Shown one piece after another: positions 1-64,000 of a stretch of DNA of 64,000 nt. This stretch comes from Pseudomonas lini. GTDB taxonomy: Bacteria; Pseudomonadota; Gammaproteobacteria; Pseudomonadales; Pseudomonadaceae. The notes beneath the pieces were generated by a model. That model searched no databases, had not been told where the DNA came from, and worked only from the letters and a program-made list of their open reading frames with translations. Where the stretch lies: positions 6,076,001 to 6,140,000 of the forward strand of contig NZ_OZ061318.1 in the NCBI RefSeq assembly GCF_964063345.1, in the 5' to 3' direction. Numbering within the stretch: the first letter of the stretch is position 1; each line of letters starts with the position of its first letter. The translations under genes and the position numbers were made by a program.

Positions 1-670
1 GCAGGAACGCAAGCTGGGGATGCTCAGGTCGGAGGTGGCTGATCACCGTTCCGCTATTAACAAGACTCGTCTGCAGATCAACGAAACACAGCTGCAGATT
101 CTGCAAATCGACAAGGATTTCAGTACCGAGGTGGTCAAGGAGCTGGCCGAGGTTCAGACCCGAATGTACGACTTGCAAGAGAAAACCTCGTCCCTGGAGG
201 ATCGGCTCAGTCGTATCGTCATCCGCGCGCCCGACGCAGGCATGGTGATTGGCATGACGGTGCACACCATTGGTGGTGTGGTGAGCCCGGCGACGCCGCT
301 GCTGGATATCGTTCCCTCGGTTTCCGAGCTGGTCATAGAGGCCCAGGTCGCGCCGGTGGATATTGATCGTATCGCCATCGGCAAGCGTGCCGACATCCGT
401 TTCGGCGCATTCAATAGTGCGACCACGCCGGTGATCGAAGGCGAGGTCAGCAGTGTCTCGGCGGACCGGCTGACCAACGAAAAGACCGGGACAGCCTATT
501 ACCTTGCGCGGGTGCGGGTAACCGAGGAGGGCGCGCACACCTTGGGTGAGCGCAAATTACTGCCGGGGATGCCCGCGGATGTGTTGATAATCACGGGGCA
601 ACGTACGCTGTTGCAATACCTGATGCAGCCCGCTCGCAATGCCATCGCTCAATCGATGATCGAGGAATGA
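1..670 (+). CDS. Type I secretion membrane fusion protein (HlyD/PrtE family), 5' part outside window
   Basis: This is the C-terminal part of a periplasmic adaptor that links an inner-membrane ABC exporter to a TolC-type outer-membrane channel. The reading frame is open from the first bases, so the start lies upstream of the window. Visible parts in order are an alpha-helical hairpin rich in Glu, Gln and Leu, a lipoyl/barrel-sandwich return segment (IRAPDAGMVIGM, then GGVVSPATPLLDIVP), and a beta-barrel region ending in the LLPGMPADVLI motif typical of HlyD proteins. The stop overlaps the start of the TolC-like gene (ATGA), so the two are translationally coupled. The cognate ABC ATPase is expected just upstream. 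The three large secreted proteins at 3.6-17 kb are the obvious cargo; that link is inferred from proximity. Confidence 0.9.
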   Translation, partial: QERKLGMLRSEVADHRSAINKTRLQINETQLQILQIDKDFSTEVVKELAEVQTRMYDLQEKTSSLEDRLSRIVIRAPDAGMVIGMTVHTIGGVVSPATPLLDIVPSVSELVIEAQVAPVDIDRIAIGKRADIRFGAFNSATTPVIEGEVSSVSADRLTNEKTGTAYYLARVRVTEEGAHTLGERKLLPGMPADVLIITGQRTLLQYLMQPARNAIAQSMIEE

Positions 671-2055
671 TCGTGCGAGTACCTGCAGCGTTGCCCGGTG
701 GTCTGCTCATGCTGGTACTGGGCACCGTTGCCCAGGCGCAAACCACAGCAGCCACGCCGACGGGGGTCAGTGCCTCGACGTTTTCCACCGACCTCATGCA
801 GTTGTACCGTGAGTCACGACTGGAAGATCCGCGGGTATTGGCCTCCTACGCGCAAGCGCAGGCGGGCAAGGAACATCAGCGCGAGGCCTTGGGTGCGCTG
901 TTCCCCCAGGTATCGCTCAACGCCGGGACGAATCGGATTCATCAGGAGAACGACCTGGTGCAGCGCAGTTACGATAGCGAAAACTACAGCCTGGTGCTGC
1001 GTCAGTACCTCTACAACAAGACCGCGTGGGAGAACTACCAGAAATTCAAAAGCCTGGCCAGGCAGTCCGAATCGCAAGCGCTGGACGCCCAGGCCGAGGC
1101 CACGGTGGACTTGGCGCAGCGTTATTTCACCGCGTTGGCGGCCGAAGATGAACTGGAGTTGGTGAGGGCGGAGCGTCGAACCACGCAAAAGAGTCTGGAC
1201 CGAGTCAATGCGTTGTACGAAAAGCAGCTGGCAATGATTACTGATCAGCTCGACCTCAAGGCCCGGGTAGATTTGCTGGCGGCGCAGGAACTGGATGCCC
1301 AGAACCAGGCCAGTATCAGTCGCGAGGCATTGGCAGAGATCGTCGGCCGGCCGGTCAAGGAGAAGCTCAACCGGATTCGCGATGACGTGCAGCTACGGGT
1401 TTCGGCGCAGAGCCTTGAAACCTGGGTCCGCGACGGTATAGCGCTAAACCCGGCGCTCAAGGCCAACGAGAGCGGCGTCGAAGCAGCGGGTGCTGCGTTG
1501 CGCAGCGGCAAGGGCGGGCACTATCCGACCCTGAGTCTGAGCCTGAGCGCACAACAGACCAACGAGGGCTACAACAATACCCTGGCGCCGCGCACCGACA
1601 GCTATGTCGCCGGTATTGGCCTTCAGGTGCCGCTGTACAGCGGCGGCTCGACCTCGGCGCGGGTCCGTGGGCTCTATCAGGATCAGATTACCGCCGAGCA
1701 GGAACTGGAAGCGATCCGGCGCCGGGTGGTCAAGGAGATCACTAGCGCTTACCTGACTGCCAATTCGAGCGGAGAAAAGATCAGTGCGAGCCGAAATGCC
1801 CTGGCCTCGGCACAGCTGTCCAGAGTGGCCGCAGAGAAAGCGCTCAATTACGGAATGGTCAATGCTGTCGATGTACTGACCAGCGTACGCAACGAATTCC
1901 GGGCTCGCCGTGACCTGCTCAAGTCGCAGTACGAGTTCGTCACTAATGTCCTTACCCTCAATCGCTGGGCGGGAAAGCCGCCTGTCGAGGGTGTCGAAAA
2001 CGTTAATGCCTGGTTGAGCCCCGGCAGCTCCAGCCAAAACCTCACATCCCCCTGA
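667..2055 (+). CDS. TolC family outer-membrane channel of a type I secretion system
   Basis: A 462-residue outer-membrane efflux protein that would form the exit duct of the type I secretion system begun by the upstream HlyD gene. The N-terminus is a signal peptide (hydrophobic stretch LPGGLLMLVLGTVAQA followed by QTTAA). The body has the repeated helical organisation of TolC/PrtF proteins, with an RQYLYNKTAWENY segment near residue 110 and a QVPLYSGGSTSARVR segment near residue 320, matching the two structural repeats. Length is typical for the PrtF/AprF group. The start is fixed by the ATGA overlap with the HlyD stop. No peptidase or lipase gene is nearby, which favours the repeat proteins as substrates. 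Confidence 0.92.
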   Translation: MIVRVPAALPGGLLMLVLGTVAQAQTTAATPTGVSASTFSTDLMQLYRESRLEDPRVLASYAQAQAGKEHQREALGALFPQVSLNAGTNRIHQENDLVQRSYDSENYSLVLRQYLYNKTAWENYQKFKSLARQSESQALDAQAEATVDLAQRYFTALAAEDELELVRAERRTTQKSLDRVNALYEKQLAMITDQLDLKARVDLLAAQELDAQNQASISREALAEIVGRPVKEKLNRIRDDVQLRVSAQSLETWVRDGIALNPALKANESGVEAAGAALRSGKGGHYPTLSLSLSAQQTNEGYNNTLAPRTDSYVAGIGLQVPLYSGGSTSARVRGLYQDQITAEQELEAIRRRVVKEITSAYLTANSSGEKISASRNALASAQLSRVAAEKALNYGMVNAVDVLTSVRNEFRARRDLLKSQYEFVTNVLTLNRWAGKPPVEGVENVNAWLSPGSSSQNLTSP

Positions 2056-2107
2056 TCCTGCCGCAATATCGACTGCGTATCCCCCGTCCCCACTGAACGC
2101 CAATTTG

Positions 2108-2148
2108 CGCCACAACCTCCGGCAGTTCAGGCGGTGGTTGTTGTGGCG
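2108..2148 (+). terminator. Candidate terminator hairpin after the TolC gene
   Basis: CGCCACAAC (2108-2116) pairs with GTTGTGGCG (2140-2148) across a long loop that can pair further (ACC with GGT). A TTATCGCAAAAA tract follows rather than a clean T run. Its position 50-90 bases after the TolC stop fits the end of the secretion operon, but the call is tentative. Confidence 0.4.
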
Positions 2149-2525
2149 TTATCGCAAAAACTCGAGCACCGCAGTCATGCTGTAACCCAGCGCACCGGAA
2201 GGAAAAACCAGTGGCGAGACCCAGCCTGGGAGATTCCAATGGCTCGGGCGAGGCAAATTTAGCCGATAAATTGACGCCAGTGTTACGGTCGTACTTGTAT
2301 GCGCGCCATTCGTCGGTTAATTGACGATTCTTGTCGTGGTCAGACCTTGGCCGCAGGTTGCCCCCGACAAGCCTAAGACCTTGATTTTCTAGGGCAGGAA
2401 GGGCCTTGGAAGCATCGGACGGGCTACTCGCAGGAGGCTTGAGTCGACGACTGGCGGAAGGGCGTGCTGGCAGTGTGCTGGTGTGGCCTAGACTCAGTTG
2501 AACAGATCGAGGGAGCACATCAATC

Positions 2526-2645
2526 ATGCGCAAGCTATTGATGATTATTCCTATTTATGTTGCCTCGAAGGCTTTGCCAGGCTTTTGGAAACGTCCGCGA
2601 CTCCTGCCGGTGAAGCCAGTGGAAGTGTCCCCCAGGGATGAATAG
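2526..2645 (+). CDS. Possible 39-residue small protein, unrecognised
   Basis: An ATG is preceded by GAGGGAG about 9-10 bases upstream and opens a 39-codon frame beginning MRKLLMIIPIYVASKALPG and ending with a basic, proline-rich tail. The N-terminal half is hydrophobic and basic, which could suit a membrane-associated peptide. Nothing else supports it, and it may be chance. Confidence 0.22.
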   Translation: MRKLLMIIPIYVASKALPGFWKRPRLLPVKPVEVSPRDE

Positions 2646-2779
2646 CCGGGTGGGCACCATTAGGCCTGTCGGCGCTCGCATCTGTCCTTCGATCACGGTG
2701 GCCAGGTGATTGAGCTGCTGATCCATGAAGGCCAAGGGAGGGAGGTCGTAGTCAAATCTTCACGGGAGTCAGGAAAGTA

Positions 2780-3523
2780 ATGACGACCCACAGAAAGCCA
2801 ATACGCGTGATGCTGATCGATTGTCGCCCCCTCGTTCTCATGGGCCTTCAAGACTTGATCAATGCCAGAAAGCCTCAGATGGAAGTGAGCGGCCAGGCCA
2901 CCACCTATACCCATGCGCTGGATCTTGCCGATCAGTTGCGTCCCAATGTGATTTTTTTCAGTTTCTTTCCGGATGCGCTGAACCCACTGGAGGTCGTTGC
3001 GGGACTCACCCGCAACGCCGAAATGAAAGTGCTGGTGCTCAAGGGCCTGTACGAATCCGTCCCCGTTGCCCAGGCAATTGAGGCGGGCGCACGCGGTATC
3101 GTGCTGGCGGAAGACCCGACGGAATCGATCATCCAGGCCATCATCACGGTCCACCACCGCGACACCGGACAGGATAGGGCCTGGGCCGGTGGGCTTTCCG
3201 GATATGCCGCGACCGGGCATGTACACTTGAAATGCAATCTGGAGCAGGCGAAACAGGCGCGGCTGACGCTGCGCGAGAGGGAACTGATTCGCGCCATTGT
3301 GGGGGATCCGTCCGCCAAGTACATGAGCATCGCGGGGCGCCTGGGTATCAGCGAACACACCGTGCACAACCACCTCAGCAACATTTATCAAAAGCTTAAT
3401 CTGATCAACCGCATCGATTTGCTGATGTATGCGCTGAAGCACGGGCTCACCAACAACGAAAAGCCACCCGAGTCCACATGGGTGGAACTGGATTTGGTTT
3501 CACGTCAAAAAAAGACGTTCTGA
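2780..3523 (+). CDS. LuxR/NarL-family regulator with degenerate receiver domain
   Basis: A 247-residue protein with an N-terminal CheY-like receiver (about residues 8-130) and a C-terminal LuxR helix-turn-helix (about 165-230; TLRERELIRAIVG, then SIAGRLGISEHTVHNHLSNIYQKL). The receiver keeps one acidic-pocket residue (MLIDCRP) but, where the phosphorylated Asp is expected, the strand reads NVIFFSFFP with no Asp. It is therefore probably not controlled by phosphotransfer, and no kinase gene adjoins it. The start is supported by AGGAA seven to eight bases before ATG. It sits between the secretion genes and three secreted repeat-protein genes that share a promoter palindrome, so a role as their regulator is a reasonable inference, not shown. 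Confidence 0.85.
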   Translation: MTTHRKPIRVMLIDCRPLVLMGLQDLINARKPQMEVSGQATTYTHALDLADQLRPNVIFFSFFPDALNPLEVVAGLTRNAEMKVLVLKGLYESVPVAQAIEAGARGIVLAEDPTESIIQAIITVHHRDTGQDRAWAGGLSGYAATGHVHLKCNLEQAKQARLTLRERELIRAIVGDPSAKYMSIAGRLGISEHTVHNHLSNIYQKLNLINRIDLLMYALKHGLTNNEKPPESTWVELDLVSRQKKTF

Positions 3524-3591
3524 CACCCTCTGGCGCGCCTAGGTTGTCACCGTATCACCGTCCTTGTCGGTGGCATTAAAACCGCAAAATA

Positions 3592-3621
3592 ATGCGAGGG
3601 TGGCTTGCGTCACCCTCGCAT
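3592..3621. terminator. Bidirectional terminator between regulator and first repeat-protein gene
   Basis: Perfect 11-base arms ATGCGAGGGTG and CACCCTCGCAT enclose an 8-base loop. On the minus strand it is followed by TATTTTG and on the plus strand by CTTTTA. It lies between convergent genes and can serve both. A near-copy occurs at the end of the second repeat-protein gene (9792-9821). Confidence 0.85.
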
Positions 3622-3637
3622 CTTTTACGCGCGTTTC

Positions 3638-6600
3638 TCAGACGCTGCCAAAGACAATGTCGCTACTCAGAAGATCGACCCCGACCAAGGTGATGGTCGT
3701 GACTTGTCCCCCCGTTTCGGCAACCGTGACGATGCTGTCTGCACCGCTGATGTCGATCGATTGGACAACCGCGCTCTGGTCGCCGTTGAGCACCAGGGCG
3801 TCTCGCAGGTTTGCGTTCGCGTCGAAGCCGGTGACCTGGTACAGGTTCTCATCGACTGACAAATCGATGTTGAAGGCATCACGCTCACCGCCCGTGCCAA
3901 TCAGGGTGAAGTCGAACTGTGCTCCGGCCAAGTCGTTGGCGAACAGGTTGGCGTCGAACGTACTCGTTGCCGAGTCCCCATCCTTGTCCGTCAGCGTCGC
4001 GTTGAACGTCAGCTGGACATCGCTGGCCAGGCTCTCGGTTTCATGAATGAACTGGATCGTCGGGATCTTGATCTCGCCTCGGGCCATCGTGAGCTGAACA
4101 GCGTCGATCAGGTTCGTGCCATCGCTCTCAATGAGGAAGGATACCTGTCCGCCTGCCTCCGGAGTCAGGGTGTTCACTTCGATGAGGTTCGAGAACGTGC
4201 CATCCTCGTAGTAGGCCCTGTAGTACAGGTCCTCGGTCGCCGTGTTGTAACCCCCTACAGAGTTGTCGATGAAGACCCTCATGCCCGTCAGGAGGCTCTC
4301 CGGATTGACGACGAAGCTTTCATCGGCGGCGCCGATTGCCGCTTGGTTGTCTCCCTGGAACAGGTTATTGGCAACGCCGATGCCGGCCGTGCTGACGTTC
4401 ATGGCCCTCGGGTCGATGTACGAGGGCAGGGGGTTGGTTTGTAGCGTGGTTTCGGTAGGGTCGGGTTCTCCGAGCCCGATGCCGGTCAGAATGGCCGAAG
4501 TCGACGCAAGCGCCTTCGCGGAAAAGAACACAACCTCCTCAGATGGCGAAGGAATAGTCGGCGGATCCTGCTCTGGAATTAACAAGGTGCGCACGGGATC
4601 CGGGCCTCCGGCACCGAGCGCGCCATCGGCAGTGCTGAGCACGATCTCCGAACTGAAGCCTTGCACCAGATCCAGTGCATAGCGGCCATCGGCATAGGCG
4701 GTCAGCGTGTAGTCGACGCTGGTATCCGCGGTTGCGGCGTTGTTGTCGAAGTCGCCGGTCAACGTCCCTGCGAATTGGTACGCGCCATTGCCGTCAGGTG
4801 AGGGCGATTGCTCGGTGAGCGTGGCGGTCCCGGTCGTGGTCGTGTTGTCTGGCCTGACGAGGGTGAACTGGCTATTTACCGAGATATCCAGACCGGCCGC
4901 ACCCAATCCGTCGGCGCCGGCCGAATTATCCCAGAACCCGAATTGCGGCAGGACGCTACCGGTGCCGATCAGGTTGCCGAATGCAAGTGATGGGCCGTCG
5001 TCTTCGAACACCAGGTTCTGACCGATATTGAGGGACGCCTGGGCTCTGTCGCCGTCCTTGTCGGTTACGGTCCCTATCAGCGTCACCAGATTGTCCGCCG
5101 ACAGCGTCGTCGAATCATCGGGATTGGTGGCATCGGGATGCACCACGGCGCGGAGCTGGTCGAGGGTGACGTCACCATTGGCGGCGACGCTGGCCGTGAA
5201 CACCAGCAGGTTGGTGGTGGCCGTGCGGCCTTCCACCACGGTGCCGTTGAGCGACAGGTTGACTGCCTCGCCCGTGGCCGTATCGGTCAGTCCGGAAGCC
5301 CCAACCACCACGCCCAGCGCGTAGGTCACTGTGCCGGCGCCATCCGCGCCAAACGCCGAGCTGAAGTTGGCGGCAAAGTTCTGGGTGGCGTTGGTCGCCA
5401 GTACCGTTTCGTCGACCGTCAGCGTCGGTTCCGTGCCGGTGGTGCTGATGCTTGGCCCGTCGTCCTTGAACACCAGGTTCTGGCCGATGTTGAGCGTCGC
5501 ATGGGCGCTGTCACCGTCCTTGTCGGTGATGGTCGCCGTCAGTGTCACCAGGTTATCTGCCGACAGGCTTGTCGAATCATCGGGATTGGTGGCGTCGGGA
5601 TGCACCACGGCGCGCAGCTGGTCGAGCGTAACGTCACCATTGGCGGCGACGCTGGCGGTGAACACCAGCAGGTTGGTGGTGGCCGTGCGGCCCTCGACCA
5701 CGGTGCCGTTGAGCGACAGATTGACCGCCTCGCCGGTGGCCGTATCGGTCAGTCCGGAAGCCCCAACCACCACGCCCAGCGCGTAGGTCAGCGTACCCGC
5801 GCCATCAGCGCCAAACGCCGAGCTGAAGTTGGCGGTAAAGCTTTGGGTGGCGTTGGTGGCCAGCACTGTTTCGTCGACCGTCAGCGTCGGCTCGATGCCG
5901 GTGGTGCTGATGCTCGGGCCGTCGTCCTCGAACACCAGGTTTTGCCCGATGTTGAGGGTCGCATGGGCGCTGTCACCGTCCTTGTCAGTGATGGTCGCCG
6001 TCAGTGTCACCAGGTTATCTGCCGACAGACTCGTCGAATCATCGGGATTGGTGGCATCGGGATGCACCACGGCGCGCAGTTGGTCGAGCGTAACGTCACC
6101 ATTGGCGGCGACGCTGGCCGTGAACACCAGCAGGCCGGTCGTGGCCGTACGGCCCTCGACCACGGTGCCGTTGAGCGACAGATTGACCGCCTCGCCGGTG
6201 GCGGTGTCGGTCAGTCCGGAAGCCCCAACCACCACGCCCAACGCGTAGGTCAGCGTACCCGCGCCATCAGCGCCAAACGCGGAGCTGAAGTTGGCGGTAA
6301 AGCTTTGGGTGGCGTTGGTGGCCAGCACTGTTTCGTCGACCGTCAGCGTCGGTTCCGTGCCAGTGGTGCTGATGCTCGGGCCGTCGTCCTCGAACACCAG
6401 GTTCTGGCCGATGTTGAGCGTCGCATGGGCGCTGTCACCGTCCTTGTCGGTGATGGTCGCCGTCAGTGTCACCAGGTTATCTGCCGACAGGCTTGTCGAA
6501 TCATCGGGATTGGTGGCGTCGGGATGCACCACGGCGCGCAGCTGGTCGAGGGTGACGTCACCATTGGCGGCGACGCTGGCCGTGAACACCAGCAGGTTGG

Positions 6601-9592
6601 TGGTGGCCGTGCGGCCTTCCACCACGGTGCCGTTGAGCGACAGGTTGACTGCCTCGCCCGTGGCCGTATCGGTCAGTCCGGAAGCCCCAACCACCACGCC
6701 CAGCGCGTAGGTCACTGTGCCGGCGCCATCGGCGCCAAACGCCGAGCTGAAGTTGGCGGTAAAGCTTTGGGTGGCGTCGGTCGTCAGCACCGTTTCGTCC
6801 ACCGTCAGCACAGGCTCGGTGCCGGTGGCGGTGATGCTCGGGCCGTCATCCTTGAACACCAGATTCGCGCCGATGTTGAGGGTCGCCTGGGCGCTGTCAC
6901 CATCCTTGTCGGTGATGGTCGCCGTCAGTGTCACCAGGTTATCTGCCGACAGATTCGTCGAATCATCGGGATTGGTGGCATCGGGATGCACCACGGCGCG
7001 CAGTTGGTCGAGCGTAACGTCACCATTGGCGGCGACGCTGGCGGTGAACACCAGCAGGCCGGTCGTGGCCGTACGGCCCTCGACCACGGTGCCGTTGAGC
7101 GACAGATTGACCGCCTCGCCGGTGGCGGTGTCGGTCAGCCCGGAGGCACCCGCCACCACGCCCAGCGCATAGGTCACTGTGCCGGCGCCATCAGCGCCAA
7201 ACGCCGAGCTGAAGTTGGCGGTAAAGCTTTGGGTGTCGTCGGTCGTCAGCACCGTTTCGTCCACCGTCAGCACAGGCTCGGTGCCGGTGGCGGTGATGCT
7301 CGGGCCGTCATCCTTGAACACCAGATTCGCGCCGATGTTGAGGGTCGCCTGGGCGCTGTCACCATCCTTGTCGGTGATGGTCGCCGTCAGTGTCACCAGG
7401 TTGTCCGCCGACAGACTCGTCGAATCATCGGGATTGGTGGCATCGGGATGCACCACGGCGCGGAGCTGGTCAAGGGTGACGTCGCCATTAGCGGCAACGC
7501 TGGCGGTGAACACCAGCAAGCCGGTCGTGGCCGTGCGGCCTTCGACCACGGTGCCATTGAGCGACAGGTTGACCGCCTCGCCGGTGGCGGTGTCGGTGAG
7601 CCCGGAGGCACCCGCCACCACGCCCAACGCGTAGGTCACTGTGCCGGCGCCATCAGCGCCAAACGCGGAGCTGAAGTTGGCAGCAAAGTTCTGGGTGGCG
7701 TCGGTCGTCAGCACCGTTTCGTCCACTGTCAGCACAGGCTCCTCGCCGGTGTCGGTGATGCTCGGGCCGTCATCCTTGAACACCAGGTTTGCGCCGATGT
7801 TGAGCGTCGCCTGGACGCTGTCGCCGTCGCCATCGGTTGTGGTCGCCGTCAGTGTCACCAGGTTGTCTGAGGTCAAGCTCGTCGAGTCATCGGGATTGGT
7901 GGCATCGGGATGCACCACCGCCCGCAGCTGATCGAGCGTGACGTCGCCATTGGCGGCGACGCTAACCGTGAACACCAGCAGCCCGGTCGTGGCCGTGCGG
8001 CCTTCGACCACGGTGCCATTGAGCGACAAGTTGACCGCCTCACCGGTGGCCGTGTCGGTCAGCCCGGAGGCACCCGCCACCACGCCCAGCGCATAGGTCA
8101 ACGTACCTGGGCCATCCGCACCAAACGCCGAGTTGAAGTTGGCGGCAAAGTTCTGGGTGGCGTTGGTGGCCAGCACCGTTTCGTCCACCGTCAGCGTCGG
8201 CTCCTCACCGGTGGCGCTGATGCTCGGCCCATCGTCTTCGAATACCATCTTGGAGCCGATTTCGGCGATCGAGGTAGAAGCCTTGGACAGCGTGAAGCCG
8301 CCGATATCAAAATCGGCGTGGTCATTGCCCCTGGCGTCGAGAGCTGCCCCGTTCTCGATGAGCACGCGGTTGTGGTTCGACGTTGTGGTGTATTCAATCT
8401 GGTAACCGGCCAACACGCCGGTGATGGTTGCAACCCCGGCAGCAGAAAAGCTGATGCTGATGGTCGGATCATTCACTGTTCCGTCTGAATTCTCGATCAC
8501 CAGCCCGGTGCTATTGTTGATGACGCGAACATTGGTGATGGCAACCGGCGTATCGTTCGCATAGCCGTTAATGAAATTCGCGCCAGGTTCAGCCGCGGTG
8601 CTGAATGCGCTGATTTTTACCACGGCACTCTTGCCGCTTTGCAACTGCACGACGTCGAAATTGGCCGAGGTCGAATTGTAGACGCTGGTAAAGTCGATGT
8701 TGGACTCAACATCGGCTTCGGTCTGACTCAGGTTGGGAACGGTCACATCCTGCCTGGCGCCCGTGACGAACGAAAAGCGGATGCCTTCCTGTTCCACAAT
8801 CATCTGATTGTTGGTGCCGATGGTGGTCGGGCCACCCCCCTGACTGGTATTGATCGTGTCGCCAGTGTTGATATTGGCGCCACTTGACTGGTCTGCGGGG
8901 TCCTTGCCAGTGGCGATAATGGTGGGATCCGTGATCCGCACGACGCCATTGACGGTTTCAGTTGTCGGGTTTGCTTTCGTGAACATCAGGAACAGGTTCT
9001 GACCGGAAGGCGCACCGGCCAGACTGAATTCCAGGTCCTGAGTGGCTCCGATGAACACCTTATCCAGCAGGTTGAGCGAATCATCGGGGTTCGTCATATC
9101 TGGATGCTTGAGCGGTTGGTATTCCACGGTCCAGATCTTGCCGCCGGTGACCGGTGATCCGGTTTCTTCAATGTAGGCAGCGAACACGATCGCGCCATTT
9201 GCGCCCCCGGCTCGGCCCACAAGGATGTTGTTGTTCGTGTCCGTATAGAGAAGGATGCTGGTGCCATCAAGGGTGTCCAGTCCGCTGTCCACGCCATTGA
9301 GGGGCGCGCCAGCGCTGTCGACGAAGCGGATATCGGTAATGCTTCCTCCGCCGGTGAAGCTGAACGCATTGGTGCCCGTGTTGCCCGCGGCACCGGTATA
9401 GCCACTCAAGGCCGCACCCGTTGCGGTACCGGCTCCAAGTGCGGTCAAACGGGTAGAGAAGGAAGAGGGCAGGGATGCCACCAGAATGTCGTTGTCGTCA
9501 GCGTCTCCTGCAGGGGTTGGCGTGGCGGTGGCGTTCTGTAACCCGGCCGTCTCGTCCAGCACAACGTCCTCGCCGGTGATTGCAATAGCCAT
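3638..9592 (-). CDS. Giant type I secreted repeat protein with seven DUF5801-like repeats (paralogue 1)
   Basis: A 1984-residue acidic, Cys-poor extracellular protein. Residues about 1-453 form an N-terminal module shared with the next two genes (VVLDETxGLQNATATP near the start; a VRVINxSTGLVIE segment later). Seven tandem repeats of about 154 residues follow (about 454-1533). Each opens with GPSI, carries LTVDETVL and AVVHPDATNPDDS, and ends in TDKDGDSAxATLNIG. This matches my memory of the DUF5801/T1SS-143 type of RTX-adhesin repeat. A C-terminal module (about 1534-1984) shared with paralogue 2 ends in ITLVGVDLLSSDIVFGSV, which would hold the uncleaved secretion signal. I see no classical GGxGxD nonapeptides and no LapA-type retention module, so the protein is probably released or surface-associated rather than LapD/G-controlled. 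ATG at 9592 was chosen because all paralogues align there and GGGAG lies seven to eight bases upstream; an upstream TTG is unlikely. Confidence 0.88.
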   Translation of the reverse strand: MAIAITGEDVVLDETAGLQNATATPTPAGDADDNDILVASLPSSFSTRLTALGAGTATGAALSGYTGAAGNTGTNAFSFTGGGSITDIRFVDSAGAPLNGVDSGLDTLDGTSILLYTDTNNNILVGRAGGANGAIVFAAYIEETGSPVTGGKIWTVEYQPLKHPDMTNPDDSLNLLDKVFIGATQDLEFSLAGAPSGQNLFLMFTKANPTTETVNGVVRITDPTIIATGKDPADQSSGANINTGDTINTSQGGGPTTIGTNNQMIVEQEGIRFSFVTGARQDVTVPNLSQTEADVESNIDFTSVYNSTSANFDVVQLQSGKSAVVKISAFSTAAEPGANFINGYANDTPVAITNVRVINNSTGLVIENSDGTVNDPTISISFSAAGVATITGVLAGYQIEYTTTSNHNRVLIENGAALDARGNDHADFDIGGFTLSKASTSIAEIGSKMVFEDDGPSISATGEEPTLTVDETVLATNATQNFAANFNSAFGADGPGTLTYALGVVAGASGLTDTATGEAVNLSLNGTVVEGRTATTGLLVFTVSVAANGDVTLDQLRAVVHPDATNPDDSTSLTSDNLVTLTATTTDGDGDSVQATLNIGANLVFKDDGPSITDTGEEPVLTVDETVLTTDATQNFAANFSSAFGADGAGTVTYALGVVAGASGLTDTATGEAVNLSLNGTVVEGRTATTGLLVFTASVAANGDVTLDQLRAVVHPDATNPDDSTSLSADNLVTLTATITDKDGDSAQATLNIGANLVFKDDGPSITATGTEPVLTVDETVLTTDDTQSFTANFSSAFGADGAGTVTYALGVVAGASGLTDTATGEAVNLSLNGTVVEGRTATTGLLVFTASVAANGDVTLDQLRAVVHPDATNPDDSTNLSADNLVTLTATITDKDGDSAQATLNIGANLVFKDDGPSITATGTEPVLTVDETVLTTDATQSFTANFSSAFGADGAGTVTYALGVVVGASGLTDTATGEAVNLSLNGTVVEGRTATTNLLVFTASVAANGDVTLDQLRAVVHPDATNPDDSTSLSADNLVTLTATITDKDGDSAHATLNIGQNLVFEDDGPSISTTGTEPTLTVDETVLATNATQSFTANFSSAFGADGAGTLTYALGVVVGASGLTDTATGEAVNLSLNGTVVEGRTATTGLLVFTASVAANGDVTLDQLRAVVHPDATNPDDSTSLSADNLVTLTATITDKDGDSAHATLNIGQNLVFEDDGPSISTTGIEPTLTVDETVLATNATQSFTANFSSAFGADGAGTLTYALGVVVGASGLTDTATGEAVNLSLNGTVVEGRTATTNLLVFTASVAANGDVTLDQLRAVVHPDATNPDDSTSLSADNLVTLTATITDKDGDSAHATLNIGQNLVFKDDGPSISTTGTEPTLTVDETVLATNATQNFAANFSSAFGADGAGTVTYALGVVVGASGLTDTATGEAVNLSLNGTVVEGRTATTNLLVFTASVAANGDVTLDQLRAVVHPDATNPDDSTTLSADNLVTLIGTVTDKDGDRAQASLNIGQNLVFEDDGPSLAFGNLIGTGSVLPQFGFWDNSAGADGLGAAGLDISVNSQFTLVRPDNTTTTGTATLTEQSPSPDGNGAYQFAGTLTGDFDNNAATADTSVDYTLTAYADGRYALDLVQGFSSEIVLSTADGALGAGGPDPVRTLLIPEQDPPTIPSPSEEVVFFSAKALASTSAILTGIGLGEPDPTETTLQTNPLPSYIDPRAMNVSTAGIGVANNLFQGDNQAAIGAADESFVVNPESLLTGMRVFIDNSVGGYNTATEDLYYRAYYEDGTFSNLIEVNTLTPEAGGQVSFLIESDGTNLIDAVQLTMARGEIKIPTIQFIHETESLASDVQLTFNATLTDKDGDSATSTFDANLFANDLAGAQFDFTLIGTGGERDAFNIDLSVDENLYQVTGFDANANLRDALVLNGDQSAVVQSIDISGADSIVTVAETGGQVTTITLVGVDLLSSDIVFGSV
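4990..8231 (-). repeat. Seven in-frame tandem repeats of about 462 bp within the giant secreted protein gene
   Basis: The coding repeats are close to identical at DNA level; long blocks such as those at 5940-6300 and 6400-6760 recur almost unchanged. Seven copies of about 462 bases fit the 3.24 kb. Variation sits mainly at the copy junctions (ATNATQ/TTDATQ; QNLVFED/ANLVFKD), suggesting homogenisation by recombination. Short-read assembly could easily miscount copies here. Confidence 0.9.
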
Positions 9593-9613
9593 GATTTTTC
9601 TCCCAAGCAATTG

Positions 9614-9633
9614 CGGTCATCAATGCCTGACCA
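9614..9633 (-). promoter_or_regulatory. Conserved 5'-UTR hairpin before repeat-protein gene 1
   Basis: On the minus strand TGGTCA and TGACCG flank an eight-base loop, ending about 21 bases before the ATG. The same stem with an eight-base loop occurs before both other paralogues at nearly the same distance, although the loop bases differ. Confidence 0.55.
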
Positions 9634-9681
9634 TTGACCTACAACTATGAATAAAGCGCCGCAGGTTGCACATTGGCCGAT

Positions 9682-9702
9682 ACTCCCAAGCGGTATGGGA
9701 GT
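9682..9702. promoter_or_regulatory. Palindromic operator ACTCCCA-N7-TGGGAGT upstream of repeat-protein gene 1
   Basis: Perfect 7-base inverted arms with a 7-base spacer, 89 bases before the ATG. A conserved CATAGT (minus strand, 9644-9649) about 32 bases downstream of the palindrome could be the -10 box, which would centre the palindrome near -55, an activator-like position. The element recurs before the two other paralogues. Confidence 0.75.
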
Positions 9703-9791
9703 TTCGGCCTAGTCGTCTTCATCGGTGGTCTGCCGCAGGGGGGGCAGGGGGATGCGAGCGTGCGGATCGCCTATTGGAGCTGCAAAAAACA

Positions 9792-9821
9792 ATGCGAGGG
9801 TGGCTTGCGCCATCCTCGCAT
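9792..9821. terminator. Terminator of repeat-protein gene 2
   Basis: ATGCGAGGGTGG pairs with CCATCCTCGCAT (one G-T wobble) around a six-base loop. On the minus strand it is followed by GTTTTTTG. It lies 20 bases after the gene's stop and is a near-copy of the terminator at 3592-3621, as expected for duplicated genes. Confidence 0.85.
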
Positions 9822-9840
9822 TTTTCACGCGCGCGACGCC

Positions 9841-12558
9841 TCAGACGCTGCCAATAACGATGTCGCTAGTCACAAGATCGACCCCGACCAAGGTGATGGT
9901 CGTGACTTGTCCGCCCGTTTCGGTAACCGTCACGATGCTGTCTGCGCCGCTGGTGTCGATCTGGACAGCGGCGTTCTGGTCGCCGTTGAGTACCAAGGTG
10001 TCTCGCAGGTTTGCGTCCGCATCGAAGCCGGTGACCTGGTACAGGTTCTCATCGAATGACAAGTCGACGTTGAAGGCATCACGCTCACCGCCCGTACCCA
10101 CCAGCGTGTAGTCGAAGGCGCCAACCAAGTCGTTGGCGAACAGGTTGGCGTCAAACGTACTTGATGCCGAGTCCCCATCGCTGTCCGTCACCGTCGCGTT
10201 GAACGTCAGCTGAATATCGCTGGCCAGGCTCTCGGTCTCCTGAATGAACTGGATCACCGGGATCTTGATGTCGCCTCGGCCCATCGTGAGCTGAACAGCG
10301 TCGATCAGCAGCGAGCCCTCCTGTTCAATGAGGAAGGACACCTGTCCACGGGGCTCTGGCGTCAGGGTATTCACCTCGATGAGATTCGACGTCGTGCCGT
10401 CCTCGTAGTAGATCCTGTAGTACAGGTCCTCGGTCGCTGTGTTGTAACCCGCTACAGAGTTGTCGATGAAGACCTTCATGGCCGTCACCAGGCTCTCCGG
10501 ATTGACGACGAAACTTTCATCGGTAGCGCCGATTGCCACCAGGTTGTCTCCCTGAAGAACGTTATTGGCGACGCCGATGCCGGACGTGCTGACGTTCATG
10601 GCCCTCGGGTCGATGTACGAGGGCAGGGGGTTGGTCTGTAGCTGGGCTTCGGTGGGGTCGGATGCTCCAAGCCCGATACCGGTCAGGATGTCCGAAGTCG
10701 ACGCAAGCGCCTTCGCGGAAAAGAACACAACCTCCTCGGATGCCGAAGGAATAGTCGGGTCATTCGTCTTCGGAATTAACAAGGTGCGCACGGGGTCCGG
10801 ACCACCGGCATTGAGCGCGCCATCGGCAGTGCTGAGCACGACCGTCGAACTGAAGCCTTGCACCAGATCCAGTGTATAGCTGCCATTGGCATAGGCGGTC
10901 AGCGTGTAGTCGACGTCGGTATCCGCCGTTGCGGCGTTGTTGTCGAAATCGCCGGTCAATGTCCCTGCAAATTGATACGCGCCATTGCCGTCCGGTGAGG
11001 GCGACTGCTCGAGGAGCGTGCCGGTCCCGGTGGTGGTCGTGTTGTCTGGCCTGACGAGGGTGAACTGGTTATTCAGCAACGAGATATCCAGACCGTTGGT
11101 ATCCAGCCCGTCGGCGCCGGCCGAATGACTCCAGAATCCAGTTTGCGGCAGGACACTACCGGTCCCGATCAGGTTGCCGAAGGCGAGTGCTGGGCCGTCG
11201 TCTTCGAAGATGATCTTGGAGCCGATTTCGGCGGTCGTAACAGCGGTTTGGAGCAGGGTGAAACCACCGATATCAAAATCGGCGTGGGTATTGCCCCTGG
11301 CGTCGAGGGCCGCTCCGTTCTCGACGAGCACGCGGTTGTGATCCTCCGTTGTGGTGTATTCAATCCGGTAACCGGCTTTAACGCCGGTGATGGTGGCAAC
11401 CCCGTCAGCATCAAAGGTGATCGCAATGGCCGGATCATCCTCCGGTCCGTCTGAACTCTCGATCACCAGCCCGGTGCTGATGTTGATGACGCGGACACTG
11501 GTGATCTCAACCGGCGAATCATTTGCATAGCCGTCGATGAAGGTCGTACCCGATTCAGCAGCGGTGCTGAATGCGCTGATTTTTACGACAGCACTCTTGC
11601 CGCTTTGCAACTGCACGACGTCGAAACTGGCCTTATTCGCATTGACGACGTCGGTAAAGTCGATGTTGGCTTCAACATCGGCTTCGTTCTGATCCAGGTT
11701 GGGAATGGTCACATCCTGCCTGGCACCGGTGACGAACGAATAACGAATGCCCTCCTGTTCGGTAATCATCTGGCTGTTGGTGCCGAAGGTGGTCGGGCCA
11801 CCCGCCTGGCTGGTATTGATCGTGTCGCCAGTGTTTATATTGACGCCGGTTGACTGGTTTGCGGGGTCCTTGCCGGTCGCGATGATGGTGGGATCGGTGA
11901 TCCGCACGACACCGTTGACAGTTTCAGTTGCCGGGTCCGCCGTCGTGAACATCAGGAACAGGTTCTGACCGGAGGGTGCATTGGCCAGACTGAATTCCAG
12001 GTCCTGACTGGTTCCGACGAATACCTTATCCAGCAGATTGAGCGAATCATCAGGGTTAGTACCATCTGGATGCTTGAGCGGTTGATACTCCACGGTCCAT
12101 ATCTTGCCGCCGCTGACCGGTGATCCGGTTTCTTCGATATAGGCGGCGAACACGATCGCGCCATCTGCGGCCTCGGCGCGGCCCAGAAGGATGTTGTTGT
12201 TCGTATCGGTATAGAGAAGGATGCTGGTGCCATCGAGGGTAAACAGTCCGCTGTCCGCGCCATCAAGCGGTGCGCCAGCAATGTCGACGAAGCTGATATC
12301 GGTAATGGTTGCTCCGTCGGTGACGGTGAACGCCTCACTGCCCGTGTCGCCCACGGCACCGGTATAGCCACTCAAGGCCGCATTCGTTGCGGTGCCTGCC
12401 GCAAGTGCGGTCAAACGGTCAGAAAAGGGCAAGGGCAGGGACGCCACCAGAATGTCGTTGTCGTCAGCATCTCCCGCAGGGGTTGGTGTGGCGGTGGCGT
12501 TCTGCAAGCCGGGCGTTTCGTCCAGCACAACGTCCTCGCCGGTGATTTCAATAGCCAT
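9841..12558 (-). CDS. Type I secreted protein without internal repeats (paralogue 2)
   Basis: A 905-residue acidic protein that looks like paralogue 1 with the seven DUF5801-like repeats removed. The N-terminal module (about 1-450) runs directly into the shared C-terminal module through FEDDGPALAFGNLIGTGS, where paralogue 1 has FEDDGPS followed by its repeat array. The C-terminus ends in ITLVGVDLVTSDIVIGSV, the presumed type I secretion signal. No signal peptide and no RTX nonapeptides are visible. ATG at 12558 was chosen from paralogue alignment and a GGAG seven to eight bases upstream; the frame stays open further upstream but without a good ribosome site. It has its own palindrome and terminator, so it is probably monocistronic. 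Confidence 0.87.
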   Translation of the reverse strand: MAIEITGEDVVLDETPGLQNATATPTPAGDADDNDILVASLPLPFSDRLTALAAGTATNAALSGYTGAVGDTGSEAFTVTDGATITDISFVDIAGAPLDGADSGLFTLDGTSILLYTDTNNNILLGRAEAADGAIVFAAYIEETGSPVSGGKIWTVEYQPLKHPDGTNPDDSLNLLDKVFVGTSQDLEFSLANAPSGQNLFLMFTTADPATETVNGVVRITDPTIIATGKDPANQSTGVNINTGDTINTSQAGGPTTFGTNSQMITEQEGIRYSFVTGARQDVTIPNLDQNEADVEANIDFTDVVNANKASFDVVQLQSGKSAVVKISAFSTAAESGTTFIDGYANDSPVEITSVRVINISTGLVIESSDGPEDDPAIAITFDADGVATITGVKAGYRIEYTTTEDHNRVLVENGAALDARGNTHADFDIGGFTLLQTAVTTAEIGSKIIFEDDGPALAFGNLIGTGSVLPQTGFWSHSAGADGLDTNGLDISLLNNQFTLVRPDNTTTTGTGTLLEQSPSPDGNGAYQFAGTLTGDFDNNAATADTDVDYTLTAYANGSYTLDLVQGFSSTVVLSTADGALNAGGPDPVRTLLIPKTNDPTIPSASEEVVFFSAKALASTSDILTGIGLGASDPTEAQLQTNPLPSYIDPRAMNVSTSGIGVANNVLQGDNLVAIGATDESFVVNPESLVTAMKVFIDNSVAGYNTATEDLYYRIYYEDGTTSNLIEVNTLTPEPRGQVSFLIEQEGSLLIDAVQLTMGRGDIKIPVIQFIQETESLASDIQLTFNATVTDSDGDSASSTFDANLFANDLVGAFDYTLVGTGGERDAFNVDLSFDENLYQVTGFDADANLRDTLVLNGDQNAAVQIDTSGADSIVTVTETGGQVTTITLVGVDLVTSDIVIGSV

Positions 12559-12574
12559 GATTTTCTCCAGCGTG

Positions 12575-12594
12575 CGGTCATCGAGGTCTGACCG
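12575..12594 (-). promoter_or_regulatory. Conserved 5'-UTR hairpin before repeat-protein gene 2
   Basis: Stem CGGTCA/TGACCG with an eight-base loop (minus-strand loop GACCTCGA), ending 16 bases before the start codon. Counterpart of the hairpins at 9614-9633 and 17022-17041. Confidence 0.55.
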
Positions 12595-12647
12595 TTGACC
12601 TTGGGTCGTCACTATGGATAAGCACCGGGGATTGCGCATCGGCCGAT

Positions 12648-12668
12648 ACTCCCAAGCGGGGTGGGAGT
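12648..12668. promoter_or_regulatory. Palindromic operator ACTCCCA-N7-TGGGAGT upstream of paralogue 2
   Basis: Perfect arms, 89 bases before the ATG, the same distance as for paralogue 1. The conserved minus-strand CATAGT lies at 12611-12616. No good -35 hexamer is visible between them, consistent with activator dependence. Confidence 0.75.
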
Positions 12669-12790
12669 TTCAGCCTACTTGGATGGGGGAACAGCACGAG
12701 GGCGTTAAGAAACGGTGCCGCCTATTCCGTTTGTGAATGAGGACATGCCGCAAGGCTCGTCTGGCCTTGGCTCAGGGACCGCAGTGGCCC

Positions 12791-12829
12791 CAAAAAAAAC
12801 GGCCTGGCCCCTTGTGGGAGCCAGGCCGT
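12791..12829 (-). terminator. Terminator of repeat-protein gene 3
   Basis: Perfect 10-base stem ACGGCCTGGC/GCCAGGCCGT with an 11-base loop. On the minus strand it is followed directly by eight T, a strong rho-independent terminator just after the stop of the third paralogue. Confidence 0.92.
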
Positions 12830-12861
12830 CCTGTCTCGCGCGTGTACCTCTTCTTAGCGGG

Positions 12862-15800
12862 TCAAAGCACCAAATCTGTCGGTGCCAAGTTAGTTACTCC
12901 TACCAGTTCGATCACAGGATTTTCGATATCAATCGTCTGAACAGCGGTGAAATCGCTATCTCTATCGACGACCTTGAAATCCAGCGTTAGATCAAGGGTA
13001 GCGGGTGTAGTCGTGGTGGTGGAGAAACCAGCATCGATGATCTTCAGCGGATTCGTACTCGTATCCTCCGCAATCGTGTTTCCAGGCCCGACGAGACCAC
13101 TGACCGGCTGTGCGGAAGTGCTGCTTCCTCCATCGGCACCGACACCGCGATTCAGATTTATCGCGCTGCCCGTAAGGCCAGCGTCATTCGAAAGAATCTG
13201 AATACCCTTGATGAGCCAGTTATCACCGATCTGGGTGTTGAAGTCATTGCTTTCAACAATCAATAGAGCATCATTATTGTCCAGGAACGGGTCGTTCGGA
13301 TCGGCAGGGTCGTTGGCGATAAGGGCCTCGTACTTGGTTCCAACAAGATCGGCGTTGTTTGTATCGTTCTCGTACACATCGCCTTGGTCGACGTAGATGG
13401 CACGTGTTGTAGTCGTGCCGGGATTATTTGCATCAGCAAGACTGACTATAAGCACAAGATCATCGCTTTCAGTCTCGTATCCATCGAACTTGATAAAGAA
13501 ATCGGTCGCGTAACTAAAATCGTCGGCGCCCAGATCTCCTTTCGGATCAGTCTGGAAGAAATTGATGTTGGCCGCTTCACCTGCCTGGATCGTGTTTCCG
13601 GAGACGCCCAGAGCAGTGCTGGACAAGGTTACAGCGGCAACCGTGCCGCTCACGAGCTCACCCGCCACCACGGCAGTATTGCCGCCGGCACTCAGTGGTG
13701 CCTCGAAGCCCGTGATCTGGATGAAGAAACCTTCCCCAAGCTTCCCAGTGGCCACAGGTGATGGGCCACTGGAAGGGCTCGTGCCATCCATGTCATACGT
13801 TTCGTATCCAGTGCCTTCGCCCAGCGTGACGTCTTGCGTCGTTTGCAGCGGATCCATCGCGAAGGTATAGGTGTCATTGACCTTGTCAAATACCAGCGTG
13901 CCTTCCACCAGTTCAGGATCGGTGCCAGGACTCCGATCGTGATCGTATTTGAACGACACGTTAAACGTGGCACTGTCGAGATTCTCTGAAGCCCAGGTGA
14001 CCGTTGGATCAACGATCGCAACATTGTTCGCCGAACCAGAGAGGGCGAGGTTGGCAAAATCACTGTCCGCTGCCGAAGAGTAGATCGGCCCGCGCTTGTC
14101 CGCACCTATCGAGTAGGCGAAGTCACCCGTAAAGGTCCATGACGTCGCACCCAAATCGGGATCGACATCCTGCACAGGGGCTGTCCCTATAACGGGTGTA
14201 TCGTCGTCGACGGTGATGACCAGTCTGTCGGCCGCGGCCGTCACCGTGTCGCCGTCCTTGTCGGTGGCCTGCAGCAGCGTGCCCAGGTTGATGGTGATGT
14301 CGTTCTCGTCGTTGCCAGCCGCGTGATCCAGCTGTTTGAGCAGCGTGAAGCTGTACACACCCGCTGTGGTGAGGCTGAAGGTGAACACGTCGGCACCGCC
14401 TACGCCAGCCTTGGCGGTGAGCGTGTTACCTGCGACGCTGTACACCAGCGCCACCCCGGCCGAGCTCAGCGCCGGCAAGCCGCTGGTGACACTCGACAAG
14501 GCATAGCTCAGCGGCGTGTCGGCGCCGGACTGGAAGATGCCGGTCACGCTGCCGCTGGCCGTGGTCGCCACGCCAGCCACATCGCCCGTACCACCGGCGT
14601 TGCCATTGGCCAGGCCATCCTCGTCGACGGTTCCCGTTACGGCGGTCCCGGTTGCCGTCGGCGTGTCGTCGTCGACGATGATGACCAGTTTTTCGGCCGC
14701 AGCCGTCACCGTGTCGCCGTCCTTGTCGGTGGCCCGCAGTAGCGAGCCCAGGTTGATGGTGATGTCGTTCTCGTCGTTGCCTGCCGCGTGATCCAGCGGC
14801 TTGAGCAGCGTGAAGCTGTAGGCACCCGCTGCGGTGAGACTGAACGTGAATACGTCGGCACCGCCTACGCCGGCCTTGGCGGTGAGCGTATCGCCCGCGA
14901 CGCTGTACACCAGCGCCACCCCGCCCGAGCTCAGCGCCTGCAAGCCGCTGGTGTCAGTCGACAAGGCATAGCTCAGCGGCGTGTCGGCGCCGGACTGGAA
15001 GATGCCGGTCACGCTGCCGCTGGCCGTGGTCGCCACGCCAGCCACGTCACCCACACCACCGGCAATGCCATTGGTCAGGCCGTCCTCGTCGACGGTTCCC
15101 GTCACGGCGGTTCCGGTCGCCGTCGGCGTGTCGTCGTCGACGGTGATAACCAGTTTTTCGGCCGCAGCCGTCACCGTGTCACCGTCTTTGTCGGTGGCCC
15201 GCAGTAGTGAGCCCAGGTTGATGGTGATGTCGTTCTCGTTGTTGCCTGCCGCGTGATCCAGCGGCTTGAGCAGCGTGAAGGTGTAGGCACCCGCTGCGGT
15301 GAGGCTGAACGTGAACACGTCGGCACCGCCTGCGCCGGCCTTGGCGGTGAGCGTGTTGCCCACGACGCTGTACACCAGCGCCACTCCGCCCGAACTCAGC
15401 GCTGGCAACCCGGTGGTATCACTCGACAAGGCATAGCTCAGCGGCGTGTCGACGCCGGACTGGAAGATGCCGGTCACGCTGCCACTGGCCGTGGTCGCCT
15501 CGCCAGCCACGTCGCCCGTACCGCCGGGAATACCATTGGCCAGGCCATCTTCGTCGACGGTTCCCGCCACGGCGGTCCCGGTCGCCGCCGGCCCGTCGTC
15601 TTCGAAGATCATCTGGGAACCGATTTCGGCTTTCGTAATAGAGGCTTGGAACAGGTGGAGGCCATCGATATCAAAATCGGCGTGCTCATTGCCCTTGGCG
15701 GTGAGGGCCGCCCCGTTTTCGATGAGCACGCGGTTGTGATCCGCCGTTGTGGTGTATTCGATCGCGTAGCCGGCCTTAATGCCGGTGATGGTTGCAACCC

Positions 15801-17001
15801 CATTAACAAAGGTGATGCCAATGGCCGGATCATTCTCCGGTCCGGCTGAATTCTCCAGCACCGTCCCGGTGCTGCTGAGGACGCGAACACTGACGATGTC
15901 AACCTTCGTATCATTCGCATAGCCGTCGATGAATTGCGTGCCAGATTCAACAGCGGTGGTGAATGCGCTGATTTTTACGACAGCGCTCTTGCCGCTTTGC
16001 AACTGCACAACGTCGAAACTGACCGTCTTCACATTGACCACGCCGGTGTAGTCGATGTTGGATTCAAGATCGGCTTCGTTCTGATCCAGGTTGGGAATGG
16101 TCACATTCTGCCTGGCACCCGTGACGAACGAAAAACGGATGCCTTCCTGTTCCGTAATCATCTGGTTGTTGGTGCCGAAGGTGGTCGGCCCACCCGCCTG
16201 GCTGGTATTGATCGTGTCGCCGGTCGTTATATTGATGTCGTCGGCTGTGCTGTTGGGGTCAAGCCCGGACTGATTCGCCGGTAACTTGCCGGTGGCGATG
16301 ATGGCGGGATCGGTGATCCGCACGACACCATTGACCGTTTCAGTTGCCGGGTTCAATTTCGTGAACATCAGGAAGAGGTTCTGACCGGAGGGCGCACCGG
16401 CCAGACTGAATTCCAGGTTCTGACTGGCTCCGATGAAAACCTTACCCGTCAGATCGACCGAGTCATCGGGGTTCGTCGTACCTGGATGCTTGAGTGGTTG
16501 GTACTCCACGGTCCAGATCTTGCCGCCTGTGACCGTTTCTTCAATATAGGCAGCGAACACGATCGCGCCGGTTGCGCCCCCGGCTCGGCCCAGAACGATG
16601 TTGTTGTTCGTATCCGTATAGAGAAGGATGCTAGTGCCATCGAGGGTATCCAGTCCGCTGTCCAGACCATTGAGCGGTGCGCCAGTGCTGTCGACGAAGC
16701 TGATATCGGTACCGCTTGTTCCGCCGCTGATGGTGAACGCATCGCTGCCCGCGTTGCCCACGGCACCGGTATAGCCACTCAAGGCCGCACCCGTTGCAGT
16801 GCCTGCCCCAAGGGCGGTCAAACGGGTAGAGAAGGCCGAGGGCAGGGGTGTCGCCGTGTCGTTGTCGTCAGCGTCTCCTGCAGGGATTGGAGTGGCTGTG
16901 GCGTTCTGCAACCCGGTCGTTTCGTCCAGCGTAACGTCCACGCCGGTCGCCACGACGCTCAAAGCGCTGGCCGTAATCGATGAATTTTGCTCAATAGTCA
17001 T
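12862..17001 (-). CDS. Type I secreted repeat protein with three T1SS-143-like repeats (paralogue 3)
   Basis: A 1379-residue acidic protein. It shares the roughly 465-residue N-terminal module with paralogues 1 and 2, then has three tandem repeats of about 155 residues (about 468-934) of a different type: TGTVDEDGLxNG at the start, SGSVTGIFQSGADTPLSYAL in the middle, DKDGDTVTAAAEKLVI at the end. The C-terminal 440 residues are unlike the other two and end in VELVGVTNLAPTDLVL-type sequence (VIELVGVTNLAPTDLVL), a hydrophobic tail suited to type I export. No signal peptide or RTX nonapeptide is seen. ATG at 17001 has AGGA upstream and matches the paralogues. Likely an adhesin or matrix protein exported by the system at the left edge; both points are inference. 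Confidence 0.87.
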   Translation of the reverse strand: MTIEQNSSITASALSVVATGVDVTLDETTGLQNATATPIPAGDADDNDTATPLPSAFSTRLTALGAGTATGAALSGYTGAVGNAGSDAFTISGGTSGTDISFVDSTGAPLNGLDSGLDTLDGTSILLYTDTNNNIVLGRAGGATGAIVFAAYIEETVTGGKIWTVEYQPLKHPGTTNPDDSVDLTGKVFIGASQNLEFSLAGAPSGQNLFLMFTKLNPATETVNGVVRITDPAIIATGKLPANQSGLDPNSTADDINITTGDTINTSQAGGPTTFGTNNQMITEQEGIRFSFVTGARQNVTIPNLDQNEADLESNIDYTGVVNVKTVSFDVVQLQSGKSAVVKISAFTTAVESGTQFIDGYANDTKVDIVSVRVLSSTGTVLENSAGPENDPAIGITFVNGVATITGIKAGYAIEYTTTADHNRVLIENGAALTAKGNEHADFDIDGLHLFQASITKAEIGSQMIFEDDGPAATGTAVAGTVDEDGLANGIPGGTGDVAGEATTASGSVTGIFQSGVDTPLSYALSSDTTGLPALSSGGVALVYSVVGNTLTAKAGAGGADVFTFSLTAAGAYTFTLLKPLDHAAGNNENDITINLGSLLRATDKDGDTVTAAAEKLVITVDDDTPTATGTAVTGTVDEDGLTNGIAGGVGDVAGVATTASGSVTGIFQSGADTPLSYALSTDTSGLQALSSGGVALVYSVAGDTLTAKAGVGGADVFTFSLTAAGAYSFTLLKPLDHAAGNDENDITINLGSLLRATDKDGDTVTAAAEKLVIIVDDDTPTATGTAVTGTVDEDGLANGNAGGTGDVAGVATTASGSVTGIFQSGADTPLSYALSSVTSGLPALSSAGVALVYSVAGNTLTAKAGVGGADVFTFSLTTAGVYSFTLLKQLDHAAGNDENDITINLGTLLQATDKDGDTVTAAADRLVITVDDDTPVIGTAPVQDVDPDLGATSWTFTGDFAYSIGADKRGPIYSSAADSDFANLALSGSANNVAIVDPTVTWASENLDSATFNVSFKYDHDRSPGTDPELVEGTLVFDKVNDTYTFAMDPLQTTQDVTLGEGTGYETYDMDGTSPSSGPSPVATGKLGEGFFIQITGFEAPLSAGGNTAVVAGELVSGTVAAVTLSSTALGVSGNTIQAGEAANINFFQTDPKGDLGADDFSYATDFFIKFDGYETESDDLVLIVSLADANNPGTTTTRAIYVDQGDVYENDTNNADLVGTKYEALIANDPADPNDPFLDNNDALLIVESNDFNTQIGDNWLIKGIQILSNDAGLTGSAINLNRGVGADGGSSTSAQPVSGLVGPGNTIAEDTSTNPLKIIDAGFSTTTTTPATLDLTLDFKVVDRDSDFTAVQTIDIENPVIELVGVTNLAPTDLVL
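14200..15596 (-). repeat. Three tandem repeats of about 465 bp in paralogue 3
   Basis: Three nearly identical in-frame copies, each ending in the codons for VDDDTP and starting with those for ATGTAV. They are unrelated to the 462-bp repeats of paralogue 1, so similar N-terminal modules carry different repeat cassettes. Confidence 0.9.
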
Positions 17002-17021
17002 GACTTTTTCCTGGGCAGTTG

Positions 17022-17041
17022 CGGTCATCTAGGCCTGACCG
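17022..17041 (-). promoter_or_regulatory. Conserved 5'-UTR hairpin before repeat-protein gene 3
   Basis: Stem CGGTCA/TGACCG with loop GGCCTAGA on the minus strand, ending 20 bases before the start codon. Third copy of the shared leader hairpin. Confidence 0.55.
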
Positions 17042-17093
17042 TTGACCTTTGGTCGCACTATGGATAAACGCCGGGGATTGCGCATCGACCGAT

Positions 17094-17114
17094 ACTCCCA
17101 AGTGGGGTGGGAGT
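17094..17114. promoter_or_regulatory. Palindromic operator ACTCCCA-N7-TGGGAGT upstream of paralogue 3
   Basis: Perfect arms with spacer AGTGGGG, 92 bases before the ATG. The conserved CATAGT (minus strand) is at 17057-17062, the same spacing as in the other two promoters. The remaining intergenic DNA to 17386 holds nothing I recognise. Confidence 0.75.
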
Positions 17115-17386
17115 TTCAGACTACTTGGGAGGGGGAGATGGAACGGCGCGAAGGAGGGAGTGTCATATTCCGTTTGTAAATTGTGCAGGCCTGAGATAAA
17201 TCCCAACAAGCGGTCAACGAACAGGCGCGTATAGCTCTGTAACCGTCCCTGGCGGAGCAGTCTTCTCGCGTTTAACGATGCGTGTTTAAAGACACTCCGT
17301 GTTACTTCCCGAAGGGCTACAAGACCTTGCGTCGTTACCTACGGTTAAGACAGAATCCGCCGGCTTGTGCGCCGATGGGCCGGGCT

Positions 17387-17500
17387 CTATCGTTTCCCCT
17401 GTCGCTGAATAACAGCGATCGGGTTTGGTAGACCCTCAGCATCGACGCATAGCGTCACCTTCAGCGGTCCGTTCTTAGGGCTGCGTTTTATGGTGGCCAT
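17387..17500 (-). CDS. 37-residue small basic protein, unrecognised
   Basis: The frame starts MATIKRSPKNGPLKVTL and ends in IAVIQRQGKR. It has a strong Shine-Dalgarno AAGGAG eight bases before ATG. That site lies inside a small stem (GCTCC-CGAA-GGAGC), so initiation could be structure-controlled. The frame stays open for about 30 codons upstream of the ATG without a start codon. It faces away from the DUF6124-like gene. I believe similar sequence recurs in front of such genes in pseudomonads but cannot check it here. Function unknown. Confidence 0.45.
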   Translation of the reverse strand: MATIKRSPKNGPLKVTLCVDAEGLPNPIAVIQRQGKR

Positions 17501-17622
17501 GCGCAGGGCTCCTTCGGGAGCGCCGGTTCCGATGCCCGGTCTACCAACCTTCGTATGGCCGCCACCCTCCGTTTGGTAGCGAGATGGTGATGGCTCCTTT
17601 TAAGAAGCATCGGAGTTCCGCT

Positions 17623-17982
17623 ATGTTCAAAGTTACGCCAAACCCGCCAGACACCGATCCGGCATCCCCCTACGAATCTGACGATTCAAAAAAATTCCAC
17701 GAAGCCGCCGAGCGCGCCCTCAATTTCTACCTCAACCCGGCAGCGCTCAAGAACACCCCACGTAAACCCAGCACCATGTACATGGTTGCGCCGGATGTCG
17801 GCCATGAAGCCTTGCTGGTTCAAACGTGCGAGAACCTGGCGTCGGCCAGTGTCATGGCCAGCGACCTTGCTGCATTGGTGGAGGGCACCCACCGCAATAC
17901 CTTGCTGGCGCTACAGCAGGTCATCATGCTGGGGGAACTGGCGGTGAATCGAATGCTGGATAACTTCGTTCCACCCAAGTAA
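17623..17982 (+). CDS. DUF6124-like small Pseudomonas protein
   Basis: A 119-residue soluble protein beginning MFKVTPNPPDTDPASPYES, the N-terminus I associate with the DUF6124 family that occurs in several copies in pseudomonad genomes. Function unknown. A helical C-terminal half (residues about 65-115) contains two alanine/leucine-rich helices. ATG at 17623 is preferred because GGAG lies eight bases upstream and family members start there; an ATG/GTG frame continues 13 codons upstream. It is monocistronic and ends at a strong terminator. Upstream DNA (17420-17580) contains GGTAGACC/GGTCTACC inverted words about 110 bases apart and the opposed small ORF. Confidence 0.75.
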   Translation: MFKVTPNPPDTDPASPYESDDSKKFHEAAERALNFYLNPAALKNTPRKPSTMYMVAPDVGHEALLVQTCENLASASVMASDLAALVEGTHRNTLLALQQVIMLGELAVNRMLDNFVPPK

Positions 17983-17988
17983 TCAAGC

Positions 17989-18026
17989 AACCCTTTACCG
18001 AGAGCTTGCCCTCGGTAAAGGGTTTT
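17989..18026. terminator. Bidirectional terminator between DUF6124-like gene and LacI gene
   Basis: Perfect 14-base arms AACCCTTTACCGAG and CTCGGTAAAGGGTT around loop AGCTTGCC, lying between two convergent stops. Confidence 0.92.
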
Positions 18027-18032
18027 GACAGC

Positions 18033-19025
18033 TCACAACGACGTCCTGACCACCAATGGACAATCAACGGTGTGGGTTCCCGATACCTCCAGGGCCTCGA
18101 TCAGGTGCCGGGCTGCATTGCGACCGATCTCGTAGTACGGCAGTTGCACCGTAGTCAGCGGCGGGATGAACAGTTCGGCGATGCCGATCATGTTGTCGTA
18201 ACCAAGCACAGCGACATCGGCGGGAATCTTCAGGCCACGGCCCAACAACAACTGATAGGCACAAAAGGCAATACGGTCGTTGCCACAGATCAGAATGTCG
18301 AATTGGGGGCGACCGTCAATGATGTGCCGGTCGAGGATGGCTGCGGTTTCACCATAGGCATCATGATCGGAAAGGTTGTATTGCAAGAGTGCGTCCGGCG
18401 CCAGGCCGAATGCCTGACAGGCACGCTGCAGGCCTTTTTGCCGCAGGCCCCAGGCCAGACTCTGTTTGGGCAGATTGATGCACAGCGGGCGCCGATAACC
18501 TTGGCTCAGCGCGTGATGCACGGCTCGATACTGCCCCGATTCGTCGTCTGGCACATAACTGACCAGGTGACTGTCATCTGCCAGGCAATTGGCGAGTACC
18601 AGGGGTTTGCTCTTCAAGCGCTCGGGAATGCTCACCTGGCGAAAACCCATGGCGCTGAAGATCAACCCATCGGGGCGGTGCGACAACATCAGGTCGATGT
18701 TCTGGTCGGTGGGTGGGTTGCTCAACAGGTTGAGGATAAAGACATTCCAGCCCGCCTGCTGTGCGGTCTGTTCGATGGACAGCAGCAACTCGACCGCGAA
18801 CGGTGTGGTCGCGGTGTCTAGCGCGAACACACCGATGGTGCGCGACTGGAGGTTGTCGCCGCGCATCTTGCGCGCCGACAGGCTCGGTACGAATTGCAGT
18901 TCATCAATGGCGCGACGCACCCGCTGAAGCGTTTCGGGGCTCAGTTTTTCCGGGTTGTTGAGCGCTCGAGAAACCGTCATCAGGGACACGCCGGCCAACT
19001 GTGCAACGTCTTTCACTGAAGTCAT
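18033..19025 (-). CDS. LacI-family sugar regulator of the sucrose/fructoside operon
   Basis: A 330-residue LacI/GalR protein. The N-terminal helix-turn-helix (residues 3-25, VKDVAQLAGVSLMTVSRALNN) and hinge helix (LSARKMRG, about residue 50) are intact, followed by a periplasmic-binding-protein-like effector domain. It is the last gene of a minus-strand cluster encoding an ABC sugar importer and a GH32 hydrolase. It probably represses them and the divergent porin through the perfect GTTAACGTTAAC palindrome at 24915-24926, with sucrose or a fructose derivative as inducer. Pairing with that operator is inferred from proximity and site type. ScrR/CscR-like assignment is by context. Confidence 0.88.
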   Translation of the reverse strand: MTSVKDVAQLAGVSLMTVSRALNNPEKLSPETLQRVRRAIDELQFVPSLSARKMRGDNLQSRTIGVFALDTATTPFAVELLLSIEQTAQQAGWNVFILNLLSNPPTDQNIDLMLSHRPDGLIFSAMGFRQVSIPERLKSKPLVLANCLADDSHLVSYVPDDESGQYRAVHHALSQGYRRPLCINLPKQSLAWGLRQKGLQRACQAFGLAPDALLQYNLSDHDAYGETAAILDRHIIDGRPQFDILICGNDRIAFCAYQLLLGRGLKIPADVAVLGYDNMIGIAELFIPPLTTVQLPYYEIGRNAARHLIEALEVSGTHTVDCPLVVRTSL

Positions 19026-19117
19026 GCGAGGCGAGGCCGGTCAGGTTGACGCAGGATCATGACACAGGCCCCGGGCTTCTCGCGACTCGAATGATGCTGT
19101 TCACAGCCATCCGCCGC

Positions 19118-20620
19118 TCATAGCCATCCAGAGCCCAGAGGCCATGCCTTGGGAATCGAGACCCGTCCGCCAGTCCCGCTTGCCAGCAGTTTCACGCCCA
19201 GACTGTCGGGGCTCGGATAGAGGCGACTGCTGAAACTGAAGCGGCCGTTTTCGTCGAACACCTCGATGGACGAGCGATCGAGGAACACACGCAGTTCCAG
19301 TCGCTCTTGTGTCGGGTCTATCGCCACGCTGCGCTGACCGGTGACTTGCGCACCCGAGCGGCTGCGGTCCAGCACCAGACGCTGCAGCGATGCGTCGTAG
19401 TAAAGCAGGGTTTCTTCCTGGCCATCATCGCTGCAACGCAAGGCGACTCCCAGGTGGCCGTCGGTGCAACCGAGCAAATCCAGATGCACATGGATTTCAA
19501 GCCTGTCGCCATTCACTTCCCGCACCCATCGGGCTCCCGACCTATCCCACCAGGACGTGCCCGGTAATGGCTCCTTGCGTAAGGCGGCGAGCTCCCGAGC
19601 CGGATACACGCAAAGCCGATCGGCGTGCAGTTCAAGTTCGCGCGGTAAACCGAGCATGCCGCACCAGTGATGGGCCTGGCTCGGCATCGGGCTTTCCCAC
19701 ATATCGAGCCATGCCCATACAAGGCGCCGGCCATCGGCGGCCAGTAGCGTTTGCGCGGCATAGAAATCGTGGCCGTTATCCAGCTCGATAAAAGGCCCGC
19801 CGATGAAGTGCCATTCGCTGTCGAGTTGGCCCACTCGATAACCGGTCTGGTACTTGTTCAGTCGTTCGTAACCCTCGGGTTGCATGCCCTGAGGGGAGTA
19901 GAGCAGCACATCGCGTCCGTTCAGTCGGAACAGATCCGGGCACTCCCACATATAGCCATCGCCCTCGCTGCCGCTGGACACATAGTCGAGGAATTCCCAG
20001 GTGTGCAGATCCGTGGAACGGTACAGCGGGAGCAACGGCACATCGCCCAGACGTGCGCCGGCAATCAGGTACCAGCAGTCGTCCTCCTGCCATACCTTGG
20101 GGTCACGAAAGTGCATGATCGTGTCTTGCGGCGCGGCTTCAATGACGGCGCCATGCTTGACGAACCGAATGCCGTCGGTGCTGGTGGCCAGGCACTGGAC
20201 TTGACGGATCGAGCGCTCGTCACCCACATCCCCCAGCCAGGTGTGCCCGGTGTAGATCAGCGCCAGGGTATCGCCACACACCACCGCGCTACCGGAAAAA
20301 CAACCGTCGCGGTCGAAATCGTCGCCGGGCGCCAGTGCAATGGGCAGATGCTGCCAATGGACCAGATCGGCGCTCTTGGCGTGCCCCCAATACATCGGGC
20401 CCCATTTCGCGTCGAAGGGGTGGTGTTGATAGAACACGTGGTATTCGCCCTGAAAGTACACCACCCCGTTAGGGTCGTTCATCCAGCCCGCCGGAGGGGC
20501 AAGATGATAACCGGGACGATAATCGTCGATGGCGCGAGACAGACCATCACGCAGCGCATGCTGCGCAATTTCAAGGGCAGCGGACATTGGAACACTCATG
20601 GAATTCAAAGACACAGTCAT
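19118..20620 (-). CDS. Glycoside hydrolase family 32 beta-fructosidase (sucrose hydrolase)
   Basis: A 500-residue cytoplasmic GH32 enzyme that would split sucrose or short fructo-oligosaccharides into hexoses. The five-blade propeller domain carries the expected motifs: WMNDPNG (nucleophile Asp, about residue 48), FRDPKVW (transition-state Asp) and ECPDLF (acid/base Glu). The C-terminal beta-sandwich includes LRVFLDRSSIEVFDENG. No signal peptide is present, so the substrate must be imported intact, in line with the adjacent ABC importer. Because import is ABC- rather than PTS-driven, the likely substrate is unphosphorylated sucrose, not sucrose-6-phosphate. The start overlaps the stop of the ATPase gene by ATGA. 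Confidence 0.92.
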   Translation of the reverse strand: MTVSLNSMSVPMSAALEIAQHALRDGLSRAIDDYRPGYHLAPPAGWMNDPNGVVYFQGEYHVFYQHHPFDAKWGPMYWGHAKSADLVHWQHLPIALAPGDDFDRDGCFSGSAVVCGDTLALIYTGHTWLGDVGDERSIRQVQCLATSTDGIRFVKHGAVIEAAPQDTIMHFRDPKVWQEDDCWYLIAGARLGDVPLLPLYRSTDLHTWEFLDYVSSGSEGDGYMWECPDLFRLNGRDVLLYSPQGMQPEGYERLNKYQTGYRVGQLDSEWHFIGGPFIELDNGHDFYAAQTLLAADGRRLVWAWLDMWESPMPSQAHHWCGMLGLPRELELHADRLCVYPARELAALRKEPLPGTSWWDRSGARWVREVNGDRLEIHVHLDLLGCTDGHLGVALRCSDDGQEETLLYYDASLQRLVLDRSRSGAQVTGQRSVAIDPTQERLELRVFLDRSSIEVFDENGRFSFSSRLYPSPDSLGVKLLASGTGGRVSIPKAWPLGSGWL

Positions 20621-21762
20621 AGGGCGCGTGCTCGTACCGGGCGTAGAGAAACGCCATCCGGCAGGGTTTCAATGGCGTGTGGATGACGGCTCAAGGCCGC
20701 GCCGTCGGCGTCGAACAGGTGCAGGTTGTCGATGTCCAGTTGCAGCTCAACCCGATCGCCTGCCTGCCAGCCGGCGCTGACCTCACAACGACAGATCAAT
20801 GGCTCGTCCTGACCTGTCTCAAGGTGCACATAGGTTTCGCTGCCCAGGTATTCGACGGCGGTCACGACCACGCCGGCGGTTCCATCCGCCGCCTTGAGCG
20901 ACACGTGCTCCGGGCGAATCCCCAGGGTCAGCTGCGTATCTGCCGCCAGCTTCGAGCTGTCGAAGGGCAGGGACGTGATGCCCCATACGAGGGTATCGAC
21001 CAGGCTGGTTTCGCCTGGCGCTTGCAGGCGTGCCGGCAGAAAATTCATTCGGGGCGAACCGAGAAAACCGGCGACAAAGCTGCTGGCCGGGCGTTCATAG
21101 AGTTCGCGTGGTGAGCCGACCTGTTCTACGCGACCGCCATTGAGCACGACAATTTTGTCGGCCAGGGTCATCGCTTCCACCTGATCGTGGGTGACGTAGA
21201 TCATGGTCGAGCCCAGTCGAGCATGCAGTCGGGCGATTTCGTTGCGCATCTGCACGCGCAAGGATGCATCCAGGTTGGAGAGCGGTTCGTCGAACAACAA
21301 AATATCCGGTTCCCGCGCCATGGCTCTGCCCATGGCCACACGCTGACGCTGCCCGCCGGACAGTTCCTTTGGCTTGCGTTGCAGCAGTTTGTCCAATTGC
21401 AGGATTTGCGCCGTTTTCAGCACGCGCTCGCGCAGGCTGGTCTTTTCAGTCTTGGCCAGTTTGAGACCAAAGCTGATGTTGTCGTAGACGCTCATGTGCG
21501 GGTACAGCGCATAGGACTGAAACACCATGCCGACGCCACGCTCGCGCGGCTCCAGGTCGTTGACCCGACGCCCGTCGATCAGCAGGTCGCCGCCGCAGAT
21601 CGAATCCAGCCCGGCGATCAGTCGCAGCAGGGTCGATTTTCCGCAGCCCGAAGGGCCGACGAACACCACGAATTCACCCGCCGCGATTTCCAGGCTGACG
21701 TCGCGAAGAATCCGCGCGCCGCCCAATTGTTTGTTTACGTTGTCCAGTTTCAACTTGATCAC
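20617..21762 (-). CDS. Sugar ABC transporter ATPase (MalK/UgpC type)
   Basis: A 381-residue ATP-binding subunit energising uptake by the two permeases upstream in the operon. Motifs seen: Walker A GPSGCGKST, signature LSGGQRQRVAMGRA, Walker B ILLFDEPLSNLDA and the H-loop YVTHDQVEAMTLAD. The roughly 140-residue C-terminal TOBE/OB regulatory domain is typical of MalK/MsmK. The start is GTG with AAGGAA upstream. It sits between the MalG-like permease and the GH32 enzyme and overlaps the latter. Confidence 0.93.
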   Translation of the reverse strand: MIKLKLDNVNKQLGGARILRDVSLEIAAGEFVVFVGPSGCGKSTLLRLIAGLDSICGGDLLIDGRRVNDLEPRERGVGMVFQSYALYPHMSVYDNISFGLKLAKTEKTSLRERVLKTAQILQLDKLLQRKPKELSGGQRQRVAMGRAMAREPDILLFDEPLSNLDASLRVQMRNEIARLHARLGSTMIYVTHDQVEAMTLADKIVVLNGGRVEQVGSPRELYERPASSFVAGFLGSPRMNFLPARLQAPGETSLVDTLVWGITSLPFDSSKLAADTQLTLGIRPEHVSLKAADGTAGVVVTAVEYLGSETYVHLETGQDEPLICRCEVSAGWQAGDRVELQLDIDNLHLFDADGAALSRHPHAIETLPDGVSLRPVRARAL

Positions 21763-21789
21763 GATGCTGTTCCTTATAGTTGTCGGGCA

Positions 21790-22632
21790 TCAACCCTTTA
21801 GCGCGCCGGCAGTGAGACCGGAAACGATTCGGCGCTGGAAGATCAGCACCAGAATCACCAGTGGGACGGTGACCAGCACCGATGCAGCCATCAACAACCC
21901 CCAAGGCAACTCATGAGGGCTGCCACCGGAAATAAGGGCGATGGCGACCGGCACCGTGCGTTGGGTGTCGGTGAGGGTGAAGGTCAGGGCAAACAGGAAC
22001 TCGTTCCATGCAGCGATGAAGGCCAATAGGCCAGTGGTGACCAGTGCGGGCCAGAGCAGCGGCAACAGCACGCGGGTCAGCGTGACCCATGGGGACGCGC
22101 CATCCATGATTGCCGCTTCTTCCAGTTCATGAGGCAATTGCCCCATGAACGTGGTCAGCACCCAGACGGTGAAGGGCAGGGTGAAAATCGTGTAGCTCAG
22201 GATCAACGCCCAGGACGTGTTGTACAGGCCCAGCGCGCGGATCACTTCGAACAATCCCGACAGCACCGCGACCTGAGGAAACATCGACACACCAAGGACC
22301 ATCATCAACACCGTGCCACGCCCACGGAACTTCACCCGGCCCAAGGCATAGGCGGCGGTCACGCTGAGGAACAACGCCAGCGTCACCACGCTAAGCGCCA
22401 CCACCAGCGAGTTGCCGATAGCTAGCAGGAATGAGGATTGATTGAGTACCGCCGCGTAATTGGAGAAGTCGGGGTTATTGATCCAGTAGCTCACCTCGAA
22501 CAAGGCGCTGGATGGCTTCAGTGACGTCACGATGGCGTAGTAGAAAGGGAAAACCGCATACAGCAGCAATACCCCGATCAGGCACCAGAATCCGAGGCGC
22601 AACAGTGCTTTTTTCAGTAGGCGCAGGTTCAT
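21790..22632 (-). CDS. Sugar ABC transporter permease (MalG type)
   Basis: A 280-residue inner-membrane permease with about six transmembrane helices, beginning MNLRLLKKALLRLGFWCLIG. The EAA loop reads LEEAAIMDGASPWVTLTRVLLPLL, the contact site for the ATPase. The start at 22632 overlaps the MalF-like stop by ATGA; the frame is open further upstream but that part lies inside the preceding gene and is not protein-like. Partner of the MalF-like subunit. Confidence 0.92.
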   Translation of the reverse strand: MNLRLLKKALLRLGFWCLIGVLLLYAVFPFYYAIVTSLKPSSALFEVSYWINNPDFSNYAAVLNQSSFLLAIGNSLVVALSVVTLALFLSVTAAYALGRVKFRGRGTVLMMVLGVSMFPQVAVLSGLFEVIRALGLYNTSWALILSYTIFTLPFTVWVLTTFMGQLPHELEEAAIMDGASPWVTLTRVLLPLLWPALVTTGLLAFIAAWNEFLFALTFTLTDTQRTVPVAIALISGGSPHELPWGLLMAASVLVTVPLVILVLIFQRRIVSGLTAGALKG

Positions 22633-23588
22633 GACCGGACCTCCAGTTGACGGCGTCCGAGGTAGAGATAAAGCATGGCGATGACCGCAACCACCAGAAA
22701 CAGCAGCGTCGAGGCGGCGCTGCCGTAACCGACGTCCTGGAACTCCACCAGATGCTGGCGGGCATACACCGACATGCTCATGGTGCTCGACGAGTTCGAG
22801 GTCAGCACATAGATCACGTCGAATACCCGCAGCGAGTCGAGGATGCGGAAGATCGCCGCCACCAACAGTGCAGGCATCAATAGGGGAAGGGTGACACGCC
22901 AGAACACTTTCAGCGGATGAATGCCATCGACCCTCGCGGCTTCGTAGCAATCGCTCGGCAACATCTGCAAGGCCGCCAGCATCAGCAGCGTGACAAACGG
23001 CACGGTCTTCCAGACGTCGACGAGGATCACCGCCCACATCGACAGGTCTGCATCGGCCGTCCAGGCCAGGGGCGCGTCAATCAGGCCGAGGCTCAGCATC
23101 ATGTGATTGATGATGCCGAACTGGTCGTTGAGCATCCATGACCAGATCTTTGCCGAGACAATGGTCGGAATCGCCCACGGAATCAGAATCATCGCACGCA
23201 CGAGGGAACGGCCGGTGAACTTGATGTTCAGCAGCAACGCCACCAGCAGCCCCAGTACGACTTCCAGCCCCACCGACACCACGGTGAAATGCAAGGTGTT
23301 GCGCACCGCGTTCCACCATTGCGGATCGACCAGGATGCCCGACCAGCTGGAGCCGTTGTGGAACAGATAATTGCTCAAACCTATGAAGGTTCCGCCACCG
23401 GTGTCCGACAGACTGGCGTCGGTCAGGCTGAACCAGAATGTGCGCAGTAGCGGCCAGGCTGCCACCAGGGCCAGACACAACAGCATCGGTGTCAGAAACA
23501 GCCAGGCGGCGCGTACCCGGCGTCGTTGTACGGGCGTTTCCCTGATGAGCAGGGGCTCGTCATAGGGGGCAGTAGTAGAGACAGACAT
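22629..23588 (-). CDS. Sugar ABC transporter permease (MalF type)
   Basis: A 319-residue inner-membrane permease with about six transmembrane segments and the EAA loop CYEAARVDGIHPLKVFWRVTLPLL. It forms a heterodimer with the MalG-like protein. The short cytoplasmic N-terminus before the first helix (WLFLTPMLLCLALVAAWPLL) is like other carbohydrate uptake transporter 1 permeases rather than the long MalF of E. coli. It lies 21 bases after the binding-protein gene. Confidence 0.92.
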   Translation of the reverse strand: MSVSTTAPYDEPLLIRETPVQRRRVRAAWLFLTPMLLCLALVAAWPLLRTFWFSLTDASLSDTGGGTFIGLSNYLFHNGSSWSGILVDPQWWNAVRNTLHFTVVSVGLEVVLGLLVALLLNIKFTGRSLVRAMILIPWAIPTIVSAKIWSWMLNDQFGIINHMMLSLGLIDAPLAWTADADLSMWAVILVDVWKTVPFVTLLMLAALQMLPSDCYEAARVDGIHPLKVFWRVTLPLLMPALLVAAIFRILDSLRVFDVIYVLTSNSSSTMSMSVYARQHLVEFQDVGYGSAASTLLFLVVAVIAMLYLYLGRRQLEVRS

Positions 23589-23609
23589 GGTGATTTCCTT
23601 CCTTGTGGC

Positions 23610-24884
23610 TTACCAGTTCCGGCGTTTGATGCGTGTGAGTTCGCTTTCCAGCTCGGCCAGCGCCTGATCCACAGGCAACTCGCCCGCCAGCACGCCATGC
23701 ACTCGATCGAAGAACGCATTGGAGACCCGTGGATAGCGATCGGCAGTGATTGAGGCGGGGCGCATGACCCCATCGTTGAGAATGCTGTGCAGCTGAGCGT
23801 AATAAGGCATTGCCGCGAGCAATTCGGGGTCTTGATACAGCGACTCGATCACCGGGTTATAGGCGCCTATCAGGGCACGGCGTTTTTGCTCTTGGGCACT
23901 GCTCAGGTAGCTCACCAGCTCTGCGGCAAGTTTTGGATGGGCGCTGTAACGCGATACCGCCAGACCCCAGCCACCAAGGGTGGAGGCATGGCTGCCGGTC
24001 TCGCCGCCGCGGGGCAGGGGAGCGACCCCGACCTTGTCTTTTACTGCACTGTCCTGGCTTTGCACCAGGGCCCAGACATACGGCCAGTTACGCATGAACA
24101 GCGCATTGCCCGACTGGAAAACGCCACGGCCTTCTTCCTCGGTGTAGTTGAGTACGCCACGCGGGGAGATGTCTCCGACCCAGCTTTTCGCCAGGGTCAA
24201 CGCCGTTCTCGAGGCCTGACTGTTGACCACGATGTCGCCTTGTGGATTGACCAGCCCGCCTTGCGGTTGGCTGCTGATCCACTCCAGCGCATTACACGTC
24301 AGGCCCTCGTAGGCGCGCCCCTGAAAGATGTAACCCCAGGCATTGGGATTCCCGGCAGTGCGCTCGGCCTGTTGAACATTCCGGGCAGTTGCGGTCATTT
24401 CTTCCCAGGTCTGGGGAACCTGTTGGTTGTACTTCTCGAGCAAGTCCTTGCGGTAATACAGCAGGCCCGAGTCGGTGAACCACGGCATCGTCACCAGCCG
24501 TCCGTTCACCGTGGCGTTATCCACCTGTGCCTGGAAGTAGCCCTGGGTCGCATTGGCGGGAAGCACCTCGCGCAGATCCATCAGATGTTTAGCCAGCATT
24601 CCCGGCCACACCATATCGATTTGAATGATGTCGATGTCGCTGGACTGCGCACTGAGGATCTGTTGATAGAACGACAATCTCTCGGTTGCCGAGTTAGGTG
24701 TTGAGACCACCTCGACGTGATTGCCGGTCTGTTTCGACCACGCCTCGACAGCCTCTTTACAGAGTTGTAACTCCGCACCCACCGCGCCGCAGGAGATCGT
24801 CAAATCAGCTGCGTTCGAGAGGGATGGAAGCCCGGCACAAAGGGTGAGCAGTGCTGCTGGAAGAAGAGATTTAAGCTGTTTCAT
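23610..24884 (-). CDS. Periplasmic sugar-binding protein of the ABC importer
   Basis: A 424-residue family 1 extracellular solute-binding protein. The signal peptide is MKQLKSLLPAALLTLCAGLP, cleaved near SNA-ADLT. It binds the sugar (probably sucrose or a related alpha-glucoside/fructoside) and delivers it to the MalFG-like channel. The sequence resembles ThuE-like proteins (ERLSFYQQILSAQSSDIDIIQIDMVWPG region). ATG at 24884 has GAGGG upstream; the frame remains open 56 codons further upstream, but that part covers promoter and operator DNA. First gene of the operon, hence the most highly expressed and directly repressed. Confidence 0.92.
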   Translation of the reverse strand: MKQLKSLLPAALLTLCAGLPSLSNAADLTISCGAVGAELQLCKEAVEAWSKQTGNHVEVVSTPNSATERLSFYQQILSAQSSDIDIIQIDMVWPGMLAKHLMDLREVLPANATQGYFQAQVDNATVNGRLVTMPWFTDSGLLYYRKDLLEKYNQQVPQTWEEMTATARNVQQAERTAGNPNAWGYIFQGRAYEGLTCNALEWISSQPQGGLVNPQGDIVVNSQASRTALTLAKSWVGDISPRGVLNYTEEEGRGVFQSGNALFMRNWPYVWALVQSQDSAVKDKVGVAPLPRGGETGSHASTLGGWGLAVSRYSAHPKLAAELVSYLSSAQEQKRRALIGAYNPVIESLYQDPELLAAMPYYAQLHSILNDGVMRPASITADRYPRVSNAFFDRVHGVLAGELPVDQALAELESELTRIKRRNW

Positions 24885-24914
24885 AAAGCCCTCTTTATTT
24901 TTGTTTTTAAAAAA

Positions 24915-24926
24915 GTTAACGTTAAC
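24915..24926. promoter_or_regulatory. LacI-family operator GTTAACGTTAAC
   Basis: A perfect 12-base palindrome with the central CG typical of LacI/GalR operators, 30 bases before the binding-protein ATG and 126 bases before the porin start. Binding there would block transcription of the ABC operon. No second copy is seen nearer the porin. Confidence 0.8.
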
Positions 24927-25031
24927 ATCGCCAAATGTAGCAGCGTATTTGCGATGAGGCATCCTTTTTTTCGTCAATTTTGACAATTCACAATTCACGA
25001 AGAAAAGCCGGTTGCGGAAGCAGAAAAATAA

Positions 25032-26618
<1,587 letters not shown>

Positions 26619-26650
26619 TAGCTGCTTCATCAGTACCCGCTCCACGCATA

Positions 26651-26685
26651 AAAAATGGACCCCTGAAAAGAGGTCCATTTTTTTT
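26651..26685. terminator. Bidirectional terminator, GGACC-type
   Basis: AAATGGACC pairs with GGTCCATTT around CCTGAAAAGA, with A and T runs on the two sides. It serves the porin on the plus strand and the P19 gene on the minus strand. Related copies occur at 52808-52845 and 61085-61117. Confidence 0.9.
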
Positions 26686-26713
26686 GGCCAGCAGCACGGT
26701 AGTGCTGCTGCTT

Positions 26714-27238
26714 TTATTTCTGAGGGTATTTGAAAGTGAACGTCTGAGTGAAAGGGCCCCACCATTCAGGCACACCGGTTTCCTTGTCTACATGGTGGAG
26801 CATTCCGTTGGTTTGCGGGCTCTCATAGCGCAGGACGACGGTGTAAGTGCCTGGGCCGTCCATTTTTACGTTATTGGCGTAGTGCGCACCGTCTTTTGCC
26901 ACCATCGGCAACAAGCTGCCGATTTCCTTGTAGTCCGGCGACCCTTGCTTGACCAACAGATACGTAATGCCCAGATAAGGGATCCACTCTCCATTGGCGA
27001 ACCCATGTTTATTATCGGCTGTGGCGTGAACATCCGTTTCCAGGTGCACTGAGTTCTCCCCCATTTGCATGCCCGGCGGCATTGGGGCCATCTCGATACC
27101 CACCAGATAGGACGACGCGATTTCCATGTCATTAACCTGTACGGGCCCACCGATCGGGTACTCTCGAGCCTGGGCGCTCGTTGCAAAAGACAGGACGGCG
27201 GTCAGTGCGACGGTCAAGGCAGTCGTTGTAAGTTTCAT
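26714..27238 (-). CDS. Periplasmic iron-binding protein of the P19/Tp34 family
   Basis: A 174-residue periplasmic protein with signal peptide MKLTTTALTVALTAVLSFATSAQA. It belongs to the Tp34/P19 (FtrA-like) family, which binds divalent copper and iron and hands iron to an FTR1-type permease. Ligand-type residues visible are MEIASSYL, the Met-rich MAPMPPGMQMG, HLETDVHA and MLHHVDKETG. The start overlaps the permease stop by ATGA, and ends at the terminator shared with the porin. Third gene of an iron uptake operon. Confidence 0.9.
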   Translation of the reverse strand: MKLTTTALTVALTAVLSFATSAQAREYPIGGPVQVNDMEIASSYLVGIEMAPMPPGMQMGENSVHLETDVHATADNKHGFANGEWIPYLGITYLLVKQGSPDYKEIGSLLPMVAKDGAHYANNVKMDGPGTYTVVLRYESPQTNGMLHHVDKETGVPEWWGPFTQTFTFKYPQK

Positions 27239-28083
27239 GGTTGTTTCCTGAGGGCGGGGTAACGGCTGGAGGTTCTGGTAGAGCGGTGTTTGATCAAGCG
27301 ACTACCGAGGGCCAATGTGGCAAAGGTCACCACCCAGGCGGCCAGTTGCACGCCCATGGGTCTGTCGCTGTACCCGAGGAGTGCCTGCAAGACTCGGCCG
27401 GACATGCTGCCATCGGCAATAAACGATGAGGTATCCCAGAGCTCATATCCCCAGGCCGGAATAATATCGGCACCTGCGAATAGGGCCGCGGCACGTCCTG
27501 CCATGCCGGCGGCCAGCAGCGCTACCAACCAGGAGGTGACGCTGAACAGCCTTCTCAGGGGGATTGTTACCAAGCCTCGATAAAGCAGCCATGAAAGAAC
27601 ACTGCCAGCCGCTATCCCCAGCAAACCGCCAACAAGCATCGATAGAGAGCTGGTTTGGGTGGAGGCAGCGACGCCATACAGGAACAGGGCGATTTCCGAT
27701 CCTTCGCGCAGCACCGCCACGGCAACCACGATCGCCATGGCCATCAACGAGGATTCACCCGCTGCTACGGCGTGCCCTGCAGCTTGCAGCCTGGCTGCCA
27801 GTTCGCGGCCGTGATGAACCATCCACAGGTTGTGCCACCCGAGCATGAGCACCGCAATGAGGAGAATGACGCCATTGAGTACTTCTTGGCCGAAGCCGAA
27901 GAGCGCATGGGTAATGGCTTCAGTGAACACGGCAAGCAAGCTTGCGCCGACCAGGCCTGCAAGGATCCCTGCGGCGATGAATCGACCTCTGCGTCGAATA
28001 CCTTGGGTGGCGGCCAGCACGATACCGATGATGATGCCGGCCTCAAGTACTTCACGGAAAACGATCAGCAGGCTAGCGAACAT
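27235..28083 (-). CDS. FTR1-family iron permease
   Basis: A 282-residue inner-membrane permease with about seven transmembrane helices. It shows both iron-coordinating REXXE motifs, FREVLEAG near the N-terminus and LREGSEIAL near residue 125. Together with the cupredoxin and P19 proteins it resembles FtrABC/EfeU-type ferrous iron uptake, in which iron is oxidised and moved across the inner membrane. ATG at 28083 has AAGGA upstream and lies inside the end of the cupredoxin gene (11-base overlap); the longer open frame upstream is not used. No FtrD ferredoxin gene is present here. Confidence 0.92.
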   Translation of the reverse strand: MFASLLIVFREVLEAGIIIGIVLAATQGIRRRGRFIAAGILAGLVGASLLAVFTEAITHALFGFGQEVLNGVILLIAVLMLGWHNLWMVHHGRELAARLQAAGHAVAAGESSLMAMAIVVAVAVLREGSEIALFLYGVAASTQTSSLSMLVGGLLGIAAGSVLSWLLYRGLVTIPLRRLFSVTSWLVALLAAGMAGRAAALFAGADIIPAWGYELWDTSSFIADGSMSGRVLQALLGYSDRPMGVQLAAWVVTFATLALGSRLIKHRSTRTSSRYPALRKQP

Positions 28084-28447
28084 TGCCTTGTCCTTTTTGC
28101 GGTTCCACGACGACAGTGCCTCTGGCCTGATCCGGATGATAGTCATCGAAAAAGCTGTAAGTGCCGGGGTGTAGAGGGCCAAAGAAAACCGTAATGGTGT
28201 CGCCAGGGACAACGATTTTTTCAAACTTCATGTCATAGCTTTCGAATTCATCTACTGAGTCATCGTGGCTCGTGAGTTGGAGCCGAAAGCGCTGTCCTGC
28301 CGGGACAGAAAACGTTGAGGGAGTGAATTGATGATTCTCGATCGCCAGAGTGACTGGAGCGCTATCTGACAGGGGCAGCTGCGAGGCGAAAACTGAGCCA
28401 CCCCATAGCAGGAGCAAGACGATCGTGGCCTGGACAATAACGAACAT
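28073..28447 (-). CDS. Cupredoxin-domain protein of the iron uptake operon (FtrB-like)
   Basis: A 124-residue secreted cupredoxin with N-terminal signal segment MFVIVQATIVLLLLWGGSVFA. The core has a blue-copper-like fold pattern (FTPSTFSVPAGQRFRLQL, then FFGPLHPGTYSFFDDYHPDQARGTVVV). It probably takes part in copper-dependent oxidation of ferrous iron before FTR1 uptake. ATG at 28447 has GGAAG upstream and is preferred over an upstream TTG that would place the Fur box inside the gene. First gene of the operon. Confidence 0.82.
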   Translation of the reverse strand: MFVIVQATIVLLLLWGGSVFASQLPLSDSAPVTLAIENHQFTPSTFSVPAGQRFRLQLTSHDDSVDEFESYDMKFEKIVVPGDTITVFFGPLHPGTYSFFDDYHPDQARGTVVVEPQKGQGNVR

Positions 28448-28463
28448 TGCGCAACTTCCAATA

Positions 28464-28482
28464 TGCAAATCATTCTCATATT
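28464..28482 (-). promoter_or_regulatory. Fur box upstream of the iron uptake operon
   Basis: The minus strand reads AATATGAGAATGATTTGCA, a good match to the Fur consensus of overlapping GATAAT-type hexamers. It lies 16 bases before the cupredoxin ATG, where Fur would block transcription under iron sufficiency. Confidence 0.75.
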
Positions 28483-28642
28483 CTTATGCGTGTGGTTATC
28501 GATTGCCAGTGACATCGGTGAGGTCGACGTTTTGGTTCAGCATCTGTTCAGATTCATCAAATCCAGTTGATCCTGCAGCAACGCTTTGCACCAGCACGTC
28601 GCTGGTATCGAGCGCAAAAACCCTCAAAAGGAGGAATGCGGT

Positions 28643-28798
28643 TAATGCCGGTAAGTTAAGAAATTGAGCGACGAAAATCCTGTGGGAGCGTGGCTTGCCC
28701 GCGAAGAATGCACCGCGGTTTTTCAGGTACTACGCGTCATCGTTCTTCGCGGGCAAGCCACGCTCCCACAGGTTCTGCGTCTTAACTTACCGGCATTA
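28643..28798. repeat. Nested inverted repeat: REP doublet inside 19-base terminal arms
   Basis: Outer perfect arms TAATGCCGGTAAGTTAAGA (28643-28661) and its complement (28780-28798) enclose a Pseudomonas REP doublet. That doublet has arms CTGTGGGAGCGTGGCTTGCC and complement near 28680-28702 and 28750-28772. The rest of the 28500-28986 gap has no gene I can support. Confidence 0.85.
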
Positions 28799-28986
28799 GG
28801 GAATGCGGTGTCCTGTCTGCCAGGGCGCTCGTTAACGGGGCCATGCAGCTCTTATGTCTTATACTGCTTGCATGCATCCACGCAGAGGCGCAGAGCCCGG
28901 TTGTTCGCTAGATGCCCAAGACGGCAGTAACGTCATTCATGTACAGCGTGCTATTGCGATGGGGGAGTGACAGCAGGTGTAGAGCC

Positions 28987-29457
28987 ATGCAATCGCTCGA
29001 CCGAGTTCTGCTCAGCGATATCCTTCCTGCCGAAGCGTTCCGACAAATGTCCGCTTTCGGAGCCCTCTCGGACACTTTCGTGGAGCAAGTGCTGGCGGGG
29101 GGTGAGTTGCTCAGATTAACGGAGGGCGAGCTGCTCTATCGCCAAGGAGAGCGCGCAGAATGCTTCTATGTTGTTCTAAAAGGGCATGTGGAGATCTATC
29201 AGGACACCGAAGCCAGCCGTAAAGTCATCCGAACGACGACCGAGGGGGAAAGCGTCGGGTTTCCCGCAATGCTGGCGATGCGCCCCAGACTATTTAATGG
29301 CGTCGCGACCGGCGATTGCATAGCGCTAAAAATTTCCTGCCAGTTTCTATTCAGACTTCATGAGCTGGATAGCCAGCAATACGAGATATTTTTTATCAAC
29401 CTTTCTCGGGACATGAGTCGCTTTATGAGTGATTGCGCTCGCCGCTCATCTTCATGA
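28987..29457 (+). CDS. Cyclic nucleotide-binding domain protein
   Basis: A 156-residue protein consisting almost only of a CRP-like cNMP-binding beta-roll (LRLTEGELLYRQGERAECFYVVLKGHVEIYQ, then EGESVGFPAML). It lacks the DNA-binding helix-turn-helix of CRP. The phosphate-binding cassette is poorly conserved: the RxA signature is not clear, only RPRLFNGVAT is seen. It may therefore sense something other than cAMP, or act as a structural or partner domain. The start was set at MQSLDRVLL because the upstream 25 codons look non-coding, but the ribosome site is weak (AGGTGTAG). Monocistronic. Confidence 0.75.
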   Translation: MQSLDRVLLSDILPAEAFRQMSAFGALSDTFVEQVLAGGELLRLTEGELLYRQGERAECFYVVLKGHVEIYQDTEASRKVIRTTTEGESVGFPAMLAMRPRLFNGVATGDCIALKISCQFLFRLHELDSQQYEIFFINLSRDMSRFMSDCARRSSS

Positions 29458-29502
29458 CGAGAGGCAACTATCTAAGCAATTGGACCTGCAAGAGACAGCG
29501 GT

Positions 29503-29542
29503 TTGCCGGCGAAGGCGTCCTTAAGATCGCCTTCGCCGGCAA
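29503..29542. repeat. REP-like hairpin
   Basis: Perfect 15-base arms TTGCCGGCGAAGGCG and complement with a 10-base loop, in the gap between convergent genes. A partial REP end (GGCTCCTACAGGG) follows at 29561. Confidence 0.8.
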
Positions 29543-29566
29543 CTCGGATCGCCGCACCGCTGGCTC

Positions 29567-31546
29567 CTACAGGGCGGTTCTTCCACGCTGAATCTCGATG
29601 GGCGGCTCGATCAGTTGCAGTTCAAGCGCACCCGAGGCTGGCACGAAACGCGGGCCGGTACTTTCAGGCGTTGCCCGCAACCTCCAGGTGCGTTGCACCT
29701 TCGCCAGTTTGGCGACGCCTGATCCCAGGGACCAACGCCGGCAGACCTTCTCCAACTTGAGCGGGTAAATCGTGAGTTGGTCGCCTTTGAAATGCATGCG
29801 CAGGAAGCATTTGTGGTCGGCGATGCACTGTGAGGAAAAAACCGCCTCGCTATGTAGCCCCCAAAAGGTGTTGCCCATCACCATCCATGCACCGAACAAC
29901 AGGCCTCCCAAACTGCCGCCGAGCACCAGCGTCTCCGCCAGGAACAACAAAACCTGGTGCAGGTTTTCTACCTCGAATTGCAGGTAGTGAATGTTGACGC
30001 GGCCCATCAGCCATAGCAGCCCGATTGCCAGTCCCAGATGAAGTAACCCGTGAGCCGCGCCAATGGCATAGGCGAGCTTTCGGGTGCGCTTGACCCCGGC
30101 GGCTGAGAACACTGCGCAACCCAGCACAATGATCACCGCGAACATCACCGACGAAGGACTGTGTGACAGGACCAGGAGCAGGTGTCGCCAAACTTCGCCG
30201 ATGTTGGAAATAGACGCTTGGAGGTCAGACAACACGTCCATCAGGCTGCGGTTGCCTCGTGCCGGGTGGGGCACCGTGCTGGCGCTTTGTACCATCCAGT
30301 CAAACAGCAGGTACAAGATGGCCAGCATGCCGCAGAACGAGAGATTGCGGGTAGGTAGCCGCCATGCCCGGTTACGCAGTTGCTCGGAGGTCCTTTTGTC
30401 CGGGTAGAGCGCAGCCAGCTCGTAGTGCTGCCGGGTTCCATCAACGTTGATCGGCTTGGGCGGATCTGGAAGCTGATGTGTGGCATTCAAGAAGGCGCCA
30501 CCGCCTCCGCACGTGATGCGCTGCGGTGCCTGGGTGCCAGCTTTTGGCTGGTAGCGCGCGTAGTGGTGCGAGTCTCCGGCCAAGACTACTGCCAGGTGGT
30601 CACCCAATAGTTCCTCGATCTCGCGCAGGCTGCGAAAACGCGGCGTCTGGGTTTCAATCGAGGGCAAGGCCTTGCTCTCCTCGCGTGCCAGCCGTTCGGC
30701 CTCGTCCACCCAGCTCGGCTCGGGTGTACAGAGGATCACGCGGTCGCCTGGCTGCAGTTTGGCGTGCATCTCTTCGAAGTATTGCTTCTGCTGCCGGTCG
30801 ATCATGGACTCCAACTGCAAATCCAGACCCCAGATCCACCAGCCATTGGGCAGCTGCAGCACGTAGTAACTGGTGCGCTGGCGGGTTTCCCAGCCTCCGA
30901 TGGGTTTCTGCTCGCAAAACAGTTGGGAGAAACCGCGCAGACCGTCATACCAATCGTGGTTGCCGGGCGTCGCCACTATCCACGGTGCACCCGGCTGCCG
31001 CACAGGCTGGTCCTGGTCATTAGGGCGCTCCTTGGGTACCGGAGCTGGAAATGCGGCGCGGAAAGGATCCAGGAAGCGGGTGCGGTAGCCGGATTGGGCC
31101 GGTGTGGGATAGACCTGATCGCCGCCGAGCAACAGCACGTCGCCGCGGGGCAACTTGAGCTGATGCTCGGGCAACTCGGCATCATGGCTGACGCACAGTG
31201 CCATCGAATAGGTGGAGTCCCAGCCATCTCCGGTATCGGCCAGATAGTCGATCCACACGTCACCATCGCCAGCCACCTGGATGGGCGGGTTCGAGCCGCG
31301 AGGATTGAGCACGGCGAGCATTTCGCGCGGGTCGGCGAAGGCCCCCATCGTGGTGGCGACAGCCGTTTGTAAGCCCGTGCGCATAAGCTGAAACGGGCCT
31401 AACCAATTGACCATCGCCTCCTGGGTGTAAAGCTCGATTCGGCTATTGAGCGTGGAAGATTGGGTGGAACGGGTCATGGCAAGGGGCGCAGAGTGCGGCG
31501 TGGGCGCCTCTCCAGCGCGAAACTCAATCGATTGCTCCTTCATCAT
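29567..31546 (-). CDS. Membrane-bound calcineurin-like metallophosphoesterase
   Basis: A 659-residue protein with an N-terminal to central metallophosphoesterase domain. Metal-ligand motifs in order are DTGDGWDS, LLLGGDQVYP, ATPGNHDWYDG and VLAGDSHHYARY. About four transmembrane helices follow between residues about 400 and 600 (for example LSFCGMLAILYLLFDWMVQS and MFAVIIVLGCAVFSAAG). A soluble tail of about 80 residues ends the protein. Substrate unknown. Start MMKEQSIEFRAG has GGAGG upstream. It stands alone between a REP element and the epimerase gene. Confidence 0.85.
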   Translation of the reverse strand: MMKEQSIEFRAGEAPTPHSAPLAMTRSTQSSTLNSRIELYTQEAMVNWLGPFQLMRTGLQTAVATTMGAFADPREMLAVLNPRGSNPPIQVAGDGDVWIDYLADTGDGWDSTYSMALCVSHDAELPEHQLKLPRGDVLLLGGDQVYPTPAQSGYRTRFLDPFRAAFPAPVPKERPNDQDQPVRQPGAPWIVATPGNHDWYDGLRGFSQLFCEQKPIGGWETRQRTSYYVLQLPNGWWIWGLDLQLESMIDRQQKQYFEEMHAKLQPGDRVILCTPEPSWVDEAERLAREESKALPSIETQTPRFRSLREIEELLGDHLAVVLAGDSHHYARYQPKAGTQAPQRITCGGGGAFLNATHQLPDPPKPINVDGTRQHYELAALYPDKRTSEQLRNRAWRLPTRNLSFCGMLAILYLLFDWMVQSASTVPHPARGNRSLMDVLSDLQASISNIGEVWRHLLLVLSHSPSSVMFAVIIVLGCAVFSAAGVKRTRKLAYAIGAAHGLLHLGLAIGLLWLMGRVNIHYLQFEVENLHQVLLFLAETLVLGGSLGGLLFGAWMVMGNTFWGLHSEAVFSSQCIADHKCFLRMHFKGDQLTIYPLKLEKVCRRWSLGSGVAKLAKVQRTWRLRATPESTGPRFVPASGALELQLIEPPIEIQRGRTAL

Positions 31547-31640
31547 CCAGCCTCCATTGCTGTAACGAGTTCAGGTACCTCAAAAGGGTGATCTTTTGTC
31601 GGTCGATTCAGGATAGGTCAGTTATGCGATGGCCGCCGAT

Positions 31641-32459
31641 TCATAGCCTGAAGGAGAGGCTGTCGTGAACAGTTCCTGAAAACGTTGTCTCTACCGGCCC
31701 GATGAGAAAGACAGGTCCCACGCCATCCCATTCAACCGTCACGGTTCCGCCATCACATTCAACCTCAACGCAATGGTCTAACAAGCCACGACGAATTCCG
31801 TTAACCGCGGCGCCACAAGAGCAGGAGCCGGAACCGAGGGGAATACCACCGCCGCGCTCCCAAATGCGCAACCGAATGTGCTTGCGGTTAATGATCTGGA
31901 CAAAATGCACGTTCGTCTTGAGGGGGAATAGAGGGTTGGTTTCAATGGTCGGTCCGAGGGTCGCTATATCAACGGCTGTCAGGTCATCCACAAAATAGGT
32001 GCAGTGCGGATTGCCCATGCTGGTCGCTGCCGGGCCACCCGCCAGTGGTAAAACAGCAGTATCCAGTTCCAGAGCCAGGGGAATGTCCGACCAGCCGAAA
32101 AGCGGTTTCCCCATGTTGACGGAAATTGCGCCGGTTGAAGTTCGTTCGCAAGTGAGTAGGCCACGGTTGGTTCGCAGCGCTATCGACGTAGTATTTGATT
32201 CGCGCATCAGCCTATCCGCGACACCCCGCGTTGCGCTGCCACAAACATCCAGCGCGGAGCCATCTGCATTCCAAAACATCAAGCGCGCAACGTCATCATC
32301 GCAATCGAGCACCACCGCGAGTTGATTGAATCCGATTCCCCGGTTCCGATCACCCAATCGCCGAGCCAAGGTACTTGTCATTGGATTGGCCGAGTTTCGC
32401 AAGTCCACAACAACGAAGTCATCGCCATTGGCGTGCATTTTATGAAAGCTCAGCGGCAT
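31641..32459 (-). CDS. Diaminopimelate epimerase-like protein with altered active site
   Basis: A 272-residue member of the PLP-independent DapF family, which swaps stereochemistry at an alpha-carbon using two Cys as base and acid. The N-terminal half keeps one catalytic Cys (NADGSALDVCGSATRG). In the C-terminal half the usual ACGTGAC motif reads GSGSCSC (WERGGGIPLGSGSCSCGAA), so by hand alignment the second catalytic Cys is Ser, and the Glu of GET is Ile. It is probably a paralogue acting on another substrate rather than the lysine/peptidoglycan enzyme, whose gene is usually near lysA. ATG at 32459 was chosen for the AGGA eight bases upstream. Confidence 0.75.
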   Translation of the reverse strand: MPLSFHKMHANGDDFVVVDLRNSANPMTSTLARRLGDRNRGIGFNQLAVVLDCDDDVARLMFWNADGSALDVCGSATRGVADRLMRESNTTSIALRTNRGLLTCERTSTGAISVNMGKPLFGWSDIPLALELDTAVLPLAGGPAATSMGNPHCTYFVDDLTAVDIATLGPTIETNPLFPLKTNVHFVQIINRKHIRLRIWERGGGIPLGSGSCSCGAAVNGIRRGLLDHCVEVECDGGTVTVEWDGVGPVFLIGPVETTFSGTVHDSLSFRL

Positions 32460-32531
32460 AAATTGATCCTGGTGGCGAGGCATGGGGTGAATTGATATTT
32501 AAAGGCAATCCAGCCCCATTCGCATAGACGT

Positions 32532-32554
32532 GGACCCGCCAGAATAGCGGGTCC
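32532..32554 (-). terminator. Hairpin after the M20 peptidase gene
   Basis: GGACCCGC and GCGGGTCC enclose CAGAATA just beyond the stop of the minus-strand peptidase gene. No T run follows, so termination is uncertain. Confidence 0.5.
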
Positions 32555-32565
32555 GAAAGGGGTGA

Positions 32566-34305
32566 TCAGAGTTTCGGCAACTGCCCGATGCGCCCGAACA
32601 TTTCGGTCACGATCTGCAGGTCCAGCAGGAACTGGTCGACGGTCTTGAACTCGTTGTCGTTGTGGCCGGTGTACTTGAGCTCGGGCCTGGCCAGGCCGAA
32701 CTGCACGCCATTGGGCAGCTCATGGACCGAGGTGGCGCCGGCAGAGGTGCCAAACTTGTGTTCCATGCCAAGGTTTTCGCTGGACACGGCCAGCAGGGCC
32801 TTGACCCATTCACCCTCAGGATTGCGGTGCATTGGCTCGGCGATCGAGTAGTCAAAGGCCGGCTCAATGTGGGTCTTCTTGCTCCAGGCGCCAAGCTTGT
32901 CGGCGATTTCGGTCTTGAGCACTTCTGGGGATTTGCCCTTCGGCACGCGCAGGTTGACCGCGAGCTTGAAGGCTTTTTCATCCATCCCGACATAGGTCAG
33001 GGAGGTGGTCAGCGGTCCCATGAAGGCATCGGAAAAACCAACCCCTAATTTGCCTCCCAGGTAGTCCAGTCCCCAGTTATCGGCGGCGTAGCGGGCGGCG
33101 TCGGTAATGTGGTTGTGTTTGAGCGCAACCTTCCCGTCGAGGCTGTTGATGAAGTCCAGCATCCTTGCCACCGGGTTGATGCCTGACTCGGGCTCGGAGG
33201 AGTGGGCGGAAACGCCGGTGACCGTCAGCTGGACGTCCTTGCCGACGACCTTGGCGGTCACCTCGAAGTCGCCGCCATTGCGCTTGGCATAATCAGTACC
33301 GGCTTTCTGCAGGCTGGCGGCCAATTCGGCAGGCTTGTCACTCAACAAGGTGGCGACTGAAGTCGATGGAATCTGGTTGGTTGCCAGGCCGCCGGTCATT
33401 GAGGTGATTTCAGCGCCTTTGCCCTCTGCGGCTCGCCGGGCAAAGTTCGCCATGACGGTGCCGTAGCCTTTCTCGGCAATCACCACCGGATAGCCGCCAT
33501 CCAGCGCCAGGTTGTAGTTGGGTGTCGGGTTGTGTTCGAAGTAATAGGGGATGGCGTCGCCCGTGGTTTCTTCAGTGGTGTCTACCAGCAGCTTGAAATT
33601 CCTCGCCAGCGGCAGCTTCTCTTCCTTGATGATCTTCATGGCGTAGAGCGCCACCACAATGCCGTTCTTGTCATCCTCGGTGCCCCGGCCATACATGCGG
33701 TCGCCGACCAGGGTGACCTTGAACGGATCGAGTCGGGTGCCGTCTTTCAGAACCCAGTTCTCTGGCGTCACGGGCACCACATCGGCATGCGCGTGGATGC
33801 CTACGACTTCATCGCCGTTGCCTGCGAGGGAGATTTCATAGACGCGGTTATCGATATTGCGAAAGTTCAGATTGAAGGCCTGGGCAAGGCCCTTGAGCTT
33901 GTCGGCGATCTTGATGAATTCGGGATTGTCGTGCTGGGCAACACCGTCCACGCGGAAGGTCGGGATTGCCACCAGCTCGCGCAGGGTTTCGGTGGCCGCG
34001 TTGCCGTATTTCACCCGTGCATAGAGGCCCAGCAGGCGATGAATCTCGTTCTGCTGTTCAGGGGAAAGCGTCTTGTTGCTCTGGAACGCACTGATTGCAG
34101 GGCCGAGGTCGTTGGTTTTGGCAAGGTCACTCTTGGCCAGGCGTCCCAGGAACTGCCTGAAATCGGTTACCGATGCGTCACTGAAGGTCTTGAGAATGGT
34201 CGCGCTCTGTTGCGGGGTGATGTTGGCGTGCGCTGAGGTGGTGATCGACGAAAGGCTGGCCAGTATCAGGGTTGTAGTGGCCAGGTGTTTGAATGAGAAA
34301 TCCAT
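32566..34305 (-). CDS. Secreted M20-family dipeptidase-like metallopeptidase
   Basis: A 579-residue exported zinc peptidase with signal peptide MDFSFKHLATTTLILASLSS, cleaved near AHA-NITP. Metal ligands of the M20 family are visible: VGIHAHADVVPV (His, Asp), GRGTEDDKNGIV (bridging Asp), DTTEETTGDAI (Glu pair) and SAGATSVHELPNG (His). The insertion domain (about residues 320-450) is of the dimerisation type. The sequence resembles PepV/dipeptidase A proteins, here periplasmic. Start at ATG 34305 has AAGGAA upstream. Likely a scavenger of peptides; substrate not deducible. Confidence 0.88.
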   Translation of the reverse strand: MDFSFKHLATTTLILASLSSITTSAHANITPQQSATILKTFSDASVTDFRQFLGRLAKSDLAKTNDLGPAISAFQSNKTLSPEQQNEIHRLLGLYARVKYGNAATETLRELVAIPTFRVDGVAQHDNPEFIKIADKLKGLAQAFNLNFRNIDNRVYEISLAGNGDEVVGIHAHADVVPVTPENWVLKDGTRLDPFKVTLVGDRMYGRGTEDDKNGIVVALYAMKIIKEEKLPLARNFKLLVDTTEETTGDAIPYYFEHNPTPNYNLALDGGYPVVIAEKGYGTVMANFARRAAEGKGAEITSMTGGLATNQIPSTSVATLLSDKPAELAASLQKAGTDYAKRNGGDFEVTAKVVGKDVQLTVTGVSAHSSEPESGINPVARMLDFINSLDGKVALKHNHITDAARYAADNWGLDYLGGKLGVGFSDAFMGPLTTSLTYVGMDEKAFKLAVNLRVPKGKSPEVLKTEIADKLGAWSKKTHIEPAFDYSIAEPMHRNPEGEWVKALLAVSSENLGMEHKFGTSAGATSVHELPNGVQFGLARPELKYTGHNDNEFKTVDQFLLDLQIVTEMFGRIGQLPKL

Positions 34306-34480
34306 TGTTGGGGCATTCCTTTGCAGGCAGTTTGTGAGAAATATCTGGTCGATGAGTCAGAAACTTTTCCAAACTAACACCACGAGGGAGTGGTACGGGA
34401 GTCCCGGAAGCAGGATCTGTCGCACAGAAATGCAAAAACGACGCAGAAACGAAAAAAAACCGGGAAGCGAGCATTTTCGT

Positions 34481-34659
34481 AGGAGCCAGGCTTGCCTTAA
34501 TGCCAGTCAGTTAAGCGAAATCCCTGTGGGAGCGGGCTTGCCCGCGATGACGGCAGCACATTCACCATTGATGCGTCAGGCAGGTCGCTATCGCGGGCAA
34601 GCCACGCTCCCACAGGTTCCGCAGCTTAACTGACTGGCATTAAGGCAAGCCTGGCTCCT
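34481..34659. repeat. Nested inverted repeat: REP doublet inside 36-base arms
   Basis: Outer arms of 36 bases (34481-34516 and 34624-34659) are perfectly complementary. Their inner end reads TTAATGCCAGTCAGTTAAGC. Inside sits a REP doublet with TGTGGGAGCGGGCTTGCCCG (34525 on) facing its complement (ending 34614). It lies between the M20 peptidase promoter and the CapA stop. The inner end of the arms matches that of the element at 28643-28798. Confidence 0.88.
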
Positions 34660-34708
34660 GCGAAAAGAATCAGGAAGGTTCTCTGGGGTTTCAGGTGTCC
34701 AGAGGCAC

Positions 34709-35821
34709 CTACCAACGCAACTCGAAGGCATTTTCCGCACCCGGCTGGAGGCTGCTGCCCAAACGTGCGCACTCGCGAGAAAGGGTGTCGTGCAGCCATT
34801 GACGGTCATCCCCTTCGGCGTGACAGATGCGAAAGCGACAGAGGCGGGTGGGTATCAGGTCCAGCGATCGCAGGTGTCCACCCGAGCCCAACGAGGCAAA
34901 GTACAGAAGCCCAAGGTCGCCGCGAAAGTCTGTGTGGCCCTCGATGCCTTCGTAATCGTTCAGCAGATCACCGCAGCCATAGAGAATCAGGTGTTCGCGG
35001 TACACCTCGATGCCCTTGATGTGGTGCGAGGAATGCCCGTGCACCAAGTCAACTCCTGCCTCGTCGATCAAGGCATGGGCGAACCGGATCTGCTCCCGTG
35101 GAATATCGAACCCCCAATTGCCGCCCCAGTGAATGGAGGCGACCACCAGATCATCCGGTTTTTTGCTCTCGAGAATCCGTTCGGCCACAGGGCGCAGGCT
35201 TTGCATAGTCAGATCTTCCAGCCGCGCCACGCCCGCGCGCTTATCCGTGGCGGCCCAGTCCTGCTCAATGCCGCTGTCGGGGGCGCCGAGGCCAAACACC
35301 AGCAAGCGCCGCCCGCCAGGCTGTGGCAGCACGGCGGGCGCTTCGGCAGATTGTCGGTTGTGCCCGGCGCCGGCGCTGCACATGCCGTTGCTCGACAAGG
35401 TATCCAGCGTATCGGCCAGGCCGGCTGCTCCCCAGTCCAGCACATGGTTGTTGGCCAGCACGCAGCAGTCGATGCCGGCTGCGCTGATGGCCGGGAAGTT
35501 CTCCGGGCTCATGCGGTAATTGATGCCTTTGGGCTCCGGACATCCACGGCGGGACACCGCCGTTTCCAGATTGATGATGCGTGCGTGTGGCTGGCGAAGT
35601 TCAAGCTCATCCAGCGCAGCGCCCCAGATATAGGTGAAATCGACGGGGAGGGGAATCGGGCCGTTGAGTCTTTCTGCCAGCCGGACGTAAACGCCGGCAT
35701 TCTTGACGTAGTCTTCGTAAAGCTGCGGATCGCCAGGATGCGGCAGTACTGAGTCAATGCCGCGGGCGGTCATGACATCGCCGGCGAGAAACAGCTTCAG
35801 TGTGTCGGTAACAGTCGCCAT
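34709..35821 (-). CDS. CapA-family protein (poly-gamma-glutamate synthesis-like phosphoesterase fold)
   Basis: A 370-residue CapA-domain protein. Family motifs in order: LFLAGDVMTARGID near the N-terminus, INLETAVSRRG, LANNHVLDWG, VVASIHWGGNWG and DLVHGHSSHHIKGIEVY. CapA proteins share a metallophosphatase-like fold; in Bacillus CapA takes part in poly-gamma-glutamate export. No CapBC neighbours or signal peptide are seen, so this is one of the solitary CapA proteins common in Gram-negatives, of unknown role. Start ATG at 35821 has GGAGG ten bases upstream. Confidence 0.87.
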   Translation of the reverse strand: MATVTDTLKLFLAGDVMTARGIDSVLPHPGDPQLYEDYVKNAGVYVRLAERLNGPIPLPVDFTYIWGAALDELELRQPHARIINLETAVSRRGCPEPKGINYRMSPENFPAISAAGIDCCVLANNHVLDWGAAGLADTLDTLSSNGMCSAGAGHNRQSAEAPAVLPQPGGRRLLVFGLGAPDSGIEQDWAATDKRAGVARLEDLTMQSLRPVAERILESKKPDDLVVASIHWGGNWGFDIPREQIRFAHALIDEAGVDLVHGHSSHHIKGIEVYREHLILYGCGDLLNDYEGIEGHTDFRGDLGLLYFASLGSGGHLRSLDLIPTRLCRFRICHAEGDDRQWLHDTLSRECARLGSSLQPGAENAFELRW

Positions 35822-36034
35822 GGCACCCTCCAGGATCAGGAGTAAGCATCTGTTTTAAAACAAATATATTTTTGTGTTGGGCTTCCCAGACGAAGCGAAA
35901 GTTGATAAATTTCCGCGCGTTCTTGCAGAGCTCCTTACAAGGAGAGCCCCTTACAGGGGTTGTCGCGCAAGGACGCAGCATCTCGATGTTGCCCGCCTGA
36001 AAACTCAGTGCCGGGCACTCGCAGCAACAGATAC

Positions 36035-36109
36035 AGGGGCGTCGCCAAGCGGTAAGGCAGCAGGTTTTGATCCTGCCATGCGTTGGTTCGAATCCAGCCG
36101 CCCCTGCCA
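36035..36109 (+). tRNA. tRNA-Gln (anticodon TTG)
   Basis: A 75-base cloverleaf with encoded CCA. Acceptor arms AGGGGCG and CGCCCCT pair fully. The D-loop has AAGCGGTAAGG, anticodon stem GCAGG/CCTGC encloses TTTTGAT (anticodon TTG), and the T-loop has GGTTCGAATCC. It reads CAA glutamine codons. The flanking 35822-36034 presumably holds its promoter; I see no integrase or attachment-site duplication nearby. Confidence 0.96.
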
Positions 36110-36183
36110 TTTTCCTTACACTCATCCAAGTATGGCTCCGCCGGCAGGTAGTGCGGGAGTCCGGGATGATTGTCTTTACAGAA

Positions 36184-36217
36184 AACGCCAACTCTGATCC
36201 GGGTTGGCGTTTTTTTA
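36184..36217 (+). terminator. Terminator downstream of tRNA-Gln
   Basis: AACGCCAAC and GTTGGCGTT flank a ten-base loop and are followed by TTTTTTA. This ends the tRNA transcript. The opposite strand is less suited. Confidence 0.88.
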
Positions 36218-36309
36218 TGTCTGTAAAACCCTCTTGGCAAAACCTTTAGCATTCAGCTGTCGTGCCAACACAACGAGCGCGGCGCCATAGCGGCGCGCTC
36301 GCCAGTCAT

Positions 36310-38310
36310 TCAGTGCGGCGCGCGAGGGAGGGTCTTGAGCAGGTCTTCAGGGCTGATGTGGCCGACGACTTGCTGCACCACGCTGCCCGGTTGCGGCAGG
36401 TCAAGGATGTGCCCCTTCATCTTGCCGATCACGTGCATCTCGCAAGGCTTGCAGTCGAACTTCAGCGTCAGCACCTCGTCACCGTGCACCAGTTGCATCG
36501 GCGCGACCTTGGTGCGCACGCCGGTGACGCCCTTGGCCTGTTTGGGGCAGAGGTTGAAGGAGAAACGCAGGCAGTGCTTGGTGATCATCACCGGCACCTC
36601 GCCGGTCTCTTCGTGAGCCTCATAGGCCGCGTCGATCAGCTTGACGCCGTGACGGTGATAGAAGTCGCGGGCTTTCTCGTTATAAACGTTGGCCAAAAAT
36701 GACAGGTGCGATTCCGGGTACACCGGCGGCGGCTCGGTCTCGGCCTTGCGACCACCCCGTGGGTGGGCTTTGATGCGGGCCGCGGTCAGCGCTTCGATGA
36801 CTTCGCGGCGCAAGGCCTTGAGCTGCGAGTTGGGGATGAAATATGCCTGCGGTGCATCCAGCTCGATAGCCGTGGCGTGGTACTGAGTGGTACCCAGTTG
36901 GCCGAGCAGGTCATGCAATTGCTCCAGGGCCTGTTCCGGCTTGTTGGCCAGACCGAACGGACCGTCCAGGGCAATACTGATGCTGACACCTTCCTCGCTG
37001 GTGGCGGTCAGCTCCAGGCGATCCTCACGCAGGCGAGCGACCCAGGCAAGACCCACCCGGCGTTCGGCGGAGGTCTTGAGCAGGGCCTGCTGCCAGTTGT
37101 GGTCGAGGTTGCGGCTCAGCGGGTGATTCGGCCGCAACTGATGCAGCCCCTGCGGCATTTCGTTGGGCTCGACGCGGTAGCGGTAGCGCTTTTCACCGTC
37201 CTCTTCGAACTCGCCCTTGGGCTCGGCAATGTTGGTACGCCAGCCCACCACTTCGCGCTTGACCAGCACATTAAGGCCGTCGCCGTTGGACAGCGGTTCG
37301 TGGGTGACCACCAGCAGGTCGCGCTTGCCGACTTTCTCCACCACGCCCACCGGCAGGCCGGTGAAGGTGGGTGTGTCGAAGGCGCCGATATCGATCTTGC
37401 GGTCGCTGACGAAGTAGTCGGTGCTGCCGCGGTGGAAGGTCTTGTCCGGATCGGGCACGAAGAAGTGCGCGGTGCGGCCGCTGGACGCTCGGGCCAGGTC
37501 CGGGCGGTCTTCGAGGACGTCGTCCAGGCGCTGGCGATACCAGGCGGTGATGTTCTTCACATAGCCCATGTCCTTGTAGCGCCCCTCGATCTTGAACGAG
37601 CGCACGCCGGCTTCCACCAGAGCGCGGATGTTGGCGCTCTGGTTGTTGTCCTTCATCGACAGCAGATGTTTTTCGTAAGCGATCACACCGCCTTTTTCGT
37701 CCTTGAGGGTGTACGGCAGGCGGCAAGCCTGGGAGCAATCGCCACGGTTGGCGCTACGGCCGGTCTGCGCGTGGGAGATGTTGCACTGGCCGGAGAACGC
37801 CACGCACAACGCGCCATGGATGAAAAATTCGATGGCCGCATCGGTCTCGTCGGCGATGGCGCGGATCTCTTGGAGATTCAGCTCGCGGGCCAGTACCAGT
37901 TGGGAGAAGCCGGCCTGGTCGAGGAACTTCGCCCGTGCCAGGGTGCGGATGTCGGTCTGGGTGCTGGCGTGCAGCTCGATCGGTGGGATGTCCAGCTCCA
38001 TCACGCCCAGGTCCTGGACGATCAGCGCATCGACGCCGGCGTCGTACAACTGGTGGATCAGCTTGCGGGCCGGCTCCAGCTCGTTGTCGTGCAGGATCGT
38101 GTTGATGGTGGTGAACACCCGGGCGTGGTAGCGACGGGCGAATTCCACCAATTGGGCGATATCGCTCACCTCGTTACAGGCGTTATGGCGGGCGCCGAAG
38201 CTTGGCCCCCCGATGTACACGGCGTCGGCGCCATGCAGGATGGCCTCGCGGGCGATGGCCACGTCGCGGGCGGGGCTGAGCAGTTCCAGATGATGTTTGG
38301 GTAGGGACAT
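36310..38310 (-). CDS. rlhA: 23S rRNA C2501 hydroxylation protein RlhA (U32 peptidase family)
   Basis: A 666-residue U32-family protein matching E. coli RlhA (YdcP) in length and along its whole sequence as I recall it, starting with HLELLSPARDVAIAREAILHGADAVYIGGP. RlhA is needed for hydroxylation of C2501 in 23S rRNA. Conserved Cys in GALCVAFSGQC and GDCSQACRLPY probably bind an iron-sulfur cluster. The C-terminal extension (about residues 400-660), ending in FDCKPCEMHVIGKMKGHIL, separates RlhA from the shorter TrhP. Monocistronic on the minus strand. Confidence 0.9.
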   Translation of the reverse strand: MSLPKHHLELLSPARDVAIAREAILHGADAVYIGGPSFGARHNACNEVSDIAQLVEFARRYHARVFTTINTILHDNELEPARKLIHQLYDAGVDALIVQDLGVMELDIPPIELHASTQTDIRTLARAKFLDQAGFSQLVLARELNLQEIRAIADETDAAIEFFIHGALCVAFSGQCNISHAQTGRSANRGDCSQACRLPYTLKDEKGGVIAYEKHLLSMKDNNQSANIRALVEAGVRSFKIEGRYKDMGYVKNITAWYRQRLDDVLEDRPDLARASSGRTAHFFVPDPDKTFHRGSTDYFVSDRKIDIGAFDTPTFTGLPVGVVEKVGKRDLLVVTHEPLSNGDGLNVLVKREVVGWRTNIAEPKGEFEEDGEKRYRYRVEPNEMPQGLHQLRPNHPLSRNLDHNWQQALLKTSAERRVGLAWVARLREDRLELTATSEEGVSISIALDGPFGLANKPEQALEQLHDLLGQLGTTQYHATAIELDAPQAYFIPNSQLKALRREVIEALTAARIKAHPRGGRKAETEPPPVYPESHLSFLANVYNEKARDFYHRHGVKLIDAAYEAHEETGEVPVMITKHCLRFSFNLCPKQAKGVTGVRTKVAPMQLVHGDEVLTLKFDCKPCEMHVIGKMKGHILDLPQPGSVVQQVVGHISPEDLLKTLPRAPH

Positions 38311-38421
38311 GTTTTTTTAGTCTGGCTTGTCACGGTCAAAGTGCGCATTGTAGCGGCGAAACGTTTGACCGGCACCCGTATGCTGCCCGATGGCGAGCGG
38401 GGCCGCAGGATGAAGCTGTGG

Positions 38422-40308
38422 CTAGCCCCTGCCAGGCATGTCGATGTCATGTTGATGCACCCGTCGATACAGCGTCGCCCGGGAAATGCCCAAAGCCTTG
38501 GCTGCGGCGGTGGGTTTCCAGCGATGACGCACGAGCGCATCGATGAGTGCCTGGCGTTCCGGGCTGGCGCAGCGTTCCACGGTGTCAGCTGAAGCCGGAT
38601 CACTGTGTCGATGGCCGAGCAGTTGCTCAGGCAAGTCACTCAACAGAATCAAATGGGTCTCGCACACCGCGCAGGCGTAACGCAAAACGTGCCGCAGTTC
38701 GCGCACATTGCCCGGCCAGCGATAGCCGAGCAGGCATTCCAGTGCGGCGCTGCCCAATTGCATCGCTATCGCGCAGGCCGGCGATTCTTCTTCGAGTATC
38801 CGGTTGATCAAGGCCAGTCGATCACTGCGTTCGCGCAACGGCGGCAATTGGAACCGCGCGCCACTGAGGCGAAAGTACAGGTCCTCGCGAAATTCGCCAG
38901 AGGTCACCCGTGCTTCCAGATCGCGGTGGCTCGCGCAGACGACCTGAATGTCTATCGCTTTGCTTCGTGACGCTCCCAGGGGCGCCACTTCGCCCTCGGC
39001 TAAAACCCGCAGTAGCCGAGTTTGCAGGGACAGAGGCATATCACCGATTTCATCGAGAAACAGAGTGCCGCCATCGGCCTGTTCCAGCAGACCTCGCATA
39101 CCTTTATTCGATGCACCGGTGAAGGCACCAGCCACATAACCGAACAGCTCGCTTTCGATCAGGTTTTCGGGAATCGCTGCGCAGTTCACCGCGATAAAAG
39201 GCCGCTCACGGCGCAGACTGGCCTGATGCAACTGGCGGGCGAAGACTTCCTTGCCAGAGCCGGTTTCGCCCTGGATCAGCACCGGCAAATTACGGTCTTT
39301 GACGCGCACCGCAAGGCGCAGGCTTTCTTCCAGTCGCGGGTCGAGTTCGGCGGGTGATAGCACCCGGCGCGCAGGGTTGCGTTTGACCCGCCGTGGCGCG
39401 CTGAGTCGTCCATGCAAGGCATGGCGACCACCCTGGCCGTGAAGCAGGCAGAGCGATTCGTCCCTGGCCCGATGCAATAACTGTTGATCGAATATTTGGT
39501 CGATGTGTTCCGGCAATTGGCCAAAGCTTTGTAACAGCCACTGCCGCGCAGCAGGGTTCAGCGCCTGCAGTCGTCCGTCATCATCCCAGGCGAGCAGGTA
39601 ATCGGGTTGGCTGTCGACGTAGCCCGGGCTGTTGTGAGCCCGCAGGACCCAGTAACCCTGGGCACTGCTCATGAAAAATGCCTGTTCTATTTCCCGCGCG
39701 CTCTGCACCACCATCTGCCGGATCAGGTGTTGCGAACGGCGGTCGTCCGGAGAACGCACCGCGGACACATCAAGCACCCCAAGCAGTTCGCCCCGAGGGT
39801 CGAAGACCGGAGCGGCAGAGCAGGTGAGCCCGATAAAAGCGGCGCGGAAATGATCTCGCTTATGCACCGTGACCGGCGTTCGTGCAGTCAGTACCGCGGC
39901 CACGCCGCAGGTGCCTTCCTCGCCTTCTGACCAGCAAGTGCCCAGGTACAGGCCGGCTTTGCGGCAGTCATTACGGATAGATGTTTCCACGCGATAGTCG
40001 ATGGTCTGGCCCTGGGCATCGGTGAGCAACACGCAGTAGTCGGCATCGCGCACGCGACCGTGGAGGCGGGCGACTTCTTCACTGGCGATGCGCAGGAACA
40101 GTTCGGAGCGTTCTCGACACTCCTGCAGCACGTTCTGCGAAAGGATCCGTGGCCCTTGTAATGAGCCGGGGTCCAGGTGGTGTTGTTCCATGGAGCGGCG
40201 CCAGGAATCCAATATCAAGTCTGGCACTGGCAGTTGCGGCAGGTGCGCTGCGTTCTTCAAAACACGGCTGACGCAATCCACATGCGCCTTCGAGTGTGCG
40301 GAAAGCAT
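38422..40308 (-). CDS. acoR: Sigma-54-dependent activator of acetoin catabolism AcoR
   Basis: A 628-residue enhancer-binding protein. The N-terminal sensor has a GAF-like region (about 60-210). The AAA+ domain (about 320-530) shows Walker A GETGSGKE, the sigma-54 contact loop GAFTGA and Walker [12 protein letters not shown]. The C-terminal Fis-type helix-turn-helix is [20 protein letters not shown]. It is divergent from acoXABC, whose promoter has a -24/-12 element and two inverted repeats fit for this protein. In other bacteria AcoR responds to acetoin. The start has GGAG upstream. Confidence 0.92.
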
Positions 40309-40400
40309 TCAAGGTCTCCGGTTCGATCTTCTTTTAGTTGTGCGGCTATTAAGCGCCGTTCGTGGAGGGTCGACAAGCCTCGGTTCACTCACGGCGAAGA

Positions 40401-40460
40401 TGAGACGCAACGTCTCAAAGTCTCACCACAAACCCGTGCGGGCTGACATGTGACGTCTCA
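40401..40460. promoter_or_regulatory. Tandem activator sites (putative AcoR binding)
   Basis: Site 1 is a perfect TGAGACG-CAA-CGTCTCA (40401-40417). Site 2 is TGACATG-TGA-CGTCTCA (40444-40460), with the same 7-3-7 architecture and two mismatches. They lie about 155 and 113 bases upstream of the expected aco transcription start, usual for sigma-54 enhancers, and near the acoR start, which could allow autoregulation. Confidence 0.7.
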
Positions 40461-40537
40461 ATCGAGCGTGATCCCAATCCCTGAAAGTGCGATCAAGACC
40501 GCTCTGGAACAGGCCTTCTGGCGATTCTTTGCCGATC

Positions 40538-40553
40538 TGGCACCGCCCTTGCT
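40538..40553 (+). promoter_or_regulatory. Sigma-54 (-24/-12) promoter of acoXABC
   Basis: TGGCACCGCCCTTGCT has the invariant GG and GC separated by exactly ten bases. It lies about 55 bases before the leader ORF and about 100 before acoX. Confidence 0.88.
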
Positions 40554-40606
40554 CTAGCCCCTGCAACCAGTACGACTGGCAACCCGATAATAACAAGAGG
40601 TGCCCT

Positions 40607-40657
40607 ATGTCCTCCTGCCGAGGCCTTTACCCTGCTTTATCTGTGGTGGCGACATGA
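40607..40657 (+). CDS. 16-codon leader ORF coupled to acoX
   Basis: An ATG preceded by AAGAGG at ideal spacing opens a 16-codon frame (MSSCRGLYPALSVVAT) whose TGA overlaps the acoX ATG as ACATGA. acoX itself has only a weak ribosome site, so translation may be coupled to this leader. Coding status unproven. Confidence 0.4.
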   Translation: MSSCRGLYPALSVVAT

Positions 40658-41754
40658 GTCGCGTGCCCCTGACCGTCGGCATCATTGCCAATCCGGCGTC
40701 CGGCCGGGACGTACGGCGCCTGACGGCGAATGCCGGGCTGTTTTCCAGCACCGACAAAGTCTCGGTGATCCAGCGGCTGCTGGCGGCTTTTGGCGCCACC
40801 GGTGTCGAACGGGTGCTGATGCCCACCGACATGACTGGCATCGCCGCTGCGGTGTTGAAGAACAGTCACGGCCGCCAGGCGCGTGACAGCCACTGGCCAA
40901 CCCTGGAGTTCCTCGACCTTACCTTGCGCCAAAGCGTGGCGGACACTCGCCAAGCCGCGCGCTGGATGGTTGAACGCGGTGTGTCGCTGATCGCCGTACT
41001 CGGCGGTGACGGCACCCACAAAGCGGTGGCCGCCGAAGTCGGCGACATTCCACTGCTGACCCTGTCAACGGGAACCAATAATGCCTTCCCGGAACTGCGT
41101 GAAGCCACCAGTGCCGGGTTGGCCGGCGGGCTATTCGCCAGCGGGCGGATTCCCCCCGAAATCGCTTTGCGCCGCAATAAACGCCTGCTGGTGCAGATTG
41201 CGAACCGCGACCTGTGTGAAGTGGCATTGGTGGACGTGGCGGTGTCCTCGCTGCCCTTTATCGGCGCTCGTGCAATCAGCCGTGGGATCGATCTGGCGGA
41301 AGTTTTTGTAACCTTCGCCGAACCTCAATCCATTGGCATCTCGGCGCTCTGTGGCTTGTGGTTTCCGGTATCGCGCCAAGCCCCCAATGGCGCCTGGATG
41401 CGCCTTGATCCGCAATCTTGCGAAGCTTTGCTGGTGCCACTGGCGCCCGGCCTGTTGCAAGGCTGCGGGGTGCTTGCCGCCGCCAGCCTTGAACCCGGCG
41501 TTGCCCATGGCCTGTGCCTGGCCAGCGGCACCCTGGCTCTGGATGGCGAGCGGGAAATCGAATTCAACGCCCATGACTTACCTACCGTTACCCTCGATGC
41601 CGGCGGTCCGCTGAGCATCGATGTCAATGCGGCGCTGGCCTATGCAGCGCAACAGCGGCTGCTGGCCATCGGCCGTGAACATCCGCAACACCCTCTGAAC
41701 CTTGAGTCTCAAGACACCCTGGAGAATAAAAATGTCGACACAGCTGACCGCTGA
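40654..41754 (+). CDS. acoX: AcoX, ATP-NAD kinase-like protein of the acetoin operon
   Basis: A 366-residue protein of the AcoX family, which shares the NAD kinase/diacylglycerol kinase fold (TVGIIANPASGRDVRR at the N-terminus, IAVLGGDGTHKAVA with the GGDGT motif, then LLTLSTGTNNAFPE). Its exact role in acetoin breakdown is not settled. ATG at 40654 is the family start; a GTG 54 bases upstream sits too close to the ribosome site. The 3' end overlaps acoA by 23 bases. Confidence 0.88.
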   Translation: MSRVPLTVGIIANPASGRDVRRLTANAGLFSSTDKVSVIQRLLAAFGATGVERVLMPTDMTGIAAAVLKNSHGRQARDSHWPTLEFLDLTLRQSVADTRQAARWMVERGVSLIAVLGGDGTHKAVAAEVGDIPLLTLSTGTNNAFPELREATSAGLAGGLFASGRIPPEIALRRNKRLLVQIANRDLCEVALVDVAVSSLPFIGARAISRGIDLAEVFVTFAEPQSIGISALCGLWFPVSRQAPNGAWMRLDPQSCEALLVPLAPGLLQGCGVLAAASLEPGVAHGLCLASGTLALDGEREIEFNAHDLPTVTLDAGGPLSIDVNAALAYAAQQRLLAIGREHPQHPLNLESQDTLENKNVDTADR

Positions 41755-42709
41755 TCAATTGCTGCATGCCTATCGGGTGATGCGCACCATCCGCGTCTTT
41801 GAAGAGCGCTTGCACGTGGAGTTCGCCACCGGCGAGATTCCCGGTTTCGTCCATCTTTATGCCGGTGAAGAGGCCTCGGCCGCCGGTGTCATGGCTCACT
41901 TGGGGGACGACGATTGCATCGCCTCCAACCACCGAGGTCACGGTCATTGCATCGCCAAGGGCGTTGATGTGTACGGGATGATGGCCGAGATCTACGGCAA
42001 GAAAACCGGAGTCTGCCAGGGTAAGGGCGGCTCCATGCACATCGCCGATTTCGAGAAGGGCATGCTCGGAGCCAACGGTATCGTCGGAGCCGGCGCACCG
42101 TTGGTTGTAGGCGCAGCACTGGCCGCCAGGCTCAAAGGTACGGACAGCGTCGCAGTGGTGTTCTTCGGCGACGGCGGTTCCAACGAAGGTGCGGTATTCG
42201 AAGCGATGAACATGGCCTCGGTGTGGAACCTGCCGTGCCTGTTCATTGCCGAGAACAACGGTTATGCCGAGGCCACGGCCTCCAACTGGTCCGTGGCCTG
42301 CGATCACATCGCCGACCGCGCGGCCGGCTTCGGCATGCCTGGGGTCACCGTCGACGGCTTCGATTTCTTCGCCGTTCACGAAGCCGCCGGTGCCGCAGTG
42401 GAGCGGGCCCGCGCCGGTGAAGGTCCGTCGCTGATCGAGGTCAAGTTGACCCGCTACTACGGTCACTTCGAGGGCGACGCCCAGACCTATCGGGCACCGG
42501 ACGAGGTCAAGTATTTCCGCGAGCACAACGACTGCCTGATGCAGTTTCGCGAACGCACCACGCGGACTGGTTTGATCGATGCCAGCCAGTTGGACCAGAT
42601 CGATAGCGAAGTGGACCTGCTGATCGAAAATGCCGTGCGCAAGGCCAAGTCCGACCCCAAGCCGAGCGCGGCCGACCTGCTCACAGACGTCTACGTTTCC
42701 TATCCCTGA
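41732..42709 (+). CDS. acoA: Acetoin dehydrogenase E1 alpha subunit
   Basis: A 325-residue thiamine-diphosphate-dependent E1 alpha subunit that with AcoB cleaves acetoin to acetaldehyde and an acetyl group passed to AcoC. The ThDP motif GDGGSNEGAVFEAMNMASVWNL is present at about residue 150, along with the substrate-side HRGHGH and GKGGSMHI segments. ATG at 41732 has GGAG seven bases upstream; the frame is open ten codons further inside acoX. Length is normal for AcoA. Confidence 0.94.
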   Translation: MSTQLTADQLLHAYRVMRTIRVFEERLHVEFATGEIPGFVHLYAGEEASAAGVMAHLGDDDCIASNHRGHGHCIAKGVDVYGMMAEIYGKKTGVCQGKGGSMHIADFEKGMLGANGIVGAGAPLVVGAALAARLKGTDSVAVVFFGDGGSNEGAVFEAMNMASVWNLPCLFIAENNGYAEATASNWSVACDHIADRAAGFGMPGVTVDGFDFFAVHEAAGAAVERARAGEGPSLIEVKLTRYYGHFEGDAQTYRAPDEVKYFREHNDCLMQFRERTTRTGLIDASQLDQIDSEVDLLIENAVRKAKSDPKPSAADLLTDVYVSYP

Positions 42710-42742
42710 ACGCCCCCTATAACAAGAATCGAGACCTTTATC

Positions 42743-43762
42743 ATGGCGAGAAAAATCAGTTATCAGCAGGCAATCAACGAAGCCCTGGCCCAGGAAATGC
42801 GCCGCGACCCCAGCGTGTTCATCATGGGCGAAGACGTCGCCGGCGGTGCCGGTGCTCCCGGTGAAAACGACGCCTGGGGCGGGGTGTTGGGCGTGACCAA
42901 GGGCCTCTATCACCAATTTCCCGGGCGCGTATTGGACACGCCGCTGTCGGAACTGGGTTACGTCGGTGCCGCCGTAGGCGCGGCGACCTGCGGCGTGCGC
43001 CCGGTGTGTGAATTGATGTTTGTCGACTTTGCCGGTTGCTGCCTGGACCAGATCCTCAATCAGGCGGCCAAGTTTCGCTACATGTTCGGTGGCAAGGCCT
43101 CCACCCCGTTGGTGATTCGCACCATGGTCGGCGCGGGCCTGCGAGCAGCCGCCCAACACTCGCAAATGCTCACCTCGCTGTGGACCCATATCCCGGGGCT
43201 GAAAGTCGTCTGCCCGTCATCGCCTTATGACGCCAAGGGCCTGTTGATCCAGGCTATCCGCGACAACGACCCGGTGATTTTCTGTGAGCACAAACTGCTC
43301 TACAGCATGCAGGGCGAGGTACCGGAAGAGCTCTATACCATTCCTTTCGGTGAAGCCAACTTCCTGCGCGATGGCAAGGACGTGACCCTGGTCTCCTATG
43401 GACGCACGGTCAATACGGCGATGGACGCAGCCCGCAGCCTGGCAGGGCGAGGCGTTGACTGCGAGGTCATCGACCTGCGCACCACCAGCCCGCTGGACGA
43501 AGACAGCATTCTCGAAAGCGTGGAAAAAACCGGGCGCCTGGTGGTGATCGACGAAGCCAACCCGCGCTGTTCCATGGCCACCGACATCTCGGCCCTGGTG
43601 GCGCAAAAAGCGTTCGCCTCGCTCAAGGCGCCCATCGAGATGGTCACTGCGCCGCACACGCCGGTGCCATTCTCCGACGCCCTGGAAGACCTCTATATCC
43701 CTGACGCGGCGAAGATCGAAAATGCCGTGCTCAAATTGATCGAGTGGAGCAAGCGTTCATGA
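42743..43762 (+). CDS. acoB: Acetoin dehydrogenase E1 beta subunit
   Basis: A 339-residue E1 beta subunit. Transketolase-type pyrimidine domain at the N-terminus (ALAQEMRRDPSVFIMGEDVAGG; PLSELGYVGAAVGAA) and C-terminal domain (DVTLVSYGRTVNTAMDAA; EVIDLRTTSPLDEDSI). It completes the ThDP site with AcoA. It lies 33 bases after acoA and its TGA overlaps the acoC ATG. Confidence 0.94.
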   Translation: MARKISYQQAINEALAQEMRRDPSVFIMGEDVAGGAGAPGENDAWGGVLGVTKGLYHQFPGRVLDTPLSELGYVGAAVGAATCGVRPVCELMFVDFAGCCLDQILNQAAKFRYMFGGKASTPLVIRTMVGAGLRAAAQHSQMLTSLWTHIPGLKVVCPSSPYDAKGLLIQAIRDNDPVIFCEHKLLYSMQGEVPEELYTIPFGEANFLRDGKDVTLVSYGRTVNTAMDAARSLAGRGVDCEVIDLRTTSPLDEDSILESVEKTGRLVVIDEANPRCSMATDISALVAQKAFASLKAPIEMVTAPHTPVPFSDALEDLYIPDAAKIENAVLKLIEWSKRS

Positions 43763-44871
43763 GCCAGATCCATACCCTGACCATGCCCAAGTGGGGCTTG
43801 TCCATGACCGAAGGCCGGGTCGATGTCTGGCTCAAGGAGGAGGGCCAGGCGATCGCCAAGGGCGATGAAGTGCTCGATGTAGAAACCGACAAAATTTCCA
43901 GCAGCGTCGAGGCGCCGTTTTCCGGTGTGCTGCGTCGGCAGATCGCGCGCCAGGATGAAACCCTTGCGGTCGGTGCGTTGCTCGGCATCGTGGTCGACGG
44001 CGAAGCCAGTGAGGCCGAAATCGATGCGGTGATCGAGCAGTTCCAGGCCGCGTTCGTGCCAGGTGACGGAGCCGAGGAGGACAGCGGGCCGAAGCCGCAG
44101 AAGGTCGAACTGGACGGGCGACTGATCCGTTACTTCGAGCGCGGCGGAGGCGGGGTGCCGTTGGTGTTGGTGCATGGGTTTGGCGGTGACCTGAACAATT
44201 GGATGTTCAATCATGAAGCATTGGCCGCCGGGCGCCGAGTGATTGCCCTGGATTTGCCGGGCCATGGCGAGTCGACCAAACAGCTGGCGCGCGGAGATCT
44301 GGATGAGCTGAGCGGGGTGCTGCTGGCACTGCTCGATCATCTGGAGGTTCCCGTGGCGCATCTGGTGGGGCATTCCATGGGCGGTGCGGTGGCGCTGAAC
44401 ACCGCGCGTCTGGCACCCCATCGGGTGCGGTCCATGAGCTTGATCGGCAGCGCCGGCCTGGGGGCGGAAATCAACGGCGAATACCTGCAAGGTTTTGTCG
44501 ATGCGGCCAGCCGCAATGCCCTCAAACCACAGTTGGTGCAGCTGTTCTCCGACCCCGAACTGGTCAATCGGCAGATGCTCGAAGACATGCTCAAGTACAA
44601 GCGCCTGGAAGGGGTGGACGCGGCCCTGCGCCAGCTGGTTTCGGGATTGTTCAACGAAGGACGGCAACAGTTCGATCTGCGCGGCGTGGTGCAAGAAAAC
44701 CGGCAGCCGACGTTGCTGATCTGGGGCAGTGACGACGCGATCATTCCTGCAGCCCACAGCGTTGGCCTGACAGCCCAAATCGAAATCCTGCCGGGCCAGG
44801 CGCACATGGTGCAAATGGAAGCGGCCGAGCAGGTCAATCAGCTGATTCTGGACTTTGTGCAACAACACTAA
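43759..44871 (+). CDS. acoC: Acetoin dehydrogenase E2 with fused alpha/beta hydrolase fold
   Basis: A 370-residue dihydrolipoamide acetyltransferase of the AcoC type. An N-terminal lipoyl domain carries the lipoylated Lys in DVETDKISSSVEAP (about residue 43). After a short acidic linker comes an alpha/beta-hydrolase-like domain (VLVHGFGGDLNNW; nucleophile elbow GHSMGG; WGSDDAIIP; GQAHMVQME) instead of the usual E2 catalytic core. This arrangement is known for Pseudomonas AcoC. No E3 gene is in the operon; a general Lpd would have to serve. ATG at 43759 overlaps the acoB stop. Confidence 0.93.
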   Translation: MSQIHTLTMPKWGLSMTEGRVDVWLKEEGQAIAKGDEVLDVETDKISSSVEAPFSGVLRRQIARQDETLAVGALLGIVVDGEASEAEIDAVIEQFQAAFVPGDGAEEDSGPKPQKVELDGRLIRYFERGGGGVPLVLVHGFGGDLNNWMFNHEALAAGRRVIALDLPGHGESTKQLARGDLDELSGVLLALLDHLEVPVAHLVGHSMGGAVALNTARLAPHRVRSMSLIGSAGLGAEINGEYLQGFVDAASRNALKPQLVQLFSDPELVNRQMLEDMLKYKRLEGVDAALRQLVSGLFNEGRQQFDLRGVVQENRQPTLLIWGSDDAIIPAAHSVGLTAQIEILPGQAHMVQMEAAEQVNQLILDFVQQH

Positions 44872-44929
44872 TGCTCCCTTGGCGACCATTTGCGGGTCGC
44901 CAAGACCAACGACTTCAGGAGATTTCAAC

Positions 44930-46025
44930 ATGAGCCTTTCAATTAATCCGGCCCGCAGCATGCGTGCCGCTGTGTGGCATGGCCGTCACGATATCCGTGT
45001 CGAAGACGTTCCGTTGCCCGTGTCGCCACCCGCGGGCTGGGTCCAGATTCGCGTGCAATGGTGCGGTATTTGCGGTTCTGACCTGCATGAATACGTGGCC
45101 GGCCCAGTGTTCATCCCGGTGGATGCGCCGCATCCGCTGACCGGAATCAAAGGGCAGTGCATTCTCGGTCATGAGTTCTGTGGCGAAATCGTCGAAATCG
45201 GCGCCGGTGTTCAGGGGTTCAGTGTTGGCGAGCCGGTGGCAGCGGATGCCTGTCAGCACTGTGGTACGTGTTATTACTGCACCCATGGGTTGTACAACAT
45301 TTGCGAAAACCTGGCCTTCACCGGGCTGATGAATAACGGTGCGTTCGCCGAGTTGGTCAACGTGCCGGCCAATCTGCTTTACAAGTTGCCGGCCAACTTT
45401 CCCGCCGAAGCCGGGGCGCTGATCGAACCGCTGGCAGTGGGCATGCACGCGGTGAAAAAGGCCGGGAGTTTGCTGGGAAAAAATGTGGTGGTGGTTGGCG
45501 CGGGAACCATCGGCCTGTGCACCATCATGTGCAGCCAAGGCTGCTGGCGCGGCCCAGGTCATCGCCCTGGAAATGTCAGGAGCGCGCAAGGCTAAGGCTC
45601 TGGAGGTAGGGGCGAGCCATGTGCTTGACCCCAATGAATGCGACGCTCTGGCAGAGGTGCGACGGCTGACCGGCGGGCTTGGGGCGGACGTCAGTTTCGA
45701 ATGCATTGGCAATAAACACACGGCCAAGCTCGCTATCGACCTCATTCGCAAGGCCGGCACGTGTGTGCTGGTGGGCATCTTCGAGGAGCCCAGCGAGTTC
45801 AATTTCTTCGAGCTGGTCGCCACCGAAAAACAGGTGCTGGGTGCGCTCGCCTACAACGGTGAGTTCGCCGATGTGATTGCCTTTATTGCTGATGGCCGGC
45901 TCGACATCACGCCGCTGGTAACCGGGCGTATTCAGCTGGAACAAATCGTCGGGCAGGGCTTTGAGGAATTGGTCAACAACAAGGAACACAACGTGAAAAT
46001 TATCGTGTCACCCGCTCGAGTCTGA
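44930..46025 (+). pseudogene. 2,3-butanediol dehydrogenase, frameshifted
   Basis: A zinc-dependent medium-chain dehydrogenase (butanediol/acetoin interconversion) that closes the aco operon. The N-terminal part has the catalytic zinc ligands (WCGICGSDLHEY; GHEFCGEI) and the structural zinc Cys cluster (DACQHCGTCYYCTHGLYNIC). The Rossmann motif VVVVGAGTIGLCTIMC follows, then the frame shifts. One extra base near 45533 (TGCAGCCAAGG where TGCGCCAAGG is expected) moves the reading to the next frame, which continues KAAGAAQVIALEMSG to a normal end at 46025. Intact length would be about 364 residues. Start ATG has AGGAG upstream. Either a young pseudogene or a sequencing error. Confidence 0.88.
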
Positions 46026-46101
46026 GGCCACCTGAAGCGTATGGCCACGAAAACATCCGTGAGGGGCCCACTCTGGACTACGCTTTGGCATTCAGGCTGG
46101 A

Positions 46102-46139
46102 CGATCAGGTTCTTTCTGGGCTCTGAAGAAACCTGATCG
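46102..46139. terminator. Inverted repeat between aco and csu operons
   Basis: CGATCAGGTT and AACCTGATCG are perfect ten-base arms with an 18-base loop, 77 bases after the dehydrogenase stop and 30 before the first pilin gene. No T run follows. It could be a weak terminator or a regulatory site for the pilus operon. Confidence 0.45.
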
Positions 46140-46168
46140 TTCGCCAAGTACTACAGGGAGTTATCGCC

Positions 46169-46747
46169 ATGACGTTTTTGCATTGCACGCAGCCCTCCTC
46201 ACATCCCCGTTGGGCCAATAGCGATACTCTGCCGGGCAAGAAGACTCGGATACAGCGCGATAAGGGCATTCTCGCCCGTGTCGGCATCCTGAGTATTTTT
46301 TCGCTCAGTCTGTTACCCACTCCGGCCATTTCAGCTACCACCACTGCAACCTTCACCGTTTCCGCAAGCATTGTGGCCGGCTGCGGGATCACCGCCTCTC
46401 CTTTGGCTTTCGGCGCCTATACAGGTGTGCAAGCCGATGCCGAGTCCAGCCTCTCGGTCAACTGCACCAACACGACGGCCTATAGTGTCGGCCTCGGTGC
46501 CGGGACGAGCGGCGGCACCGCGACAGCCCGGCAGATGTCTGGCACTCCCGCAGGCATCCTGTTTTATGCGCTGTACTCTGACGTCACACGGGCGATCAAT
46601 TGGGGCGACACCGGTGGCACCGGTCTCATTACTGGAACCGGCAGTGGCGCCGTTCAGGTCATCCCGGTCTATGGTCGGGTGGTGGCGGGGCAGCTTAGTC
46701 CGCCGGGTACCTATGCCGACACCATGACAGCCACCGTCACTTTTTGA
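46169..46747 (+). CDS. Csu-type major pilin (spore coat protein U domain)
   Basis: A 192-residue secreted subunit. The long signal peptide has a charged first 35 residues and then VGILSIFSLSLLPTPAISA; the SCPU (CsuA/B) pilin domain follows with Cys pair CGITASP and VNCTNT, ending in YADTMTATVTF. Such subunits assemble by donor-strand exchange into archaic chaperone-usher pili used in biofilm formation on abiotic surfaces. First gene of the operon, with AGGGAG eight bases before ATG. A small hairpin follows the gene, fitting higher expression of the major subunit. Confidence 0.88.
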   Translation: MTFLHCTQPSSHPRWANSDTLPGKKTRIQRDKGILARVGILSIFSLSLLPTPAISATTTATFTVSASIVAGCGITASPLAFGAYTGVQADAESSLSVNCTNTTAYSVGLGAGTSGGTATARQMSGTPAGILFYALYSDVTRAINWGDTGGTGLITGTGSGAVQVIPVYGRVVAGQLSPPGTYADTMTATVTF

Positions 46748-46755
46748 CCTTAAAG

Positions 46756-46773
46756 ACCGTGGTCAAGCACGGT
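46756..46773 (+). terminator. Short hairpin after the major pilin gene
   Basis: ACCGTG/CACGGT with a six-base loop, followed by TCTTTCCTT. It may partly terminate transcription so the first pilin is made in excess; weak evidence. Confidence 0.35.
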
Positions 46774-46912
46774 TCTTTCCTTCAGAAATCCTGCCGATAC
46801 CCTCATACAGACGAGAAATGCCCCTTCGTCGCAAAGGTGCGGATTTGACGTGTTGTTTCCCCCTTGGATGCTAACCTCAGCCTGCGAATAACCCCTTAAA
46901 GGGAATGGGAAT

Positions 46913-47440
46913 TTGAACGGGCTTGGGGTTTTGGCAATTATGAGCACGATGCTCAGTGCGACAGCGTTGGCGGCGCAGCTTCAGGTTGAGGTCCGGGTCA
47001 ATGTGCAGCGCGGTTGCCAGTTGGTTGGCCAACAACGTGAGGCGGGGATCGAGCAATTGGGCGTCCTCGACTTCGGCACCACCGCCCGCCTGGTCGATCC
47101 GTCAGGGCCATTGAGTGCAGCACTGCTTGACGCACGTGTGCCCCGCCTGGAATGCAATCCTGATACCCCTTACCAATTACAGGTCGACGGTGGCCTGCAT
47201 GGCGGCGTCGGCGAGGTTCGCTATCTGGCGGGCAGTACAGAGCACAGCAAACCCATTCCTTATCGCCTCTATCAAGACGCCGCACGGCAGATTCCGCTGC
47301 CGGTAAATGTGCTCTTGAGTGGGCGGGTGCCGGATTCAGGTACGGTGGATTTGCCTCTGTATGCCCGTATCGAACGGCTGGCCGAGATCCCCCGCGTCAG
47401 TCGTTACTCCGATCTCTTGAAAGTGACCGTGAGCTGGTAG
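46913..47440 (+). CDS. Csu-type minor pilin (SCPU domain)
   Basis: A 175-residue secreted subunit with a short signal peptide (NGLGVLAIMSTMLSATALAA), conserved Cys in RGCQLVG and LECNP, and an IPYRLYQDA segment before the final strands, ending in YSDLLKVTVSW. The start is TTG at 46913 after GGGAATGGGAA; ATG codons at 46940 and 46949 would leave too little signal peptide. Fits the CsuA/CsuB position of the Acinetobacter csu order. Confidence 0.82.
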   Translation: MNGLGVLAIMSTMLSATALAAQLQVEVRVNVQRGCQLVGQQREAGIEQLGVLDFGTTARLVDPSGPLSAALLDARVPRLECNPDTPYQLQVDGGLHGGVGEVRYLAGSTEHSKPIPYRLYQDAARQIPLPVNVLLSGRVPDSGTVDLPLYARIERLAEIPRVSRYSDLLKVTVSW

Positions 47441-47507
47441 CAATGGATTGAGTGATACCTGCCCAAGGAACGTCGTTCGCATGCGGACGGCCAATGTTTG
47501 AATCCTG

Positions 47508-47978
47508 ATGGAACTCGGATGGGTGCAAGACGATGAAGAGTTGGTGGTGATGACCCTTGGCACAGTTTTACTACTGGCCGAGGAGGCGCAAGCGGCGATC
47601 AGCGGTCAAATTGATGCGCGGCTGATCATCATCGCCAGTTGTGCAGTGACCAATGACATTACCAATATCGTCGGCAGTCCGGTCGGTGATTTCGGCCTGT
47701 TGGATTTCGGCTCGCAAGGTCCTGCCTGGACCGACCCGATCAACGCCAACCCGAGTGATGCCGGCAACGGCACGCTGGAAGTCTCCTGCAACCCTTCAGT
47801 CACCGGTTTCACCGTGACCATCAATGGAGGCATCCATGGCGACGGCACCATTCGGGGCCTGAGCAATGGTACCCAGACCATCCCTTATCGATTGTTCCTC
47901 GATGCTTGCGGTGGCGACAGCCCGAAGTCCAGCGTACCGAAGTTCACCCCGCTGGCTCCGCCGGCACTGACTTTCTAG
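47508..47978 (+). CDS. Csu-type minor pilin, apparently truncated at both ends
   Basis: A 156-codon frame with an SCPU domain core (IIASCAVTND; VGDFGLLDFG; LEVSCNPSVTGFTVTINGG; IPYRLFLDA). After IPYRLFLDA only about 25 residues remain (GDSPKSSVPKFTPLAPPALTF), versus over 50 in the sister genes. The last strands and the aromatic C-terminus needed for subunit polymerisation are missing. The N-terminus is also odd: an acidic leader (MELGWVQDDEELVV) precedes a short hydrophobic MTLGTVLLLAEEAQA. ATG at 47550 may be the true start. Possibly decaying. Confidence 0.65.
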   Translation: MELGWVQDDEELVVMTLGTVLLLAEEAQAAISGQIDARLIIIASCAVTNDITNIVGSPVGDFGLLDFGSQGPAWTDPINANPSDAGNGTLEVSCNPSVTGFTVTINGGIHGDGTIRGLSNGTQTIPYRLFLDACGGDSPKSSVPKFTPLAPPALTF

Positions 47979-48475
47979 TGCAATGGAGTCCTGCCGCGCT
48001 GATCCTGATCGGCGCGACTGGTTTGCCTCTGCCGCTGGCGGCGGGGACCAGTCAGAGTTTTCAGGTCAGCGCGACAGTGACCGCGGCATGTCTGGTGATA
48101 GGCGGGGTTTCCACTTATGGCAACCTCGATTTCGGCACTCAATCAGCGCTGGCGACCAATATTGTGCAGGTGCAGTTGAGCGACGGCGTGCAGTTGCAAT
48201 GCACGCCGGGCGTGAGCCTGAACATGAGCGTCGATGGCGGCCAGTACAACAGTAACGGGCGGCACCTGCAGCTTGATGACGGCAGTGCCCGTATTCCCTA
48301 TCAATTATTCAGTGACGCGGCCTTCAGTGAGAGCTTGGGCATCGGTCAGAGCGTGGCCGTGGCCTACAGCGATGCGGACAACATCCGATTGCCTGTTTAC
48401 GCACAAATGCAGTTACCGGGTGATCAGCCCGGAGGAATTTATAGCGACGTGCTGCAGGTGCAGCTGTCGTGGTAG
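47978..48475 (+). CDS. Csu-type minor pilin (SCPU domain)
   Basis: A 165-residue subunit starting at a GTG that overlaps the previous stop (TAGTG). Signal peptide QWSPAALILIGATGLPLPLAAG, then Cys in AACLVIGG and LQCTPG, IPYQLFSDA, and the end GGIYSDVLQVQLSW. Translation is probably coupled to the preceding gene, since no ribosome site is seen. Complete SCPU domain, unlike its upstream neighbour. Confidence 0.82.
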   Translation: MQWSPAALILIGATGLPLPLAAGTSQSFQVSATVTAACLVIGGVSTYGNLDFGTQSALATNIVQVQLSDGVQLQCTPGVSLNMSVDGGQYNSNGRHLQLDDGSARIPYQLFSDAAFSESLGIGQSVAVAYSDADNIRLPVYAQMQLPGDQPGGIYSDVLQVQLSW

Positions 48476-48506
48476 CTCGGTAGTTCGGGCATAAGGAGTA
48501 GGGCCT

Positions 48507-49295
48507 ATGTATTCACCTTTGCGCAGGTTACCGGCCGCGCGTTGCGCTGTGCTGGCGATGGTATTGCTGGGCGGGGTCAAGGTGCAGGCGGCCAGTTCGG
48601 TGCTGATCTGGCCGATTGATCCGGTGCTGGAGGCCGATCAACAGGCGAGTGCGCTGTGGCTGGAAAATCGCGGCAACGAGACGGCGAATCTGCAGATCCG
48701 GGTGTTTGCCTGGAGCCAGAGTGGTTTCAGCGATCAGTATCAGAACCAGCGTGATGTCATTGGCAGCCCGCCGGTAGCGAAGATCGAACCCGGGCACAAG
48801 CAACTCGTGCGCCTGACCCGTACTCGCGATATACCACCGGGGCAGGAGTTGGCCTATCGCATCATTATCGATGAAATCCCGGCGGCCCGACCCGTGACGG
48901 CCGAGGATGGCAAAACCGCTGCTGCCATCCGGTTTCAAATGCGCTATTCGGTGCCGCTGTTCGCCTATGGCGCCGGTCTGTGGAGCAAGGAAGACATGAC
49001 CCGTAAACGCGACCCCAAGGGCGCCGGTGTGCCTGATCTGAGCTGGCGCAAAGTGGCGGTCGATGGCCGTTCCTACTTGGAGGTGCGCAATCAGGGCGCG
49101 GTGCATGCCCGGCTGACCGATGTCGCGTTCAAGCAGGGCGGTCAGACGCGGCCGCTGGTTGAGGGACTGCTCGGTTATGTACTGCCGGGGGCGATCATGC
49201 GGTGGCCGACACCGGAACCGATCAGTGCGGATCAGGCCTTGCAAGTACGGGTCAATGGTGCGCCGCAGGTTCAGAGTATTGCGCCGGGGCGGTGA
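48507..49295 (+). CDS. Csu-type periplasmic pilus chaperone
   Basis: A 262-residue PapD-like chaperone: signal peptide (AARCAVLAMVLLGGVKVQA), two Ig-like domains, and the family features ALWLENRGNETANLQIRVFAW near the start, KIEPGHKQLVRLTR and AIRFQMRYSVPLFAYG. It binds pilin subunits in the periplasm by donor-strand complementation and delivers them to the usher encoded next. AAGGAG precedes ATG at good spacing. Equivalent of CsuC. Confidence 0.9.
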   Translation: MYSPLRRLPAARCAVLAMVLLGGVKVQAASSVLIWPIDPVLEADQQASALWLENRGNETANLQIRVFAWSQSGFSDQYQNQRDVIGSPPVAKIEPGHKQLVRLTRTRDIPPGQELAYRIIIDEIPAARPVTAEDGKTAAAIRFQMRYSVPLFAYGAGLWSKEDMTRKRDPKGAGVPDLSWRKVAVDGRSYLEVRNQGAVHARLTDVAFKQGGQTRPLVEGLLGYVLPGAIMRWPTPEPISADQALQVRVNGAPQVQSIAPGR

Positions 49296-49314
49296 TAGCC
49301 CGCTGATGGGAACA

Positions 49315-49333
49315 GTGTGGCGAGGGAGCTTGC
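49315..49333 (+). repeat. Solitary REP half-element inside the csu operon
   Basis: GTGTGGCGAGGGAGCTTGC is the same REP word as the left arm of the doublet at 61546, here without its inverted partner. It sits in the roughly 90-base gap between chaperone and usher genes and may affect mRNA stability there. Confidence 0.6.
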
Positions 49334-49386
49334 AAGCCCCCTAGGCACAGGTGTTGTGCGCGCCTCTAGATCGCCACAGTAAGGAA

Positions 49387-51771
49387 ATGTCCATTGACGG
49401 ACGTAACGCGGTGATGAGCCAGGATCGGGCTCGCAGCATCAAGCGTCCGCTGTGGGCCGCGATTGGAATGTGCTGTCTGGTATTCGCCCAGCACGGTCTG
49501 GCGGGAGACCTGCCGCCAGCTCCCAGCGGCATGGAGGCGATTGTCGACGCGCAATTGTTTCTGGAACTGGTCGTCAACCAAATGAATACCGGGCGTGTGG
49601 TGGCGGTAGAGCAGCGCGGCGGGCGCTTCTTTGTGCCGGTCGCGGTGTTACGTGAAATCGGAATGAAGTTGCCGCAAAACCTTGGCGCCGAGGTCGCCCT
49701 CGACAGTCTGCAAGGTCTGCAAAGCGACTATGACAGTCAGGGGCAGCGGCTGTTGTTGACCGTCCCGCCGGACTGGTTGCCGGAGCAGTTTGTCGTCAGC
49801 CATGAGGCGTATCCGCGTACCGCGGCATTGAGCAGTTTCGGCGCCTTACTCAACTACGACCTGTACCTCAACGACACCGATGACAGCGGCACCTACCTCG
49901 CGGCCTGGAACGAGGTGCGGCTATTCGACAGTTGGGGCACGTTGTCCAACACCGGGCAATACCGACGCACGATTTCCGGAATCAGCAACGGCACACTGAA
50001 CAATGGTTATCGGCGTTACGACACCACCTGGCGTTACTCCGATGATGAACGTCTGCTGACTTACGAGGCGGGCGATCTGGTCAGCGGCGCCTTGCCCTGG
50101 AGCAGTTCGGTGCGCCTGGGCGGTGTGCAAGTGTCGCGCGATTTCGGCGTGCGCCCGGACCTGGTGACCTACCCGTTGCCGCAGTTCGCCGGGGAAGCGG
50201 CGGTACCGTCATCGGTCGACCTGTTCATCAACGGCTACAAGTCCAGCAGCGCCGAGTTGCAGCCCGGCCCCTACACGCTGACCAACATTCCGTTCATCAA
50301 CGGTGCGGGCGAAGCGGTGGTGGTCACTACCGATGCCCTCGGCCGACAGGTCTCGACCACCGTGCCGTTCTATGTCACCAGCAACCTGTTGCAAAAAGGC
50401 CTGATGGACTTCTCGGTGGCCGCCGGTAGCCTGCGCCGTGACTTCGGGATTCGCGATTTCGGTTACGGTCCGGGTGTGACCTCCGGCAGTCTGCGTTATG
50501 GTCTGAACGACAGTCTGACCCTCGAAACCCACGCCGAAGCCTCAGACGCGCTGTCCCTGGGTGGCGTTGGCGGCAACCTGCGTCTGAGCAATTTCGGTGT
50601 GCTCAACACGGCGGTCAGTCAAAGCCGGTTCGACGGCAATAGCGGTCAGCAAGTCAGCCTCGGTTATCAATACAGCAGCCAGCACTACAGCGTTTCTTAT
50701 CAGCGTATGCAACGTCGCGACCAGTACGCCGACCTGACCGTTGTCGACAGCCCTTATCTCAGCCTCAGCCAGCGTAGCGAGCAGTTGACCCTGAGTGTCA
50801 GTCTCAACGGCTGCGGTAGCCTCGGCGCGGGCTATTTCGATGTGCGGGCGGCGGATGATTCGCGCACCCGGTTACTCAATCTGACCTGGAGCAAGCCACT
50901 GTGGCGCAATACCAGTTTTTACGTGTCGGCCAATCGCGAGATCGGCGATAGCGACTGGGCGATGCAGGCGCAACTGGTCATCCCGTTCGACCTGCGTGGC
51001 ACCCTGAGTATGAGTGGCGAGCGCAGCAAGAGTGGCGTAAGCCGCCAGCGCGTCAATTACAGTCGTGCTGTGCCCAGCGCAGGCGGCGTGGGCTTCAACC
51101 TCGGTTATGCCCACGACGAAGGCCCGGATTATCGTCAGGCCGACCTGACCTGGCGCCTGCAATCGGTGCAACTGCAGGCTGGGGTTTATGGCAGCAGTGA
51201 TGCCGAAACCCGTTGGGCCGATGCCAGCGGTTCGCTGGTGTGGATGGACCACCAGGTATTCGTCGCCAATCGTATCGATGATGCCTTTGTCGTGGTCAGC
51301 ACTGGTGGCTTCGCTGATATTCCGGTGCGTTACGAGAATCAACGGGTAGGCCAGACGGATAAAAACGGTCATCTGCTGGTGCCTTGGAGCAGCGCCTATT
51401 ACCGCGGCAAATATGAAATCGATCCGCTGAACCTGCCGACCAATGTGCAAAGCTCGAATGTTGAACAACGGGTGGCGGTGCGCCGTGGCAGTGGTTACCT
51501 GCTGGAGTTTCCTCTGAGCCGGATCATTGCCGCGAGTGTTGTGTTGGTGGACGCGCAGCAGCACGAACTGCCCTTGGGCAGCCGAGTACGGCACGAGCAG
51601 AGCGGGACGCACGCAGTGGTCGGTTGGGACGGGCTGGTCTATCTGGAAAACCTGGAAGCGCATAACAGTTTGCAGGTGTCCCTGGCCGATGGCCGGACTT
51701 GCCAGGCGCAGTTCACACTGGACATGCAACAGGACCAGGTGCCATTGATCGGGCCGCTGCTGTGTCAATGA
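49387..51771 (+). CDS. Outer-membrane usher of the Csu-type pilus
   Basis: A protein of about 794 residues of the fimbrial usher family, forming the outer-membrane pore through which pilins polymerise. Signal peptide hydrophobic part is PLWAAIGMCCLVFAQHGLAG. Usher landmarks: N-terminal periplasmic domain (LELVVNQMNTGRVVAVEQRGG), barrel with plug, LPQFAGEAAVPSSVDLFING, and the C-terminal domain with GRTCQAQFTLD. Exact start uncertain: ATG 49387 has AAGGA too close, ATG 49414 has no clear site, and TTG 49351 is also open. Equivalent of CsuD. Confidence 0.9.
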   Translation: MSIDGRNAVMSQDRARSIKRPLWAAIGMCCLVFAQHGLAGDLPPAPSGMEAIVDAQLFLELVVNQMNTGRVVAVEQRGGRFFVPVAVLREIGMKLPQNLGAEVALDSLQGLQSDYDSQGQRLLLTVPPDWLPEQFVVSHEAYPRTAALSSFGALLNYDLYLNDTDDSGTYLAAWNEVRLFDSWGTLSNTGQYRRTISGISNGTLNNGYRRYDTTWRYSDDERLLTYEAGDLVSGALPWSSSVRLGGVQVSRDFGVRPDLVTYPLPQFAGEAAVPSSVDLFINGYKSSSAELQPGPYTLTNIPFINGAGEAVVVTTDALGRQVSTTVPFYVTSNLLQKGLMDFSVAAGSLRRDFGIRDFGYGPGVTSGSLRYGLNDSLTLETHAEASDALSLGGVGGNLRLSNFGVLNTAVSQSRFDGNSGQQVSLGYQYSSQHYSVSYQRMQRRDQYADLTVVDSPYLSLSQRSEQLTLSVSLNGCGSLGAGYFDVRAADDSRTRLLNLTWSKPLWRNTSFYVSANREIGDSDWAMQAQLVIPFDLRGTLSMSGERSKSGVSRQRVNYSRAVPSAGGVGFNLGYAHDEGPDYRQADLTWRLQSVQLQAGVYGSSDAETRWADASGSLVWMDHQVFVANRIDDAFVVVSTGGFADIPVRYENQRVGQTDKNGHLLVPWSSAYYRGKYEIDPLNLPTNVQSSNVEQRVAVRRGSGYLLEFPLSRIIAASVVLVDAQQHELPLGSRVRHEQSGTHAVVGWDGLVYLENLEAHNSLQVSLADGRTCQAQFTLDMQQDQVPLIGPLLCQ

Positions 51772-51802
51772 AAACGCCAATGAATAGAACAGGGAGGTGG
51801 GT

Positions 51803-52792
51803 GTGCAATTTTCTGATGGGTGGCCGGGTAAAGTGATCAGTCTGATGGCGATTTTTCTGCCGTGTCAGGCCTATGCCTTGTGCGAAGTAGCCAGTACTTC
51901 ACCGGCCGGTTTTGGCTCGCTAAGTTCGATCGCGGTGCGCACCACTTTGCAAAACAGTTCCACCCCCCATGCCGGGTTGAGTTGCACCGGTTCGTTGGCG
52001 TCGTCATTGGTCAGCGATGATCATTTTTACGCCACCATTACGTCGGCCACAGCAGGAGCGGTCGGGCCCACCAGTGATGTGATTGGTTACACGCTGTTTG
52101 CCAACAACAGCTCAAGCTATCCGATTACTCGCGGCGTAGCGTTCGACTTTGCCCGACACTCGATCATCGATGCTCTCGGCCTGCTTTCCAATCCAGCGGT
52201 TTCCAAGGCGGCACCGATCTATCTGAATACGATTATCGGCAGCAACGTAGTGGCCGGTATCTACTCTGAAACCCTGAACATTTTCTGGAGCTGGGATTAT
52301 TGCCATGACTACGGTGGCGGCGGCAGTTGTCAGGGGCGAGACATCAACAGCGGTTCCACCAGCCTGACTGTAAATATGACCGTGGACAACGACTGCACGA
52401 TCACTGCGCCGAACATCAGTTTTGGCAGCGCCTCGGCAATCAGCTCCTTCGCCACCGTCACTGGCCAGACAATCAACCTGGCCTGTACCAAGGGCAGTGC
52501 CTACACGGTGGGACTGGATGACGGGCAGCATGCTGACGGTGTGGGCGGGCGCAGGCGGATGATCTCGGGCAGCAATTACCTCGCTTATGACCTCTTCAAG
52601 AGCGCCGGAACCACCCGTTGGGGCAGCGTCGGCACAGCACGTCGTGCGAGTTCCGATGCCGAGGTCAACCCCGGAAACGGCCTGGGCACTGGCAGTCAGA
52701 TCTTCAACTACAACGCCAAAATCTACATAGACCAGAGCACGCCGCCACCGGGAATCTATCTGGACAGTGTGGTGCTGGATGTGGGGTTTTAG
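51803..52792 (+). CDS. Csu-type tip adhesin (two SCPU domains, CsuE-like)
   Basis: A 329-residue secreted protein with two SCPU domains in tandem: residues about 25-175, ending NIFWSWDYC, and about 185-329, ending YLDSVVLDVGF. This layout matches CsuE, the tip subunit that mediates binding to hydrophobic surfaces in Acinetobacter. Start GTG at 51803 is preferred because GGGAGG lies five bases upstream; an earlier GTG is too close to it. Signal peptide KVISLMAIFLPCQAYA. Last gene of the operon, followed by a strong terminator. Confidence 0.87.
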   Translation: MQFSDGWPGKVISLMAIFLPCQAYALCEVASTSPAGFGSLSSIAVRTTLQNSSTPHAGLSCTGSLASSLVSDDHFYATITSATAGAVGPTSDVIGYTLFANNSSSYPITRGVAFDFARHSIIDALGLLSNPAVSKAAPIYLNTIIGSNVVAGIYSETLNIFWSWDYCHDYGGGGSCQGRDINSGSTSLTVNMTVDNDCTITAPNISFGSASAISSFATVTGQTINLACTKGSAYTVGLDDGQHADGVGGRRRMISGSNYLAYDLFKSAGTTRWGSVGTARRASSDAEVNPGNGLGTGSQIFNYNAKIYIDQSTPPPGIYLDSVVLDVGF

Positions 52793-52807
52793 TCCCTGCT
52801 CCAGGCA

Positions 52808-52845
52808 TAAAAAAAGGACCTCTGAAAAGAGGTCCATTTGTTTTC
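52808..52845. terminator. Bidirectional terminator, GGACC-type
   Basis: GGACCTCT and AGAGGTCC around GAAA, with an A run before and ATTTGTTTT after. It lies between the convergent csu and peptide transporter operons. The preceding CTCCAGGCATAAAAAA resembles CTCCACGCATAAAAAA at the terminator near 26651. Confidence 0.9.
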
Positions 52846-52859
52846 CATGTAACGATTGC

Positions 52860-54374
52860 TTAGTTCTTCACCGTTTCCTCAAGAGAGAAACGCCCCAGTG
52901 GATTCTGCTGGAAGTTTTCGATGTTCTTGCGCGAAATATTGATGTACGGGCTGTAATACAGGTCGATCCAATTGACGTCCTGTTTGGCGACTTTCTGTAA
53001 ATCGACGTACATCTGTTCACGCTTGATCGGGTCCGCTTCGATTCGGGCAGCCGACACCAGATTCTTGACCTTGTCGTTCTTGTAGCGGGTCATGTAGTTC
53101 ATGTTGGTGTCGTGGCCCAACACGAAGGTGGTCTTCTGGTCCGGGTCGAGGATGTCGTTGGTCCAGTACATCACGGACAGGTCGTAGTCACCGTCGACCA
53201 GCATCTGCCAGCTCTGGGTCGGGTCGACCTTTTGCAGGTTTGCGGTCACACCGACGGCCGCCAGTTGCTGTTGAACCAGCACGGCAATCTGCTCATCCGC
53301 TTCGTTACCGGCGTTGACCACGTAATTCAACTTCATGCCCGCTGCGCCGGCATCGATCAGCATCTGCTTGGCTTTGGCCGGGTCAAACGGACGCTTCAGG
53401 TTGTCGGCGTAATGGTAAAGCGAGCCCTTGGGGATGTAGGAGTAAGCCTCCTGGCCCTTGCCGAAGGTGACGGTATCGACCACCGACTTTTTGTTGATAG
53501 CCATGTCCAGTGCCTGACGGACTTCAGGCTTGCTCAGCAGCCCGTGCTCATGGTTGATCAGCAGGTGATCTTCCCGAGTGGAAGGGTCGGAGTGGATGGT
53601 CAGGTTGGGGTCCTTGCGCAACGCATCGACGCGCGAAAACGGTACGAAAATCGCCGAGTCCAGCTCGCCTGCCTGCACCTTGAGCATCCGGGTATTGTCA
53701 TCCGGGATGGAAATCCACTCCACGCCATCCAGGCTCACCTTGTCGGCCTGCCAGAAATTCGGGTTCTTCTCCAGCTTCACGCGGTCGCCGCGCAGCCACT
53801 CTTTGACAAAAAATGCCCCGGAGACCACAGGCTCCTGAGCATAGGCATCTTCGCCCATGCGGGTCATGGCTTTCTGCGAGAGAACCGATACGGTCGGCGA
53901 AGCCAGTTGCGAGAGGAAAGGTACCGACGGAGCGGTCAGGGTGACCACCAGGGTGCGCGGATCGGCCGCTTTCGCCGTGTCGATCAGTTTGTAGGCATCG
54001 CTCCATAGCGAGGCCTTGTTATCGCGAGTGCGCAACAGACTGAATGCCGCATCCTCGGCCGTGATTGGCGAGCCGTCGGAGAATTTCGCCGCGCGCATTT
54101 TGAACGTGTAGGTCAGGCCATCGTCGGAGACTTTCCAGCTTTCAGCCAGGCCGGGTTCCATTTTACTGCCGGCCTTGTCGACGCGGATCAGTGTGTCGTA
54201 GACATTGGAAAACACCCAGGTATCGCGGTTTTGCGCGCTCTTGATCGGGTCGAACGTGGTGCTTTCTTCACGGCAACCGATGGTGAGTACACCGGCCGCT
54301 TGTGCAATGCCGCTGGCAAGGGTGCAAGCGGTCAATGTGGCTGCGGCAAGCAATTTCAAATGCCTGGATCTCAT
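52860..54374 (-). CDS. Peptide ABC transporter substrate-binding protein (family 5)
   Basis: A 504-residue periplasmic binding protein with signal peptide MRSRHLKLLAAATLTACTLASGIAQA. Family 5 (DppA/OppA/GsiB) features: STTFDPIKSAQNRDTWVFSNVYDTLIRVD, PGLAESWKVSDDGLTYTFKMR, and VRQALDMAINKKSVV. ATG at 54374 has AAGGAG seven bases upstream; a TTG two codons earlier is less likely. Distal gene of the operon headed by an iminopeptidase-like hydrolase. In the PipR system a peptide-type ABC transporter is needed for the plant signal to act, so this protein may bind that compound; that is inference. Confidence 0.9.
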   Translation of the reverse strand: MRSRHLKLLAAATLTACTLASGIAQAAGVLTIGCREESTTFDPIKSAQNRDTWVFSNVYDTLIRVDKAGSKMEPGLAESWKVSDDGLTYTFKMRAAKFSDGSPITAEDAAFSLLRTRDNKASLWSDAYKLIDTAKAADPRTLVVTLTAPSVPFLSQLASPTVSVLSQKAMTRMGEDAYAQEPVVSGAFFVKEWLRGDRVKLEKNPNFWQADKVSLDGVEWISIPDDNTRMLKVQAGELDSAIFVPFSRVDALRKDPNLTIHSDPSTREDHLLINHEHGLLSKPEVRQALDMAINKKSVVDTVTFGKGQEAYSYIPKGSLYHYADNLKRPFDPAKAKQMLIDAGAAGMKLNYVVNAGNEADEQIAVLVQQQLAAVGVTANLQKVDPTQSWQMLVDGDYDLSVMYWTNDILDPDQKTTFVLGHDTNMNYMTRYKNDKVKNLVSAARIEADPIKREQMYVDLQKVAKQDVNWIDLYYSPYINISRKNIENFQQNPLGRFSLEETVKN

Positions 54375-54407
54375 GGTCAAACTCCTTCTTGATGAGTACG
54401 TGGTTTT

Positions 54408-55379
54408 TTAAAACAGAGGCTCCTCGAGCACGCAGTCGTAACGGCGAGCGTCGAGTTGACGGGTAGGGGGCGCCACTTGGCTACAAGTGGGACGAACGTA
54501 GCGACAGCGCGGGTGAAAAGCGCAGCCGGATGGAAGCTGCAAAGGACTGGGCGGTTCACCGGGCAAAGGGTCGACGGGTAGCGCCCGGGCCGGGTCGATT
54601 TGCGGAATCGACTGGATCAGTGCGGCGGTATAAGGATGTCGCGGGGAGCGAAATACTTCCTCCACGGGGCCTTCTTCGACGATCTTGCCCAGGTACATCA
54701 CCGCCACCCGATCACAGAGCCGGCGAACGATCGCCAGATCATGGGCGATGAACACGATCGCCAGGTTCATGCGCTGGCGCAGCTCCAGCAGCAGATTGAT
54801 GATCTGCCCCTGGATGGACACGTCCAGCGCGGCCACGCATTCATCGGCGACGATCAGGCGCGGCTCCACGGCCAGCGCACGGGCGATCCCGACACGCTGG
54901 CATTGGCCGCCACTCAAGGCGTGCGGTTTGCGGGCGGCTAACTCGGGGCGCAGACCGACCAAAGTCAGCAGTTCATCGACTCGGGCGGCAATCAGCGGTT
55001 CCGGCACTTTGCGTTGTATCCGGAGCACTTCCGCCAGGGTCTGGCCGATGCTAAGGCGTGGGTTGAGAGCGGCGTAAGGGTCTTGAAAAACCATCGCCGT
55101 TTCATGACGCAGCCGCTCGATGTCAATCTTCCCTGCGTGGGCCATGTCGACGCCGTCGAACAGCACCTGTCCGGCGTAAATCTCGTTAAGGTGCAGGATC
55201 GCCCGTCCCAGGCTGCTTTTGCCACTGCCCGACTCGCCGACCAGCCCCAGTGTTTCTCCGGCCGAGAGGGTCAGCGAAACGCCGTTGACCGCGGTCAGCC
55301 ATTGCCGGTTCATGCCCAGCAGACCCGTGCCTGGAGCGGCGAAGCGCACCTGCAGATCCTTGACCTCGAGCAGGGTCAT
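54408..55379 (-). CDS. Peptide ABC transporter ATPase (DppF/OppF type)
   Basis: A 323-residue ATPase subunit. Walker A GESGSGKSSLGRAIL, signature LSGGQCQRVGIARAL, Walker B LIVADECVAALDVS. The C-terminal iron-sulfur-type Cys segment of oligopeptide ATPases (CAFHPRCRYVRPTC) is present. The start at 55379 overlaps the stop of the partner ATPase (ATGA); upstream open frame is inside that gene. Pairs with the DppD-like ATPase. Confidence 0.93.
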   Translation of the reverse strand: MTLLEVKDLQVRFAAPGTGLLGMNRQWLTAVNGVSLTLSAGETLGLVGESGSGKSSLGRAILHLNEIYAGQVLFDGVDMAHAGKIDIERLRHETAMVFQDPYAALNPRLSIGQTLAEVLRIQRKVPEPLIAARVDELLTLVGLRPELAARKPHALSGGQCQRVGIARALAVEPRLIVADECVAALDVSIQGQIINLLLELRQRMNLAIVFIAHDLAIVRRLCDRVAVMYLGKIVEEGPVEEVFRSPRHPYTAALIQSIPQIDPARALPVDPLPGEPPSPLQLPSGCAFHPRCRYVRPTCSQVAPPTRQLDARRYDCVLEEPLF

Positions 55380-56362
55380 GCGCGGTCTCCGACGGCCAAG
55401 GGGAAATGGCAAGCGATGCGGTGCCCATGGCTGACGGGCTGCAAACTCGGCATCAGTGATGTGCATGGGCTGCCGGTTTGCTGGCAGCGCGGATTGAAGC
55501 GACACCCCTGGGGCAGGGCATCGAGCAGGGGCGGTTGCCCGGCGATGGTTTTGAGCAAGGCGTGACCGTGACTGGTGGCTGGCTGGCAGTCGATCAACCC
55601 AGCGGTGTAAGGGTGGCGTGGATGGGCCAGCACCTGGTGTTTGTTGCCGTGCTCGCACAAGCGTCCGGCGTACATCACGGCAATCGAGTCGCAGGTCTGG
55701 GCAACGACGCCCAGATCATGGGTGATCATGATGATCGACAGGCCACGCTGGTCGCGCAGATCGAGCAGCAGGCGCAGGATCTGCGCTTGCACCGTGACGT
55801 CGAGGGCGGTGGTCGGTTCGTCGGCGATCAGCACGTTCGGGTTGCAACCCAGGGCCACGGCGATCATCGCTCGCTGGCGCATGCCGCCGGAAAATTCGTG
55901 AGGATAACTGTCAATCCGCCGCTGCGGATCGGGAATGCCCACTTGCCGCAGTACGTCGATGGCCTGGGCGCGGGCTTCACGCTTGCTGGCGCCTTGGTGC
56001 AGACGAATACCTTCGCCAATCTGCTCGCCGATGCGCATCAACGGGTCGAGATGGCTGCTGGGGTTCTGGAAAATCATTCCCAGCTGACGCCCACGCATGC
56101 GGCGCATGCCGGCCTCGTCCAGGTGCAACAGATTTTCTCCGGCCAACTGCACGGTGGTGCCTTCGACTCGCAGGTTCGGCGACGGCAGCAGCCGCATCAA
56201 ACCGCGACAAGCCATGGTCTTGCCGGAGCCGCTTTCCCCCACCAGTCCGAGCACTTCACCCTCGGCCAGGTCAAAGGACAGGCGATCCACCAGGGTCACC
56301 TCGTGCTCACCCTTACGGGCGATGACGCTGAGATCTTCGACCTTCAGCACAGGCGCACTCAT
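55376..56362 (-). CDS. Peptide ABC transporter ATPase (DppD/OppD type)
   Basis: A 328-residue ATPase subunit with Walker [16 protein letters not shown], signature [15 protein letters not shown], Walker [14 protein letters not shown], and the C-terminal Cys motif [14 protein letters not shown]. Start overlaps the preceding permease stop. It energises peptide or amide uptake with the DppF-like subunit. Confidence 0.93.
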
Positions 56363-57213
56363 GAGCGTTCACCCAAGTGTTCGGCAACAGCGTCGGCCAG
56401 CAGGCTGAAGCCCATGGCCAGGGTGACGATCGCCAATCCCGGAAAGGTGCAGATCCACCAGGCGGAGGTAATGAAACTCTGGCCTTCGGCGACCATCGTG
56501 CCCCACTCGGCGGTCGGCGGTTGCACCCCGAGGCCGAGGTAACTGACTGCCGCGCCGTTGAGCAATACCAGCACCGCATCGGACATGGAAAACACAATCG
56601 AGCCGAACATCGCGTTCGGCAACAGGTGCCGAAACAGAATGCGCCCATGACCGAAGCCGAGGCTTTTGGCGGCCAAGGCAAAATCGCTTTCCTTGAGTAT
56701 CAGGACCTGCGAGCGGATCAAGCGTGCATAGGACACCCAACCCACCAGTGCCATGGCGATATAGAAACTCATCAGGCCGGGGCCGAGGATTGCCATGATC
56801 GCCAGCATCAACACCAGGAACGGGAAAGCCAGGATGATATCGATCAGGCGCATGCAGAACGTGTCGAAACGCCCGCCGATGTAGCCGGACAAGGCGCCGA
56901 CACAAGTGCCGATCAGAAACGGAAAAATCACCCCGATCACTGCCAACTGCAAGTCGATGCGGGCCGACCAGATCACTCGAGACAAGACGTCGCGGCCGAA
57001 ATTGTCGGTGCCGAACGGGTGGGCCAGATGGGGCGCCAGCAGGCGAATATCAGTGTTCTGGGCGATTGGATCGAAGGGCGCGATCCAGGGTGCGAAGATC
57101 GCCAGCAGCAGCCAGCCGAGCAGGATTGCCAGGCCAAATCCCATGGCCAATCGAGGGTTGCGCAAACCCAGGCGCAGGTTCAGTCGGGGGGCAGTCGTTG
57201 CCTGACTGCTCAT
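56359..57213 (-). CDS. Peptide ABC transporter permease (DppC type)
   Basis: A 284-residue inner-membrane permease starting MSSQATTAPRLNLRLG. It has about six transmembrane helices, the N-terminal DppC motif ILLGWLLLAIFAPWIAPFDP, the HPFGTDNFGRDVLSRVIW segment and the EAA-type loop FALAAKSLGFGHGRILFRHLLPN. Start at 57213 overlaps the DppB-like stop by ATGA. Confidence 0.93.
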   Translation of the reverse strand: MSSQATTAPRLNLRLGLRNPRLAMGFGLAILLGWLLLAIFAPWIAPFDPIAQNTDIRLLAPHLAHPFGTDNFGRDVLSRVIWSARIDLQLAVIGVIFPFLIGTCVGALSGYIGGRFDTFCMRLIDIILAFPFLVLMLAIMAILGPGLMSFYIAMALVGWVSYARLIRSQVLILKESDFALAAKSLGFGHGRILFRHLLPNAMFGSIVFSMSDAVLVLLNGAAVSYLGLGVQPPTAEWGTMVAEGQSFITSAWWICTFPGLAIVTLAMGFSLLADAVAEHLGERS

Positions 57214-58157
57214 CGGATGTTCACGCGAGGATCGATGGCTACAGTCACCACATCGGCGAGAAAGTTGACCGCCACGGTGGCGCAGGCCAGCACCATTGCC
57301 ACGCCCTGGACCACCATATAGTCCCGGGTAAAGATGCCTCGGACCAACAACTGGCCGATCCCGGGAATAGCGAACAGACTCTCGATGACCACGGTGCCGC
57401 TGATCAGCCAACCGATGTTCACCGCCAGCAAATTGACCGCGGGTACCAGCGAGTTGGGCAGCACATGGCGTCGAAACACCGCCTCTTCAGACAAGCCGCG
57501 AGCCCGGGCCGCCGTGACGTGGTCGGCTTGCAATTCCATCAGCATGCTCGCCCGCAGATTGCGTACCAACACCGCCGATAACGCCAGGGCAATGGTCAGG
57601 CAGGGCAGGACCATGTGGTGCAGTTTGTCCAGCCAGTTGCGGCCGTAGCCGGAAACCGGGAACCAGCCCAGTTGCACACTGAAAAGCAGGATCAACATGA
57701 TCCCCAGCCAGAACGCCGGCATGCCGAGCCCGGCGGTGGTGAACAGGCGGATCAGGTTGTCGCCCCAGCCGCCCTTGTTACGGGCTGCAACGGTGGCGAG
57801 CGGCACCGCGATCAACATCGCCAGCAGCACGCTGCCAAGCACCAGAAACAGTGTGGGCTCGATGCGTGTGCTGATCAGCTTCAAGGCGTCGACCTTGTAC
57901 AGCAATGACTGGCCGAGGTCGCCGTTGAACAGGTTTTTCAGAAAGTAGAAGTACTGCATCCGCAGCGGCTGATCGAGGCCGAATTGAGCGCGAATCCTGA
58001 TCAGCCCCTCCGGCGTACTGCGCGAACCGAGCAGGGCGCGCGCCGGGTCGCCGGGAATCGAACGCACCAGCACAAATGTGATGAGGCTGATGCCGAACAG
58101 CACCGGCAGCAGTTGCAGGGGGCGTGACAGGAAGAAACGGTAACGCGACAGATTCAT
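57210..58157 (-). CDS. Peptide ABC transporter permease (DppB type)
   Basis: A 315-residue inner-membrane permease. DppB hallmarks are the N-terminal LLPVLFGISLITFVLVRSIPGDPA, the large periplasmic loop between helices 1 and 2, and VTAARARGLSEEAVFRRHVLPNSL as the ATPase contact loop. It starts three bases after the hydrolase gene, so the two are cotranscribed. Confidence 0.93.
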   Translation of the reverse strand: MNLSRYRFFLSRPLQLLPVLFGISLITFVLVRSIPGDPARALLGSRSTPEGLIRIRAQFGLDQPLRMQYFYFLKNLFNGDLGQSLLYKVDALKLISTRIEPTLFLVLGSVLLAMLIAVPLATVAARNKGGWGDNLIRLFTTAGLGMPAFWLGIMLILLFSVQLGWFPVSGYGRNWLDKLHHMVLPCLTIALALSAVLVRNLRASMLMELQADHVTAARARGLSEEAVFRRHVLPNSLVPAVNLLAVNIGWLISGTVVIESLFAIPGIGQLLVRGIFTRDYMVVQGVAMVLACATVAVNFLADVVTVAIDPRVNIR

Positions 58158-58160
58158 CGA

Positions 58161-59048
58161 CTAACCTCGGTGCCGCTGGAGGAAATCCAGCAACACCGGA
58201 AAGTAGGCGTGAGGTTCTTCGTAGAAGGGCATATGGCTGCTGTTGGGGAACACATGCAGTGCCGCATCCTTGAGCGCCATTTTCATGCGCATTGCACAGG
58301 CCGGTGTGAGTTCGTCGTGCTGGCCGGTGGTAATCAATACCGGCATGCTGAAATCGGCCATTTCCTGCAGACGATTCCAGTTTTTCAGGTTGCCGACGTA
58401 GAGAAACTCATTCGGCCCCTGCATGGTTGTGTAGGGTCCCATGTTCCAGTCGCCCAGAGAGCGCGTGACCGGTGCCGGCCACTCGTCCAGGCGGCAGACG
58501 TGGCGATAGTTGAGGAGGGTGATCGCTGCTTGGTATTGCGGGTGATCGAGGGTGCCCATGGCTTCATGGCGTTGCATCATGGCCACGGTTTCACTGCCCA
58601 GCGCGCCACGCAGACGCTCCAGTTCCTGAGACAGGTGCGGGATATCGCCTACGGTGTTTTCCAGAATCAGGGTTTTAAGCGCGTGAGGGTGGTGAATGGC
58701 GTATTCGATCGCCAGCCAACCGCCCCAGGAGTGCCCCAGCAAGTGCACCCGGCCCAGGTCGAGAGCCTGACGGACGGTTTCCACCTCAGCGACATAACGG
58801 GTGATGTCCCACAGGGACGGGTCTTCGGGCCGGTCGGACGCGCCGGTGCCGAGTTGGTCGAAGGCGACAACGCGCAACCCCTTGTCCTTGAGCCAGCCAT
58901 GGGCGTCACGCAGATAATCGCAGGGAAGGCCCGGGCCTCCATTGAGGCACAGCAGGACCTCATCGCCCTCGCCAAAGCTGTAAACCACCAGATTGTGGCC
59001 GTCGACTTCGACGTTATATTGCTGATCCGGTTCGATTTCACGCCACAT
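58161..59048 (-). CDS. Proline iminopeptidase-like alpha/beta hydrolase heading the transporter operon
   Basis: A 295-residue cytoplasmic alpha/beta hydrolase of the proline iminopeptidase group. Motifs: oxyanion segment LNGGPGLPCDYL, nucleophile elbow GHSWGGWLA (Ser about 107), catalytic Asp in TTGQHDELTP and His in FPNSSHMPFYEEP. GGGAG lies six bases before ATG. It is the first gene of an operon with a complete peptide ABC transporter, and is divergent from the LuxR solo. The lux-box-like element at 59128-59147 lies in its promoter region. Its sister gene is at 60081-61025. Substrate may be a plant-derived peptide or amide; inferred. Confidence 0.88.
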   Translation of the reverse strand: MWREIEPDQQYNVEVDGHNLVVYSFGEGDEVLLCLNGGPGLPCDYLRDAHGWLKDKGLRVVAFDQLGTGASDRPEDPSLWDITRYVAEVETVRQALDLGRVHLLGHSWGGWLAIEYAIHHPHALKTLILENTVGDIPHLSQELERLRGALGSETVAMMQRHEAMGTLDHPQYQAAITLLNYRHVCRLDEWPAPVTRSLGDWNMGPYTTMQGPNEFLYVGNLKNWNRLQEMADFSMPVLITTGQHDELTPACAMRMKMALKDAALHVFPNSSHMPFYEEPHAYFPVLLDFLQRHRG

Positions 59049-59127
59049 CGCACGCTCCCTTTATGATGCTGGCCGGTTCGGATGCTGACCAAATGCTCAA
59101 CCTTACCGAGTAAGTCCTGCGCCCAAA

Positions 59128-59147
59128 AGCTAGCATTTGTTATAGGT
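59128..59147 (-). promoter_or_regulatory. Lux-box-like element upstream of the left hydrolase operon
   Basis: Read towards the hydrolase gene it is ACCTA-N10-TAGCT, a 20-base imperfect inverted repeat inside AAAACCTAT-N8-CTAG. The same framework precedes the right hydrolase gene. A weak -10 (TAAGGT) lies about 30 bases downstream of its proximal end. Confidence 0.6.
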
Positions 59148-59228
59148 TTTGGTCTGGCAGTCCCTCGCCGAGGCGTGGCATTCTACGTGCTGAATTTCAG
59201 GATTGAAATTAATTAGGGAGCGCAATGG

Positions 59229-59987
59229 ATGCAGACCAAGCTGTCGGACCTCAATCCCCGTCTGTTATCGGGCAAGAGCCTGGATGAGCAGATGGACAAC
59301 GCCATGCTATTGGCCGAGGAACTGGGCTTTGATGCCTTGGTGTACGACTACAGCCCGGTGCCGCTGGACCATGAGGGCAAGTTGATCACGCCCTCGGTGC
59401 TCAAACTGCGCAACACTCCAGCCGATTGGCATACGCGTTGGTGTGCAGAGGGTTACTACCAGATCGACCCGGTTCAGCAGGTAGCACTCAATTGTGTTTC
59501 ACCCTTTGTCTGGTCTTATAAGCCCGGGACCGACACCCTGTTGGAGCCGGTCATCAGTCAATGCCATGCGCCTGTGGTGAATTATCTGGAAGACGCGCAG
59601 ATGACCTGTGGTGTGTCGGTCCCGATTCATCTGCCCAGAGGTGGCTTTGCCTCCTTGACCGGGCTGCGTACCGGCAACAGCAGTGTCCTGTGCGATGCCC
59701 GGCGGACCCTGGCGGATTTCAGCCTGATTTCCCATGCCTTGCAGGAAGCGGCCTATCCGTTGCTTGGCAAAGAGGCTCACACGCCTCCCATTCACCTGAC
59801 CAAACGTGAACGCGAGTGCCTTAAATGGGCGGCTGAGGGACTGACTGCCGCCGAGATTGCCAGCCAACTGAATCGTTCGTTGGCCACCATCAGCCTCCAT
59901 CTGACCTCGGCCATGCATAAACTCGGGGCCAAGAATCGGGTCCAGGCCGTGGTTCGGGCCACCCACTACCGACTGCTCGATAACTGA
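59229..59987 (+). CDS. pipR: LuxR solo of the plant-responsive PipR/OryR type
   Basis: A 252-residue LuxR-family activator. The autoinducer-binding-like domain (about 15-170) keeps the ligand-pocket frame (DWHTRWCAEGYYQIDPV; SPFVWSY), but the position equivalent to TraR Tyr61 is Trp (W-H-T-R-W), as in the plant-signal-responding OryR/XccR/PsoR/PipR group; the Trp57 position appears kept. The C-terminal helix-turn-helix is TKRERECLKWAAEGLTAAEIASQLNRSLATISLHL. No luxI gene is nearby. Flanking by two iminopeptidase-like genes and a peptide ABC transporter is the arrangement known for PipR in Populus-associated Pseudomonas. AGGGAG lies eight bases before ATG; an out-of-frame ATG four bases earlier opens a 20-codon frame. 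Confidence 0.87.
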   Translation: MQTKLSDLNPRLLSGKSLDEQMDNAMLLAEELGFDALVYDYSPVPLDHEGKLITPSVLKLRNTPADWHTRWCAEGYYQIDPVQQVALNCVSPFVWSYKPGTDTLLEPVISQCHAPVVNYLEDAQMTCGVSVPIHLPRGGFASLTGLRTGNSSVLCDARRTLADFSLISHALQEAAYPLLGKEAHTPPIHLTKRERECLKWAAEGLTAAEIASQLNRSLATISLHLTSAMHKLGAKNRVQAVVRATHYRLLDN

Positions 59988-59999
59988 AACAGGGCAAAA

Positions 60000-60019
60000 A
60001 CCTATCTATTTCTCTAGTT
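60000..60019 (+). promoter_or_regulatory. Lux-box-like element upstream of the right hydrolase gene
   Basis: ACCTA-N10-TAGTT inside AAAACCTAT-N8-CTAG. A TATTGT at 60041-60046 could be the -10 box; that would centre the element near -43, the standard position for LuxR-type activation. It begins 12 bases after the regulator's stop. Confidence 0.65.
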
Positions 60020-60080
60020 ATCTTGAAGGTCGGATCCCGCTATTGTGTGCCGTACGGTTTTTCAGGGGCGGCACGAAGAA

Positions 60081-61025
60081 ATGGAATCTATCGGAACACG
60101 CGAAGGCTTCGCACCTTTTGGTCCTTATCAGACCTGGTACCGCGTCACGGGTCAATTCAACGGTAAAAACACGCCGCTGGTGATTCTTCATGGCGGTCCG
60201 GGCTGCACGCATGATTACGTCGACGCTTTCAAGGACATCGCCGCGAGCGGCTATCCGGTGGTTCATTACGATCAACTGGGTAACGGTCGCTCGACCCACT
60301 TACCAGAAAAAGACGCCTCGTTCTGGAACGTAGCGCTGTTTCTCGATGAACTCGACAACCTGCTGGATCATCTGGAGATCAGCGACAACTACGCGCTGCT
60401 GGGGCAATCCTGGGGCGGTATGCTCGCCAGTGAGCACGCCGTACGGCAACCTGCGGGGCTACGGGCCTTGATTGCCGCCAATTCTCCTGCGGATATGCGC
60501 GTCTGGGTTGAGGAAGCCAACCGTTTACGTCAATTATTGCCCGCCGGCGTACATGAAACATTGCTGGAACACGAGCGGACAGGGGATTTTAAAGCGGTCG
60601 CCTATCAGGACGCTTCGCGGGTTTTTTACGACAACCATGTGTGTCGCGTCCTTCCCTTGCCAGACGAAGTCGCACGTACATTTGCCCAGGTCGATGCCGA
60701 TCCAACCGTTTATCACGCCATGAGCGGGCCGACGGAGTTTCATGTGATAGGCAGCCTGAAAGACTGGACCATTGTCGACCGCTTGCGGCATATCGACGTG
60801 CCGACGCTGGTGATCTCGGGTCGCTACGATGAAGCAACACCGACGGTGGTCAAACCCTATCTGGAGCAGATTCCGAATGCTCGTTGGGCGCTGTTCGAGA
60901 ACTCCAGCCATATGCCTCATGTCGAGGAGCGGGTCGCCTGTATGGGGACAGTGGTGAGTTTTCTGGATGAGTGCTTGCACGGGGCGATGGTTGGCGATCG
61001 CAAGCTTGAAGCGCTGACGCCCTGA
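60081..61025 (+). CDS. Proline iminopeptidase-family hydrolase (PipA-like)
   Basis: A 314-residue alpha/beta hydrolase. Motifs: [12 protein letters not shown], nucleophile elbow GQSWGGMLA (Ser about 117), SGRYDEATP (Asp) and [11 protein letters not shown] (His). It is a paralogue of the gene at 58161, not a recent duplicate by eye. The start was set at [14 protein letters not shown]; a GTG 36 bases upstream is also in frame. The preceding lux-box-like site suggests activation by the adjacent LuxR solo, as reported for pipA in PipR systems. It ends before a strong terminator. Confidence 0.88.
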
Positions 61026-61084
61026 TCCGTGTCTTTCCTGTCCCGGGGCATGAAGAATCCGCTGCCACGCTAGACAAAGGCTCG

Positions 61085-61117
61085 AAAAAAGGACCTCTGA
61101 AAAGAGGTCCTTTTTTT
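61085..61117. terminator. Terminator, GGACC-type
   Basis: GGACCTCT and AGAGGTCC around GAAA, preceded by AAAAAA and followed by seven T. It ends the PipA-like gene and is the third member of this terminator set in the window. Confidence 0.93.
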
Positions 61118-61197
61118 GGGGCCAAAGAAAAGTCTTACTTTGCCCGCCACAGCCTTTTGAAAACCTTCTAATGCAATCCTGAGGTCAAATTTCGTCA

Positions 61198-61491
61198 TCA
61201 ATCCTCAGCCGAAACCTGCGGCTGATGTGTTGAGTGCTTGGCTGATAAGAGATGCACAGGGTACTCAGCCATGATTAATCGCAAGTGCTCGATGGCTTCC
61301 AGGTATTTAAGATCGGCCTGTCGTCTTTTCTTCTGGTACTGCGTGAACATATCGACGTCCATATCGGGGCGATCGAGAAGATCAAGGGCGGCGTGGCTCA
61401 AATGATAGGCTTCGCTGAACAGTTGTTTGTTACGTTCAAGCGCCAGATTCAGGCAGGCTATCGCTTGATCGGAAGTCATCGTACCGTTCAT
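61198..61491 (-). CDS. Small hypothetical protein, 97 residues
   Basis: A 97-residue, mostly alpha-helical protein (DQAIACLNLALERNKQLFSEAYHLSHAALDLLD, then FTQYQKKRRQADLKYLEAIEHLRLIM). No motif is recognised and no membrane segment is seen. A GAGG lies about nine bases before ATG. The composition and short dimerising-type helices suggest a small regulatory or partner protein, but that is guesswork. Confidence 0.6.
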   Translation of the reverse strand: MNGTMTSDQAIACLNLALERNKQLFSEAYHLSHAALDLLDRPDMDVDMFTQYQKKRRQADLKYLEAIEHLRLIMAEYPVHLLSAKHSTHQPQVSAED

Positions 61492-61545
61492 TGCTGCGAC
61501 CTCTTTATGGGCGTTCTCGGGCTTGGGGCAAAGTGATATTGAATC

Positions 61546-61650
61546 TGTGGCGAGGGAGCTTGCTCCCGTTGGACTGCGAAGCAGTCCCCCTCTTTTTGAG
61601 GATAAGGGGGGCCGCTTCGCGACCCAGCGGGAGCAAGCTCCCTCGCCACA
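61546..61650. repeat. REP doublet
   Basis: TGTGGCGAGGGAGCTTGCTC faces its complement GAGCAAGCTCCCTCGCCACA about 60 bases away. A TCTTAACTGGCCGGCATCAG tail at 61674 resembles the outer arms of the elements at 28643 and 34481, but no left outer arm is present. An 11-base direct repeat GGGCTTGGGGC (61519-61529 and 61693-61703) flanks the whole unit. Confidence 0.85.
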
Positions 61651-61728
61651 GGTTATTCATCGTTTGTTCTATCTCTTAACTGGCCGGCATCAGGGCTTGG
61701 GGCCTTTAAAGAACCGATCGAATGCCAG

Positions 61729-63216
61729 CTATTTACCGCGACGCCATACCTTGAGGTAGTCCACGTTGAAGGTGGAGGGCAGGTCGGCGTCGTCGACAAC
61801 GCCGAACCACTTCCACATGGCCTCGCTGTCAAAGACGATCTGCATCGGGAAAAACCAGTGGGTGTTCTTTGCCTCGCGTACCAGGACGCCGTCGACGTAC
61901 CAGCGCAACGTGTCGGGCTGCCAGTCAAAACCGTAGACATGGAAGTCGCTGGCCAGCCGCCAAGGGCTGATCCAGTTGCTGCCATCGCTCAAATGCTCGG
62001 TGCTTTGCGGCGTGGCCCAAACGTGGGCGTTCATGTTGTACATGCGGTCGAAGGAGGCGTTTTTGGTTTTGCCACCGATTTCGAAGATGTCGATTTCCGT
62101 GGCATTGTCGGCAAGCCCTGTCCACGCTAGCCAGAAGGCGCTGGAACCTGCCGAGTCCATCGGTTTGGCGCGAGCTTCGTAGTAGCCGTAAAAACTGCGC
62201 TCGATCGTACGGACCATCGCCGAACTATAGCCTTCATAGCCGAGGCGTACGTATTTTTGCGGCAAGGTTTCCTTGCGGAAAACGATGTTCAGATGGCCAT
62301 CGCTCAGGTAGGCATTGTCCGGCGTGAACAGCGCCGGCTTACGCCCGAGTGATTCAGTGCCCGTGGCATTGTTGACGTGCCAGCGACTGGTATTAAGGTT
62401 CGCGCTATCGAAGTCGTCGCAGAATCGTGAGTCCAGAATCCACTGGCCGACATTGCCTTGATCGGACAGCGGCAGTTGGGTGTTGATCTGTTTCGGTGTT
62501 GTGCCCAGGGGGCCGACGCGAGTCCAGGAGTTGGCAGCCTTGGGCATGGAGACAGACCACTTGCTCGCCAGGTACTGAAATACGCGCTGCCGTTCTTCGA
62601 GCGAGGCCAGGTGGCGGTCGTACACCAATACTTCGGCGATGTCGCCGTGCAGGTCTTCGGTGCTGCCCACCACGTTGCGCCCCACCGCGTAGGGGCCGAT
62701 GGGTGCGTCATTGAGTTCCAGAAAGAACAGGGTCGGATCGTAGGCGGTGGTCTGTTGCACGCTGATCGCAAAATTCGGTGCCACGTTGTCGTTGTCGGCG
62801 ATTTGCGGGCGCGAGCTGAACAGCCGTTGCCAGGTTTCTGCGCTGCTTTGTTCGCTCAGTCTGCGTGACACGACCAATACGGTAACGGGGCCTTTTTCAG
62901 CCCGAATCGCCTTGCCGAGGAACGCCGAAACACCACTGAAACGCACCACCGCATGGCCATTCATGGCGTTTTCCACGCGCAGCGGCAGCGAGGCGCTTGC
63001 TGCATCGTCTACGGCAGCGTCGTTGGCTTTGTCGGATTTGTCGTGCCAGCGCAGAAGACGGCCGTGGGCATCGAGGGTCATTTTCGAGGCGTCGGCAGCG
63101 TCGAGCCACAGCACCAGACCGTTGGCGAGCGGCTTGGGGGACGCGCCAGGCGCGTTGCAAACAACCGCTGCCAGGACAATCAGCAGGACATACCTGGACA
63201 TGGGCCTTTTGCTCAT
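61729..63216 (-). CDS. Secreted GH16 glycanase with N-terminal jelly-roll domain
   Basis: A 495-residue exported protein with signal peptide MSKRPMSRYVLLIVLAAVVC (signal cleavage near APGA). An N-terminal LamG/concanavalin-like domain (about 25-225; LVLWLDAADASKMTLDAHGRL, DIAEVLVYDRHLASLEERQ) precedes a family 16 glycoside hydrolase domain (about 260-495) with the catalytic EIDIFE motif (nucleophile and acid/base Glu) and the downstream GFDWQPDTLRWYVDGVLV. GH16 enzymes cut beta-1,3/1,4-glucans, agars and related polymers; the substrate is not deducible. It overlaps the galE stop by ATGA, so it may trim a polysaccharide made by an upstream gene cluster outside the window. Confidence 0.85.
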   Translation of the reverse strand: MSKRPMSRYVLLIVLAAVVCNAPGASPKPLANGLVLWLDAADASKMTLDAHGRLLRWHDKSDKANDAAVDDAASASLPLRVENAMNGHAVVRFSGVSAFLGKAIRAEKGPVTVLVVSRRLSEQSSAETWQRLFSSRPQIADNDNVAPNFAISVQQTTAYDPTLFFLELNDAPIGPYAVGRNVVGSTEDLHGDIAEVLVYDRHLASLEERQRVFQYLASKWSVSMPKAANSWTRVGPLGTTPKQINTQLPLSDQGNVGQWILDSRFCDDFDSANLNTSRWHVNNATGTESLGRKPALFTPDNAYLSDGHLNIVFRKETLPQKYVRLGYEGYSSAMVRTIERSFYGYYEARAKPMDSAGSSAFWLAWTGLADNATEIDIFEIGGKTKNASFDRMYNMNAHVWATPQSTEHLSDGSNWISPWRLASDFHVYGFDWQPDTLRWYVDGVLVREAKNTHWFFPMQIVFDSEAMWKWFGVVDDADLPSTFNVDYLKVWRRGK

Positions 63217-64000
63217 ACCCGTTGCTTTGACGCAGTCGATGCCGGTAAATCGGACCGGGAGTGGTAGCCATTGGGATTACACAGCTGCCATCGCCAAGTG
63301 TCGATGATCATCCGCACCAGGTCACGCTGTGCGTACCAGCCCAAATCATGCCCGGCCTTGGTGGGGTTGGCCCAGCATTCAGCGATATCGCCGGCGCGGC
63401 GCGGCGCGAATTGGAAGGGAATGCTGATGCCGGTAACGTCCTCGAAGGAGCGGATGATTTGCAGAACGCTGTAGCCAATACCGGTTCCCAGGTTCCAGGC
63501 GTGGATGCCGTTTTTGTTCTGCAACGCTTGCAGTGCTTTGATATGGCCATCGGCAAGGTCGACCACATGGACATAATCGCGCACGCACGTTCCGTCGACG
63601 GTGGGATAGTCGCTGCCGAACACCGTAAGTTCGGGCACTCGCCCCATCGCGACCTGGGTCAGGCAAGGCAGCAGGTTATTGGGCCGGCCATTGGGGTTTT
63701 CCCCGATCAGCCCGCTCTCGTGCGCGCCGATCGGGTTGAAGTAACGCAACACAGCAATGCTCCAGCGCGGATCCGACAGACACAGATCGGTGAGCAATTC
63801 TTCGGTCAGGAGCTTGGTGCGACCGTACGGACTTACCGGTTTGCCGGTGCCCAAGTCTTCAATGATCGGTATCTGCCGGGGGGCGCCATACACGGTGGCC
63901 GATGAGCTGAACACCAGTTTGAAGACTTCGTAGCGGGCCATCGCATGGCAGAGATTGAGCGTGCCGACCACGTTGTTGGCGTAATAATCCAGTGGCTTTC
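63213..64000 (-). CDS. galE: UDP-glucose 4-epimerase, 5' part outside window
   Basis: The visible C-terminal 260 residues of a short-chain dehydrogenase-type epimerase that interconverts UDP-glucose and UDP-galactose. Motifs: YYANNVVGTLNL, SSSATVYG, catalytic SPYGRTK (YxxxK), LRYFNPIGAH, GTCVRDYVHVVDLADGH and NLGTGIGYSVLQII. The frame is open to the window edge, so the N-terminal NAD-binding motif is missing only because of the cut. Linkage to a secreted glycanase suggests an exopolysaccharide context. Confidence 0.92.
   Translation of the reverse strand, partial: KPLDYYANNVVGTLNLCHAMARYEVFKLVFSSSATVYGAPRQIPIIEDLGTGKPVSPYGRTKLLTEELLTDLCLSDPRWSIAVLRYFNPIGAHESGLIGENPNGRPNNLLPCLTQVAMGRVPELTVFGSDYPTVDGTCVRDYVHVVDLADGHIKALQALQNKNGIHAWNLGTGIGYSVLQIIRSFEDVTGISIPFQFAPRRAGDIAECWANPTKAGHDLGWYAQRDLVRMIIDTWRWQLCNPNGYHSRSDLPASTASKQRV

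Follow-up and report, generated by a model that had tools for sequence, protein, structure and literature searches.

A putative 39-bp operator of a LuxR/NarL-type regulator upstream of DDxP-type secreted repeat-protein genes in Pseudomonas

Introduction

The operator of NarL, as set out in parts of an account of the E. coli ogt and yeaR promoters (PMC7419079), consists of inverted 7-bp elements lying 2 bp apart, and the same parts describe activation by NarL from such 7-2-7 sites, one of which has its centre at -44.5 and adjoins the -35 element. Among regulators linked to secreted proteins, the VpsT protein of Vibrio is stated in a portion of PMC6890996 to affect large adhesins that leave the cell by type I secretion. 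The DDxP proteins of Pseudomonas are characterised, in sections of PMC7730722, by modules ending in DDxP, by the adjacency of their genes and by the occurrence of some members without repeats; the main text of that paper contains neither the word promoter nor the word LuxR.

The locus that is compared here with these systems lies in a window, that is, the whole stretch of 64,000 nucleotides that was analysed (Pseudomonas lini, contig NZ_OZ061318.1, forward-strand positions 6,076,001 to 6,140,000; coordinates below are those of the window unless a locus is named). A first-pass annotation of this DNA had proposed that three genes for secreted repeat proteins share a palindromic operator and form one regulon with a dedicated activator, the nearest candidate being a LuxR-type protein encoded at 2780-3523.

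Results

The three genes are adjacent and lie on the minus strand. Gene 1 (3638..9592) encodes a repeat protein of 1984 aa with matches to PF19116 and TIGR03660 (T1SS-143) and eight DDGP motifs; gene 2 (9841..12558) encodes a protein of 905 aa with a PF19116 match of 34.3 bits (cut-off 27), only one DDGP motif and no NCBIfam match, the N-terminus of which resembles that of the gene 1 product; gene 3 (12862..17001) encodes a repeat protein of 1379 aa with a TIGR03660 match and four DDxP motifs. The DDxP motifs thus number 8, 1 and 4 in genes 1, 2 and 3, DUF5801 is matched by the products of genes 1 and 2, and the T1SS-143 repeat by those of genes 1 and 3. The genes are paralogs with similar 5' coding regions, and for this reason the sites in front of them are not three independent events; independent evidence comes from other species. 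Judged by the group II criteria (DDxP modules, adjacent paralogs and a repeat-poor member), the predicted substrates fit the DDxP proteins of Pseudomonas, gene 2 being what would be the repeat-poor member. Gene adjacency further predicts a putative type I secretion of the three products by the neighbouring ABC/HlyD/TolC system, of which the window holds, on the plus strand, the TolC-type outer membrane component (667..2055; PF02321, TIGR01844) and the end only of the HlyD-type adaptor gene (1..670; TIGR01843); this gene and the PrtD-type ABC gene (TIGR01842) start before the window, and both were assigned on L106, the locus of the source genome.

Exact matches to ACTCCCA-N7-TGGGAGT are located on the minus strand at 9682..9702, 12648..12668 and 17094..17114, where the first-pass annotation had placed them, and the distances of 89, 89 and 92 bases that it gave from the palindrome to the start codon (first base at 9592, 12558 and 17001 respectively) are likewise correct. 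A scatter of the motif over random sites had been named as grounds against the proposal; in the 6.58-Mb genome there are three exact copies, all of them before the three genes, copies with one mismatch are absent and those with two number 12, while the reversed control pattern gives no exact match and 19 places at two mismatches or fewer. The exact palindrome is specific to the three-gene cluster within this genome, and a chance origin of the three copies is ruled out by the genome-wide count. The rarity of the site lies in its exactness and not in the number of approximate matches within the window, where finding four places that differ from the motif by no more than three bases is unremarkable, given that 22 of 100 shuffles reach four. 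In 298 genomes of the same genus, the reversed control of this short pattern has one exact match, in a single genome. The spacing of the half-sites was compared over 47 loci, comprising 46 loci with a gene for the LuxR-type protein, drawn from 45 named Pseudomonas genomes (L059-L104), and one chance match (L105): a spacing of 7 gave 23 exact palindromes and 6 with one mismatch, and spacings of 5, 6, 8 and 9 gave neither exact nor one-mismatch palindromes.

The palindrome is also present in orthologous promoters of related genomes, and the proposal of a single regulon is supported there as in the window. All three window sites precede genes of the DDxP/T1SS-143 type, as do 71 of 74 distinct sites in relatives, a set that leaves aside G407 and the sites of the family-wide genome set described below. 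Behind these 71 sites the N-terminal motif of the substrates is found within 1.6 kb downstream, in 64 cases by the strict pattern, which was sought in any reading frame over that distance, and in seven as a visible variant; of the other three sites, one is undecided since the sequence ends at 1.5 kb (L011) and two are remnants.

The exact 7-7-7 palindrome described in the first-pass annotation is real, but it is only the core of a longer dyad of 39 bp. Conservation beyond the 7-7-7 unit is seen in a profile of 36 distinct sites, and the symmetric conserved positions over 74 promoters give the form TAGnCnGAaACTCCCA-nnCnGnn-TGGGAGTaTCnGnCnA, which occupies 9673..9711, 12639..12677 and 17085..17123 (minus strand) upstream of genes 1, 2 and 3. 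Outside the left half stand the bases T, G, C, G and A, each matched by its complement beyond the right half in 72 to 74 of the 74 promoters, and an inner C-G pair is kept in 59; some of the intervening positions are asymmetric, and an A opposite a G, two bases from the outer edge, is so in nearly every promoter. The site is so constant across genomes that no variation is left for an analysis of protein-DNA co-variation.

Downstream of the dyad, the candidate -10 box CATAGT lies at 9644..9649 (gene 1), 12611..12616 (gene 2) and 17057..17062 (gene 3), again on the minus strand, and follows the palindrome by 32, 31 and 31 bp, close to the earlier estimate of about 32. This spacing is fixed over all 74 distinct promoters (31 bp in 61 and 32 bp in 13), the box reading CATAGT in 72 and CACAGT in two. 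The observation that no -35 box is visible is borne out by a sigma-70 scan of 9500-17300, in which none of the three genes received a two-hexamer promoter; the hexamers 17 bp upstream of the -10 box are TGTGCA for gene 1 and ATGCGC for both gene 2 and gene 3. The leader after the -10 box is variable: of the 73 leaders extracted, 71 measure between 53 and 74 nt, and in the other two too early an ATG was taken. A further dyad, CGGTCA-N8-TGACCG, occurs downstream of the -10 box and ahead of the start codon in the leaders of genes 2 and 3 and at many loci of close relatives, and is lost or altered in distant relatives; as a conserved leader hairpin it was rejected, the consensus fold of the 73 leaders being empty. 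A C4 antisense RNA (RF01695, 77 bits) is matched on the plus strand at 17486-17569, upstream of the operator of gene 3 at a distance of about 370 bases.

The LuxR/NarL-type protein proposed as activator is encoded on the plus strand at 2780..3523. It carries a GerE domain at its C-terminus (PF00196, 45.6 bits, cut-off 23.5) and, at its N-terminus, a receiver-like fold that scores 22.2 bits against PF00072, under the cut-off of 30.2; its full-length sequence matches include VraR and NarL. The receiver is degenerate: at the positions taken from a NarL alignment, all of the 34 orthologs that were aligned (of 46 found) are without the phosphorylation residues, with D-C at the acidic pair, S at the phospho-acceptor Asp, K at the T/S switch and A at the Lys. 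No Pfam match to the autoinducer-binding domain that marks acyl-homoserine-lactone LuxR regulators was obtained at E 0.001. The motif W[FLM][TS]R, which is the c-di-GMP motif of VpsT-type regulators, occurs in none of the 34 orthologs. Over the same 34 sequences the GerE domain is 91% conserved as against 86% for the receiver, and the highest value, 97%, falls on the stretch 190-206. A structure model of moderate confidence (mean pLDDT 72.8) finds matches for the receiver and gives full-length superpositions of high rmsd, and adds little beyond the fold. In the source genome (L106) the dyad site is absent from the transporter operon and from the LuxR gene itself. A sister LuxR-type protein with 35% identity and a similar recognition helix is encoded at 7765-8430 (minus strand) of L109, beside DUF5666 and uncharacterised genes; it was considered as a related system and set aside, given that its Pfam-tested neighbours are not secretion genes and that the stretch is without the operator.

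The choice of this protein as the dedicated regulator is strengthened by the distribution of the site, which is nearly confined to genomes that carry the LuxR gene. In the 298 genomes of the same genus, the extended site (three mismatches or fewer) is present in 23 of 23 genomes with a close LuxR ortholog (E below 1e-115) and in two of 275 without one, an association with a Fisher p of 2e-32 in which kinship is ignored. The two exceptions, G183 and G057, have only fragments of substrate genes beside the site. With the exact palindrome alone, 16 of 19 carrier genomes have a LuxR ortholog, the other three being G032, G052 and G183; the extended motif and a substrate match are absent within 10 kb in G032 and G052, where the palindrome looks like a chance match, and G183 is a remnant. 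Among the 45 named LuxR-encoding Pseudomonas genomes the extended site is found in 44. The exception is P. boanensis, in which the LuxR frame ceases to match the family partway through the DNA-binding domain (L100, 9950-10700, and L185), no site is found in the genome, and neither substrate nor transporter is found within 20 kb around the LuxR gene. Alongside an intact LuxR gene, Pseudomonas sp. Irchel s3h14 has a truncated second copy (L102, 827-1264). Across 198 family-wide genomes, the LuxR gene is present in 22 and the site in 20, all of these within the 22, with none in the 176 others. Of the two genomes that have LuxR but give no match to the pattern, one has a LuxR gene broken in the DNA-binding domain; the other, G407, encodes a LuxR protein of 56% identity and, when read by eye, has an exact palindrome before a substrate gene with TATAGT 32 bp further on. 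The reversed control of the extended pattern has no match in the 45-, 298- or 198-genome sets, which overlap in part.

Comparison of 32 loci separates what stays with the site from what does not. The LuxR gene is present in 32 of 32 (called directly in 23 and found under a longer reverse-strand frame in nine) and the substrate family in 31, the lone exception being P. jessenii, which has a site and a substrate elsewhere in its genome. Genes for ABC, HlyD and TolC components lie near the LuxR gene in 17 and are absent from 11 of the 28 loci in which the sequence upstream of LuxR extends for 7.6 kb or more, a count that leaves out L107, L108, L115 and L184 (less than 2 kb upstream), and no gene other than LuxR, substrates and transporter occurs in more than six of the 32. 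Of the 23 LuxR carriers, all of which have the site, 13 have an ABC gene at least 85% identical to that of the source genome and 10 do not, four candidates having been scored per genome and the identity in G108 being taken over 485 residues; in G204 an ABC gene of 83% identity occurs with neither LuxR nor site. In addition, the site-bearing substrate need not be near the regulator gene. In G108, a single contig, a second substrate with a site lies 1.16 Mb from the LuxR gene, and in the draft G306 no LuxR match is present for about 10 kb around a site-bearing substrate gene in the interior of a contig (L148), two further site-bearing genes being close to contig ends. What remains constant is the pairing of LuxR with the site, and the transporter varies independently. 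Plain co-inheritance of a gene cluster would yield co-occurrence as well, but is weakened as an explanation by the varying transporter and the unlinked substrate. A second, diverged type I secretion operon, with an ABC protein 51% identical, was seen at 3943-8300 (minus strand) of L147 beside an operator-bearing substrate gene.

Discussion

Taken as a whole, the sequence comparisons make it quite probable that the 39-bp dyad is the operator of the LuxR/NarL-type protein encoded at 2780-3523 and that this protein activates only genes of the DDxP type. The protein would bind the dyad in dimeric form; since 39 bp, with 14 bp between half-site centres, is long for one GerE dimer, the binding of two dimers is a plausible guess. 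Relative to the transcription start expected from the -10 box, the palindrome would be centred near -54 and the dyad would end at about -35, and the bound protein would replace the missing -35 element and recruit sigma-70 RNA polymerase to each DDxP-type gene. We infer activation through contact with the polymerase, the sign of regulation resting on position: the absence of a -35 box together with a dyad fixed just upstream fits activation. Given that the receiver is without phosphorylation residues, a histidine-kinase switch probably plays no part, and activity may instead be set by the amount of the protein, a ligand or a partner. The regulon would consist of the substrate genes alone, also where these are distant from the regulator gene. 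The full combination, in which a kinase-independent activator acts as two dimers on the 39-bp dyad and has one expanding family of secreted repeat proteins as its whole regulon, is possible and is put forward tentatively; if it is true, each new gene copy, even a distant one in the chromosome, brings its own operator and joins the regulon at once, and the secretion machinery is exchangeable.

Given that the dyad extends to about -35, where a bound protein could block polymerase, it may be asked whether the LuxR-type protein, once bound to the dyad, acts as a repressor, basal transcription then requiring either a different factor or none. This is unlikely for two reasons: a promoter with no recognisable -35 would be weak in its basal state, and the genomes that have the site and no LuxR ortholog (G183 and G057) keep substrate fragments and not intact genes. 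Co-occurrence by itself cannot name the binding protein, and the half-site spacing is unlike that of NarL, which leaves room for another, unlinked regulator that reads the dyad while LuxR merely travels with the cluster. Such a general regulator should have other targets, yet the sites precede one family almost throughout, and no other gene stays with the site; this reading is accordingly also quite unlikely.

The remaining explanations dispense with an operator altogether. That the identity of the three dyads is a functionless leftover of recent gene duplication would be in keeping with the paralogous genes and their similar 5' coding regions, but is highly improbable, given that 32 of the 39 dyad columns are identical in the window promoters as against 17 of 89 alignment columns upstream, that over 36 sites the constant dyad positions reach 2 bits whereas 14 of 16 flank positions from -25 to -10 are below 1 bit, and that the core is kept where the regulator is only 56% identical. 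The palindrome could in principle form an RNA hairpin in the leader, with a 7-bp stem and a 7-nt loop; however, it lies upstream of the conserved -10 box, and its departures from symmetry are one-sided (the outermost pair is T-T in 11 and another pair is C-A in four of the 74 promoters) with no compensating change, which fits protein-DNA contacts and not an RNA stem, and such a hairpin is scarcely credible. Tyrosine recombinase core sites have inverted arms around a spacer, and the dyad, with its inverted arms and 7-bp asymmetric centre, resembles these in shape, as would be required of a recombinase site that shuffles the substrate genes. Nevertheless, no gene beyond LuxR, substrates and transporter recurs in more than six of the 32 loci, and the fixed distance to the -10 box and the near absence of the site without LuxR fit a promoter element, making this the least probable of the explanations.

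An operator read by the LuxR-type protein would provide a specific, testable regulator for a large and little studied family of secreted Pseudomonas proteins, and the three promoters offer a clean promoter for reporter work. It would also represent a second operator geometry for GerE-domain proteins with a degenerate receiver, and an operator copied along with each gene suggests how a regulon stays limited to one gene family. To our knowledge, no GerE protein is known with a 39-bp dyad of such form, and no description of the operator, the regulator or their link is found in open-licence papers, among the matches listed.

When set beside described systems, the locus resembles LapA/MapA of P. 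fluorescens, as portrayed in parts of PMC7716237, in that large repeat proteins are encoded next to genes for type I secretion, and within the same groups of species, a likeness by description; in contrast, those parts mention no such LuxR-operator unit, the word LuxR occurring once in the text. The adjacent genes, DDxP modules and repeat-poor members are shared with the Pseudomonas group II of DDxP proteins, as far as the relevant sections of Di Nocera and De Gregorio 2020 (PMC7730722) define it. Like the VpsT/CsgD biofilm regulators described in a portion of PMC6890996, the regulator is of LuxR type and is linked to matrix or adhesin genes; unlike VpsT, it is without the W[FLM][TS]R motif in every aligned ortholog (34 of 34), and its match to VpsT covers the DNA-binding domain only. 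In architecture the regulator resembles NarL, also a receiver and GerE protein with inverted 7-bp elements next to the -35 region and, according to parts of PMC7419079, an activator of promoters. Instead of the 7-2-7 arrangement of NarL, however, the two 7-bp elements are 7 bp apart here within a 39-bp dyad, the receiver is without phosphorylation residues, and the regulon appears to be confined to one gene family. The substrates are already described, and what appears to be new, as far as the open-licence papers listed show, is a putative LuxR/NarL-type activator whose operator is unusual and whose regulon would consist of a single family.
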